A program made the position numbers and the translations under genes. From NCBI GenBank assembly GCA_951802425.1, contig OX637794.1, forward strand, positions 4,464,001 to 4,528,000: DNA of 64,000 nucleotides, written 5' to 3'. Below are positions 1 to 64,000 of the stretch, in pieces. The first letter of the stretch is position 1. Every line of letters begins with the position of its first letter. The DNA comes from Clavaria fumosa (Eukaryota; Basidiomycota; Agaricomycetes; Agaricales; Clavariaceae). Under the pieces are notes generated by a model. It did not search any database. It had not been told where the DNA came from and was given only the letters and a program-made list of their open reading frames with translations.

Positions 1-1
1 C

Positions 2-595
2 CTACAGCCTCTCTACTTTCCTGAGGGGCACCCACGTGCAGGAATCTTCAAAGGCATGGCCACAATATTGGAGGAATGAGGTCTGATCGAAGAATCATGA
101 TTGAGAGCGGAATGCAAAGGCTTCAAATGCAAACCTGGGCAAACCCGCTGCTGTGCACGCCGAGTCCTATACAACCAGCCAGATTTCATAAGTGTGAAGT
201 CCCTCTTGGAAGAAGCCTGTGAAAAGAGAGGGTTTCGTATCCTGTTTCTTCCAAAGTTCCACTGCGAACTCAACTTTCTGGAGCAATGCTGGGGCTACAC
301 AAAAAGAATCTATCGGAAATATCCACTGTCAACTAAGGAAGAAGCCTTGGAGATGAATGTTCTTTCCGCACTCAACTCAGTCCCCCTTGTTGTGATGAGA
401 AAGTGAGTGCACTCCTGCACCCTATCAAGCTACATGCTCACATCAGACAGGTTTGCGAGACTATCTTGGAGATTCATTGATGCCTACCCACAGGGCTTAG
501 ATGGGAAGTGGGCTGCCTGGGCTGCGAAGAAATATCGTAGTCATCGAGTATTGCCAGAAAGTTTGATGGTCGACTTGGATAAAGCGCAACAATGA
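2..595 (+). pseudogene. DDE transposase C-terminal relic (Tc1/mariner-like type)
   Basis: Reading from base 2 gives the C-terminal half of a fungal DDE transposase. The stretch FLPKFHCELNFLEQCWGY (around 240-300) corresponds to the SPDLNPIE-type motif that holds the last catalytic acidic residue in Tc1/mariner and IS630 relatives. A GT-AG intron at 403-450 joins KR-rich text to FARLSWRFIDAYPQGLDG and the conserved AAKKYRSHR tail, ending at a stop at 593-595. Two in-frame TGA codons (77-79, 98-100) break the reading, so the copy is dead. The N-terminal half and both element ends lie outside the window. Family assignment rests on the motif and on recalled similarity to a family common in basidiomycete genomes; the intron is inferred from frame continuity. 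Confidence 0.72.
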
Positions 596-709
596 GCAAA
601 GTGATGATTTCCGCATATGTTTGGCAGCCTGGCTAAGCAAATATAAGATGTGACTACTAATGTGACCTAAATCATGTGACATAGGTGGCATCTGTTTGAC
701 ACCAATCTT

Positions 710-775
710 ACAACTGGCAGCCAAGGCCCTTGCCATTAATGTCTTCCCTGTTCTGGGAGGGCCATGGAAAAGCAC
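710..775 (-). pseudogene. Shard of an ATAD2/Yta7-type AAA ATPase (Walker A)
   Basis: On the minus strand 22 codons read VLFHGPPRTGKTLMARALAA plus SC, nearly the exact P-loop context of ATAD2/Yta7/Abo1 AAA ATPases (family consensus FHGPPGTGKT). The glycine before TGKT is arginine here. Similarity stops sharply on both sides: triplet repeats on one side, unrelated sequence on the other. It looks like a captured or stranded exon fragment, not a gene. It lies just outside the recognisable Helitron coding part, and Helitrons are known to capture gene fragments, but no Helitron terminus was located, so capture is inference. Confidence 0.55.
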
Positions 776-779
776 ACTG

Positions 780-1262
780 CTGTTGCCACTGTCGCTGCTG
801 CTGCCACCGCTGTTGCTGCTGTTGCTGCTGCCACCACTGATGTTGCTGCTGCTGCTGATGCCACTGCTGCCACCACTGCTGCCATTGTCCATTGCCCTGT
901 CAATAGTAAATTTACAACAACAAAAAACAAAACAAAAACAAAAAAAAAGGCAGGGGGGAGGCGCACCTGGTGGTTCCCACCCATCGCCGCTGCTGCTGCT
1001 GCTGCTGATGCTGCCATCGTCCGTTGCCCTGTCAATAGTAAATTTACAACAACAAAAAAAGAAAAGAAAAAAGAAAAAAAAGGCAGGGGGGAGGCACACC
1101 TAGTGGTTCCCACCCATCACCACTGCTGCCACTGCTGCTGATGCTGCCACTGCCATCATCCATTGCCCTGTCAATAGTAAATTTACAACAACAAAAAAGA
1201 AAACAAAAAAGAAAAAAAAGGTGGGCAGGAGGTGCACCTGGTGGTTCCCACCCATCACTGCC
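780..1262. repeat. Tandem array of about 130-bp units with CTG/CCA triplet tracts
   Basis: Three degenerate copies of a unit of about 130-140 bp start near 888, 1020 and 1159. Each contains the phrase ttgccctgtcaatagtaaat, an A-rich CAA/AAG run, a G-rich run and a degenerate CTG/CCA/GAT triplet tract. Because many triplets are in phase, long spurious reading frames cross the array on both strands. The array abuts the Helitron helicase reading and appears to replace its N-terminal (Rep) part. Confidence 0.8.
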
Positions 1263-3109
1263 ATTGGATGTGGACCAATCAGATAAAGTGCTAGTGCACA
1301 AAAGTAAAGACCAAACAACATATGTGGGCTATTCATCAGTACATGACTACATATATAGACCAGAGGTGCACAGTGACAAAACACTTTATGAATGGACACA
1401 AATGGCAAAAAAAATCAAGAGACCATTTAAATTTAAACAGGTAAAGGTCAGTGATTCTGATGCTGAAAATGGTGCTCAAGTGGAAACAGCCTTGATGCAA
1501 AAGCTGACACTGTCAGAACCACAAAGTGACTGTGACTATGATGACTCTACCAGTGATGCCTCTGTCTCTGATTTTAATTTTGATAATAATCATTTCCACA
1601 GTGATCATGGTGTAGAGACTAACCCAGGTCAACAATTTTTTAGGGAGCATCCACTTTATGAAACACATGTCATTCAATACAACTCCAGAAAGGATGTCAC
1701 TGTTCCTAATTTTGTGGGTGGATCACTGCCAAGAAGGGACTTTGGGGACAGAGAGTACTACTGCATTACAATGTTGACTTTGTTTAAGCCTTGGAGAAGT
1801 GGCAAAGATTTGAAAAATGAAATTGACACATGTGATGAGACATTTACAAATCATAGCTTCACCACACATCAACTCAAACTCATGGATAATTTCAATATCA
1901 GATATGAGTGCAATGATGCCAGAGATGACTTTTCCACTCAGTTAAAGAAGGGCACAGACATTTTTCCATCATGGTTGACCACCACTGCTGTTGAAAATAT
2001 TGATGAAAGTGACTGTGGTGATGACTTTGGCAATGGTGAGGGTGATAATGATGAAGACTATGGTATCAATAAGTACATGACACCTGGATGACATGGATTG
2101 GCACTGCAAGCTGAAATGGAAGCAGCAGAGAATAGTGTTAGAGGTGCAGGATGGCTTGATGACAGCCCAGATGGACCATGTGAAATTTGTGTTGACCCAA
2201 TCCAGCCAGAAGTTGTACAATCAAGCCATGCTTGGAAGACAGCAGTGCAGGAACAGAGACAGAAGGTCCTTGAAGAGAGAAGCAAGCATCACAGCTTAAG
2301 TGACCAAAAAGGACTTTCTGAATATACAGATCCCAATGCCAATGATGTCAGAATTGTAGACCAGTCTTACCTGACCAAAAACTTCAAGGCCAAGTCCAAC
2401 TCTTCACAAATGTTCATTGATCAAACTGTAACAAGTTTCAATTTAAAAAATGCTGAGCAAGAAAGAGCATTCAGAATCATTGCCAATCATGCTTCAACCC
2501 CTCAGTGTGAGCAGTTGAATATGTATCTGGGTGGTATGGGAGGCACAGGAAAATCTCAAGTCATTAAAGCACTCATGTCATTTTTCAGGCACAGAAATGA
2601 GTCTCATAGATTTGTTGTACTTGCACCAACTGGAACTGCAGCAGCTCTTCTTGGTGGCTCAACATATCATTCATTTCTTAGAATAAGATCAGGCAATACA
2701 AGTGCAAAAGATGAAAGTGTAACTATTTCTCAGCTAAGAGGAAGGGTTGAAGGTGTTGACTATATATTCTTGGATGAACTTTCAATGCTGTCCTGCCATG
2801 ATATGTACAAAATTAGCTCTCAGCTGGCCAAGGCCATGAATGTGTCTCACTTGCCATTTGGTGGACTTAACATGATATTCTCAGGTGATTTTGCTCAGCT
2901 ACCTCCTGTTGGTGGTGCATCTCTATATAGTGGTGGTGTAGGAACACAACCTGACTCTGGACTAAGACCACATCTTCAGGAATCTGCAATTGGAAAGGCT
3001 TTGTGGCATCAAGTAACTACAGTTGTCATCTTGAGAGAGAACATGAGACAAAAGACACAGACTCCAGAAGATAAGGCATTAAGAACTGCATTGGTTAATA
3101 TGAGATATG
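1263..3109 (+). pseudogene. Helitron helicase, 5' part (pre-helicase region and PIF1 motor)
   Basis: Frame 1 reads from YVGYSSVHDYIYRPEVHSD through VPNFVGGSLPRRDFGDREYY and ITMLTLFKPWRSGKDLK, the conserved stretch between Rep and helicase domains of Helitron proteins. It continues into a PIF1-type motor: Walker A GGMGGTGKS (about 2530-2556), the Walker B-like FLDELSM (about 2770) and GDFAQLPPVGG (about 2885). A single in-frame TGA at 2089-2091 interrupts it. The reading then reaches ALVNMRY at 3109, where the LTR of the nested element begins. Without that insertion it continues in frame at 8711 as GACMPEDIKFLRSRIAG, matching family order. The function would have been ATP-driven unwinding during rolling-circle transposition. 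Confidence 0.85.
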
Positions 3110-3397
3110 TGTTAGGATTGCTTACCTAAGCCATCCCAAAAAGAGGAGTTGTGGAGAAATTAGAGAAGATTGTTGGAAGGTCACATGACCTGTGGTGGAG
3201 GATTACATAATCAGGAGATCACATGACTTGGGCCTGGGCGCGTCACGTGATCCGAGAGGTCCGAGCGTGGGAACACCGGCAAATGCCGAAGCGTTCACTA
3301 TATATACTACGTCTTGTCCATTCTTGTACCCTTTTCCCCTTATCTTAGTATTGTCATCATGACCTTACGCTTAAGTTGTGTGAGACCCAGTCTGATA
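3110..3397 (+). repeat. 5' LTR of copy 1
   Basis: A 288-bp LTR beginning TGTTAGGATTG and ending TCTGATA. A TATA-like tatatatac lies at 3299-3307, followed about 40 bp later by ATCTTAGTATT (3342-3352), the probable start of the R region. It matches 8419-8705 almost base for base. Confidence 0.93.
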
Positions 3398-3409
3398 TAA
3401 TACTAAGAT
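3342..3409 (+). promoter_or_regulatory. Self-priming pair: LTR 3342-3352 and primer site 3399-3409
   Basis: The LTR contains ATCTTAGTATT (3342-3352). One base after the LTR end, AATACTAAGAT (3399-3409) is its exact 11-nt reverse complement. In Tf1/sushi-type elements the 5' end of the transcript folds back on such a site and primes minus-strand synthesis instead of a tRNA. No tRNA-like primer site was seen here. The same pairing recurs in the copies at 11986-12274 and 23374-26058, and with a compensatory change in the copy at 16925-22807. Confidence 0.82.
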
Positions 3410-3971
3410 CTGCCTGTCCGCCCTAGCCCCGTGTCCTAACCCGGCTAGCCTGGACCCTTAATTTCAAACTGTGACACGTTGTCACAGCTCAGCCCCTATC
3501 ATCCTCTTCTCCTTTACCCTGCCCGCAGTGTGTAACAGAACTGCGTGAAATTTTTTCTGTGTGTAGATACACGTGACCAGACCCAGAGGAAGTCTACTGT
3601 GACCCTCCCCAAGTGATACCGAGTGCCCAAGGCCCAGAACTTTGTTTTACAGCTACATACCAGTGAATCATGTAGTGTACAGGGCAAGGAAAGGCCCCTA
3701 CATAGTCTTTCTGTAGTTTCCTGATCCAGTGGACAGGGCCCTTGCTCTGTGACCATTGTCAGAAGGGTGCATGGGCAACTCATTAGGAGTTGTGGAGCGA
3801 CCACCTGGGACACCATTCAGGCCCCACATTAACAAAAGTTTCATAGAATAAGAGTTCTATAGGTACATAAGTACACAGAAGAGCAGCCTAAGAGGACAGG
3901 ACTGTTAAGAGATCGAAGAAATCCTGAGTGCCCAAGGCCTGGAACTTTATTTACAGCATCCAGGGCCTGTG

Positions 3972-6900
3972 ATGGCAGACCATGTCACCCCACCTGTAGC
4001 CCAACCTATGAGGCTTGACCTATCTGTTGCCCCCTTTGATGGGCAGAAAAGGAACTTCTGTACATTCCTCCAATCACTTCGCCTCTTGTTTATGGCGAAC
4101 CCGACTACCTATGCTATGGACCTGGTGAAGGTCCTCTTTGCTTTGAGCAAAATTACTGGAGATGGATTCACTGCTGAATGGGCAAATATGAAAGCAGAAG
4201 AGATCCTGGGTAGTGGTGAGGCCAGAACCTGGGTGGAGTTTGTGGAGGAGATGAAGCGGGTGTTTGATGACCTGAACAACCATGCAACTGCCCTTGCTGA
4301 TATTGCAGGGTTGAAACAGGGTGCCATGACGGCACCAGAGTTCTTTGCGAGATTCGAGACACTGTTCTGACGGGCAGAGTTGAGTGCAGAAAAGGACTCA
4401 GGAATCCTGGTCCATTGGCTGGAGTTGAACTTGAGTAGGAGAGGATCTATGGTGTCTCCCCGATGCCAGAGACTTATGGAGAATGGAAAGTGCTGGCAGA
4501 AAGACTGGATGCCCAGCAAAGGCGATTTGACACGATAGTCATGGAATGGACACTGCGACCCATTGCAACCCCTGCGCGACCTTTTGCAACCCCCGTGCAA
4601 CCCACCACAACCTTTTCGCGACCTGCCGCGACCCTCTCGCACCCTCTGAATGTGGCCATGGGCCATGGATGTGCCCCTGCTGATGAGAGACGTTGTTTCC
4701 GATGCCACCAGATTGGGCATGCTGTCTGTTTCTGCCCCCTGCCCGACATGCATCCGCAGGTCCCAAGAGCCCGAACCTGTGGAGTGCCAGGTACCCCCCA
4801 AACAACAGAGGATTACCAGAGAGAGATTGCGTTGCTCCAAGCAAAACTGGAGCCACTTGAGAGAGAAAGGGGGACTTTGGCTGGAGAGAAGAGTCATTCC
4901 AGCCCCCATTCCGTCCCTGTGCCTGCAGCAAGTATACCGAAGTATACTATCTTGCAGTGGAGACATACCCAAATTGGGGCTGAGGTGAAAGAGGAAGTGA
5001 GACTGGCAGAGCACCCAACCAAGGTGCAGCCAGAGGTGGAGAAATGTGTGCCACAAGAGCTAGCCATCCAGGCGCACTTGGAGGCCCTCAGCACTGGCAA
5101 GTGGGCTATGACAAAGGCCCTTGTCGACTCAGGATGCACCAACTGTTTTATGGATTTGGAGTGGGCGAAAAGAGTGGGCCTGGAGCCATCTCCCTTGCTG
5201 AACCCGATCACGATGTACAACGTGGATGGGTCACAGAACAGAGAGGGTAAAATCCAGTTTGGAATTGAGCTGCTGGTGAAGGTGAGTGACCATTGTGAAT
5301 GGGTCCATTTCCTGCTGGGAAAGATCCAATCCCACAAGGTCATCCTTGGGCATGACTGGCTCAAGCGACACAACCCTGACATTGACTGGAAGAAGGCAGA
5401 GCTGAGCCTTACCCGCTGCCCCCCACAGTGTTTCCCATCCCCTCGAGCCCCTGCACCCCCGAAAACAAGTACCCTTGCATCCGTGAGTATTCCGGACACC
5501 TGTTTTCCCAACTCTGGCAGTACCCCTGATTGGCCCAGCCGCTACCCTTTGGTTTTTAGTGAAGCGAAGTGGGATGAGCTTCCCCACTCTCGACCGGACT
5601 TCGATATTAAAATCGAGTTCAAAAAGGACCCTGAGCACCTCTCCTCCAAGCTATACTCACTGACACGGCAGGAGATGGTGGAGATGAACCATTGGGTGGA
5701 TGAGCAGCTTGCTTCTGGACAAATCTGGCAGTCAAAATCCCCATATGCCAGCCCCTTCCTCTTCAAACATGAGAAGGACAAGCTGTGGCCGATCATCGAC
5801 TACTTGAGGCTGAATGCACACCTGATCAAGGACAAGTACCCCCTCCCCCGCATCCAAGACACAGTGGATGTGCTTAAAGGAGCATCGATCTACTCTAAGA
5901 TTGATGCAAAGGGAGGTTTCCCATCTATGCAGGTCTGGCCCGAGCACCAGCACCGCTGCACCTTCCTGACACCCTATGGACTTTTCGAACCAGCTGTCAT
6001 GTGGTTTGGACTGCAGAATGCCCCTGCTACCTTCCAACACTTCATGAATCATGTGTTGAGGGAGGAGATTGCAGGAGGACATGTGAGGGCCTATGTGGAT
6101 GATGTCATTGTGTTTGCAGAGGACTTGGCTACACACCGGTACTGGATGGATCGGGTCTTGAGGAAGTTTGGGGAGAATGGGTTGTGTCTCAAACTCAGTA
6201 AATGCAAGTTTGAGAAGAGTGAGATCATCTTCCTGGGGATGAAGATCTCCCACAACAGACTAGAGCATGATCCGGCCAAGGGTGCGGCAGTCCGAGATTG
6301 GCCACGTCCTAAGAATGTGAAGGATGTCCAGAGGTTCAATGGGATGCTGAACTACCTCCGCCTGCACATCCCAAATCTTTCTGCCTGGGCAAAGCCACTC
6401 TTCCGGCTGACTGGGAATGTTCCATGGAAATGGGAGGAGGAGGAGGAAGCAGCCTTCCGAGATCTCCGTCAGGCACTTGTATTGGCCCCAGTCTTGGCTC
6501 TGCCTCAGGACAAAGGGAGATGGAAGGTAGAGACAGATGCGAGTAACCTGGCAACTGGTGGAGTGCTCTTGCAGCAGCAGATGGATGGAACCTGGAGAGT
6601 TGTTGACTATATCTCCAAGGCCCTCACTGCAGCTGAGAAGAACTACGACGTGTATGACAAGGAGTTCTTAGCTGTGATTCGGGCACTTCACGAGTGGCAG
6701 GCATACCTCATTGGAGCGGATGAGACGATTGAGATCTGGACAGACCATGTGAACCTCCAGTGCTTCCAGAAGCCCCAGAAGTTGAAACCAAGACAGGTCC
6801 ATTGGGTTGGGGAGCTCCAGTGCTTTGACTTTGAGATAAAGTATCGCACTGGCAACTCAAACACAAAGGCAGACGCACTCTCCCAGAGACCAGACTATGG

Positions 6901-8392
6901 AGAGATGGTGGAGGAGGATGCACCAGTGCAGGTTTTCCCGGAAACGGAAGTCTGTGTGTCATTCACATCAGAAATGGAGACGCTACTCCAGAAAAATAGT
7001 GCAGTACACATACAGAAGCTGGAGGAGCTTGATGATGAGTGGATGCAAGATTGTGCTGGACTCTGGCGAAAGGGGATAGTCACTTGGGTCCCCCTAGGAG
7101 CTCGTGAGGCCGTCCTCAAGTTTGAGCATGACCTCCCTGCTGCTGGACACCCTGGGCCCTGGAAGTTGAGAGCAGCACTAGTGAAGGGTTATTGGTGGCC
7201 AGACATGGTGAAAGATGCAGATCGGTATGCCCAGGGGTGTGAGACCTGCCAGCAGACGAAGCCCAACCGTACCAAGCATGCTGCCCCACTGCACCCCCAC
7301 CCTGTTCCTGATGGTCCCTGGTCAGTGATCTCATGGGACATATTCAGTCCCCTCCCCCTCTCCCATGGACATAATGCCATCCTTGTCATTGTTGACAAGT
7401 TCACAAAATGGACACTGCTCGAGGCAATTGGACTTGACCTCACGGGACTTGGAGTGGTGTGTCTCCTCCAGGATCGAGTGTTTCACAACCATGGAGTCCC
7501 TCATGAGGTCGTGAGTGACAGAGGCTCCCAGTTTGTGTCTCAGTTCATGAAGGAGTTCTACTCTATGATCTGAGTAAAGGCAAACCCAAGTACGGCCTTC
7601 CACCCACAGACTGATGGACAGACAGAGCGGGCAAATCAGGAGATGGAGACATATCTCCGGGACTATGTGGACCACCTCCAGGACGATTGGGCTGAGTGGT
7701 TGTTGACTGCTGAGTTTGCTCTTAACAATCGTGAGCACTCCGCGACAGGACAGATGCCTTTCTTCCTCGATTATGGATGACACCCTTGGAATGGGGGACT
7801 CCGCCCACCTTCTGAGGTGAACCCAGCAGTGGACGAGTGGATGGCTAAGCTCACGGAGTCCCGAAGAGCAGCCAAGGAGGCGATGGAGAAAGCGGTGGCA
7901 GCGATGAAGAAGAGCTACAATAAGGGGAAATGCCCGAGTCAGGAGTACTCTGAGGGAGATCTGGTCTGGCTGGATACTAGAAACCTGAAGATGGACTGGC
8001 CCTCTAAAAAGCTTGACAACAAGAGAGCAGGCCCCTTCACAGTTGAGGAGAAGGTGGGACCTGCTGGGTATTGCCTCAAGCTCCCTTGGGCCTGGCGCAT
8101 CCATTGGGTCTTCAATGAGTTGCTGTTGACACCATACCATCCCCCTTCCTTCCCTTCCCAGAATCTACCTCCCCCTCCACCCCCTACAATTGAAGATGAC
8201 CACCTGGAGTACGATGTGGAGGCAATCCTTGATGTAAAGAAGGTGGGGCATGGGGTGAAGTACTTGGTGAAGTGGTTGGGATACCCAGTGGAGGAAAACA
8301 CTTGGGAGCCCCATAGGAACCTCACCAACATAGCGCTGCTGCTCCGGGACTTGTTCCTTGCCCACCCTGACAAGGCCAAGCTAGCTGGTTGA
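3972..8392 (+). pseudogene. gag-pol of copy 1 (Gag, protease, RT, RNase H, integrase, chromodomain)
   Basis: The reading starts at ATG 3972 (MADHVTPPV) after a leader of about 570 nt. Gag ends in a zinc knuckle CFRCHQIGHAVCFC (CX2CX4HX4C, from 4694). Then follow protease ALVDSGCTN (Asp codon 5126-5128), reverse transcriptase with YVDD (6092-6103), RNase H ETDASNLATGG, integrase with CETCQQ, the core SWDIFSPLPL...VSDRGSQF and [10 protein letters not shown], and a C-terminal chromodomain YLVKWLGYPVEENTWEP (about 8209-8340). Paralogues show that Gag and Pol form one frame; here a deletion of about 10 bp near 4440 shifts it. In-frame TGA codons at 4368-4370, 7571-7573 and 7778-7780 also break it. 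Chromodomains of this kind direct integration to modified chromatin in related elements. Confidence 0.9.
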
Positions 8393-8418
8393 GACGCCCA
8401 GCCTTAAGAGGGGGGTGA

Positions 8419-8705
8419 TGTTAGGATTGCTTACCTAAGCCATCCCAAAAAGAGGAGTTGTGGAGAAATTAGAGAAGATTGTTGGAAGGTCACATGACCT
8501 GTGGTGGAGGATTACATAATCAGGAGATCACATGACTTGGGCCTGGGCGCGTCACGTGATCCGAGAGGTCCGAGCGTGGGAACACCAGCAAATGCCGAAG
8601 CGTTCACTATATATACTATGTCTTTTCCATTCTGTACCCTTTTCCCCTTATCTTAGTATTGTCATCATGACCTTATGCTTAAGTTGTGTGAGACCCAGTC
8701 TGATA
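8419..8705 (+). repeat. 3' LTR of copy 1
   Basis: A 287-bp direct repeat of 3110-3397. It is preceded by the polypurine tract at about 8405-8418 and followed by the duplicated target ATATG (8706-8710). Confidence 0.93.
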
Positions 8706-8710
8706 ATATG

Positions 8711-10236
8711 GTGCCTGTATGCCTGAAGACATTAAATTTTTGAGATCAAGGATTGCTGGAATACAGGCTGGGCAGCCCAAAGTATCATCAAAGTACTTCA
8801 GGAATGTGGCAATAATATGTGGAATTCATACCCAAAAAGACATGATTAATCAGCTTGGATGTCAAAGATTTGCTGATGAAACAGGCCAAAAGCTCACCAA
8901 TTTTTACTCCATTGATAGATGGGCTCAAGATTCTGATCAAATCAACAGAAGAAAAGGAAAGGCAACATCATCTTCTAGACTCAGACATACATCCAATGAG
9001 ATTAACTTTGATGATCAGCTGGAAATCTAGAAAGTCTGCCCTGGAGCAACTGTGCATTTTCCAGGCAAGTTATCTCTTTGCATAGGCATGCCTATCATGG
9101 TTAGAAATAATGATGCCACTGAACTTTGCATCACAAAGGGCCAGGAAGGATTTTTAGCTGGTTGGCAATCAACAGTGGGTCCACATGGCAAGCAAGTGCT
9201 TGACACTCTATTTATCAAACTAGATAATCCCCCTTTGACTGTCAACATCTCTGGATTACCTGAAAATGTGGTTCCAATTGTGAAAAGCAAGAAAACAATT
9301 CAATGCACTTTTCCAAGTGACTTGAGAGCATCTATTGAGAGACAACAAGTCTGGGCACTTCCAAACTTTGCAATGACTGCCCATGCTTCTCAGGGAAAGA
9401 CCAGACCATACAATGTTGTCCATCTGAACAGTTGCAGCAATCATATGGCATATTACACTGCATTGTCTCACAGTGCTAGTGCAGGAGGTACCATAATCAT
9501 ACAAGGGTTTGACCCTAGAGTGATTACACAAGGTTGCTCTGGCTATCTCAGACAGGAATTTAGAGAACTAGAACTTCTTGATGAGATTACCAGACTCAGG
9601 TATGATGAAAGGCTTCCTGAACAAATTCAGGGTAGCACAAGAAGTGCAATTCTTCAGAAGTGCAATTCTTCAGTTGTTTCAACAGTGGAAAGGCACAGAC
9701 TATGTTCCAGCCAAAATGGATGGGCTCCTCAGATGGTCAGCTAAGGATCCCCTTGTATTAGACTCAGCAATAAATAGTCCATGGCAAACCATAGACAAGC
9801 ACAAAGGCAGCACTGAATCCCCTTTGAGGAAGGACAACACATCATATGTACCTGCAAAAGGTAGTCAAGTTTTGAAGAGACAACAAATGCATGCTTTTGA
9901 TGATGTTGATGATGATTCTACTTCTAAAAAGCAAAAGATATCTGCATCATCATCTGCTTTAAATAATATTGGAGGGCCAACTGGGCTGATTTGGGATGGA
10001 GATAACTATAGCTGTGCATATGACTCACTCCTTGTGATGTTATATCATATTTGGTCTAAGGATCCTAAAGCCTGGTCAAGACACTTTAGAAACTTTGGAA
10101 ATCACTACCTTACTGCTCTGGATAGAGGATTCAAACAGCATCTGGAGGGTTCAGTGTCTCTTGAAAAAGTCAGGGATGATATTAGATTTGCACTTCATTC
10201 TGCAGATCCAATAGCTTATCCCACAGGCCCCAGAGG
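8711..10236 (+). pseudogene. Helitron helicase, 3' part with OTU-like cysteine-protease tail
   Basis: This continues the helicase in the same frame: MPEDIKFLRSRIAGIQAG, then KLSLCIGMPIMVRNN and the UvrD-like C-terminal motif TAHASQGKT (about 9375-9400). There is an in-frame TAG at 9028-9030. A tandem duplication of 16 bp (agaagtgcaattcttc, around 9640-9672) shifts the frame once; beyond it the reading resumes as LFQQWKGTDYVPAKMDGLLRW. The C-terminal block GLIWDGDNYSCAYDSLLVML (about 9985-10044) has the Cys-centred signature of the OTU-like protease tails seen in fungal Helitron proteins. The tail is cut at about 10236 by another retrotransposon fragment. The lesions mark it as inactive. Confidence 0.8.
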
Positions 10237-12274
10237 TTGAAGCAGTTGGTGCACCCTGAGTCAACAAGGGCCTTTGTCATGGCCAACTTGCCAGTGCTGA
10301 GAGCCTCCAAGTGCACCTGGATGGCTAGCTCTCATGGCACACATTTCCCCACTTCCGGCCACACCACAGTTAGGCACTCTGCTGGTCTCACTTTCTCCTT
10401 CACCTCAGCCCCAATTCGGGTATGTCTCTGCTGCAAGATAGTATATCGGGGTATACTTGCAGCAGGCACAGGGATGGAAAGGGGGCTGGCACAGTTCTTC
10501 TCCCCAGTGGGAGTCCTCCTCTCTCTCTCATACAGCTCTATGCAGGCTCAGAGCCATGCAATTTCTTTCTCATATCCCTCTGCCATTTGGGGGGCACATG
10601 GTACTGCACAGGTTTGGGCCCTTGAGACCTGCAGACACATATCGGGCAGGGGGCAGAATCAGACAGCATGGCCAGTCTGGTGGCATCAGAAACAACATCT
10701 CTCATCAGCAGGGGCCCATCCTCGGGCCATGGCCACATCCAGAGGCTGTGGAAAGGTCACGCCAGGTCGCAGTAGGGTCGCCACGGGTCTCACAGAGGTC
10801 GCGAAAGGTCGCACAGGGGTCACGAAAGGTCGCACAGAGGTCGCGATGGGTCACAGTATCTGTTCCACAAGTATCCCATCCAGTCGTCTTTGCTGGGCAT
10901 CAAGTCTTTCTGCCAGCATCCTCCATTCTCCATAAGTCTCTGGCATTGGGGAGACACCATAGATTCTCTCTACCAACCTCCTACTCAGGTTCAACTCCAG
11001 CCAATAGACTAGGACTCCTGAGTCCTTCTCTGCACTCAATTCTGCTCAACAGACCAGTGTCTCGAACCTCACAAAGAACTCTGGTGCTGTCATGGCACCC
11101 TGTTTCAACCCAGCAATATCTGCAAGGGCTGTTGCATGGTCGTTTGGGTCATCGAATGCTCACTTCATCTCCTCCACAAACTCTGCCCAGGTTCCAGCCT
11201 CACCACTACCCAGGATCTCTTCTGCCTTCAGATTTGCCCATTCTGCAGCAAATCCATCTCCAACAATTTTGCTCAGAGCAAAGAGGACCTTCACCAGGTC
11301 CACAGCATAGGTAGTTGGGTTTGCCATGAACAGGAGGCAAAGGGATTGGAGGAACATACAGAAGTTCCTTTTCTGCCCATCAAAGGGGGCAACAGCTAGG
11401 TCCAGCATTCTATAGCACTGTAAAATAAAGTTCCAGGCCTTGGGCACTCAGGATTTCTTCGATCTCTTAGCAGTCCTGTCCTCTTAGGCTGCTCTTCTAT
11501 GTACTTATGCACCTATAGAACTCTTATTCTATGAAACTATTGCTAGTGTGGGGCCCAAATGGTGTCCCAGGTGGTTGCTCCACAACTCCTAATGAGTTGC
11601 CTGTGGGCCCTTCTGACAATGGTCACAGAGCAAGGGCCCTGTCCACTGGACCAGGAAACTACAGAAAGACTATGTAGAGGGCCTTTCCTTGCCCTGTACA
11701 CTACACAATTCACTGGGAGGGGTATGGTGGCTGTAAAATAAAGTTCTGGGCCTTGGGCACTCGGTATCACTTGGGGAGGGTCACAGTAGACTTCCTCCAG
11801 ATCTGGTCATGTGTATCTACACACAGTAAAATTTTTGTGCAGTTCTGTTACACACTGCAGGCAGGGTAAAGAAGAAGAGGATGATAGGGGCTGAGCTGTG
11901 ACAATGTGTCACAGTTTGAGATTAAGGGTCCAGGCTAGCCGGGTTAGGACACAGGGCTAGGGCAGACAGGCAGATCTTAGTATTATATCAGACTGGGTCT
12001 CACACAACTTAGGGGTAAGGTCATGACGACAATACTAAGATAAGGGGAAAAGAGTACAAAAAAGGAAAAGCAAAGGTACTTATAGCAAATGCTTCAGCAT
12101 TTGCTGGCATTCCCATGCTCGGACCCTTGGATCATGTGATGCACCCAGGCCTCAGGTCATGTGATCTTATGATTATGTAATCTCACCCCAGCCACAGGTC
12201 ATGTGACCTTCCAACAACCCTCCCAGTTTCTCCACAACTCCTCTTTGGGACGGCTTATGTAAGCAATCCTAACA
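10237..12274 (-). mobile_element. Truncated copy 2 of the chromovirus family (5' LTR to protease)
   Basis: On the minus strand this runs from a 5' LTR (12274 down to 11986) with primer site (about 11973-11985) through Gag (PFDGQKRNFCMFLQSL; ERLDAQQRR) to the protease DSGCTN motif, where it stops near 10237. The remainder of pol is missing. Several frame breaks are present in Gag. The left junction abuts the Helitron C-terminal reading, so an original insertion into the Helitron followed by deletion of the 3' half is the simplest history; no second TSD could be found to prove it. Confidence 0.82.
11986..12274 (-). repeat. 5' LTR of copy 2
   Basis: An inverted-orientation LTR of 289 bp with the same ends (TATCAGAC...CCTAACA on the plus strand) and internal self-priming sequence (aatactaagat near 12031-12041) as copy 1. 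Confidence 0.88.
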
Positions 12275-13136
12275 AAAAGACAAAGGAAGAAGGGTATGTA
12301 TGTGAGCAAGCATACAGCAAAAATGTAGCCTGAAGGCATTGTCATGCGGCAGAGTTATTAGGCACAATCATTCATGGGTCTCAGACAAGTCCTGGACAGT
12401 GTCGTTCAAACTCAACTCCCTCAACTCTGCTTTAACTCAACTCCCCTCTAACATTGATGAAATCCCATCAAAACGATAGGTATGAGAAGGAGTTGGCAGT
12501 TAATCAACATAAGGCCAAGATTCAAAAGCAAAATGTAGATAAGCAACGCAGGTGGAGAATGAAGTCAGCACATTTGTTTGTCTCTCATGTCATCTCACAA
12601 TCTCTGCCTGTCTAGTAATATTGAGAAGGTCTGTGAGACAGACTGCATACACAAAGCAGTGTGAGTCAGTTCTCATGACCCTGTCAATGCATTGAGGGCA
12701 GAGACATTTTGGACTCCATAGTGCTCACAGCAAAAAGGCAAAGGAAAAACATGAGCAGGAAGGATGCGAGGGCAGAGCCATGTGAGTCAATCAGACAACA
12801 ATCATTTCCACCCCCACCCTGACAATTATTTTGTTAGTGACATTTTCGACATCTGGAATGGGTCATTCTCTGATGATGATTGTTGGAAATCAAGCGGAGC
12901 ATGAAAACTTTATTTTACTTTTCACAGCCACATGCATTGCGTGATGCTGCTCAGTATGGTTTACCAACTGAGCAGTAAGTCAAATTCCTACAACATCATT
13001 ATTTTCTTCACTGTTGACATGGGCTCTTGTAGATACAACTACATTACAGGTACCTAGCCCTCTGTCATGTCTCAGTATGGTTTACCAACTGAGCAATACA
13101 ACTACATTACAGTTTCAGGGCTATTTTCTTTAGATT
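12275..13136. other. No gene seen; short direct duplication
   Basis: No supported coding sequence was found. A phrase of about 25 bp, cagtatggtttaccaactga, occurs twice (near 12952 and 13075), once followed directly by a tacaactacattacag phrase and once separated from it. This may be the leader of the copia element that follows, but no LTR could be delimited. Confidence 0.4.
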
Positions 13137-16131
13137 ATGAGACCCATGCCCCAAAATGAAGATTCTATCGCCCCACAAAGCTCCCCATTTGCAATAATAA
13201 AACTTTGCAATGATGGTTCAAACTGGCCTGACTATGAGTTGAAGGCCAAAACCACTATGGGGGCAAAGGGCTTGATCAGACACATTGAAGGGACTGTGAG
13301 GAGACTGTTACCTTTCAACATTGAAAATGGTCAACCTGTCTCAGAACCCGGAAAACTCACCACTCACACTGAAATCCAAGACCTGGAGTGAGCAATGGAT
13401 GAGTATGAGCAAAAGGAATACGCCACACATCACATAATGCTTACCATGGTGTCCCCATGACTCTCTACCATGCTCAGGGTGAATATGTCTGCTGCAGACA
13501 TGTGGCAGGCAATAGTCATGGATGCTATGAAGAAGAGTAAGGTACACAAGGTCAATACACGACATCAATTGCAGGAGCTTCGCTGCCCAGAAGGTGGCGA
13601 TGTACGCACACACCTTAATGCGATGATGAACCTGTGAGATGAACTAGCAGGAATCAGAGTGCTAGTCAATGACGAAGACTTCGTGACAATGATACATGTC
13701 AGCTTACCACTAAGCTATTGCCTGCTCCTGCAATCTGTCCTACACACCACAGACATGAATGAAAAGCCTGTTGACCCAACATACTTGATCAGAATAATCC
13801 TTGAAGAAAACCATCAATGCGAGATCACTCATGGATTATCAAAGTCTGGTCAAGCCACTTTTCAGACTAACAGAGGATGTCAACAAGGCAAAGGAAACAA
13901 AGCGGCAGGTCAACCAAAGTCCTGTGACAACTGCAAGCACACTAATCACAACATCGAGGACTTTGCGAAAGGAGGACCCAAGGAGGGGCAACACCCTCCC
14001 TGGGCCAAGAGCAAGCAAGGTGGAGCGAGTGCTGCGACGACAAGTGGGAAGAAAGAAGATACAGATGAATGGGTGGCATTTACCTGTACTTCAACCCCCA
14101 CAGATGTCGCTGCTAAGGCAACTCACCACTGTTCTCATGTCACCGTGTTCCTTGATAGTGGTGCTACCACCCACTTTACCCCTTTGAGAGAAAAACTAAT
14201 CAATTACCAGAGCATGCATCCCAGGCTGGTGACTGCAGCTGATGGCAGCGAGTTTAATGGTGTCAGGTGTGGCGATATGCCCTTGCAAGTTTCTAACAAC
14301 TCAAAAGTCACTAAACTCCTGCTCAAGGACGTTGTTTACTTACCCAAACTCGCCTTCACTCTCGTTTCCATCAGGCATCTCGATGATTCCAGCTGTACCA
14401 CTACTTTCGGACAGGGTCACTGCACCATCAGATGTTCTGATGGAACAGAAGTCACATGCATCAAGAAAATCAATGGGTTGTAAGGTAGACCACATTCACA
14501 AACAGTTACATCACGTGATGAAACTGATTTATGCATGACAAACGATGTATTTCACTCAGCATATGCTCTCACAGCAATTTAATTAAAATATTGCTTCAGA
14601 GGTCGATAGGCAATTGTCTTGTACACAATCCCATGTCATTATAATTCCAGATTTCAACAGATTGAAGGACAAGTAGCATTTGCAAGGCTTGGGTGTGCAT
14701 AAAGAGTGACAGGTGCGTGACAAAGCTCCTCATGCCTCGTAAATGCACATTCAAAAATGCTACTCGTCCTTCAATTTGTTGAAATCTGGAATTATAATGA
14801 CATGGGATTGTGTACAAGACAATTGCCTATCGACCTCTGAAGCAATATTTCAATTAAATTGCTGTGAGAGCATATGCTGAGTGAAATACATCGTTTGTCA
14901 TGCATAAATCAGTTTCATCACGTGATGTAACTGTTTGTGAATGCGGTCTACCTTACCAACTAACCGGTACTGCACACAAACAAGGCCCATTATGCGCCAA
15001 TGCAGCCACACAGAAGCTCTCCATAACCGAGGCGCACTGTACCCTGGGCCATATCAACGTTGGCAGTGTTAGACATGCAATAAAAAGTGGAAAAATTACT
15101 GGGATTATGCTTGACGAAGACTCCGAGCCCGAGTTCTGCGACGCATGTGCCCAAGCCAAACCTCACCACCAACCGTTCCCTGATCAAGCTCAAAACCAAG
15201 CTAAAAACTTTGGTGACCACATCCATGCAGACCTATGGAGATGAGCCGCAATTGAGTCAATCTCTAGAAGCCGCTACACAGTCGATTTTATCGACTGTGC
15301 AATGCGCTGGACTCACATAGCATTCCTCTGCTGTAAAAACCAAGCATTCCAAGCATATCTTGAGTTTGAGAAACAGCTTGAGACGCAGAGCAATGTAAAC
15401 ATAAAAATTCTTCACTCTGATCGCAGTCATGAGTTCCTGAATGATAAGTTTAGTGAGCATCTAGCAAAAAGAGGGACAAAGAGGGAGCTCACCATTCATG
15501 ACACACATGAGCAAGTTGGCATTGCTGAATGCTGGAACTGCACGAAAGTGGAACTAGCCCAAGCAATGCCAGGTTTTTGTGGGCAGAAGCGATGAACCAT
15601 GCTGCATGGATCAAAAACCGCTCACCTACCTGGGCACTCGACAACGGCACCCCCTACGAAGCCTGCTATGGCAAGAAACCTGACATCTCCAAACTCGTCC
15701 CCTTTGGCACACATGCTTAGGTTAAAATACATGATGCTGGCAAGCTTGAACCTTGCGCGAAGCTTGGCCACTTCGTTGGCTTTGACGGAACAAGCACCGG
15801 CTACCGCATCTACTATCCTGACAAGTGTCAAGTCAAAGTTGAGCGAGAAGTTGTTTTCAACTGCACCAGAAGTTCTTCAACAGTCCAGATTCCTGAAGAG
15901 CTCGAGATTGTGGGGGAGAAGTTAAAAGACATCCTCTGACCCCTTCAGGAAGACCAACTGTCATCACCCAGTGTCAATGAAAGCTCAAGCAACCCAGATG
16001 ATGCAGACAATGACGATCAGCAGTTGGACAGTGATGAGACTGACTCCGATGACACTCACGGCAGTCAGGAGGATAACCTTGCAATCCATAAACACACAAC
16101 TGCTCAACATGATCACATGATCTACAAATAA
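13137..16131 (+). pseudogene. Ty1/copia Gag-protease-integrase remnant
   Basis: From ATG 13137 the reading shows a UBN2-like Gag (NWPDYELKAKTTMGAKGLI; ADMWQAIVMDAMKK), a degenerate zinc knuckle (CDNCKHTNH with the last Cys lost), protease FLDSGATTHF (about 14150), and integrase: LGHINVGSVRHA, CDACAQAKPHH, HADLW, LHSDRSHEF. It ends in a KPDISKLVPFGTHA segment and an acidic tail stopping at 16129-16131. Reverse transcriptase and RNase H are absent. In-frame stops lie near 13389, 13458, 13634, 15242, 15717 and 15936, with a frameshift near 15575. A foldback MITE sits between protease and integrase; without it and one TA the frame continues as NGL-YQLTGT. No LTRs were recognised. Confidence 0.82.
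14483..14953. mobile_element. Foldback MITE (about 195-bp inverted arms) at a TA target
   Basis: Outer arms beginning aggtagacc are inverted copies of each other for about 195 bp with only a handful of mismatches, around a loop of about 80 bp. TA dinucleotides flank it (14481-14482, 14954-14955). The TA duplication points to Tc1/mariner-type mobilisation. No coding sequence is present. Removing the element plus one TA restores the copia reading frame exactly. Each arm contains the palindrome catcacgtgatg. Confidence 0.88.
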
Positions 16132-16392
16132 CAATCAATAAACAACACGACATCAGCACAGGATAGTTCTATTTGGCCACTCATTCTATTTGCTCCTATT
16201 TGGCGCAGTCGTGGCACAAGTGCACCAAATAAGAGCAAACTGCACTAGTTCTATTTGGCCGCTCTTTCTATTTGGCCCACTCGAGCTGCAACTGTGCTGA
16301 TAGAACCATCCTGTGCTGCAGGAGTGAGGGCAGGAGAAAACCAGGCAAGGGCAGCAGAGACATTACGAAAAAAGGAGCTTGTGCCTGACTTG

Positions 16393-16553
16393 CCATGTGA
16401 TTGTGAGTGTGAGAATGTCAGAGTGCCTCTGAAGTGTCATGTGATTGTGAGTGTGAGAATGTCAGAGCACCTCCGAAGTGTCATGTGATCATGACCATGG
16501 GAATGTCAGAGTGCCTCCGAAGTGTCATGTGATTGTGAGCATGGGAATGTCAG
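16393..16553. repeat. 44-bp tandem repeat, about 4 copies
   Basis: Units start at 16393, 16437, 16481 and 16525 with the phrase catgtgattgtgagtgtgag or variants. Differences between units are nearly all transitions. No coding role seen. Confidence 0.8.
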
Positions 16554-16656
16554 TTGGTTGAAATACATCTCACGCTCGATTTCTGTGCCTCAACGCTTTT
16601 TTCTCTTAACCATCACCATCTCCGCTGCTGTTAGCTGCCCCTCTCCCCCTCATTTC

Positions 16657-16718
16657 ATGCAGTCAACCACAGGGCAGCAACCAGATGCATATGGTTGCTG
16701 CCCTGTGGTTGACTGCAT
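16657..16718. repeat. Perfect 27-bp inverted repeat with 8-nt loop
   Basis: The left arm 16657-16683 (starts atgcagtcaacc) and right arm 16692-16718 are exact reverse complements around gatgcata. It could form a strong hairpin or be a foldback scar. It does not have the U-tract of a terminator and lies in no gene. Confidence 0.85.
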
Positions 16719-16739
16719 CTTGGTAAGTCTTCCACAACA

Positions 16740-16924
16740 GGTGCTCAATGTTGGCTTTGGGGGCTTAGCCTGGACGTCGTGGTGTGTCCAGGCTCCCAAC
16801 CTTTGGCAGTTGGTTATGGTTGATGTGGCTTCCACTCACCATTCGAGACTGGGGCTTACAGCCTGGACATTGTGGTGCATCCAGGCTCCCAACCTCTGGC
16901 AGTTGGTTACAGTTGATGTGGCTT
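16740..16924. repeat. 94-bp minisatellite, left part
   Basis: Degenerate units of about 94 bp containing catccaggctcccaacct and ggcttccactcac. The array resumes at 22808 on the other side of the inserted retrotransposon copy 3 (spacing 22808 to 22902 is 94). Confidence 0.78.
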
Positions 16925-17227
16925 TATCAGACTGGGTCTCACAATCACACAGCTTAATGTAAGGTCAATGATGACGATACTAACATAAGGGGAAAAGGGT
17001 ACAAGTAGGAAAAAGACGTAGTATATATAGCAGGAACCCTGGGAGTTGCCGGTGTTCCCATGCTCGGACCCCATGAGTCATGTGATGCGCCCAGGCCTGG
17101 GTCATGTGACTTTCACATTACATAATCTGCCACCCATCTGGGTCACATGACTTTCCCACAATCTTCCTGCATCTCTTTCGCAACCCTCCCTCTCGCTTCT
17201 CTGGTGCTTATGTAAGCAGTCCTGACA
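16925..17227 (-). repeat. 3' LTR of copy 3
   Basis: 303 bp, tatcagac...cctgaca on the plus strand, matching 22505-22807 with about 13 substitutions. Confidence 0.92.
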
Positions 17228-17238
17228 TCACCCCCCTC

Positions 17239-20200
17239 TTAAGGCTGGGCATCTTGACCAGCCAATTTTGCTTTGTTGGGGTGTTGCTGGAAGAAGTCCC
17301 GGAGCAGCAGAGTCACATTGGTGAGGTTCTGGCAAGGTTCCCAAGTGTTCTCCTCCACCAGATACCCCAACCATTTCACCAAGTACTTCACCTCATGTCC
17401 CACCTTTTTGACATCAAGGATGGCCTCGACATCATACTCCAGGTGGTTGTCATCAATTGTGGGAGGGGGGGGTGGAGGTAGGCTCTGAGAAGGGAAAGAG
17501 GGAGCAACATACGGAGTGAGCAACACCTCATTGAACACCCAGTGTATCCACCATGCTCAGGGGAGCTTGAGCTGGTAGGCAGCTGGTCCAACCTTCTCTT
17601 CAACAGCAAAGGGCCCTGCTTGCTTGTTGTCAAGTTTTTTGGAGGGTCGGTCCATTTTTAAGTTCTGTGTGTCCAACCAGACTAAGTCTCCCTTCGAGTA
17701 TTCCCAACTCAGCTGCTTTCCCTTATCATAGCTGGCCTTCATTGCATCTGCCGCTTTCCCCATCACTTCCCTGGCTGCTCTTTGAGACTCTGTGAGCTTG
17801 GCCATCCACTCATCTGCCACAGGGTTCACTTCCGAGGGTGGCTGAATTCCACCATTCCATGGGTGCTGGCCATACTCTAGGTAGAAGGGCATGAATCCAG
17901 TGGCTGAATGTTCTCGGTTATTGAGCACAAACTCAGCAGTAGACAGCCATTCTGCCCAGTCGTCCTGTAGGTGGTCCACAAAGGCCTGGAGGTACACTTC
18001 AACCTCCTGGTTGACCTGTTCCATCTGTCCATCTGTCTGGGGGTGGAAGGCTGTACTCAGGTTTGCCTTAACCCCAATCATCCCATAAAACTCCTTCATG
18101 AACCTAGACACAAACTGGGTGCCCTGGTCACTCACAACTTTCTGTGGAACTCCATGGTCACAGAAGACCCAGTCTCGGAGGATACGAGTGGCACCAAGTC
18201 CAGTGAGGTCAAGACTGATAGCCTCAATGAGGGTCTGCTTTGTGAACTTGTCCACAATGACCAGGATTGCATTGTGCCCATGGAGAGGGGGAAAGGGCCC
18301 ACAATGTCCCAAGAGATCACTGCCCAAGGCCCTTCAGGCACAGGGTGAGGGTGGAGTGGAGCAGCATGCCTAGTGCCATCGGGCTTCACCTTCTGGCACA
18401 TCTGACACCCTCCTGCATACCGATTCGAATCCTTCACCATCCCCACCCACCACTAGGACCTCAGCAGCGCTGCTCTCAGCTTCTGTGGCCCTGGGTGCCC
18501 CACGATGGGAAGGTCATGTTCAAAGGTGAGCACTGCCTCATGTGCCTCTGGGGGTACCCAGGTAATTTTGGCCTTCCACCAGAGTCCCATCTGATCTCTC
18601 GTCCACTCATCATCCAGCTCTTCTGGCTTCTGCACATGTACCGCACTATTTTTCTGGAGTAGTGTCTCCATCTCTGATGTGAATGACACATGAGTCTCCA
18701 CTTCTGGGAAGACTTGTATCAGCACATCCTCCTCCACCATCTCTCCATAGTCTGGCCTCTGTGAGAGTGCATCCACCTTCGTGTTCGACTTTCCAGTGCA
18801 GTACTCTATTTCAAAGTCAAAGCACTGGAGCTCCCCAACCCACTGGACTTGCCTCGATTTCAACTTCTGGGGCTTCCAGAAGTACTGGAGGTTAGCATGG
18901 TCTGTCCAGATTTCAATGGTCTCTTCCACCCCAATCAGGTAAGCCCGCCACTCGTGTAGTGCCCGGATTACAGCCAGGAACTCCTTGTTGTACACATTGT
19001 AATTCTTCTCAGCTGCAGTGAGGGCCTTGGAGATATAGTCTACTACTCTCCAAGTCCCATCCACCTGCTGCTGCAAGAGAACTCCTCCAGTCACCAAGTT
19101 GCTCGCATCTGTTTCTACCTTCCATCTCCCTTTGTCTTGTGGTTGGGCCAAGAGGGGGGCCGATATGAGTGCCAGGCAAAGATCCTGGAAGGCCGCTTCC
19201 TCCTCCTCCTCCCATTTCCATGGAACCTTCCCTGTCAGCCAGAATAGGGGTTTGGCACGGGCTGAGAGGTTTGGAATGTGACAGTGGAGGTAGTTTAACA
19301 TCCCATTAAACTTCTGTACATCCTTCACATTCCTTGGCTGTGGCCAGTTGCAGATTGCAGCACCTTTAGCTGGGTCATGTTCCAGACAGTTGTGGGAAAT
19401 CTTCATACCCAGGAAGAGGATCTCACTCTTCTCAAACTCGCATTTACTGAGTCTGAGGCACAGCCCATTCTCCCCAAACTTCCTCAAGACCTGATCCATC
19501 CAGTAGTGGTGTGTTGCCAAGTCCTCAGAAAACACAATCACATCATCCACATATGCTCTGACATGCCCTCCCACAATCTCTTCCCACAGCACATGGTTCA
19601 TGAAGCATTGGAAGGTCGCAGGTGCATTCTGCAACCCAAACCACATGACAGCCAGTTTGAAGAGTCCACAAGGCGTAAGGAAAGTGCAACAATGTTGGTG
19701 TTCCACCCAGATCTTTATAGATGGAAACCCTCCTTTTGCATCAATCTTTGAGTAGACATTAGCCCCCTTGAGCACATCCACCATGTCATGGATATGGGGG
19801 AGGGGGTATTTGTCCTTGATTAGATGCGAGTTGAGTCTCGAGTAGTCAATAATTGGCTGCAGCTTGTCCTTCTCACGTTTGAAGAAGAAGGGGCTGGCAT
19901 ATGGGGATTTTGAAGGCCAGATTTGCCCAGAAGCCAACTGCTCATCCACCCATTGGTTCATCTCTACCATTTCTTCTCATGTGAGTGAGTAGAGCTTGGA
20001 GGAGAGGTCAGTTTTGAACTTGATCTTAATATTGAAGTCTGGGTGGGAGCGGGGAAGCTCATCCCACTTTGCTTCACTAAAGACCAAGGGGTAGAGGCTG
20101 GGCCAATCTGGAGTGGGGCCAGTGTTGGGAAAACAGGTGTCCAGGATACTGGCCAAGGCCAGGGTACTTGCTTTCAGTGGAACTGGGGGTCGGGCAGGGG

Positions 20201-21853
20201 GCCGGTGGCTGTGTGGGGAAGAGGCACAGGTGTTGGGGCAGCGGGTGAGCCTTACTTCAGCTTTCACCCAGTCAATCTCTGGGTTATGACACTTTAGCCA
20301 ATCATGCCCAAGGATTGCCATGTGGGACTGGGTCTTCCCTAGCAGGAAGTGGATCTGTTCCTGGTGGTCACCAACTGTCACAAGCAGCTCCATCCCATAC
20401 CAGATCTTACCATCCCTGTTCTGTGTCCCATCCACATTGTACATTGTGATTGGGGACAGCAGGGGGGATGGCTCCAGTCCCACCTTTTTTGCCCACTCCA
20501 GGCCCATAAAGCAGTTGGTGCAGCCTGATTCAACAAGGGCTTTTATAGTTGCCCCCTTGCCAGTGCTGAGAGCCTCCAGGTGCACCCGGATGGAGAGCTC
20601 TTGGGGGGCACATATCAGGGAGTCTTTCAGCACCTCCACAAGGCGCTTAATCGGCTCTGCTTTCCTGCTAGCCACCCTTTCCTTTTGCAGTATTTCATTA
20701 TCAGCAGTTTCTGTTTCCACTTTGTCCTTTTCCTCAACCCCAATCTGGGTGTGTCTCCACTGCAAGATAGTGTATTTGGGAGTACTAGCTGTGGACACAG
20801 GGACAGGAGGGGGGCTGGGATATCTACTCCCAAGGCACCAGTTCAGACTCACTGGGCCTCATCTCCAAAATCTGGCTCCTCAACAGGGGCCCTCTTCTCT
20901 CTCTCAAGCAACTCTACACAGTCTTGGAGCAATGCAATCTCATTCTCGTAGTCTTTGGCACTTTGTGCCTGGCTTTCCATGGTGCAGACCTGCAGCCTCG
21001 GGATCTGTGGGCGTGTGTCTGGGAGGAGGCAGTCTTTTGCCATGTGGCCAGCTTGTCCACATCAGAAACAGGCACGTCCTACTCCAGGAGCACAGGCGCA
21101 ATCAATCAACATGGCATCACCAGCACTGGCAGGACGCGGCATGATGGGAGGGGCAGGGGTGCGGGCCTGTGGCTGGGCCAAGAAGGGCCAAGGAGCTGGG
21201 GTGAAGCGGGTTTGTTGGGGGAGGGGTCAGCTGGCTACGGGCAGAGCTGGGCACACAGAGTTCTGCTGCGCAATGACTCCATCAAAGTGGCACTGCTGGG
21301 CATCAAGCTTCTCTGCAAGTGCCTTCCATTCCACATAAGTCTCCGGCATTGGTGAGACACCATAGACCTTTCCCACTAGCCTCCTGCTCAAGTTCATCTC
21401 CAGCCAATGGACCAGGATGTCCGAATTGGCCACTTCTGTCATCCCCGCTCTTCAGAACATCGTTTCGAACTTCGCAAAGAACTGAGGTGCTGTCATGACA
21501 CCCTGTTTCAACCTCGCAATGTCTGCGAGGGCAGTCGCATGGTTGTTTGGGTCATTGAACGCTCACTTCATCTCCTCCACAAATTCTGCCCAGGTTCCAA
21601 CCTCGTTGTTACCCAGGATTTCCTCTCCCTTCATATTTGCCCATTCTGCAGCAAACCCATCTCCAGCAATTTTGCTGAGGGTGTAGAGGACCTTTGCCAG
21701 GTCCGTGGCATAGATAGTCAGATTCACCATAAACAGGAGGCAGAGCAACCAGAGGAATGTACAGAAATTTCTTTTTTGCCCATCGAATGGGGTAACAGCT
21801 AAATCCAGCCTTGTGGCATGGACTTCAGGTGGGGCGATGTGGTCAGCCATCAC
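17239..21853 (-). pseudogene. gag-pol of copy 3
   Basis: Read on the minus strand from 21853 (MMADHIAPPEVHATRLDLAV). Gag is broken by stops; its knuckle survives as CF-stop-CGQAGHMAKDC near 21055. The protease region reads IKALVESGCTNCFMG: the catalytic DSG has become ESG. RT/RNase H (19970-18453) is open over 505 codons with YVDD and ETDASNLVTGG. Integrase follows with CQMCQK, ISWDIVGPFP and VVSDQGTQFV, then a chromodomain LVKWLGYLVEENTWEP ending at 17239. Several stops and frame changes separate the blocks. The sequence differs throughout from copies 1, 4 and 6, marking a second subfamily with the same architecture. Confidence 0.88.
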
Positions 21854-22504
21854 AGACCCTGGTGGTGGTGATGGGGTTTCGGGGACATCAGTAACGGGGG
21901 AATCGGGGGGGAGCTGGGCTCGACCTGGTCTTGGTCATAGATGCTGTAAATAAAATTCCAGGCCTTGGGCACTCAGGATTTCTTCGATCTCTTAGCAGTC
22001 CTGTCCTCTCAGGCTGCTCTCTATGTACTTAGGTACTTATAGAACTCTTATTCTATAAAACTGTTGCTAGCATGGGGCCCAAATGGTGTCCCAGGTGGTC
22101 GCTCCACAACTCCTAATGAGTTGCCCATGCGCCCTTCTGACAATGGTCACAGAGCAAGGGCCCTGTCCACTGGACCAGGAAACTACTAGAAGGACTATGT
22201 AGAGGGCCTTTCCTTGCCCTGTACACTACATGATTCACTGGTATGTAGCTGTAAAACAAAGTTCTGAGCCTTGGGCACTCGGTATCACTTGGGGAGGGTC
22301 ACAGTAGACTTCCTCTGGGTCTGGTCATGTGTATCTACACACAGTAAAAATTTCATGCAGTTCTGTTACACACTGCAGGCAGGGTAAAGGAGAAGAGGAT
22401 GATAGGGGCTGAGCTGTGACAATGTGTCACAGTTTGAGATTAAGGGTCCAGGTTAGCCGGGTTAGGACACGGGGCTAGGGCAGACAGGATTGATGTTAGT
22501 ATTG

Positions 22505-22807
22505 TATCAGACTGGGTCTCACAATCACACAGCTTAATGTAAGGTCAATGATGATGATACTAACATAAGGGGAAAAGGGTAGAAGTAGGAAAAAGATGTA
22601 GTATATATAGCAGGAACCCCAGGAGTTGCTGGTGTTCCCATGCTCGGACCCCGTGAGTCACATGATGTGCCCAGGCCTGGGTCATGTGACTTTCACATTA
22701 CATAATCTGCCACCCATCTGGGTCACATGACTTTCCCATGATCTTCCTGCATCTCTTTCGCAACCCTCCCTCTTGCCTCTCTGGTGCTTATGTAAGCAGT
22801 CCTGACA
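22505..22807 (-). repeat. 5' LTR of copy 3 with covariant self-priming site
   Basis: 303-bp LTR. On the element strand the LTR has ATGTTAGTAT and, just beyond its end (22491-22504 region), the primer site has ATACTAACAT: 10 nt fully complementary. Relative to copy 1 both halves changed at the same paired position (C to G in the LTR, G to C in the primer site). Confidence 0.85.
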
Positions 22808-23060
22808 GGCTTCCACTCACTGTTTGAGACTGGGGGCTCTTGGCCTGGACATTGCAGTGCATCCAGGCTCCCAACCTCCAGCAGTTGGCTATGGTTGATG
22901 TGGCTTCCACTCACTGTTTGAGACTGGGGGCTCTTGGCCTGGACGTTGCAGTGCATCCAGGCTCCTGACCTCCGGTGGTCAGTTATGGCTCTGGGGGCTT
23001 ACAGCCTGGATGTCATAGTGCATCCAGGCTCCCAACCTTTGGCAGTCAGTTATGATGCAG
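22808..23060. repeat. 94-bp minisatellite, right part
   Basis: Continuation of the array at 16740-16924. Units at 22808 and 22902 each contain ggcttccactcactgtttga, followed by more diverged units to about 23060. Confidence 0.75.
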
Positions 23061-23373
23061 GTCCCACCAGTTGGGGATGCCTTGGGAATGAACAGGTATG
23101 CCCAAGTCCTAGTTATATTCTTTTACTCTTTTTTTTCGCAGATCAAATAACACCCGGCTTTTAGAGCCCAGTGAGCAGTTTCTCCTATCAGCACCCTTCA
23201 TGACTTTTAGAGCCCAGTGAGTTATTTTTCCTATCAGCACCCTTCATGACTGATGAATGCAGCTTCTGGTGAGCTGCCAGTTGCCACATCACCCTTCGCC
23301 TTTGCCTGCTTCCTGCAGCTCCTCACCCATTTTTAAATCGCTTGTACATATATACACTGTATTATGTAGGAAT
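23061..23373. other. No gene; short direct duplication
   Basis: A segment of about 48 bp containing agagcccagtgag and cctatcagcacccttcatga occurs twice in tandem (from about 23160). No coding sequence recognised. Confidence 0.5.
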
Positions 23374-26058
23374 CGTCCGAGCATGGGAACATTGGCAAGT
23401 GCTGGGGCTCTCACTATAAGTACTTTGTTGTTTCCCTTTTTGTACTCTTTTCCCCTTATCTTAGTATTGTCATCATGACCTTACACTTAAGTTGTGTGAG
23501 ACCCAGTCTGATATAATACTAAGATCCACCCATCTGCCCTAGCCCCGTGTCCTAACCCGGCTAGCCTGGACCCTTAATCTCAAACTGTGACACGTTGTCA
23601 CAGCTCAGCCCCTATCATCCTCTTCTTCTTTACCCTGCCCGCAGTGTGTAACAGAACTGTGTGAAATTTTTACTGTGTGTAGATACACATGACCAGACCC
23701 GGAGGAAGTCTACTGTGACCCTCCCCAAGTGATACCGAGTGCCCAAGGCCTGGAACCTTGTTTTACAGCCACCATCCCAGTGAATCATGTAGTGTACAGG
23801 GCAAGGAAAGGCCCTCTACATAGTCCTTCTAGTAGTTTCCTGGTCCAGTGGACAGGGCCCTTGCTCTGTGACCATTGTCAGAAGGGCGCATGGGCAACTC
23901 ATTAGGAGTTGTGGAGCAACCACCTGGGACACCATTTGGGCCCCACGCTAGCAACAGTTTTATAGAATAAGAGTTCTATAAGTACCTAATAGGTGTATAA
24001 GTACATGTTGAAGAGCAGCCTAAGAGGACAGGACTGCTAAGAGATCAAAGAAATCCTGAGTGCCCAAGGCCCGGAATTTTATTTTACAGTGCTATAGAAT
24101 GCTGGACCTAGCTGTTGCCCCCTTTGATGGGCAGAAAAGGAACTTCTGTATGTTCCTCCAATCCCTTTGCCTCCTGTTTATGGTGAACCTGACTACCTAT
24201 GCTGTGGATCTGGTGAAGGTCCTCTTTGCTCTGAGCAAAATTGTTGGAGATGGATTTGCTGCAGAATGGGCAAATATGAAGGCAGAAGAGATCCTGGGTA
24301 GTGGCAAGGCTGGAACCTGGGCAGAGTTTGTGGAGGAGATGAAGCGAGTGTTTGATGACCCGAACAACCATGCGACTGCCCTTGCCAATATTGCAGGGTT
24401 GAAACAGGGTGCCACAACAGCACCAGAGTTCTTTGCGAGATTTGAGACACTGTTCCAACAGGCAGAGTTGAGTGCAGAGAAGGACTCAGGAATCCTGGTC
24501 CATTGGCTGGAGTTGAACCTGAGTAGGAGGTTGGTGGAGAGGATCTATGGTGTCTCCCCAATGCCAGAGACTTATGGAGAATGGAGAGAGCTGGCAGAGA
24601 GACTTGATGCCCAGCAAAGGCAACTGGATGGGATACTTGCAGAAGGGACACTGCAACCCTGTGCGACCTTTCACAACCTCTGCGCGACCCACCACGACCT
24701 CTCCGCGACCTGCCACAACCCTCTCGCACCCTCTGAATGTGGCCATGGGCCATGGATGTGCCCTGCTGATGAGAGACATTGTTTCCGATGCCACCAGACT
24801 GGCCATGCTGTCTGCTTCTGCCCTCTGCCCAATATGCATCTGCAGGTCCCAAGGGCCCAAACCCGTGCAGTGCCAGGTACCCCCCAAACAACAGAGGATT
24901 ACCAGAGAGAGATTGTGTTGCTCCAAACAAAACTGGAGCCACTTGAGAGAGAAAGGAGGACTCTGGCTGGAGAGAAGAGTCGTTCCAGCCCCATTCCATC
25001 CCTGTGCCCACAGCAAGTATACCAAAGTATACTATCTTGCAGCAGAGACATACCCAAATTGGGGCTGAGGTGAAAGAGGAAGTGAGACTGGCAGAGCACC
25101 CAACCAAGATGCAGCCAGAGGTGGAGAAACGTGTGCCATGAGAGCTAGCCATCCAGGTGCACTTGGAGGCCCTCAGCACTGGCAAGTGGGCTACGACGAA
25201 GGCCCTTGTCGACTCAGGATGCACCAACTGTTTCATGGACTTGGAGTGGGCGAAAAGAGTGGGCCTGGAGCCATCTCCCTTGCTGAACCTGATCACGATG
25301 TACAACGTGGATGGGTCACAGAACAGAGAGGGTAAAATCTGGTTTGGAATTGAGCTGCTGGTGAAGGTGGGTGACTATTGTGAATGGGTCCATTTCCTGC
25401 TGGGAAAGATCCAATCCCACAAGGCCATCCTTGGGCATGACTGGCTCAAGCGACATAATCCTGACATCAACTGGAAGAAGGCAGAGCTGAGCCTTACCCA
25501 TTGCCCCACACAGTGCTCTCCATCCCCACAAGCCCCTGCACCCCTGAAAACGAGTACCCTCACATCTGCGAGTATTCCGGACACCCGTTTTCCCAACTCT
25601 GGCCCCACCCCTGATTGGCCCAGCCACTACCCTTCAGTTTTTAGTGAAGCAAAATGGGATGAACTTCCCTGCTCCCAACCAGAGTTTGATATTAAGATCA
25701 AGTTCAAAAAGGACCCTGAGCACCTCTCTTCCAAGTTATACTCACTGACGAGGGAGGAGATGGTGGAGATGAACTGTTGGGTGGACGAGCAGCTTGCTTC
25801 TGGACAAATACAGCCCTCGAAATCCCTGTATGCCAGCCCCTTCTTCTTCAAACATGAGAAGGACAAGCTGCGGCCAATTATTGACTACTCAAGGCTGAAT
25901 GAGCACCTGATCAAGGACAAGTACCCCCTCCCATGCATCCGAGACACAGTGGATGTGCTTAAAGGACTGTCGATCTACTCTAAGATTGATGTGAAGGGAG
26001 GTTTCCCATCTATGCAGGTCTGGCCCAAGCACCAGCACTGCTGCGCCTTCCTGACACC
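23374..26058 (+). mobile_element. Chromovirus copy 4, 5' part (LTR truncated), left of an inversion breakpoint
   Basis: Starts within an LTR (homology from about 23374; LTR end 23513, primer site just after) and runs through leader, Gag, protease and the first half of reverse transcriptase, stopping at ctgacacc (26058). The missing second half of RT, the remaining pol and the 3' LTR lie inverted at 29309-26579. The two pieces meet with only a few bases lost, so they are one element cut by an inversion. Confidence 0.85.
24099..26058 (+). pseudogene. gag-protease-RT (5' half) of copy 4
   Basis: Gag from ATG 24099 (MLDLAVAPFDGQ) is open through ERLDAQQRQLDG and the knuckle CFRCHQTGHAVCFC. A one-base loss near 24990 (shorter C run than copy 1) shifts the frame; the protease block DSGCTNCFMDLEWAKRVG then reads to RT motifs IIDYSRLNEHLIKDKYPLP and SKIDVKGGFPSMQVW. 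It breaks off at FLTP (26058). Apart from the shift this is one of the better-preserved copies and supports a single gag-pol frame for the family. Confidence 0.85.
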
Positions 26059-26552
26059 GAGTTTAGCTGACTATAGTCATGGCTTAGCTGCCAACTCTTA
26101 TATTATAATTATGTGTTCATTCTCACTGCTGTAATGCCCTGGTGGCCATGACACTGTGGTACTGCTACTTTGACTAATAATGCAATGCCACTACTATCAC
26201 CAGTTACAACCACTGTCACTGTCAGTTCATAAGCTGGTTCATATGCAACAAGTCTAAGAATGATAAAGTCAGCACAGCAGGGATAAAAAGGTGAATTACA
26301 ACATGGCTAACAAGATAATAGAGCATGTAACAGTGAAATATTTGAAAGATAAAGTGCTATTCTCAACTTATTTCACTTGAAACTTTACATCAAACCTGGC
26401 CATAGCTTAGCTGCAGCTATCAGCTATGGAAATATCAATAGTCATAGTCATAGCTGCTTTGTAGCCATAGCTGATTGCTAGCTAGGCTACAGCTACAATC
26501 AGCTAAGGCTATGGCTATTAGTCAGCTACTAGTCATAGCTGTGGCAACACTA
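26059..26552 (-). mobile_element. hAT-like element, first part (inverted)
   Basis: An AGCT-rich segment ending in ...gtggcaacacta at 26552, the terminal inverted repeat of a hAT-type element (TAGTGTTGCCACAGCTA on the other strand). It is flanked at 26553-26560 by tcccaaag, the reverse complement of ctttggga beside the other end at 29419-29426. It is rich in subterminal agct/cagcta motifs. No transposase reading. Confidence 0.75.
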
Positions 26553-26578
26553 TCCCAAAGTTTGATGCACAGCGGCAG

Positions 26579-26867
26579 TATCAGACTGGGTCTCACACAA
26601 CTTAAGTGTAAGGTCATGACGACAATACTAAGATAAGGGGAAAAGAGTACAAAAAGGGAAACAACAAAGTACTTATAGCGAGAGCCCCGGCACTTGCCAA
26701 TGTTCCCATGCTCAGACCCTCGGGTCACATGATGCGCCCAGGCCCAGGTCATGTGATCTTACAATTATGTAATCTGACCACAGCCACAGGTCATGTGACC
26801 TTCCAACAACCCTCCCCAGTTTCTCCATAACTCCTCTTTGGGATGGCTTATGTAAGCAATCCTAACA
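26579..26867 (-). repeat. 3' LTR of copy 4
   Basis: 289 bp, with tatcagac at 26579 and aatcctaaca at 26867. It lacks a matching TSD because the 5' LTR of this copy is truncated. Confidence 0.88.
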
Positions 26868-26878
26868 TCACCCCCCTC

Positions 26879-29309
26879 TTAAGGCTGGGCGTCCTGACCA
26901 GCTAGCTTGGCCTTGTCAGGGTGGGAGAGGAAGAAGTCCTGGAGAAGCAACATTACATTAGTGAGGTTCCTATGGGGCTCCCAAGTGTTTTCCTCCACTG
27001 GATATCCCAACCACTTCACCAAGTACTTCACCCCACACCCCACCTTCTTAACATCAAGGATCACCTCCACATCATACTCCAGGTGGTCATCATCAATGGT
27101 AGGGGGCAGAGGGGGAGGCAGGTTCTGTGAAGGGAAGGAAGGGGGATGGTATGGTGTCAACAGCAACTCATTGAAGACCCAATGGATGTGCCAGGCCTAA
27201 GGGAGCTTGAGGTGATACCCAGCAGGTCCCACCTTCTCCTCAACTGCAAAGGGGCCTGCTCTCTTGTTGTCAAGCTTTTTAGAGGGCCAGTCCATCTTCA
27301 AGTTTCTAGTATCCAGCCAGACCAGATCTCCCTCAGAGTACTCCTGACTCAGGCATTTCCCCTTATCGTAGCTCTTCTTCATCGCTGCCGCCACTTTCTC
27401 CATTGCCTCCTTGGCTGCTCTTCGGGACTCTGTGAGCTTAGCCATCCACTCGTCCGCTGCCGGGTTCACCTCAGAAGGTGGGCGGAGTCCCCCATTCCAT
27501 GGGTGCTGGCCATAGTCAAGGAAGAAAGGTGTCTGTCCTGTCACGGAGTGCTCACGATTGTTAAGAGCAAACTCAGCAGTCGACAACCACTCGGCCCAAT
27601 TGTCCTGGAGGTGGTCCACATAGGCCTGGAGATAGATCTCCATCTCCTGATTTGCCTGCTCCGTCTGCCCATCAGTCTGTGGGTGGAAGGCCGTACTCAG
27701 GTTTGCCTTTACTCGGATCATAGAGTAGAACTCCTTCATGAACTGAGACACAAACTGGGAGCCTCAGTCACTCATGACCTTATGAGGGACTCCATGGTCC
27801 TGAAACACTCGATCTCGGAGGAGATGTGCCACTCCAAGTCCCATGAGGTCAAGTCCAATCGCCTCAAGCAGTGTCCGTTTTGTGAACTTGTCAATGATGA
27901 CAAGGATGGCATTATGTCCACAGGAGAGGGGGAGGGGACTGACTATGTCCCATGAGATCACTGACCAGGGACCATCAGGAACAGGGTGGGGGTGCAGTGG
28001 GGCAGCATGCTTGGTATGGTCAGGCTTCGTCTGCTGGCAGGTCTCACACCCCTGGGCATACCAATCTGCATCTTTCACCATGTCTGGCCACCAATAACCC
28101 TTCACTAGTGCCGCTCTCAACTTCCAGGGCCCAGGGTGTCCAGCAGCAGGGAGGTCATGCTCAAACTCGAGGACAGCCTCACGAGCTCCTAGGGGGACCC
28201 AAGTGACTATCCCCTTTCACCAGAGTCCAGCACAATCTTGTGTCCACTCATCATCAAGCTCCTCCGGCTTCTGTATGTGTACTGCGCTATTTTTCTGGAG
28301 TAGCATCTCCATTTCTGATGTGAATGACACACAGACTTCTGTTTCCAGGAAAACCTGCACCAGTGCATCCTCCTCCACCATCTCTCCATAGTCTGGTCTC
28401 TGGGAGAGTGCATCTGCCTTCGTGTTTGACTTGCCAGTGTGATACTTTATTTCAAAGTCAAAGCACTGGAGCTCCCCAACCCACTGGACCTGCCTCAGTT
28501 TCAACTTCTGGGGCTTCCGGAAGTACTGGAGGTTAGCATGGTCTGTCCAGATTTCGATGGTCTCTTCCACCCCAATCAGGTAAGCCTGCCACTCACGTAG
28601 TGCCCAGATTACAGCCAGGAACTCCTTGTTGTACACATTGTAATTCTTCTCAGCTGCAGTGAGGGCCTTGGAGATATAGTCTACAACTCTCCAAGTCCCA
28701 TCCACCTGCTGCTGCAAGAGAACTCCTCCAGTCACCAAGTTGCTTGCATCTGTTTTTACCTTCCATCTCCCTTTGTCCTGAGGCAGAGCCAAGACTGGGG
28801 CTGATATGAGTGCCTGGCAGAGATCTCAGAAGGCTGCTTCCTCCTCCTCCTCCCATTTCCATGGAACATTCCCAGTCAGCTGGAAGAGTGGCTTTGCCTG
28901 GGCAGAAAGATTCGGGATGTGCTGGCAGAGGTAGTTCAACATCCCATTGAACCTCTGGACGTCCTTCACATTCCTAGGATGTGGCCAATCTCGGACTGCT
29001 GCACCCTTGGCTGGGTCATGCTCTAGCTGGTTGTGAGAGATCTTCATCCCCAGGAAGATGATCTCACTCTTCTCAAACTCACATTTACTGAGTTTGAGAC
29101 ACAACCCATTCTCTCCAAACTTCCTCAAGACCCAATCCATCCAATACCGGTGTGTTGCCAAATCCTCTGCAAACACAATCACATCATCCACATAAGCCTG
29201 GACATGTCCTCCTGCAATCTCCTCCCTCAACACATGATTCATGAAGTGCTGGAAGGTGGCAGGTGCATTCTGCAGTCCAAACCACATGACAGCTGGTTCG
29301 AAGAGTCCA
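26879..29309 (-). pseudogene. RT (3' half)-RNase H-integrase-chromodomain of copy 4
   Basis: On the minus strand: HVQAYVDDVIVFAEDLATH, RNase H KTDASNLVTGGVLLQQ, CETCQQTKPDHTKHAAPLH, ISWDIVSPLP and [15 protein letters not shown], then the chromodomain YLVKWLGYPVEENTWEPH ending at 26879. In-frame stops occur at several places (for instance SD-stop-GSQF near 27765). The codon homologous to the stop at 7571-7573 is still CGA here (27713-27715). Confidence 0.87.
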
Positions 29310-29418
29310 CACCAGCTGCAGCTATGACTACAGCTAAGACAAATTGAGACCAGCTAGAGTAGTCAGTAGCTGCAGCTGGTCTAGCTGGCTCATGACTAGT
29401 CTAGCTGTGGCAACACTA
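29310..29418 (+). mobile_element. hAT-like element, second part
   Basis: The other end of the hAT-like element: cagct-rich sequence ending gctgtggcaacacta at 29418, followed by the 8-bp target ctttggga (29419-29426). With 26059-26552 re-inverted the two ends face each other as proper terminal inverted repeats. Confidence 0.72.
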
Positions 29419-29427
29419 CTTTGGGAT

Positions 29428-31100
29428 ATGGCAAGGACAACTCAAACACCCAAGAAGACAACAGGCAGCCACTCAGTCAGAGTGCAGCTGAGGCTTTCTA
29501 CCCCCAACAGGCCCAACCCCCAAATTCCAAGGGACAAACCTGCACCAGTGAGTCTTAGCCACAGCCTGCCTATGGCCTACACTGATCATACAAGCAGATG
29601 GTAGAAACGATTGGGAATGATAAGGTGAATAAAGATTATGAAACATCTCATCAACAATCGCACTGATCTTCACTGGCTTCATGTCATAGTGGTGTTGGTG
29701 CAGGAACAGCGGAAACTCAATCGACTGCAATTTTTGTGAAAGAACAATCTATGATGAATGCCTCCAAATTCCTCAAGGGAAAGAGGCCATTGCAAGACAA
29801 GATGTCAAGTTCAAATGTGTGGCTTGCCACATTTCTTCCAAAAATCACAAAAACCTGTATAAGGTAGAGCCTGTCCCAGATTCTACCCAGCTCAGCCATT
29901 CCTTAAAACACTTGATAGCCCCTCTACTTCCAGGGCAAGCCAACCGAAGAATTAGTTGGCTGGATCAAGGCCCCAACCCTTCATGGAAACTACGCACGCC
30001 AGAACACTGTCTTGCTTGCGATGGTGAATATTTGCCTCACCACAATCCCTAGCAGGGGTGATCCATTCTACTCAGTCACCAACAACATTGGGGGGTGGTT
30101 CAATGGCTCTTTCGACAGGCAGGAATTGCACAAATGTGATGTGATGCTCAATGTAAACCCTGAGGATAGCAAATCCCTTTCGAGTCACCATGTGATCCTG
30201 CATGACTTTGTAGGAAAGATTCAAAGGTAATTTTCTACATTATCACATATACATGATATTAACAGCATATGCAGTTTGGGTGTGCAACATCTTATGGTCT
30301 TTTTGTACACCCATTCAAACCCTGACAACGGAGATTTGCACTGTGCTCCCAGCATCAGATTGGAGATTGGTCAGGTACAGCCTTAGTTGGATTTTATGGC
30401 TTTTTTATTTGATGGCTCTTAGTTCTTGGAAGAAATTATTGGTGCAGATGTAAAATTGTTTGCAAAGGAATTGTATTCAATTCTTGTCATGCTAGTCTGC
30501 AGTCAGGTCTGGGAAAATCCTGAGGCCACTCAAGCAATCAAGACATACACCAAGAGGTGAGTTCATTACTGTATATGTAAACATTCAATTAAAATACCTA
30601 GCAAAATGTTCAAATGGATTATTGGCTTTGGCCAACCAAACTTCTACCCACACCTGGCAACACCATTCTTGATGAAGTTGGCAGTCAGGACTTACATTGA
30701 GTGCTTCTCAATCAGTAGGATTGTCCCTGACCTACTCAAAGAAGAAGAAGGCCTTGGTGCACATACCTCAGTTATAACTCTCAGCCCCAGCTTTGGGCTC
30801 GAATTCTTCTGGTGCCACAAGACCCTCCGTCCACTTGGCAAGCTCATTCTGCTTCAGTGCCCGAAATGCGCTGTCCTTCACTCCATGACATTCACTATGG
30901 TTGGCCAGAGGGTAGGCATGTACAAGGCTTTCTGCCCCTGTGGATTTATGGTTGAGAAGGATGCGAAGATTGCTGATGCTACACTGCCCCAGGCAGCTGA
31001 CAGAAGTGTCATTGGCTGGGGTTCACAGCTTTGGTTTGGAAGCCCTGTAGCAGCAAACAAGGCCTGGAATGCTCCCCGAAGTGTGTACAACATCTCCTAG
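29428..31100 (+). CDS. Cysteine-rich (PHD-like) protein of an expanded fungal family, 6 exons
   Basis: Exons 29428-29547, 29690-29863, 29934-30226, 30275-30374, 30423-30556 and 30602-31100 join in phase with GT-AG introns to 439 codons plus a stop, with no internal stop. Residues 41-87 hold a cysteine cluster (WCWCRN, DCNFCERTIYDEC, FKCVACH) spaced like a PHD/RING-type zinc-binding domain. The middle has GDPFYSVTNNIGGWF and NVNPEDSKSLSSHHVILHDF; a second Cys group (LLQCPKC, FCPCGF) lies near the end. I recall similar proteins as multi-copy, uncharacterised families in Agaricomycetes; function unknown, nuclear or chromatin role only a guess. The start codon lies one base after the TSD of the neighbouring hAT-like element, so its promoter must lie in or beyond transposon DNA. 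Confidence 0.7.
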
Positions 31101-31373
31101 TTGCTACTTATGGCACCCTAGATGTTCAACGCATCTTCCAACTGGCCATGTTCAACACATGGCCATTTTTGTAATTGACATATATTTTCTTTTGTAACCA
31201 TCCCAATATGTTTTCATATGTTACAAAGAATAAGGTCTTGGTCTCAAAAACCATTTTGATGAGATGGCTAATGGTGAGGAGGGGATGCAGGCAGAGAATT
31301 GAATAATGTATATGGTGAAAATAAAGTGACTAGAGGAACTATGAATCTGGCCCTAAGGAAAGGTGTTGTTCAA

Positions 31374-32436
31374 CTAATTTTTTTGGCTATACATGCCCTG
31401 CATCATCCACCCAGCAGTATCCTTCCCAAAATGGCTGAGAACCACCTTTCTCATAAACATGGCATAACATATACAATCCCCTTCTCCCCAACTGTCAACT
31501 TCATGTATGAACACATTGGCACAAAATGCCACCACTGTGCCACTTGGATAATCAAGGTCTAAGCCAAGCTCTTGTAAACACAGCTTGGCATTTGAATAGC
31601 TGCCAACAGTAGCAAGCAGATCATACCAAGCATGTCTTCCCTTTGTGTCAATGTGAGGCTTTGTCAGCCTATTTGCCATGACAGAAATTCCTGTGAAAAC
31701 AGAGGACCAAAGGGATGCCTTTTGATTGGTGAGTTCATCTTCTCTGAGTCTTGCTAGCATATCCTTTCCAGCCTGGTAAAGTTCTGGATGGGCAAGTTCC
31801 ATGACATCATTCAGAATGGCCATAACAGATTTGGAAGAGAGCAACCACTGCTCAGCCTCATGGCTATTTAAGCTCAAGGAGGGTTTCAGGGGCCATTTTT
31901 CTGTCTGAAGGCCATGGGTCAATAATGAGGGCTGGCAGATCAAGTAATGGTAAACCTAACCCAAATACTATGCCCTTGAGCAAACCATCCAGCTGAATAT
32001 GTCTCAACACCTGGTGGAAAGCTTCTGGTTGGATGGGCTTCTATAAAATTCTTGTGATCTTTCCTCCATGAGACCTTGACATCTGTGTGTGGTGCTTTGA
32101 CCTGCAAAGACATCTTCTTGGCAATGTGATGTGTTGCTCTGATGAGCTCCACCTTCATGCATAAGACTTCAGACATGTGAGCTTAATGATAAGATTTACC
32201 TGACGATGAGGCAACAGCAATCCTGGAAGATACTAGAGAATGATGCAGCCTTTGCAGTCCACTACAGTGGTGGGCTGATCAATGTGTCCTAGCATGGGGG
32301 TTGGAAATTTCAATCTTGCACTACTTGAGGCAGCAGCATACTCTTCAATATTCCAATCAAGGTAATCTATTCCTGGGTTCAGATGGGATGGGAGATTAAT
32401 AGATGAGCTTACAGGCATTGAGAAATGCAGATGCAA
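31374..32436 (-). pseudogene. TET/JBP-like 2-oxoglutarate dioxygenase, decayed
   Basis: On the minus strand the C-terminal exon (31943-31374) reads NRLTKPHIDTKGRHAWYDLL, GSYSNAKLCLQELGLDLDYP and FIHEVDSWGEGDCICYAMFM. This gives the HxD pair, the distal His and the strand pattern of the fungal TET/JBP family, normally followed by a GDRVC-type Arg that is Cys here (CGT to TGT). Upstream pieces supply PGVETYSAGWFAQGHS, and MLGHIDQPTTVVDCKGCIIL followed by a TAG (32233-32235) where the family has Trp (WYLPG). An intron of about 47 bp joins HRQ to VELIRATHH. The last join does not keep frame. The product would oxidise 5-methylcytosine or thymine; this copy is probably dead. Confidence 0.6.
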
Positions 32437-32713
32437 TGACTTTCACCAGCTTCCTTCAATCCTCTTGAGCTGGAGTATGATTTTGAGGATGATTCTTTTT
32501 ATTTGTGTTGGCTTTCTGAAAATGACTGCTATCCCTATGTATGTCATCAGAATTTAGAGAATGAGAAGGGGGTTATACCTGAATTGCGAAGACTTGGGCT
32601 TGTTTTGGGGCTGGTTTTGTAGTCTATACAGAAACTGTTCCTGAATGGAGATAGACTCCTCCATTATTTTCAGTCTCTTTGTGCTTCTAGGAAGCTCCCC
32701 ACCTGCACAAATA

Positions 32714-35169
32714 TGATAAATCTGTCTGGGGGAAAAGATGGAACAAAAGAACAGTGCTAGGGCATCTGTTCAAGGATTGAGTAGAGGAACAAGTTGAAAA
32801 TCTGGTTGCAGAGGGGGGGTCACTGTTCAAAGCCTACCAGCAAGCACTGACAGTGGTTTGGGAGAGCCTTACTGAGAAGGAACAGAAGAACTGTAGCAAG
32901 CAAGCAGAGATCTGGAATTCAGGCCCTTGGCCTAAGGATTTGCAAATTTCATAAGTAATTCAATAAATGATCAATTTAAAACAGTTCTTGAGCAGCTTTC
33001 ATTAGTGGAGCAAACAAAAAATTGCACAAAGTTATAAATGGATTCCTTGAGGACCTGCAGAACAAAATGGTAGTGCAGCTTCTAGTCCTCAGCTCATATG
33101 TCAATGAGCAAGGTGAAGCAGTCTGTTCAAAGTGCGTCTTCAAGTTTTCATGGTTTGAGTTGTATTTTGACTTAATCTGGTAGATTTGAGACAAATGATA
33201 GGGTTAGGAAGTTTTCAAAGATTGGAAAACTGGGGAAATCTGGGAGAACTGGTGCCAATACGGAGTGTCATTTGCACAAGGTAGGATTGATCATAATGTA
33301 TATATTGTTACTGGATATGTCTGTGACAGGCGATGAAGATGAAGATGATGGCAAGGGCACCCATAGCAAATGGGCAGTTCTTGGCTATGATGTTGATGAC
33401 TACCCACAACTACCTGAAAGGCCAATAGATGCACCTCTTTCCAGCTTGAAGAAACTTCTCCATGACTTTGTAAAAGCTGTCCATCGTGAGTTTTAATTCA
33501 AAATTGACACTATTTTGTCTGATTTTGTTATGAAGGGCTCCAACTGGGGACATCTTCTGTCCCTTGGACCAAATTAGCTGCCAGCCCAGAGGAATACATT
33601 GAAAAGGGCATTCCTATGAAAGGTCGGCTCAGAGAACCATCATACATGACCAGGGCTGACATTGAAGCTATCTATGACTATTGGTATGGCCTCCAGGACA
33701 AGGAAAAGATCCCTCTTCAATTTTTCAGGCACAAGAAGGCTGGTGTCATGATTGAGAGGGGAAAGTCTAAGGGTTGCTGGATGTCTCCTGGCAATGATGG
33801 AAGTGAGTCGGGGGAAGAATGTCATGATTTGGTACAGATGGAGGATGAGACTGATGATGAGACTGATGATGAGACCAAGGATGAGATTGAGGATGAGACC
33901 AAGGATGAGACCAAGGATAGGAAGGACAAAGGCAGTGAACTTGAGATGAAGGTGAAAGGGAAAGGAAAAGCATTGAAAGAGCAAGAAACCCCAGTTCGGG
34001 GGGAATCTATCTGTCCTACATCACCTGCTGCTGCCAGTGATCGGACAGAGTATCTGGCAGCACTCTCTAACTATCCTGGGTATGTCAAAGCCCTCAAGCT
34101 TTTAGCCCATGCAGTAAGTTTCCATCTTTTCCAACAAGCCAAATGCTGATTATTTCGTAAAGCCCACAGGCACCTCAAAACAAATTGTTCCAGCCTCTTG
34201 GGCTAGATGGGACTACCCTTCAATGCTCCTCCCCAAAAACTTCTTCCTCCAGAAGTGTGATGACCCTGACAACCTTTACCAGTTTGCAAAATGGTTGCAA
34301 GATGCATCTTGGGTAGGGGATCTTCCTGGAAACATTGCAGCATTCCCCTACATCGAAACACTTCTCCTTGGGCTCAGACTAGCTCTGAAGAATATCAATT
34401 TTGCCTTGTTTATGGAGCCATTTTCATTTCCAGAACACACACCATCATTTGTTCATGAGCCCACCCTTGATGCATGGAATGTAATAACGCTTGCTGCTGA
34501 TCAATTAGGGGCTGTCATTGATAGGTGAGCTTCAAACCCCTTTCAAAGTTGAACTTCTTATAACAATCCCACAGACTTGAGGCATCTCAAGTTGCTAAGC
34601 CAAAGCCAGTTGCAATGCAAGTCAAGAGTGCATTTAAAATCAGTCTTCTGCCCACTGCCCTGCAGAAATTGGCAGATGATCTTGGCCTTGGCTTGGAAGA
34701 TTGTGACTGACTTGGTCCTGAATGGAAGAGCCTTTGTGAGGCATATATTTTGGCTGAAGCATTGCTTGCTAAAGCAGGAGGTGGGCTCTTGGCTGTGGGG
34801 GACCGAGTGGCAGCAGTCCCTCATTCACTTGTGCAGTGGAGCAATGCCCGAGCAGTGAAAGATTTTCAGGTGATTGGATTTGTGGGTATTGGTGAGGAAA
34901 TGATGGGTTGGTGGAGGAAACTTCTCCCTCATGGCCAGCACCTGGATGCCAATACCTTGATCAAGACTGACTGGTGTCGTAGTGGACTGTCAGGGATTGC
35001 CCTGATTATGGTGGGTATGAAGCAGTGGGGCTATTGCAGAGCTGCAGGTCAGGAAGCTGTCTGGAAGGACATGTTAGGGGAGATTTTGAAGGTGTTTCGG
35101 ATCATCCCCTCTGCTGACATACTGTTTGTGATTCTTTTTTGGTATTATGGATATGTGCTGATAGTATGA
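32714..35169 (+). pseudogene. Decayed multi-exon gene, uncharacterised fungal family
   Basis: Pieces in order: VWGKRWNKRTVLGHLFKD-stop-VEEQ, VVWESLTEKEQKNCSKQAEI, QNKMVVQLLVLSSYVNEQGE, WKTGEIWENWCQYGVSFAQ, then across an intron (about 33281-33329) GDEDEDDGKGTHSKWAVLGY. Another intron (33488-33530) leads to SVPWTKLAASPEEYIEKGIP, an acidic/Lys-rich DETKDE repeat, WDYPSMLLPKNFFLQKCDDP, and an aliphatic C-terminal part ending at 35169. Splice junctions are good at several places, but in-frame TGA codons (D-stop-V near 32785; D-stop-L near 34710) and a one-base frame loss near 33210 show decay. I recall the layout from repeated uncharacterised genes in Agaricomycetes. It lies head-to-head with the TET/JBP-like relic. 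Confidence 0.5.
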
Positions 35170-35479
35170 GCATAGAGCCAGACCAAAATGGGTTTGTAAC
35201 AAGACTGGAGATGGGGAGGATGGACTACCCATGGCAAAAAAGGCAAATATCAATGGGTAGTAGGCTCATGTGTGCAAAGTGATCATATGCTGAATATTCC
35301 TGTTTTCCTAAATGAATTTGATGGCATTTGCTGAATGAATGTAAATGGCTTGAAATATTCAGCTAAAATCTTAATTCAAATTCAAAGTGACATTTCTTAC
35401 ATCCTGCCTGATATGCTGATGAATATCATATGCCTCTGATGGAGAGAATATTCAAACAATAAGCGCCTGATCTATTGAC

Positions 35480-36385
35480 GTGGCATCCACCAGACCTATT
35501 GCGATAGCCAGAAAAATATCCTGCATGCATCCGCTGGATCTGTTAAAGTGACCAGAAAATATCCAGAATGCATCCGCTGGATCTGTTGAGAAGGCTAGAA
35601 AAATATCCTGGATGCATCTGCCAGACTGATTGCAATGGCCAGAAGAATATCTGGGATGCATCCCCCAGATCTGTTGAGAAGGATAGAAAAATATCCTGCA
35701 TGTATCTGCCAGATCTGTTGAGAGGGCTAGAAAAATATCCTGGATGCATCTGCTGGACTGATTGCAATGGCCAGAAGAATATCTGGGATGCATCCACTGG
35801 AGCTGTTGAGAAGGATAGAAAAATATCCTGCATGTATCTGCCAGATCTGTTGAGGTGCAAGAAAAATATCTGGGATGCATCTGCCGGATCTGTTGAGAAG
35901 GATAGAAAAATATCCTGCATGTATCCGCCGGATCTGTTGAGGTTCAAGAAAAATATCTGGGATGCATCTGCCAGATCTGTTGAGAAGGATAGAAAAATAT
36001 TCTGCATGCATCTGCCAGACCTATTGTGATAGCCAGAAGAATATCCTGCATGCATCTGCCAGATCTGTTGAGAGGGCTAGAAAAATATCCTGGATGCATC
36101 TGCCGGATCTGTTGAAGTAGCCAGAAAATATCCAGAATGCATCCACCAGATCTGTTGAGAAGGATAGAAAAATATCCTGCATGTATCCACCAGATCTGTT
36201 GAGGTGCAAGAAAAATATCTGGGATGCATCTGCTGGATCTGTTGAGAAAGATAGAAAATATTCTGCATGCATCTGCTGGACCTATTATGATAGCCAGAAG
36301 AATTCCTGCATGCATCCACCAGATCTGTTGAGAAGGATAGAAAAATATTCTGCATGCATCTGCCAGACCTGTTAAAGTGGCCAAA
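35480..36385. repeat. 44-bp minisatellite, about 20 copies
   Basis: Units such as gcatctgccagatctgttga followed by gaaggatagaaaaatatcct repeat with small variation; some adjacent units alternate between two subtypes (gaaggata and gtgcaaga or gggctaga variants). The period of 44 is not a multiple of three, so a given strand stays open in all three frames over long distances. The resulting reading frames are not evidence of a protein. Confidence 0.88.
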
Positions 36386-38178
36386 AAATATCCTCTTCAC
36401 CAGATTCAGTTCAACCACTATATAGCATATTCTACAATTGTCCCAGGCAGCTGCACAAATGAAAATAAATTGTTGCGCTGGACGTATTAGACACTGTGCA
36501 GAATATACATCCAGCTATCCTTTTTCCTTGGGAATATCTTATATCTCCTCCGGAATCCAGTGTTTTGAGTGGATTGGGGGATATTGAGCATCCGGTATTC
36601 CAAGTCTATAGGTAATATTTGACTGAATGGGCTGACTCAGCAGTACACAAATTATTTCTTTTCTCACATTCCCATGCTCGATGGGCAAGCTGTGCCACAC
36701 TTCATGTGTTCTGACACAGTAAGTTCTGAGGCTGGTGAGATGTACCTGCCACTGTGGTTGAATGTCACAAAGATGTGGAATGTACAATAAACAAAGATAC
36801 GCACCAGGAGGAGGTATGATAAAGTGATTATTCGGAGCAATCAACCCGGGGAGGGGTGTACCTGGAGTTGGGGGTTGGTTTTCACTTGATTCAGAAGTGG
36901 GTGTTTGCAGATGCTGGCGAGAAGGGCTTGTATCAAATCTCTGACTCTGGCGGAAAGCATGACATGAACGCTCTTGATGACATTGAGCAGGTGTTAATTC
37001 ATGTTGCCTGCAGAGAATGCACTCAAAAGTGGTTATGAGCCTAAAAACACTCACATTAAGAAACCATAGAACAGCACAAAATAAAGCCGTGAATCCTGAG
37101 TGAAAGGAGAGATTAAGCAAGTGAAGAAGGACACCCCAAAGCAGTTGAGGCAGCAGAGATAAAGCAAAGAGAATGTGAAAGGCAAACAAAAGAAGCAAGT
37201 GAGAGGACTACAGTGAGTAAAATGAGAGGAATCAAAGAAAAAGAGTGTGTATTGGGCATGCGCCCGACACACAGGATGTATGCGCACAAGCAAAACCGGA
37301 TAGCCAAGTGATGCACAAAAGTCACATGAATGCAAATTCAAGCTAAAACCCAGTCACATATGTGCCATCAGAAAATTTACATCCAACTGCTAAAAACTTT
37401 GAGTTATATGGACAACATGTGAATTTACTAATGCAATAAGTAGTTGTCAAAGTTCAGGAGACCATGCTCCGAAAGTGCAGAGAAACTATGTACTATTACT
37501 TGAGTTGTCATCTGAAAGGCGAAGCTTTCAGGCTTGAGTTTTGTTGTTTGTATCACATGCTTTTGTCTTGTGTCACCTGATTGATGTTAAATTGTAGTAT
37601 AGATTTGATAATCAGCCTTTTGCCCTGTGTCCCCACCCTGGGTCCATGTCAAATCTGATTCCATATAACATTTATAACATTTGGGCATATTTGTTATGAG
37701 AATTCTACTGTAACAGATTACAGCAATTCATCTACATTCTGGGTTTTTTATCTGGTGGTTTTCACTCAATCTACATCACACAGTGTATGCCCCTGTGGTC
37801 CAAAGACAAGTGCTGGCTTTGCTCTGCTCCAGCGTGAAGGGTGCATCATGGAATCCAATATCGATGTGCAGCAGTTATTTGTTACTCTCAGCCTGTTTGC
37901 GAGTAATATCACTACTGCCAAGGAAACCTGGCTAAGAAGGTTGCCTCAAAATGCCTCAAACATTTATCAGTTTGCTCAATACAGAGTTGAACTAAATCGT
38001 GGCATACAGTGGTACACTAAGAGGAGTATCAGTCTTGTCCGCAGGTCCTTCACATGGCCTTCTAAATGTCTGCTACGCGTAAAGGAAACTCTTGAGTGTC
38101 CGTAAGAGGTCCAGTGGTCCGTTTAAGAAGTATCCATAATGAAAGAATGTCAAGTGGAAGCCCAGGGGGTAAGGTGGA
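36386..38178. other. No recognised gene; one unidentified open frame
   Basis: A 219-codon frame on the minus strand (37198-36539) begins with a hydrophobic Leu/Phe-rich segment and has a Pro-rich middle, but no motif was recognised and it may be chance. A 116-codon plus frame at 37755-38105 is likewise unsupported. The DNA is AT-richer than the gene island that follows. No repeats were delimited. Confidence 0.4.
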
Positions 38179-38839
38179 TCAATTGAGCGACATCTGCCGC
38201 CGCATAATCTCCCGCTTCCTCTCGAGTTGCTCGGATCTGGTCTCGGCGCGCTTCTTAGGACGGGGTGAACGCGCTTGTCGCTGCATGATCTCTAAGCGCT
38301 TGCTTATCGGGCAATCACTCGGCGCTTTCGTGGGACAGCCAGCGATTGACGGGCGAGAAAGTGCGCCGGTCCTTGTATCCTGGCGATGCAAAGATAAGTC
38401 GGGCGCGTAATATATTATTATCGGAGAGGAAGCATGTGGGATACACGTACGTAGACGCAAGCGGTGTCTGTCCCGGTTGTGTAGCTGACAACCATTTACT
38501 GACGTTCCGTATGATAAGGAGACAGTTTGCCCAAGACTCACAAGCAGGAGAGACCAGAGGGGGTAGTTGAATGATGATTGAGTGTCAAACCATTGGGACC
38601 AGTTGATGGGCATTGGAATTGCTGTAGAGTTCGCCAATCGGTGATAGGATCCCTCTTCAGCGGCGAGATGCAGAACTCACGCATGGAATATTGGGTCGTG
38701 AACTTGGGCTTGGGCTTGGGCTTGGCCTCGAACTGGGACTTGGCCGACTCGGGGAAATGCTTACAACACCTGTTGCCTGCACAAAGGCGAATAGGAGGTG
38801 TAAAACGAGAGTGAGCGCGGCAGAGGTGGAATACCGCAT
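38179..38839 (-). CDS. Small secreted cysteine-containing protein, 4 exons
   Basis: Exons 38839-38765, 38654-38542, 38484-38451 and 38379-38179 splice in phase to 140 codons plus stop, with donors gtaagc, gtgagt and gtacgt. The first exon encodes a signal peptide (MRYSTSAALTLVLHLLFAFV then QATGV). The mature part has Cys in FQCPSTG, LSCFYTTG, TACVYDTRTGALS and AGCPTKAPSDCP, the spacing of small secreted fungal proteins. The tail (SKRLEIMQRQARSPRPKKRA and beyond) is strongly basic and could be processed. No domain was recognised. It lies about 250 bp downstream of the Hel2-like gene on the same strand. The model rests on phase consistency of three short introns; the first-intron donor has alternatives. 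Confidence 0.6.
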
Positions 38840-39090
38840 GTTTGACCCGTGGGGGCGCTGGTCAACCCTACGCCACTCGGTCAAGACTGTGAAACCTCTT
38901 TATATGATAGGCGCTGTGGTGGAGCATTATTTGTGTTCTTTGAGTTATGTCTCGCGCTCAACCCCAGACGACTGAGGCCATGATACGTGACGCGCGACAT
39001 TTGATCGATCGAAGATGTGCCGAAGGGTGCCGATCAACAATGCCAAACATCCCGAACAAGGGTCATGGTGGCGATGGTTGGCTCGTTGGC

Positions 39091-41549
39091 TCATACAATC
39101 GGTAACGATCCAATCGTGAACAATGTCTGTTTCTGCTTTCCCTTCCCCTTCTTTCCTTTCGCCGGCTCCTGGACTGACGCATTGGATGGAGTGTCTTCCG
39201 CACCCGCAGCCTGCAAGTCATTGTGTCCCCACACAGAAGGCGGCGGTTCAGATTCCCTTAACATCTTCTTTAGCGACATGTTCCCACTAACAGGAGGCCG
39301 GGCTTTGGCGGAATGGGAAGATGGAAGCTCTGGGAAAGAAGTTTCGGATACTGTGATCGGTTTTGGAACAACAGCGACGGCCCTCGATACATTATTAGTC
39401 TTGACTTCATTGCGTGTTGACGCAGTCGCTGCTGCGCGAAACCCGGATTGGGAACTGGATGCCCACGGTGTTGGTCTCTGAGATTGGTGGTGCCCCGGCT
39501 TGGTGACCAATGGAAAAGGATCAGCGACAGCGCTGGGTGCTTGCATCGGGCCCGAACGTGCTGCTTGTGCTACACGGTCCCATACTTGCCGAGAGGGGTG
39601 ACCAGTCCTGTGTTTGATGCTGATAGCTTGGCCGCTCGTAATTGTTGAGTAACATGGCTCTCCAGTAGTCGAAACCAGTTCTGGAAACTGTTTGCGCTGC
39701 TGTCATACACATTAGAGGCAAGTCGGTACACGCTCAATTCGATGACGTACCTCAATTTTGAATCCATTCCATGACTTCAGCAGATCGCTCCTCTTGTCAT
39801 CATCTTCGAGAAGATCAACAAAGGCGTTCACAATGCTGGCCGTGTCATCAAGACGCTGGTCCAAGACATTATAGATTGTGCTTATCAGATCTCGAGCGCT
39901 GGCCTCTGAGACGCGATACCCTACGGAGGAGGCACTGATGGCGGAAACTGCCGTCTCTGAGTTGAGCGCAAGTGATCGAATACGCGATATAAATGCGGCA
40001 TGTCTTCTGGTGAACAATACATGAGCATGACACGACCTTCCTGTGAGTGCTAGACGCATAGACATACTGCAGAACAGACGCATCATCTGTGGACCACAAA
40101 ACGGGGGGCACTGCAAGATTTATCTCGCCAGAAGGAACACGAGGAGGGGTACTACTGCTATTTCCTTCCCCCTCCAAGGTAAGACTCGAGCCAAAGGCGG
40201 CCCGTGCGCGACGACCACCTGGCCTGGGGGGACCGCTTCCCGAATTTGGGTTAGGCTGATGAACGTGACTAGGAGAAGGGGCGCGTTCGCGTTCATGATC
40301 GTGTTCTCGTCGTGCCCCACGCCGCCCTGATAAGCCGACGCCCTCGAACTCAAACTCGGCTGGGACACGTCGTGCATCCTTTTTGTCTCTAGCCGACATT
40401 TCTCTCCCATGTACATCGACAGTGTGAGCCTGCAAGTCGAGAGGGGTATTGAAGACGACAAACTTCTGCGCGAGACATTGTGGATGGTTGCATGGATGAT
40501 GTGCCTGTGTGAAGTGTCGTTCCTACACGCAAGAAGGCGCCCTAGTAAAGATTATGTCTGAGGGACATAAATCGCAACTCACAAGGCTCTCGTAGTTTCT
40601 GAAACTGTGCCAACATTTTATTTAGAAAAAAGCGTCAAAGAAGTCAGAAACCTCACTCACTACTTATCTATTTGGCCATTACGCTTGCAAACAAAGCACT
40701 CTTCGTGCCTTTCTCGCAGATGCACATACAGTTCGTCGTCGCCAAAGTAACACTCGTAACAAAACCCGCAGAGAGGATGGACGCCCCCTTCAGGTGGCTG
40801 CGCCTGCGGCCCTGCCGGTCTGGATCGTCGATAGTTTTGCGAAGGCAGATGAATTGAGAGCTGATGATGAGTGTAAAGTGTATGTTCGTGGGCGAACACT
40901 TTCTTTTGCCGAAGGCAAAGATCACTGTTGGAGCGAACGAAATAAGGGCGCAATTAAGCTCAGCAGAACTGTTTGGGCAGACCATAGCATCCTGCCATGA
41001 ATCCCGCGGACGTGCAACTTGAGATCGTCCCAGCCAGTACCGGTGTAATTGCACTCAGGGTCTGGACAATTGTATCTGAGGATGAACAGCGTCTCCTCCA
41101 TCATCGTTTGCGTCTCGAAGAAGATTGAAAGCTTCGCGTCTTTGAACGGCATGGATTCTCGCGTGAAGTCTGAAAAGAGGGCATCTGAGGAGACTGTGAA
41201 GACGAGTGACGGTTGGGGCTCCTAATGCGTAGTCGTGGTGATTTGGTATCAAACGGCCGCACATAATTGTGAGATGTTTTGCATTGCTCACCTTGCAGAA
41301 GGTGCAATCCATCCTCTTGTATAGCGATCTCAATCGGAGCGCGCAGACGTGACACGTTCTATGATTACAATTCGCGACAGAGTGATACTTGACGGGTTCA
41401 GCGCAGATGAAACACAAATCCGCATCGATGGGACTTGCGGCGTCTGGCTGAACAGCAACCTTTGGTGCGCGTCGCGCGGGTGAATTGCGCCGCGCGCGAG
41501 GAGCCTTGGCTCGCGATGAATTCGGCTTTTGATTATTTGAAGAAGACAT
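39091..41549 (-). CDS. HEL2: E3 ubiquitin ligase Hel2/ZNF598 homologue, 7 exons
   Basis: Exons 41549-41292, 41221-40983, 40924-40661, 40604-40583, 40522-40068, 40006-39751 and 39696-39091 total 2100 nt (699 aa) and every join keeps phase. A RING finger is at residues 46-86 (CFICAEPVKYHSVANCNHRT and CHVCALRL...CTFCK). C2H2-type fingers follow (CPDPECNYTG, CDLCLRQKKVFAHEHTLYTH, CGFCYECYFGDDELYVHLRE, CFVCKRNGQ). Then come the conserved QVWDRVAQAA segment and a Lys-rich end close to the GKGKQKQTLFT motif of the family. Hel2/ZNF598 ubiquitinates small-subunit proteins of collided ribosomes in ribosome-associated quality control. Exon 4 is only 22 nt (YFRNYESL region). Full length and intact. Confidence 0.9.
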
Positions 41550-41805
41550 ACAAATGGCAGCAACCGTGTTTGCAGTGGGGAAGGAGCAGAGAGATATTCA
41601 ATGGGAGAGAACTTCCCGCGTTGGAACGACGGCGCGACAATTAGCAACTTCGTTGTGGCTCTGCACAGCAGACTGTGTTATAGCACCGTACTGTAATACA
41701 GCTACTGTAGCGACACCTGTGCATTTTTGTTGACCGTTGTAGTCCGTAGTCAACCAGAAAAAAAAATAAAGAACGCTTGTTCGACAGCAAAATCAACGAC
41801 ATTGG

Positions 41806-44560
41806 CTACCTCGTCGCTGCCGCCGGCCTGGGCAGTCGTTGGTAAAACAGTAAGTAGGCACACCTGCTTGACTCGCCGCCACCATCCCCGAACACGTCCT
41901 CAGTATTCACATCCCACACCTGCTCATCGTCTATACGCACCCACCCCTCGCGCGGCGGCATCGTCTGGCTGCGATTAGGATGCAATACATCTAGCGTGTA
42001 GTGCCCACCCGATGCGCTCAGGCCATGGTGATGGAGCACGCCAAAGAGCTTATACTTCGTGGGTGGTGCCTTGCGCGCCGCGGGGGTCATGATCTCTGCA
42101 TCAAAATCGAGAGGTCTATTCACGCAGCCATGTCGGAGACTAAAGTTACTCACCACCACCGACTTCAAGATCCTGCCCGAACGAAATTTGTTTCCCAAGC
42201 TTGACTACGCCCCCAACCTGTGTGTCATACAGGAATCGCTTCATATGTAAGACCAAGATAGGCGGTAGTGAATCGATGAGAACTTGTTGACTGGCTTCAA
42301 TCGGCGTAGTGGAGGACGGCAAATTGATCGAGACGGATTGTGGGGTCGAGATATGGTGCAAAGCGTCTTTGAGTGAATGGATAGTGTCGCGCTGCATGAT
42401 AGAGTTGAAGTAGAATCCCCCATATGATATAGAAACTAACTTGAATATCAAGTCTCAGCGACCTCCAGTCCTCCACAATGACTGAATCCTTTTGACCCGG
42501 TGCTCTCAAAGTGGACTTCAATTTGCCCCCGAATATTCGGCTAATTGGAGATTCAACCGTCTTTATCTATGCACATCATTATTTCCATGAAAAGAAGAAC
42601 GAGAAAGAATCGAGTCAACTCACCGTCCTAGTGATCACCGTTCGATTGCGTTTCCCGACCTCAAACCACTGATCATCAGGCGGAGGGACTTCCTCATGTT
42701 CTTCAGCCAATAAAGGCGGTTTGTGTATCGAAGAATTGGATTCCCGATGCGAACGGGGTGAAGGTGAGATTGACTCAAGCAGCGCAAGCAATTCTTCTTC
42801 CAGGGCATCCAAATAGAAGCCGAGAAATTCTTCCGCATCTTCCTGTTGTCCGCCCTGTAGAAATCATCAGCCAGAGGGTACTCCAAAGCCCAAGTGTCAC
42901 TTACGCGCATACTGTCAAATCTCTTCTTCTCCTTCATCGCATTATATACGTAGCTAGGTATGAAGGCTTCCGTTTCGTTCTTGTCATCTCTGTCCCCGCT
43001 TTCCCGCTCGTCACGCGCTCGCGCTTTACCCTTCCCCCCCACGTCATCCTTTTCATCTATAATGACAAACTCTTTGAGAAACTTGACAGTTGCCTCAACC
43101 AACGGAGTTTTAACCGTTCCTTCCTCGAGATTAACCGCTGAAAGCCCTTCACCGAAAAAGTGCCAGAACGGTTCACAGTGCACAAGGACCTGTAGCACGG
43201 CATTCGCAAAGCACATGTTGCCAGTGTTGATAATGCCGCGGACCTTGGCATTCCTGGCCGAAGCCATAGAGCCGCTTTCCGATATCGACACCTGGCCCGT
43301 GAGAAGCGAGACAAGGCGCGGCGAGAACGAAGCCGGAATGGAAGGTGTAGCCGTAGAGGACGAGAAGGCGGGTATGGAGTAGCCCACAACGGAGGACGTG
43401 GGCAAGCCATTGGCACCTTGCTTTGCATCAGCCGGCGTACGCAGCAGTGAAGCCCATGACTTTTTTTGCGGCACCAGGGTGGGTGATGAGGCCGGAGCAG
43501 GAGCAGACGCAGACGCAGGTTTCAGCTCCAGTGATTGCGAGGTGGGTGAAGGAGGCTCCTTAGCCTGAGAAAGGGATGTGTTGGAGGAGAGCGGAGAGGG
43601 AGGGGTCTGTGTTGAAGGAGTCATTGCGCTCGCAGCACAAGAGCTATTTGTGCTTGACAAAGGCACATGGAGTAAGACGTTGGTCTCAGATATCGATAAT
43701 GATTCGTTTCCACCGCCTGCGAGGGTAGGATTTTGCTCCGTTTCGGCGCCCGCCTCTGCTTCCACATCTACGTCTGAATTGATATGCTGGGTAGCTGTGA
43801 GTTCCGAAGGTGGATCATCCGGAGCCTGCGTGTCGAAATGGGGGCCCAGGATGGGGCTAAGTGGGGGCGTTGGCAGATCTAGGGCCATTTCGACGATTTC
43901 CAGTGGAGGGCGAGCGAGCCGTGAGATGATAACGCCGGGCGCTTGCGATGGATTTGTAGGGCGGCGAGACCAGATAGTCCATGCCGAAGGAGTTTGCGGG
44001 GGCTGGGATGACGATGGCAAAAGAAATAACGATGATCGGGAAGGCGATGGTGGCGTTGACTGCGGCTTGGGTGGAGGAAGCGGTGAGGGTGGGGAAGACG
44101 ACTGTTTTGGAAGTGAGGAGACGGGTTGGTGGGCATGTGCCTGCCATACTAGAGGTCCTGGCTGGTGAGGGGTGGCACTATGAAGCGGAGGAGCGAATGG
44201 GAGAGAATAGGCATGCTGTTGGTGGAGGAGTGGGAGTTGCTGGGAACGTTGGTAATGTGGGTGCTGGTTCGGTAGACCCTGGGCGGCAGAGAAATTTTGA
44301 CCCGAGTAGCCTCCGGTCGTGATCCTAGGCGGAGGTACGACATACCCTGTGGGCGAGATGCTTTGCGGTGAGGGCGGCACCACACTGTTCATAGCGGCAT
44401 ACTGTACGTATGAGTAGGAGTTCGGGTTGAATGGCGCATACGGTGTGTAGTAGGCTGAGGAGGTGGACGGGTACTGCAGGTTGAATTGCGCATGCGACAT
44501 CGCCGCCTTCGAGGATGACGAGGGTTTAGTCGTGCGATATCGTGGCCTCGAATCAACCAT
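41806..44560 (-). CDS. UBP3: Ubiquitin carboxyl-terminal hydrolase, Ubp3/USP10 type, 5 exons
   Basis: Exons 44560-42905, 42854-42624, 42560-42441, about 42391-42154 and 42095-41806 give about 844 aa. Residues 1-440 are low-complexity Ser/Pro-rich (start chosen at MVDSRPRYRTTKP). The Cys box NTGNMCFANAVLQ puts the nucleophile near residue 450; the QQEDAEEFLGFYLDALEEEL block follows; the His box HHGLSASGGHYTLDVLHP lies near residue 780 and the enzyme ends SRCAYLLFYQRL. This is the USP fold with the Ubp3/USP10 arrangement (long disordered N-terminus, catalytic C-terminus). It removes ubiquitin from targets; yeast Ubp3 acts in ribophagy and COPII trafficking. One exon-4 boundary is uncertain by one base. 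It starts 420 bp downstream of the PDA1 stop on the same strand. Confidence 0.88.
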
Positions 44561-44979
44561 CTTCGGAAAAGGTGAACTCTGAGGCAAGTGATGGTCAGGA
44601 TCCCAGTGTGTACTCTGATGAAGACAGTGTCGATTACGACAAGCACGGCGAGGTGGTCAGTGCACTAGCAGAGATGCGGCAATTCCGCGCGGTGTGTTCT
44701 GCCACGGTGTTGCCAGAGAAGGAGCAAGAAACCGAAAAAAATATTCCTGGCTCACACAAAGGATCCCGCACTCAATCATTAAGCCTCAGATAATAGTCTA
44801 AGCATCTATCTACTATAATAAGGACCTCGGCAGTTCTTGCATCGTCCGAATATATCGCGGATAATGATGCCTCGGTTTTTGCTAGACTAGACCAGACATC
44901 TGGAGGGTAATAACGACCAAAAGTGAAGCCAAGTGAGCATATCTGCAATCTTGCCTCCGTAACGAAAGGGGTTGGAAGA

Positions 44980-46557
44980 TCAATAGTGATGCACCTGCAA
45001 AATTGGGGAACTAAGGATGCAGGTGTCACTTAAAGCAATTCTGCAAGACTTACTTCTTCTCTCTCCCTTCCCCTCATGAACGGGGGTTCTGTACCTTTGT
45101 AGTAGATATCGGTCCAGAGGTCTTTGACAGGAGGTTCGGGGGATGCCTGTGCTTCTTCGACTGCCTTATCCACCTCAGCCTTAGCTTCTTTGTCGAGGCC
45201 CTAGAGAACCGTGATGTCAGTGTCGCAGAAATATGTATCTCTGAAGACTAACCTTGAGTTCCTGCTCTGTAGCGAGGCCCCATTCCTCGATGTTACGCTG
45301 GAGACCACGAATTGGATCTTTTGTACTCCGCATGCGTTGGACCTCCTCGCGCGTGCGGTAGGTGGTTCCTGGATCAGACATTCTGAGAGAAGAATAACCT
45401 TAGCGGCAGACCGGATGGTTATTCTCAGCGATTGACATACGAGTGACCTCCATAACGATACGTGACGAATTCCATGAGCATGGGTCCTTTGCCCTCTGTG
45501 ACCCACCGTCTGGTATACTTCACGGCCTGGTAAATAGCGATGATGTCCATTCCATTTACCTGAGCAACGCCCTTGTATCAGTAGATCACCGCATTAACAA
45601 GAGACACTAACCTGCAGGCCAGGAATTTTGTCTCCGCGTGTAAAATACTCCGTGTTCGATGAACTACGCTCAGCGGATGTGCCCATGCCATACTTGTTAT
45701 TCTCACACACAAATACACAGGGTAAGTCCCAGAGCTTGGCCTAAAACGCGACTCTTTCAGCGTGTTATTTAAAGGTTAACAAAAAATGAAGGATACCATG
45801 TTAAACGCTTCAAAGACCTGTCCTTGGTTGCTCGCACCGTCACCGTACAAAGCGAAGGTCGCATTGGGAGTCCCCATATATTTCTGAGCGAATGCCAGAC
45901 CGGCGCCCACCGGAACCTGCGCACCCACGATGCCGTTGCCGCCGAAAAACGACGGCGTGAACATATGCATCGAGCCACCCTTGCCGTGCGACATTCCGGC
46001 TTGTCGACCCAAGAGTTCAGCTATGACGCCTTTGATGGTCCCGCCACGCATAACAGCGAAAGGATGGCATCGGTATGCTGTAATGACACGGTCATCAGGG
46101 AGGATACCATGCTCCAAACCAACAGAAACTGCCTCCTGCACCATGGAATCAACGACTTGCATTGGTAAAAATTACAACAGACGGACCTGGCCAACCGCCA
46201 GATGGCAGAAACCACGAATGAGCTTGGCCTTGTACAGAGCGTCAGCTGCCATTTCCATGCGACGCATCGTGTTCATGTGCTTATACATGGTCAAAAGCTT
46301 GTCTTTTGTGACCTCAACCTCGAGGTCAGGTGGGTCGCACATGTACGTGCGAAACGATTCTTCATGGAGTCTGACTTTGAACGGGCTTGAAGGATCAGTT
46401 GGAGGCTCGTGCAGCTGAGTTGTGTCTGCCGTGGTTTGTACGGCTCTTGCCAAGGGCTAGAATCCTTCATCAAAACGAAAATACCAAAGCGAACGAGACG
46501 CAGACAACGCACAACGCGACGAAAAGCCCGGTGTGCTGTGCGAGCGAGTATTCCCAT
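44980..46557 (-). CDS. PDA1: Pyruvate dehydrogenase E1 component subunit alpha, 8 exons
   Basis: Exons 46557-46513, 46456-46187, 46135-45797, 45740-45612, 45559-45441, 45382-45253, 45200-45054 and 44994-44980 total 1194 nt (397 aa), all in phase. The basic start [20 protein letters not shown] is a typical mitochondrial presequence. The thiamine diphosphate motif runs from [15 protein letters not shown] (about residue 203) to CENN (about 233). The phosphorylation loop [19 protein letters not shown] is present, as is the [29 protein letters not shown] substrate region. The E1 alpha2-beta2 tetramer decarboxylates pyruvate in the mitochondrial matrix. The last exon (VHHY then stop) is only 15 nt and could instead read through to a nearby stop. 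It begins 93 bp after the ARMC8-like gene ends. Confidence 0.93.
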
Positions 46558-46650
46558 TGCGAGTGTTGCAGCGTCTGGCGACACGAGAATCTATGTGCCA
46601 GCAATCCGGGCCGTGGGTACATATTGCTATATACAGCGTAGACTACAATT

Positions 46651-49394
46651 TCATGAGGCAAGTTCAAACTCGGTCCCACTACTCTCGATTAAATGTAAAG
46701 CCTGCCGTGCCTGCTCCACCATCTCCATATCGTCCCCGACACACGCTATCGGGCCTCTCGGGTTGACATTGACCGTGGGTGTGTGCTCGGAGATGCGCCT
46801 CAACGTGGAAGTGACCCCAATTTCCCCAAAGTCGCGACTTGCTTTTCTCGCATCGGCACGGGCGAGCTCAAGGACGCATGTAACGGCCGGTCGTCGGATC
46901 TCTGTTTTAAAATCGGAGAGACAGGACCGTAAGCAACCAAGAATCTGCCGATTCGACAGGATGATGTCTTTCTGGGCGGTCTGGCCGTTGGCGAGATTGG
47001 CGAGTGTTCGTGTGGCCTTTTTTGACAGAGTGTAAATTAAAAGGACAGTGTACCTGATCAGGCACGCACGTGAACAACCACATCCTCATCAGAGGAGCCC
47101 AAAGCCGTCAAGAAGGATTCGAGAAGGACGTCCGGCCCTAATTGGCGCAGCACCATTTCGACTCCGGTCTCGTTTTCGACAAGGTTGCAGAGGATGTTCC
47201 ACGCCTGTGCTTGAATATTCGTGTGGGTATCGAGAAGCAAACTGGCATTCTTCAGCGGTTAGGGTTGTAATTCCGCATAAAAGCAGACGTAACACTGACT
47301 TGGCTAGATCCCGCCAGCCAAGATGATCCATGACTAAACATTTCGTTTCCGTAGATGACTTTCGCAGAAGGTTCTTAATTGCCCATAGTGCGCCTGTCTG
47401 TAAGTCTGTATATCCAGAAGAGATGAGCTGAACGATTCGCGGGATGAGACCTTCTTCGAGCAAAACCTAAGGAACAAGGTCAAACTGAGAAACTTTCAGG
47501 AGCAGATGCAAAGGTTTACGGGACGTAATGGAGAAAAATCGTTGACAAGATTGCAAACGGCTGCCAAGGCGACTGAGGTAACTCTGCGGTCTTCATCTTC
47601 CTTGTTGAACAAGGCGAACACCGAAAGACCTAGTCCGCTGTCAACGATATTGGTGCGAATGACTGCGACTGCACGACTCAAGACTCGCACGCACTGGCAC
47701 GCTGCGTAGCGCACCCCGACGTGTCCGTCAGAAAGACCGGCGTGTATGACAGGTACAAGATTCAGCTTTTCTGTGACTTCGCGCCGGATGTCGTTCTCGA
47801 AAAGGCAGAGGGTTGCAATGGCCATGAGAGCCGCCTGAAAAGCGATTACATGTAACGCAGGACAGAACTCGGATATAGGGCTCACTTCGCGAAGGCTAGA
47901 TATACTCTCAGATTCTTCCCTATCCCATTCGGTTCCTCGGAGAGGGGTAATGGAAGTGACCAAAGTTGAGAGCTTGCCAAGGGACCCATGTTGAAAGGCG
48001 TTGCGACAAAATTCATGATCGTCCGTCACAAGATAGTCTGTTTCTCTGCTAAGTAGCACAACCGACAAGACGAAGGGAATGTGGCTCACAGAGAATGAAG
48101 CACGCTTTGGCCTTTGCTTCTGGTGGATCCATGGGCGAGGAGAAGATCTGATTCAGAACATGTAAGATGGTCAATGCAGCAGACGTATGACCAGCTTGAT
48201 TCGCTCGAACAACCCGTGTAGCACTGGCAGAACGCCCTCAGTAATGGCTATGCCGGGAACACACGCATACCATAGACAGGCTGCCAATTGAATATCGACG
48301 GAACGGAATTTTGAGAGTGAAAGTATCGTCGATAAGGGTGAAGGAACTATACCATGATTCAGCGCACTGTTCTCGTGCAGACAAAAACATGCGCACGAGC
48401 ACCATTAAGGGGACCTCTACAAAGGGCCGCCGAGATCGAGGAATTCTCCTTCGCCAGTGCCGCTAGAGCAGACAGAGCGGCTTCTTGCAGCTGAGCCACA
48501 TATCTTAGAGGTCAAAAGTGCAAGACGGGATTGGGACATCACAACCGACCTTGCCGTTACGGCTTTCAAGATGAGCTACAAGGGTTTTGCTGACCCAGCC
48601 GCTCCGGGCTGGCGACTGCATAACGAACATGTTCGGTTTCTCCCAACCGCGCCTGCCCTTCACCTCCCTGACTCGATCTGCTGGAGGAATCCATTCAGCC
48701 ACAGCATCTTGATGTGTTTGAGTCCGAACCGCGAATGCAATCATTTGAGCTACAGACGCGCATATCTCTGGAGATGTGTCGATGAGAAGAGGCATGTATA
48801 TGTCTAGCGAGTCAACCTGTAATACAAGTGAAATGAGGACTCATCAAAGACGACGAGCACAAACATGGAATATGTAGTCGAGGGTAATATTGGCTTCGTT
48901 CTGCATTTCAAGATTCTCTGGGCGTAGACCCCACAGCTGGGGTCCACTAACGTCTGCCACGGCAATAGTCAAGGTTCGGATTGCTCGCGTGAGGGCAATT
49001 CGAAGGATGACAGGATCTGAAGGCTGTAAATGTGATAGAGCGAGGAGAAGTGCTTGAGGCGCTCCGGCTTTCACCAGGGATTTAAGAGCATCTTGAGAAC
49101 CTGCAAATGAAGTCAACGATTGACTAACGCATTTCCGGAGTGGCTTCGTCAACCATACGATAGGGACGAGATGACATTCGCGGCCTCCAACCGGATGTCG
49201 CTTGGAGAGTCATGCGCGATGTCGGGTTCGTTGAGGTACATTACAAGCCTTGAAGCAACTCAGCCGAAAGAACACATCTGGAGGTTTCCCAACACTCACG
49301 TCTCCACAAAGGCCTCATCCTGGGCGAGGGCAAGCTTCGCGGTTGGGTTGCCAATGACCGCGTTTTTCGTTTCCCTCAGGGTCTCGAGGTTCAT
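46651..49394 (-). CDS. Armadillo-repeat protein, ARMC8/Gid5 (Vid28) type, multi-exon
   Basis: Start MNLETLRETKNAVIGNPTAK at 49394. Exons 49394-49300, 49248-49154, 49100-48865 and a fourth from 48816 join in phase (...SLSYGSQDALKSLVKAGAPQ; WGLRPENLEMQNEA; AVAEWIPPADRVREVKGRRG). Later blocks show successive ARM repeats: LQEAALSALAALAK, DIQLAACLW, AALMAIATLCLFENDIRREV, GVRYAACQCVRVLSRAV, LLEEGLIPRIVQLIS, LWAIKNLLRKSS, QAWNILCNLVENETGVEMVL and TIANLANGQTAQKDIILSN, ending at a stop at 46651-46653. This matches ARMC8, the scaffold subunit of the GID/CTLH E3 ligase that degrades gluconeogenic enzymes in yeast. The joins around 48300-48450 could not be resolved in frame; an unusual intron or a lesion is possible. 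Confidence 0.75.
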
Positions 49395-49944
49395 CACAGT
49401 CACCCGTTGCTGAACTTTGGTCGAAGAGATTCGCGCTTCTCCTTGTGGCAGACAACGAAGCGTAGGTGCTTCGGCGCTTACTTTCTCGTCTGGTCTCTCT
49501 AATAGAGGCGTTACCCAGTGACGCGAGGTCACAATTAACGGCGTGCGGGCTTTTCACAGCGGGCGAGACTCCGCGCGTCTAACTTAGAATCCCACACTCA
49601 GCTCTCGTATACGGCTGAGTATCTTAACAGTCCTTACAGCTTTTTTTCCAACTCATCCACTCGCTGCAAAACTTCTTGCCATATATACTGCGTCGCTCAA
49701 CAGCGATGAGCACAATGTCTCGCGCTTTCAAAAAGCTCGTCGTCAGGAATAGTTGAGACTTTGTCAGAAACTCCAAATGTCTCTGTCGGAGTGGCCACAA
49801 TTGGAGTCCAATTGTGGCCACTCCGACAGAGACGTCCACCATCAATCCTGCTGCCCCAATGCCCGAAGACACAGTGCCAGTCAGTACACAACTACTATTA
49901 TTTTCTTATCTAACATTAATCCTTTGGCCAAAGCGGGTTATTAG
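49395..49944. other. Junction region between gene island and repeats; unidentified short frame
   Basis: Promoter side of the ARMC8-like gene, then a minus-strand reading FGVSDKVSTIPDDELFESAR and, after an in-frame TGA, IWQEVLQRVDELEKKL ending near 49635. It resembles the tail of a coiled-coil protein but was not recognised. It is bounded on the right by a perfect palindrome. Confidence 0.35.
49779..49833. repeat. Perfect 27-bp palindrome with a single-base centre
   Basis: 49779-49805 and 49807-49833 are exact reverse complements around one G (arms begin gtctctgtcggagtggcc). It lies at the switch from gene-island sequence to the Crinkler-type exon. The plus and minus readings through it are the same peptide (VATPTET). 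Confidence 0.9.
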
Positions 49945-50092
49945 CCTTTGGTGTCTTGTTGATACTGATACTACACCATTCAAGGTCGATGTCCCTGTCG
50001 ATTTCAAAGTGAACCGATTGAAGGAGCTCATCAAGGAGAAGAAGAGACCCGAACTCAATCACCTTGCTGCCAATATGCTCATCCTCAGGGAG
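49945..50092 (+). pseudogene. Crinkler-type (CRN) ubiquitin-like N-terminal exon
   Basis: Between an acceptor ttattag (ending 49944) and a donor gtaagc (50093) the reading is LWCLVDTDTTPFKVDVPVDF, then KVNRLKELIKEKKRPELNHL and AANMLILRE. The LWCLV start, the acidic-Thr-Pro-Phe turn, LKxLIKEKKxP and the D/N-xLxLW-like end are the hallmarks of the ubiquitin-like header domain of Crinkler proteins, which occur in oomycetes and some fungi. No start exon could be joined in phase upstream. Downstream the gene is lost where a retrotransposon copy begins at about 50476. Only the header fragment is annotated; no effector or nuclease-like C-terminal domain is present. Confidence 0.65.
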
Positions 50093-53000
50093 GTAAGCAC
50101 ATCGTGAATAGCAACCTTGATCGCAGGGCTCATACTGTTGTTTGATGAAGTAAGTGCTTCGCCCCCGCTTCTCCTCGCTCTCGCACTTGCTACAGGACAG
50201 GCGGTGCTATAATGTGCTGCCCTTTCATTCAGCCTTCTTATTCTCTACATTATCTATGTGCTGTCAATTACCTGTAGATACTACTTATACCAGCCTTGGA
50301 CAGTAGTTGAGAGTTCATGCATTGTTGCACTACTGCATGAACTCCAGGTTTGTACATACAATTTACCTTACTCTACTTTACAGTAACTAATAACTAAATG
50401 TGTTGTTGCACTACTGTGTGAACTCCAGAATTGTCTCAGTGTGCCTGTGCTGCTGAGAGATTATGAGACCTGGCAATGGCCAGTAAATTGTGTAGTGTAC
50501 AGGGCACAGAAAGGCCCTCTACATAGTCTTTCTGTAGTCTCCTGGTCCAGTGGACAGGGCCCTTGCTCTGTGACCATTGTCAGAAGGGCACACAGGCAAC
50601 TCATTAGGAGTTGTGGAGTGACCACCTGGGACACCATTTGGGCCCCATGTTAGCAATAGTTTCATAGAATAAGAGTTCTATAGGTACATAAGTACTAGAA
50701 GAGCAGCCTGAGAGGACAGGACTGTTAAGAGATCGAAGAAGTCCTGAGTGCCCAAGGCCTGGAAACTTTATTTTACAGTGCCCTAAAATGATGCTGGACC
50801 TAGCTGTTGCCCCCTTTGATGGGCAGAAAAGGAACTTTTGTACGTTCCTCTGATTGCTTCGCCTCCGATTTATGGCGAACCCTACTGTCTATGCCACAGA
50901 CCTGGCAAAGGTCCTCTTTGCACTGAGCAAACTTGGAGATGGATTTACTGCTGAATGGGCAAATGTGAAGGTGGAAGAGATCCTGGGTAATGGTGCAACC
51001 GGAACCTGGGTGGAGTTTGTGGAAGAGTTAAAGTGGGTGTTTGGTGACCTGAACAACCCAGTGACAGCCCTCGCAGATATCGCAGGGTTGAAACAGGGCT
51101 CCATGACAGCCCTGGAATTCTTTACAAGGTTCAAAACACTGTTCCGCCAGGTGGTAATGACTGAGGTGGCCAATTCGGACATCCTGGTCCATTGGCTGGA
51201 GCTGAACCTGAGTAGGAGGTTGGTGGAGAGAATCTATGGTGTCTCCCTGATGCCAGAGACATATGGAGGATGGAAAGTGCTGGCAGAAAGACTCGATGCC
51301 CAGCAAAGGCGACTTGATGCGATAGTTGTGGAATGAGACCCACAACCCACCGCGACCTTTCCGCAACCTCTTGCAACCCCTCTGCAGTGTACTCCAGATG
51401 TAACCACGGGCCAAGGTTGGGCCCCTGCCAAGAGACGTTGTTTCCGATGCCACCAGACAGGGCATGCTGTCCGTTTCTGCCCCCTGCCTGACATGCGTCT
51501 GCAGGTCCCAAGAGCCCGAACCTGTGGAGTGCCAGGTACCCCCCAAACAATGGAGGATTACCAGAGAGAGATTGTGTTGCTCCAAGCAAAACTGGAGCCA
51601 CTTGAGAGAGAAAGGAGGACTCTGGCTGGAGAGAAGAGTTGTTCCAGCCCCCATTCCATCCCTGTGCCTGCAGCAAGTATACTGAAGTATACTATCTTGC
51701 AGCAGAGACATACCCGAATTGGGGCTGAGGTGAAAGAGGAAGTGAGACTGGCAGAGCACCCAACCAAGGTGCAGCCAGAGGTGGAGAAACATGTGCCACG
51801 AGAGCTAGCCATCCAGGTGCACTTGGAGGCCCTCAGCACTGGCAAGTGGGCTATGACAAAGGCCCTTGTCGACTCAGGATGCACCAACTGTTTCATGGAT
51901 TTGGAGTGGGCAAAAAGAGTGGGCCTGGAGCCATCTCCCTTGCTGAACCCAATCACGATGTACAACGTGGATGGGTCACAGAACAGAGAGGGTAAAATCC
52001 AGTTTGGAATTGAGCTGCTGGTGAAGGTGGGCAACCATCGTGAACAGGTCCATTTCCTGCTGGGAAAGATCCAATCCCACAAGGCCATCCTTGGGCATGA
52101 CTGGCTCAAGCGACATAACCCTGACATCGACTGGAAGAAGGCAGAGCTGAGCCTTACCCATTGCCCCACACAGTGCTTTCCATCCCCATGAGCCCCTGCA
52201 CCCCTGAAAATGAGTACCCTCGCATCTGCGAGTATTCCGGACACCTGTTTTCCCAACTCTGGCCCCACCCCTGATTGGCCCAGCTGCTACCCTTTGGTTT
52301 TTAGTGAAGTGAAGTGGGACGAGCTTCCCCGCTCCTGACCGGACTTTGATATCAAGATCAAGTTCAAAAAGGACCCTGAGCACCTCTCCACCAAGCTATA
52401 CTCTTTGACACAAGATGAGATGGTGGAGATGAACTGTTGGGTGGATGAGCAGCTGGCTTCTGGACATATCCGGCCCTCGAAATCCCCGTATGCTAGCCCT
52501 TTCTTCTTCAAACACGAGAAGAACAAACTGCAGCCAATTATTGACTACTTGAGGCTGAATGCGCATCTGATCAAGGACAAGTACCCCCTCCTGTGCATCT
52601 GAGACACAGTGGATGTGCTTAAGGGAGTGTCAATCTACTCTAAGATTGATGCAAAGGGAGGTTTCCCATCCATGCAGGTCTGGCCTGAGCACCAGCACTG
52701 CTGCACCTTCCTGACACCCCATGGACTCTTCGAACCAGCCGTCATGTGGTTTGGACTGCAGAACACACCTGCCACCTTCCAGCATTTCATGAACCATGTG
52801 CTGAGGGAGGAGATTGCAGGAGGGCATGTCCAAGCATATGTGGATGATGTCATTGTGTGTGCAGAGGATTTGGCTACACACCAGTATTGGATGGATCAGG
52901 TCTTGAGGAAGTTCAGAGAGAATGGGTTGTGTCTCAAACTCAGTAAATGCAAGTTTGAGAAGAGTGAGATCATCTTCCTGGGGATGAAGATCTCTCAGAA

Positions 53001-53812
53001 CCATCTGGAGCATGACCCAGCTAAAGGCGCAGTGATCTGTAACTGGCCATGACCAAGGAATGTGAAAGAGGTCCAGAGGTTTAATGGGATGCTAAACTAC
53101 CTCTGTCAGCACATCCCAAATCTTTCTGCCTGGGCAAAGCCACTCTTCTGGCTGACTGGGAATGTTCCATGGAAATGGGAGGAGGAGGAGGAAGCAGCCT
53201 TCCAAGATCTCCGCCTGGCACTCGTATTGGCCCCTGTCCTGGCTCTACCACAGGATAAAAGGAGATGGAAGGTAGAGATGGATGCAAGTAACCTGGCGAC
53301 TGGTGGAGTGCTCTTGCAGCAGCAGATGGACAGAACCTGGAGAGTTGTGGACTATATCTCCAGTGCCTTCACTGCAGCTGAGAAGAACTACAATGTGTAT
53401 GACAAGGAGTTCTTAGCTGTGATTCGGGCACTTTGCGAGTGGTGGGCATACCTCATTGGAGCAGATGAGATGATTGAGATCTGGATGGACCATGCGAACC
53501 TCCAGTACTTCTGGAAGCCCCAGAAGTTGAAACCAAGACAGGTCCGTTGGGTTGGGGAGCTCCAGTGCTTTGACTTTGAGATAAAGTATCACACTGGCAA
53601 GTCAAACATGAAGGCGGACACACTCTCCTGGAGACCAGACTATGGAGAGATGGTGGAGGAGGATGCACCAGTGCAGGTTTTCCCAGAAACAGAAGTCTGT
53701 GTGTCATTCACATCAGAAATGGAGATGCTACTCCAGACAAATAGCGCGGTACACATACAGAAGCCGGAGGAGCTTGATGACAAGTGGATGCAAGATCGTG
53801 CTGGACTCTGGT

Positions 53813-54750
53813 TAGTGTTGCTGCAGCTTCAAGCTGAAGCCCAGCTGGTCATAAGCCAAGCCGAGCCAATTGATCAGCTTGGCTTGACATCAGCTTCAGC
53901 TTCAGCTTGAGGCTTTCTCCAAGCTGCACAGCTGCTGCTCAAGCTGCGGCTCCCAAGACATCCATCAATGGGGCAAAGAATTGTTTTTTTCCTCTTCCAC
54001 TGCCCTCCACTGCCCTCCACTATGCTTATCTGGGTCTGCAACTGTTGTCTATCACCAGGCAGCTGCTTCTCTCTATTCTTGTATGCATGGTTAGAGACAT
54101 TGATGTCTGTCAATCCTGCCCTGGAGGAAGATCTTCTTGGAGATATGTTACTGGATGACTTTGACACTGTGTTTGACAAGGTATTAGCCACCATTGCCCA
54201 GGATGATGATGATGAGATGTAGTTCTATAATGGTATTTTTGTAATTCTAGGCCAGTTCCCATTATTAGTTGGCTGCAAGCCACAGCTAGCCAGCTGTAGC
54301 CACAGCTACAGCTTGAGTCAGCTTCAAGCTGCAGCTGGAGCTGCAGCCACGGCTACAGCTTCAGCTTGGGCAAAACAAGGTCAGCTTGTGAATAGGGATG
54401 CCACGGTCCGGTTAAGTCCGGTTCAGGGCTGAATTTTTCGAACCCAGAACTGGACTTTAGGTCCGGTTCAGGCCAAATTCTGAACCTTAAACCTGAGTTC
54501 GGTCCAAGTCCGGTTCGTTGGACCGGACTTTTACTAAATAAGGTAATGGTTCGCCCAAATTTGGGCTTCTGAACCGAAATTTTGGTTCGGTTCACCCACT
54601 TGGCTGAACCTGAACCTCATTTTCAGTTCGGTCCAGTCCAGTTCAGGTTTGAACCAAAGTTCAGAACCGAACTGTGGCATCCCTACTTGTGAAGCCGAAG
54701 CTGCAGCTCATTGAGCCGGCTTGGTGGCTAGCTGAGCTGCGGCAACACTA
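53813..54750. mobile_element. hAT-type MITE A (938 bp) with perfect 8-bp TSD
   Basis: Ends tagtgttgctgcagct and (reverse) tagtgttgccgcagctc form the terminal inverted repeats. The target actctggt is duplicated at 53805-53812 and 54751-54758. It interrupts copy 6 between RNase H and integrase. Subterminal aagct/cagctt motifs are dense. A short acidic frame (LLDDFDTVFDKVLATIAQDD, about 54140-54220) may be a transposase relic, but no DDE or hAT dimerisation motif is visible. Confidence 0.9.
54393..54685. mobile_element. MITE B (293 bp) nested inside MITE A, perfect 8-bp TSD
   Basis: Terminal repeats tagggatgccacggtccggt and (reverse) tagggatgccacagttcggt; target cttgtgaa duplicated at 54385-54392 and 54686-54693. 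The interior is built of short ggttcgg / gtccggttc phrases in both orientations. hAT-type by TSD length and TIR start. No coding capacity. Confidence 0.9.
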
Positions 54751-56231
54751 ACTCTGGTGAAAGGGGATAGTCACTTGAGTCCCCCTAGGAGCTCGTGAGG
54801 CCATCCTCGAGTTTGAGCATGACCTCCCTGCTGCTGGACACCCTGGGCCCCGGAAGTTGAGAGCAGCACTAGTGAAGGGTTATTGGTGGCTGGACATAGT
54901 GAAAGATGCAGATCAGTATGCCCAGGGGTGTGAGACCTGCCAGCAGACGAAGCCTGACTGTACCAAGCGTGCTGCCCCACTGCACCCCCACCCTGTTCCC
55001 GATGGTCCCTGGTCAGTGATCTCATGGGACATAGTCAGTCCCCTCCCCCTCTTCTGTGGACATAATGCCATCCTTGTCATCATTGACAAGTTCACAAAAT
55101 GGACACTGCTTGAGGCAATCGGACTTGACCTCATGGGACTTGGAGCAGCACGTCTCCTCCGAGATCGAGTGTTTCGGGACCATGGAGTCCCTCATAAGGT
55201 CATGAGTGACTGAGGCTCCCAGTTTGTGTCTCAGTTCATGAAGGAGTTCTACTCTATGATCCAAGTAAAGGCAAACCTGAGTACAGCCTTCCACCCACAG
55301 ACTGATGGGCAGACAGAGCAGGTGAATCAGGAGATGGAGATCTATCTCCGGGCCTATGTGGACCACCTCCAGGACGATTGGGCCAAGTGGTTGTCAACTG
55401 CGGAGTTTGCTCTTAACAATCGTGAGCACTCCACAACAGGACAGACACCTTTCTTCCTCGACTATGGCTGGCACCCATGGAATGGGGGACTCCGCCCACC
55501 TTCTGAGGTGAACCCAGCAGTGGACAAGTGGATGGCTAAGCTCATGGAGTCCCGAAGAGCAGCCAAGGAGGCAATGGAGAAAGTGGCGGCAGCAATGAAG
55601 AAGAGCTATGATAAGGGGAAACACCCGAGTTGGGAGTACTCTGAGGGAGATCTGGTCTGGCTGGATACTAGAAACTTGAAGATGGACCAGCCCTCTAAAA
55701 AGCTCAACAACAAGAGAGCAGGCCCCTTTGCAGTTGAGGAGAAGGTGGGACCTGCTGGGTACCGCCTCAAGCTCCCTCGGGCCTGGCACATCCATCAGGT
55801 CTTCAATGAGTTGCTGTTGATGCCATACCATCCCCCTTCCTTCCCTTCACAGAACCTGCCTCCCCCCCCTATGATTGATGATGACCACCTGGAGTATGAT
55901 GTGGAGGCGATCCTTGATGTTAAGAAGGTGGGGCATGGGGTGAAGTACTTGGTGAAGTGGTTGGGATATCCAGTTGAGGAAAACACTTGGGAGCCCCGTA
56001 GGAACCTCACTAATGTAACATTGCTTCTCCGGGACTTCTTCCTCTCCCACCTTGACAAGGCCAAGCTAGCTGGTTGGGATGCCCAGCCTTAAGAGGGGGG
56101 TGATGTTAGGATTGCTTACATAAGCCATCCCAAAGAGGAGTTATGGAGAAACTGGGGAGGGTTGTTGGAAGGTCACATGACCTGTGGCTGTGGTCAGATT
56201 ACATAATCGTAAGATCACATGACCTGGGCCT

Positions 56232-56616
56232 GCTGAGCCTGAGCCTGGGCTTTCAGGCTTGGCTGGGCTTTCACATCACTAGTCAATGCATGGTATGATT
56301 AGAAGACTTAATGTATCATACAATGAGTCAGTCAACCAGAGATGCCAATGTATGGGACAATTAGAGCAGTCAATATATTGGCTATTTGACTAGAGTGGTC
56401 AATGTATCATACAACTAGAGGTGGCCATGTATTAGCCATTGAATCAGAGGGGTCAATGCATGGCATAATTAGAAGACTTAATGTATCATGCAGCCAGCCA
56501 GTCAATCAGAGATGCCAATTAGAGCAGTCAATGTACCATGCAATCAGCCAGTGAACAGAGGTGCTAATGTATGGGACAAGTAGAGTGGCTACCTTGTGAT
56601 TACAATTGGCCATATA
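56232..56616. repeat. Degenerate tandem motif region
   Basis: Phrases such as gtcaatgtatcatacaacta and gacttaatgtatcat recur every few tens of bases with varying spacing up to about 56600. No gene seen. Confidence 0.55.
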
Positions 56617-57260
56617 TCATTCTAGGTGTTCTAAATCAGAGGAATACATACAACACTGGAAAATGGTAATGAGAACCAATTCATACATGCTGCTACCAGG
56701 GTCTGGTGACTGCTCACTTACCATGCCCCACTCCCTCAGCTGGTACCTCACCCCTTGATATGGGACCAAGACTGCATCAGATAGTCTGTAGCCAGCATTG
56801 GCAAGGTATTGACCAGGGGGGACTGTGAAGTCAGTCACACAAGCATCTTCAAAAACTTGACTATCCGATGCACTGCCCTCCCAACCAGACAATACATAGA
56901 GGGAAAGCATGTCCATTGATGTGACAGCAAGCACATTTTGAGAGACCTGGCCCTTGTGATTGCAGTATGTGGCTCACAGGACTTCCACAACAAAAGCAGT
57001 GACATGAGTTCCATCCAGGGCATCAATACAGTCCTGGAACCAGGGGAAAAACTTCTTTGAGCACTGGATTTCTTCAGGGATAGATGCATCCACAGAAGGG
57101 AGCTTGACATATGTGTTGTACACAAGCTTTGATGTCAAGGCACTGAGCACCCGATGAATGATCCTGGATATTCAAATGGATCAGACAGAAAATCAGGGGG
57201 CATGCTATGATGCACATACTTGCTCTGTAATACTTTCTATCCCTCAAAAGAACTGGACTC
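56617..57260 (-). pseudogene. PIF/Harbinger DDE transposase fragment
   Basis: On the minus strand: VYNTYVKLPSVDASIPEEI, FFPWFQDCIDALDGTHVTAF (first catalytic Asp region), then after a TGA ATYCNHKGQVSQNVLAVTSM, LSGWEGSASDSQVFEDA (second Asp) and YRLSDAVLVPYQGVRYQL. This is the order of the DDE_Tnp_4 domain of PIF/Harbinger transposases; the C-terminal Glu region is missing. A probable intron (gtatgtgc...atatccag) lies near 57170-57220. The 5' side is cut by the LTR of the next element at 57288. Confidence 0.78.
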
Positions 57261-57287
57261 AACTGTATATTGAGTATGGTAGTTCTA

Positions 57288-57452
57288 TGTAGAGGGATCT
57301 ACCCTCTCTGTACAGTCGCGACGCGATATATATATAGGCGAGTGGCCCTCTAGGGGCCGCTGATGTAAGCATGGCCTAAGCGGCTATGCTAGTAGACTAT
57401 TATAGTATGTATATTATGTAATAAAAGAATAGAGAAGGCCTATAGCCTTACA
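57288..57452 (-). repeat. 3' LTR of the second Ty3/gypsy element
   Basis: About 165 bp. On the element strand it begins TGTAAGGCTATAGGCC and ends ATCCCTCTACA (canonical TG...CA), preceded by the polypurine tract GGAGGGGGAGGG (57453-57464 complement). It contains tatatatatagg. The second LTR is outside the window, so the left boundary is inferred. Confidence 0.72.
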
Positions 57453-57749
57453 CCCTCCCCCTCCGGAGAGGCCCCAACCAGAGGCAACGCGCGGGCGGTG
57501 CGGGACGACGAGCAGAAGTAGAATAGCGTTACAAGGGGCGCATCCCCTTGGGCAGGGTTACCGCCATGTCACCGGGCGCGATCCTCTCCTGGGGCCTTCG
57601 CCTGGTGCTGACGGGTCCTACCCGGTGGTCTGCGCGACCTGCCCCCAGTTGGACAGCGTGTCACGAGCGGCACGCCCCGGTGGGGGGTGCCCCAAGTGCC
57701 GCTGTCTCGTCCTGCGGGGTAGGCATATGTTTTTAAAGGGCTCGGACGC

Positions 57750-59141
57750 TTAGTCCGAGCCCTGCTCGTAGTCGCACGGCGGCTCGCCCTCGTCGTCGCT
57801 CCAGTCGGGCAACGACACAACAGGCCCCTTCGCGGCCTTAGCGGCTGATGATTTAGCCGCTTTCTTCTGTTTTTGAGAGGGCCCCGCACCCTCTGTCTGG
57901 GATATTGTTAAACCCCCAATAGGTAGCCCTAGGGGGTTTCTAACGGTGGACGTGCTTCCACCATCTTCCAGGGGCGCATCGCCCCTCCGTTCGTCTCCCG
58001 CCTTCTTGCTTAACCGAAGATGGCATGGACGCGCCCCACGCCCTATGCACTCTAGCAGTGCATATGTCCGGGGCGGTACGGGAGGCTTCTCCCGTTCACC
58101 CAGTGCTAGCTGGATATCATCGTCCAAGGGGGCATTCCCCTTTCGCACGTACTCGCGTGCCCACGCGAGTACAAACTCGTCCCAGAACTCCGTTTCCCCA
58201 ACGGAGACTCCGGCGTCTACAAATGCCTCAATCGTCTGCGCGACGGTTGGCGTTATCTTTGTGTTCCAGTGCCTGGAACATCGTGCAGGGAGGACTCTCC
58301 CTTTAATGGCCTGCGCGTACGCCCCCTTTGACACAAAGAGGGCTACAGCCATTGCTAGGAACGGGCGCCGCATTCGGGCCCGGGATGGTGCGCACGCCAT
58401 TATGGTACACCAGATGGCCACCTTACGTGCCAAGGACAGGGGTGAATCCCCGTCCTTATCAATACCAAGGACGGCCGCTCTGCCCATCCTTATGTCGGCG
58501 GCCCAGCAGCGCAGGTCTGACACTGCGCCTCTGTCGCCTTTCGGGTTCATAGGGGGAATTTCTCCCTTCTCCCCTACAAAGGAGAGCCACAGCTCTTGGG
58601 GGAGCAATGGCTCCCCGGTCTCTACAAACTCCCTAATGGGAGGCGCAACCACTCTTGCCGCTGTCAGCGGCAATGTCTGGTACGATGGATAGGAGGGTGC
58701 TCCCCCTCCTGCGACTTCCAAGGGTCCTGCCCTCAGGGATGGGTCGCCCATCCCTCCGCTCTCTCGCAACATCTGCCCCTGCAGATGGCATGCCACCCGG
58801 TCTGCCGATTTCTCGACGCCGGCAGGAACTCTCCAGTTCCTCAACAGCCAGTCCTCAACTGGCGTAGGCAGCTTTCCCGCTGCCGCGTTCTTCTGGGCCT
58901 CCTTAACGGCCCATCGCATCTTCATTACGGCAGTCATATCATAACTGCCGTCAGGCGCTCCATGGTGCGCCTGCTGGTTGAGGGCTATCACCTCTTCAAC
59001 CGTCTTCAACTCGACAGCCCACGCCCCGGGCTTGACAGACATCCCCGATGGCCAGGGATAGCCATCCGGAGCCCTGTCCAGGCGGGGGGCATTAAAGGGA
59101 TAACCCCTTGTCGGAGGCGCAAGCACCGTCTCCGCAAACAT
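57750..59141 (-). CDS. ORF B, 463 aa, downstream of integrase; unknown function
   Basis: Starts at ATG 59141 immediately after the TGA of ORF A (TGAATG) and stops at 57750-57752. The N-terminus TRGYPFNAPRLDRAPDGYPW with PSGMSVKPGAWAVELKTVEE resembles uncharacterised multi-copy fungal proteins. The middle is mixed alpha-type; the C-terminus is Ala/Lys-rich then acidic (LPDWSDDEGEPPCDYEQGSD). No membrane anchor or signal peptide, so not an obvious envelope. A Gag-like structural role displaced to the 3' end is one possibility. The stop codon lies in the loop of a 9-bp perfect hairpin (57738-57762). Confidence 0.7.
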   Translation of the reverse strand: MFAETVLAPPTRGYPFNAPRLDRAPDGYPWPSGMSVKPGAWAVELKTVEEVIALNQQAHHGAPDGSYDMTAVMKMRWAVKEAQKNAAAGKLPTPVEDWLLRNWRVPAGVEKSADRVACHLQGQMLRESGGMGDPSLRAGPLEVAGGGAPSYPSYQTLPLTAARVVAPPIREFVETGEPLLPQELWLSFVGEKGEIPPMNPKGDRGAVSDLRCWAADIRMGRAAVLGIDKDGDSPLSLARKVAIWCTIMACAPSRARMRRPFLAMAVALFVSKGAYAQAIKGRVLPARCSRHWNTKITPTVAQTIEAFVDAGVSVGETEFWDEFVLAWAREYVRKGNAPLDDDIQLALGEREKPPVPPRTYALLECIGRGARPCHLRLSKKAGDERRGDAPLEDGGSTSTVRNPLGLPIGGLTISQTEGAGPSQKQKKAAKSSAAKAAKGPVVSLPDWSDDEGEPPCDYEQGSD

Positions 59142-59897
59142 TCATTTATGCCTCAGTGAGGCATCGGGGTTCTGCTGGCTAACACCAGCAGGTGGAAGAG
59201 GGGGATACCCCTCTTCAATGTTCATGGGGACGTCCACGTCCCCCATAGGCGGTGCTATGTCCGCGTATGAGACAGCAGTGCGGGCCCTTTTAGGGTCCCG
59301 CTCCAAGGGATCCCTGTCAGGTCCCTTCCCTTTCGCTGCCGTTCGCACCGCGGCGAGCTCCTCGTTGGCGCTTGCCAACTTTTCTGTCAAGGAGAGAACC
59401 TTCTCCTTCGCCTTTCTAAGGTCGGCCTCGACCTTATCCAGGCTATCGTAAGCTTTTTCAAGCTTTTGCCGATGCCCGGTGCAAAGGGCATTGCCCTTCT
59501 CATACTCTTCATGCAAGTCATCCAACTTGCATTGTATCATCCCGAGCTCCGGCTCGAGCTCACGCTTAGCGCTTTCCTGCACTTCCTTAAGCGTTTGTTG
59601 AAACGCTTCATCCGAGTGCAGCAGCGACTCGAAGATGTGACGACGGAATCCGATACACTGAGTGCACCGGGATCCGTGGGTGATCGCATGGATCATGCGA
59701 TCCTGGACCCAGGGGAGAGTTTCCTCCCCTTGCGACAACGACGGCTGGGACAACCCAGCCGTTCCGACGATGCTCGTCGGCAGCGAGTTCCCTGGCGCAA
59801 GGCCAGGGACGGCGGCGGTAGCGGTAGAGGCGGCGGCGGTAGCAGCGGCGGCGCGGGTAGCGCGAGGAGATGGGGTTTCCCCCATCGGATCATCCAT
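59142..59897 (-). CDS. ORF A, 251 aa, coiled-coil protein downstream of integrase
   Basis: ATG 59897 (MDDPMGETPSPRATRAAAAT) to TGA 59142-59144. An Ala-rich start, a short Cys pair (SRCTQCIGFRRHIFESLL), then a long charged heptad-like coiled coil (KELEPELGMIQCKLDDLHEE region to LSLTEKLASANEELAAV). The end is PPLPPAGVSQQNP. The coiled coil suggests self-assembly. Its position between integrase and the LTR is unusual for Ty3/gypsy. Coupling to ORF B by direct stop-start adjacency suggests termination-reinitiation. A hairpin gcctcagtgaggc (59150-59162) lies just before the junction. Confidence 0.7.
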   Translation of the reverse strand: MDDPMGETPSPRATRAAAATAAASTATAAVPGLAPGNSLPTSIVGTAGLSQPSLSQGEETLPWVQDRMIHAITHGSRCTQCIGFRRHIFESLLHSDEAFQQTLKEVQESAKRELEPELGMIQCKLDDLHEEYEKGNALCTGHRQKLEKAYDSLDKVEADLRKAKEKVLSLTEKLASANEELAAVRTAAKGKGPDRDPLERDPKRARTAVSYADIAPPMGDVDVPMNIEEGYPPLPPAGVSQQNPDASLRHK

Positions 59898-60031
59898 TGT
59901 AACAAATGGCTGATGAGGAAAAAAGAGAAAAAGAGGGCAGGCCCTCTTAAGGTTTTGTACCTTACGGTGGAGCCACCACGTGACTTAGTCACTGTGGCTA
60001 ACGACCCAGCGGTCTGGCTCGATCGCGTTTA

Positions 60032-63000
60032 CTACTCCGCACGGGCGTTCCGTCCACGCTCTGCTCGAGGGCGCCTAGGTAGCGCCCTCCACGAGTCTAC
60101 ACCTTGTAGTTCAAGGTAATGGTCTAGAGCAGCCAGCTCTTTGACCCCCATGTACGGCTCCCAGGTCATATCCCCGAGGTTCCATCGAACCTCGCATTCC
60201 AGGTGGCGGCCTTCCCACCTATGGCCAATAATGGCGTCTACTAGCCATTCCTCCTTTGGATCCACACCAAAGTCATAAAAGACTTTCACTTCACAACGCG
60301 GAAACAACGCGTCGTCGTTTGGTTCATGTCGCCGCAACCGGCTGACATGGAACGTCGGGTGGATTCTCCTCGACTTAAGCGAGTCGGGGAGCTCCAGCTC
60401 GTACGTAGACGATTCCGGTCTACATGACCGTATTGGGTATGGCCCAATAAACTTCGGCATGAGCTTTCTAGCTCGTTTTTTAGGGAGATTCAAGTTCTCC
60501 GTTGAGAGGTAGACTAATTCTCCCTCTCTAAACGGGTGCTCTGCCTGTCTACGCTGGTTAGCGTAAAACATTTGGTGGACACGACTTTCTATAATCGCGT
60601 CGTGCGCCATTGCAAGGTTGAGCGCGGCTTTCTCCGCGAACATCCATACCCCTCTGGGCACCGCCCGGAGGTCGTCTGGCAACTCTGCCATCATCTGGGG
60701 CATGTACCCATAGGTGAGCTCAAATGGGGCAAACCCCGTCGACGCGCTTATTGACGCGTTAATGGCGAATTTGACCATTGGGATTCGCTCCGCCCAGTCT
60801 GTCTGGTCCGGTTGGACCACCGATCGGAGGATCTGAGACATGGATCGGATCGACCGTTCCGTCGCTCCATCCGTCTGCAGATGGAAAGCTGTGGACATCC
60901 GCAGCTTGACACCGAGTAATCGGTGTGTTTCCTGCCAAAAGGCAGACGTAAATCTCGGATCACAATCGGACACAATCGATCCTGGCAACCCATGCAGTCT
61001 CACTACCTGGGTTAGGAAGAGCCAGGCTAGCTCTGCTGCCGTTACCGAAACGGTAACTGGTACTAGGTGTACCAGTGAAGTGAGGCGGCAGATCACCACC
61101 CAGAGGTAGTCCGCCTCTTTCGACATAGGAAATGGACCTACGAAGTCCATTCCTATTGATCCCCAGGGCCGCCTGGGGATCGGAAGGGTGTGTAGAAGCC
61201 CCTGCGGCTTCTGAGGGGAAGTCTTGCTCATTTGGCACATGCCGCACGACGAGCAAAACTTATCGATGTCTTTAGACACCGATGGCCACCAGTATTAACG
61301 GTGGACGTAATCCATCGTTATCCGCGCCCCCATGTGTCCTAGGACCGCATGGGCTTCCTGGATTATTCTCCCAGGGATGCTTTTCCCTTCATGAGGGGTA
61401 CGAGGCACACAGAGCACCTCGTCTCCTTTTTTATTCTCAGCTAAGATCAGGTCATCCCTGATCTTAAAACCGGTGTAGTTTCCCGGTTTCTCCAAAATTA
61501 TTTTGAACAGGCGATCCTGTTCATAGCTGTCCTGGATGCTTTGCAGCATCCTGCTATCCCCCCCTTCCACGCGGGGCCTTAAGGGCACGAGCGTCTCGTC
61601 CCTCACATCCCCGTCCGCTTGGGGCATAGGCGGCAGTTGCTCCTGCTCGGTTTCCTGGTCCGCGGCAGGTGCGCGTACTCGCAGTGCGCGCACCTCCTCC
61701 AGGCGTCCACGGGGCAACTTGTCCCCTTCCGGGTCAAGGCGAACGTCCGCCTTTACATACTCGTGATCTGGATGAATCTCATCCGTCGCGTCACTCATAT
61801 GGTAACGCGAAAGGCCATCCGCAACTTTGTTGCTCTCGCCTTTAATGTAAGTGATGGAGTAGTTAAACCTCTCCATATATTCCATCCACCTGGCCTGCCG
61901 GCCAGACAAGCGCGTTTGGTTCTTAAAGAACCCCAGCACTTCGTGGTTGGTGACCACGTTGATTCGTCTACCGAGGAGTTTATCCTCCCATTTCTGTAGC
62001 GATTCTACAATCGCTAAGGCCTCCCAGTCCCAGGTTTTGTAACTAAACTGGGCTGGGCTAAACCTTTTAGACATAAACCCCGCCGGACGGCAGGTTTCCC
62101 ATGTCTTTCCCTGGCCATACATGGCCCCTACGCCCGACACTGATGCGTCGCACACGAGCCAGATTGGGTCCTGTACTGCCGCGTCTACCGGGCGTAATAT
62201 TGGCGTTTTACACGCCAATGCCTTAATCATCTCCATGCACTTGTCATGGAGTGGTCTCCAGTGAAACGTTCGCGTTTCACTACACAGACTAGCCAAAGGG
62301 CCAGTGTAAGCGGACAGATCGGGCTTGAACTGTCCGATGTACTGTACTAATCCAAGGAACCTCTGCACCTCGTTAACACTTGTCGGCGTTTTCCAGTTAC
62401 GGATTTTATCCATTTTATCCACTGTGACGTGGATTCCTCGGGCATCTATAATATGCCCTAAGCAATCTATGCTCTTCGCGTATAACGAGCACTTCTTCTT
62501 GCTCAAGAAAAGGCTCGCGCCTTTGAGGGTCTCAAAGACCATCTTTAAGTGACGCTCATGGTCCTCCAGGGTCTTGGAGAAGACGAATACATCGTCTAAG
62601 TACATGTGCACGTACTTTCCCAATTGATGACGAAATATATGCGTCATCAGGCGCTGGAAGGTAGCAGGGGCATTACAATCCCCTATCTGCATCACCTGTG
62701 AGAACATGGTGCCCAAGACGGTCGCGAACGCCGTCTTCCACACGTCCTCAGGCTCTACGTGTACTTGCTCGTACGTGTCCGATAGGTCAATCTTTGACCT
62801 ATACGCGGCTCTAGCCACGTCCTGCCTGATCTGGTCCTGATCAGGCAACGGGGTAATATCCCGTACTGTGTTCGCATTCCATTTCCGACAGTCCACGACT
62901 GTCCGTAGCAGCGGGTTCCGGCTGCTTTTTGGTATGCATAACATAGGAGCTGCTTGCGATGCCGCTCCTGCTTCCCACCAACCATTAGTAATATAACGGT

Positions 63001-64000
63001 TCACTTTCTCAAGGAATTGTTCCTTAAATGCCTCAGCACACCGAGGCAGGTAATAATTATAGACTTGCTTTTCGTCTATTAAGGGTATGCGGTGGTTCAC
63101 CGCCCGAAACGGCGGCGGTCTGGGTGGAACTCCCCCAAAGAGCTCAGCGTACTGGTTAAACCAGTACTCACGCCTGCCTTCGAGGTAGGCGTCGTCTATC
63201 TTTACAGAGGCGCTAGCCTCTCCCCCCTTCCAGGGCTCACCTGCATCCCGGGGGCCCGAGTGTAGTCAGCTCTTTCGAGCTCCCTTCCTCGGCGCGTTCT
63301 TAGCCGATATACGGACACATAATGCTTCCGTCTCCTCACTGGGCGACATCGCCTGAAGGGTTTTTCCCTTCCCTTCGCCAATCCGGATTGCACGTCGGTG
63401 CACATCCAGTATCACACGGCGGTCATACATGAACGCCGTTCCGACTATGATATCATAGCGGTTGATGTTCGCTATATCAAAATACTGGTCCTCCACCAGT
63501 ATTCCTCCCAAATCCACCGCTATGCGGCATCCGCGTGTGATCGTCGATCGGCTGCCGATACAGCCGAGTTGGATAGGAACTGGATTATCCAGTTGGAAGG
63601 TTGGTACCTTTGTCACCCAGGCAAAGTCCGGGCTCATCAGGTCCGGGGTACTTCCAGAATCGAAAAGCGTATACGCTTTTACACCGTTCACGGTGATGTA
63701 GGCCGCGAGGCATTGCCTAGCCTCCTTTGTTACTACCGGGCGCGATCCCGTCCGCTCCTTCCGGACGTGCGCCCGAAATGGCCTGTCGTCGACATGGCCG
63801 ACGTGTACTTCTGTCGTGTAGAGGACTTCATCCTCTTCTAATTCCCGGATTCCAGCGACCTGGTCGCTTTCTGCCTCCTCCTCGAGCTCTTCAAGGACAA
63901 AGAGCTCGTCCGAATCGTACTGGTCCCCGCGACCAGCGTAGTCGTCTTCCGCGACTTCCTCCGGTAGGGCTTCACCCTCCGGCTCCTCGCTTTCAACCGC
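60032..64000 (-). CDS. Polyprotein of the second Ty3/gypsy element (partial at the right edge)
   Basis: One reading frame from the window edge to 60032. Acidic upstream part, protease AYTLFDSGSTPDLMSPDFA (about 63680), then RT from VNHRIPLIDEKQVYNYYLPR (about 63100) with YLDD in HMYLDDVFVFS, RNase H WLVCDASVSGVGAMYGQG, integrase zinc region, DFVGPFPMSKEADYLWV, IVSDCDPRFTSAF and STAFHLQTDGATE. It ends in a chromodomain-like module (VDAIIGHRWEGRHLECEVRW then GDMTWEPY). Two in-frame stops occur: TGA 63266-63268 between protease and RT, and TAA 61295-61297 between RNase H and integrase (YVHR-stop-YWWPS). Otherwise it is intact. The protease and RT wording recalls a gypsy family widespread in Agaricomycetes. 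Confidence 0.88.

Follow-up and report, generated by a model that had tools for sequence, protein, structure and literature searches.

Short perfect hairpins saturate a Ty3/gypsy retrotransposon of Clavaria fumosa, with loop inversions that point to template switching

A Ty3/gypsy retrotransposon on the minus strand of a 64,000-nucleotide stretch of Clavaria fumosa DNA (hereafter the window, whose numbering is used throughout) carries perfect short hairpins through its protein-coding sequence at a density far above every null model applied. At five of these hairpins the loop is inverted between copies while the arms stay intact or nearly so, and inversions of this kind are on record as a trace left by template switching between inverted repeats. 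We give a probability of about 0.5 to the reading that a ratchet of such switching in the element's own replication, most likely in reverse transcription, made the hairpin tiling.

The element was delimited by its LTR pair and pol domains, and is made up as follows.

57226–64000, minus strand, the part of the Ty3/gypsy element inside the window; its outer end lies at 66153, outside the window
57226–57452, minus strand, 3' LTR, one of the LTR pair
57453–57749, minus strand, 297-bp stretch separating the 3' LTR from the last ORF, without hairpin excess
57750–59141, minus strand, ORF A, accessory coding region, 463 aa
59142–59984, minus strand, ORF B, accessory coding region, 280 aa
60032–61294, minus strand, integrase part of pol, 420 aa (PF24626 and PF17921 above the cut-off, PF00665 below it)
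61295–63265, minus strand, reverse transcriptase and RNase H part of pol, 656 aa (PF00078, PF17917, PF17919)
63266–64000, minus strand, protease region (PF08284), in an ORF that runs on to 64420

The two LTRs (57226–57452 and 65927–66153, the latter outside the window) are 227 bp each and 98.7% identical. Between them the gene order on the minus strand is gag region, protease, RT-RNase H, integrase and accessory coding region; the two flanking LTRs and the domain order PF08284, PF00078, PF17917/PF17919, PF17921/PF24626 are those of a Ty3/gypsy element. A domain search of the integrase ORF at E 0.001 gave no chromodomain (PF00385), and for this reason the element was not filed as a chromovirus. 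ORF A and ORF B, split in the window copy, form a single frame in 10 of 20 other copies (715–755 codons, stop to stop). No Pfam family matched ORF A, and scoring of candidates gave it a single relative (P0121, 59% identity). Relatives of pol include P0001–P0003, at 59–63% identity, and its named matches came from agaricomycetes (Phanerochaete, Peniophora, Trametes, Pleurotus). A nearby host gene, for a ubiquitin hydrolase, had named matches from basidiomycetes, with a top identity of 40%. The genome comprises 48.8 Mb in 17 contigs, and one hairpin pattern of the element, that at 64697, matches 111 places in it.

All 21 stems listed in the original prediction proved perfect at their positions. 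Several stems are longer than had been claimed (11 bp at 57737–57763 and 10 bp at 61158–61181). An exhaustive count at 57700–64000, with loops of 0–15 nt, yielded 68, 37, 17 and 4 perfect stems of at least 7, 8, 9 and 10 bp, respectively, against means of 5.0, 1.4, 0.27 and 0.08 in 60 dinucleotide shuffles. Across the internal region (57453–65926) there are 50 stems of at least 8 bp (1.8 expected) and 182 of at least 6 bp. The latter lie at a mean spacing of 46 bp and cover 42% of the bases, with 1.6% doubly covered.

The hairpins had been placed inside the RT, integrase, ORF A and ORF B coding sequences, and each of these holds an excess of stems of at least 8 bp over synonymous-codon shuffles. 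The excess was 13- to 18-fold in all five ORF pieces: ORF A (8 against 0.4), ORF B (10 against 0.8), the integrase part (4 against 0.2), the RT/RNase H part (10 against 0.8) and the protease region at 63266–64000 (4 against 0.3). It persisted in shuffles that keep codons together with junction dinucleotides. The comparison with codon- and dinucleotide-preserving shuffles that the original prediction had called for came out in its favour. Chance, base composition or codon bias as the source of the hairpins is refuted by the dinucleotide, synonymous-codon and codon-plus-dinucleotide shuffles, which all fall far short of the observed counts, and we consider its probability negligible. The same pattern was seen in 20 further copies, some of them partial, with 64–96 stems of at least 7 bp per 9.4-kb locus. 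Six more RT regions, 85–96% identical to the window copy, hold 13–19 such stems where 1.4–2.3 are expected; two of the six are nearly identical to each other, and two have only 3 stems of at least 8 bp. The excess is confirmed as real and strong.

Within the window, the saturation is specific to this element. Stems of at least 8 bp numbered 2 (1.8 expected) in the chromovirus at 3110–8705, 2–4 (0.8–2.0 expected, 2.1- to 2.7-fold) in other chromovirus pieces, 3 (3.9 expected) at 30001–50000 and none (1.2 expected) at 1–3100. In 64 1-kb bins outside the element, stems of at least 6 bp averaged 4.3 against 3.2 expected, a slight general excess. The pattern had not been noticed in the other elements or genes, and chromovirus and host sequence in the window stand at 0- to 2.7-fold, with two stretches excepted. 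One is the chromovirus copy at 50480–56232, with 11 stems of at least 8 bp against 1.2, seven of them in an inserted repeat at 53812–54750. The other is 12280–16900, with 7 against 0.8, three at 16657–16887 and four at 12947–15299. The right flank (66154–74000) has 7 against 2.1, of which three are long hairpins at 67678–67803.

Several other repeats and ORFs were recorded in these control stretches. The insertion at 53812–54750 comprises two nested repeats, an outer one of about 580 bp and an inner one of about 300 bp; both recur across the genome, are rich in inverted repeats and are labelled MITE-like by us. Perfect hairpins of 15–27 bp with loops of 1–8 nt occur at 49779–49833, 16657–16718 and 67678–67803, and are possibly ends or cores of MITE-like elements. 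The stretch 12947–15299 with its four stems holds an ORF with a Pol_BBD domain (13638–14483). At 35483–36394, offsets in a self-comparison show a tandem array that repeats about every 44 bp. An ORF at 2092–3129 encodes a PIF1-like helicase domain (PF05970), and we take it to be a possible Helitron remnant.

Stems are 6–11 bp long, 11 bp being the maximum, and loops in excess measure about 1–12 nt with a peak at 4–5; the excess is weak at 13–15 nt and gone beyond. Loops of zero length show no excess (3 stems of at least 6 bp against 2.7). Stem ends are abrupt, with a Watson-Crick rate of 0.21 over the three pairs past the first outer mismatch. The pattern extends beyond 64000 toward the 5' LTR, and the LTRs themselves have a weak excess of stems of at least 5 bp (10 against 3.6 in shuffles for the 3' LTR and 9 against 4.0 for its partner). 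None was found in the 297-bp 3' stretch, which has 4 stems of at least 5 bp against 5.0 expected and, over the 20 copies and the window copy, 3.6 stems of at least 6 bp per kb against 4.8 in shuffles.

The hairpins sit in codons with little visible cost. Codon registers that pair third with third positions are the rarest, at 41 of 154 (synonymous shuffles, 11.2 of 29.9) and, when stems of at least 7 bp are taken, at 19 of 83. Filtering by protein function would predict this. Conserved residues are intact in stems about as often as elsewhere, both in RT (74% of 81 in stems, 80% of 211 elsewhere) and in the integrase (92% of 36 and 91% of 159), and the hairpins show no avoidance of conserved columns. 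Stem codons match the commonest residue of relatives about as often as other codons do, which leaves hairpin-directed recoding, another cause that had been suggested, without support. The hairpins had been described as differing in sequence, and this is true of the 37 listed stems of at least 8 bp. Inserted palindromic elements, whether of the Rickettsia type or like the bypassed mitochondrial elements, were rejected on the basis of these differing sequences and of the position of stem codons in relative-aligned columns, with mean conservation equal to that of other codons.

RNA folding bears on a first rival reading, selection for a folded sense RNA. Here synonymous sites would be tuned to build stem-loops along the transcript, which would protect it against RNA interference, RNA-dependent RNA polymerase or nucleases, or aid packaging. 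MFED reaches 28% in the sense strand, whereas the chromovirus controls give 0–5% and the host controls -1 to 2.5%, and the sense folding z averages -5.9 and lies below -1.9 in each of 28 windows. The confinement of loops to foldable lengths, the harmlessness of the stems to protein and the richness of the coding parts relative to the 3' stretch also fit, as does the first mismatch just outside stems, which leans toward G-U over A-C (24 against 14 among shared mismatches; 241 against 192 over 20 non-independent copies). Inside the stems, however, sense G-U is not commoner than A-C (13 against 14, or 10 against 14 when the count is limited to mismatches that at least 60% of copies have in common), and the antisense MFED is 25.6%. 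Of the features of genome-scale ordered RNA structure, the element shows the low folding energy through the coding region and lacks the sense pairing rule, G-U above A-C in stems. The in-stem mismatches are strand-symmetric, so that there is little support for selection acting on how the sense RNA pairs. The mirrored CpG losses of inserted copies also count against it (25 compensated, 36 not), although such copies may be free of selection. The selected genome-wide fold named in the original prediction is consequently not well supported; we judge it unlikely, and less likely than the template-switch ratchet.

Strand symmetry would suit a reading in which hairpins are selected in the DNA or on both strands, for instance as folded single-stranded cDNA or as cruciforms extruded in the integrated copy, with the purpose unspecified. 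The weak LTR excess agrees with this as well. Against it, no need for such hairpins is known, zero-length loops, which would be best for a plain palindrome, are not in excess, and the 3' stretch has none either. This reading appears improbable.

Variation among copies bears directly on template switching. Outside hairpins, copies differ from the window copy at 3.8% of positions, mostly by transitions. C-to-T changes affect 9.9% of CpG sites and 0.6–1.5% of other C. This background is decay after insertion, and its CpG bias suggests that inserted copies are methylated and deaminated. Loci with at least two transversions within 3 nt numbered six among the 20 copies, two indel-misaligned stretches having been left out, and loop inversion accounts for five of the six. 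These five hairpins, and one with an uninverted loop, are given below.

58149–58172, 11-bp hairpin with a 2-nt loop (58160), CC in the window and GG in three copies with data of the 20; inverted in 5 of 47 copies in a genome-wide pattern search
59869–59886, 7-bp hairpin, loop (59876) TTTC changed to GAAA in 1 of the 20 fetched copies and in 2 of 80 genome-wide
62260–62281, 9-bp hairpin, loop (62269) TTCG changed to CGAA in copy L037; 1 of 85 genome-wide
Hairpin at 64697, loop (64708) with GG/CC inversion; a count by eye over 100 listed places of the 111 gave 50 GG, 47 CC and 3 with another loop
Hairpin at 65790, loop (65799–65804) GCCTGT/ACAGGT, the inversion being exact from the ACCTGT form present in other copies; inverted in 2 of 68 copies genome-wide
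57737–57763, 11-bp hairpin whose loop holds the ORF A stop codon; inverted in none of 86 places genome-wide

The hallmark of template switching, exact inversion of the loop between intact arms, is present. At 58149 one inverted copy shares its flanks and stem variants with three non-inverted copies, and a tree of 21 copies (no support values) implies at least three loop changes at 58160 and at least two at 64708. By stem length, inverted loops were found at 0 of 106 testable hairpins of 5 bp, 0 of 71 of 6 bp, 1 of 37 of 7 bp, 0 of 21 of 8 bp, 2 of 13 of 9 bp and 2 of 7 of at least 10 bp. Six of 22,707 cells at stems of 3–4 bp also scored as inverted, probably by chance. One-base loops showed no complementary change in 276 cells.

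Changes in the arms gave a less uniform picture. No clean arm-rewriting event was found among the 20 copies, and the outcome of a test for which arm had been rewritten varied across thresholds. One candidate lies in gag of the window copy, which has been rearranged to a 6-bp hairpin (65369–65381) at a place where 12 other copies are longer; it is compatible with fold-back copying and also with two deletions. A patch of differences in copy L032 was set aside as an alignment artefact, produced by rearrangement of the window copy. Many candidates of 7–10 letters came up when templated insertions were sought. Covariation of the arms, suggested by 18 pairing-preserving double changes, was left unconfirmed, given how often mirrored CpG losses went uncompensated; at one hairpin counted by eye, 12 losses were compensated and 12 were not.

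The mirrored CpG losses, among which paired changes are not common, give no sign of arm correction after insertion or of chromosomal correction, and make the process more likely to act in the element's replication cycle. Loop inversion alone does not place it in reverse transcription, because host DNA polymerase does likewise in yeast (PMC8604942). Template switching by the host polymerase on chromosomal copies, with the element as the mere place of sighting, would draw on this precedent of loop inversion in coding repeats of yeast chromosomes. The window's chromovirus copies and host DNA lack the saturation, however, and the mirrored CpG losses stay uncorrected; we rate this reading as slightly more improbable still than selection on DNA hairpins.

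In the template-switch ratchet, a strand under synthesis would, on reaching an imperfect inverted repeat, fold back or jump to the complementary strand, copy a few bases and return, so that the arms are perfected or the loop is inverted. Changes that spoil the protein would be purged, and hairpins would build up where codons permit. The five loop inversions, the strand-symmetric in-stem mismatches, the abrupt stem ends and the pattern-free chromovirus copies in the same host argue for such a ratchet. Against it stand the 3' stretch, which is free of coding constraint and shows no excess, the conserved residues as intact in stems as elsewhere with conserved columns unavoided, the missing clean arm rewriting and inconsistent which-arm test, and the loops that stay unchanged at 57737–57763 and at one-base length. 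Quasi-palindromes perfected by template switching in reverse transcription had been among the causes originally suggested; the loops inverted inside intact stems lend support to the switching, and we infer that the same process formed the stems and acts in reverse transcription. Somewhat short of even odds, and offered tentatively, is the further proposal that the reverse transcriptase folds back or jumps between strands unusually often. It would then work as an inverted-repeat ratchet that, over many cycles, brings the entire retroelement genome to a tiling of perfect hairpins within the bounds set by its proteins, while loops flip as a by-product. If true, the form of this genome would be set by copying bias and not by function.

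Inverted-repeat conversion by template switching has been reported as scattered events, and no description of this degree of saturation was found in the literature searched. In this case the protein genes of a single mobile element appear saturated by it, and the element has many genomic copies whose loop and arm states are countable. The element is a natural system in which to ask how the lengths of stems and loops, together with coding constraint, set the balance of hairpin formation. It also cautions that a strong RNA-fold signal can appear without evidence of selection on RNA pairing.

Among the papers listed, the literature search turned up no hairpin-saturated nuclear retroelement. No DNA of pol relatives was found in viral contigs, and the listed matches within this genome held only this family or variants of it, and no second family of the same pol clade. 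Template-switch mutations are described as creating and maintaining RNA hairpins, one copying event giving a perfect stem or an inverted loop (PMC8794818); that case concerns rRNA genes with functional structure, whereas ours concerns protein-coding sequence. Positive-strand RNA viruses with genome-scale ordered RNA structure resemble the element in their consecutive stem-loops through coding sequence and high MFED (about 15% in SARS-CoV-2 and 23.4% as the highest value given in PMC7642675), the element's 28% coming from other window sizes. They differ in that the element's in-stem mismatches do not favour sense G-U and its antisense strand folds almost equally. Yeast Ty3, of the same superfamily, has a structured genomic RNA, described in the abstract of PMC11381356 as a well-folded core with dimer contacts and not as a saturation of perfect short hairpins.

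That no named class exists, as originally stated, is nearly right. The closest published case found is that of the mitochondrial genes of Nematomorpha, with many perfect inverted repeats in functional coding sequence, for which the authors list template switching as a possible source (PMC6649704). Both systems have perfect inverted repeats in coding sequence and depletion of the third-third codon register. Nematomorph arms reach 284 bp in a mitochondrial genome, whereas the element has 6–11-bp stems every 46 bp, lies in a nuclear retrotransposon and shows loop inversions between copies. In Saccharomyces cerevisiae genes, template switching is described as homogenizing arms and inverting spacers, with spacer inversion in ten genes (PMC8604942). 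The element shares with these the exact inversion of 2–5-bp spacers between intact arms, recurrent on one repeat and within coding sequence. The yeast events are scattered and confined, in that study, to arms longer than 9 bp, whereas the element is saturated and its loops have inverted at 7- and 9-bp stems as well.
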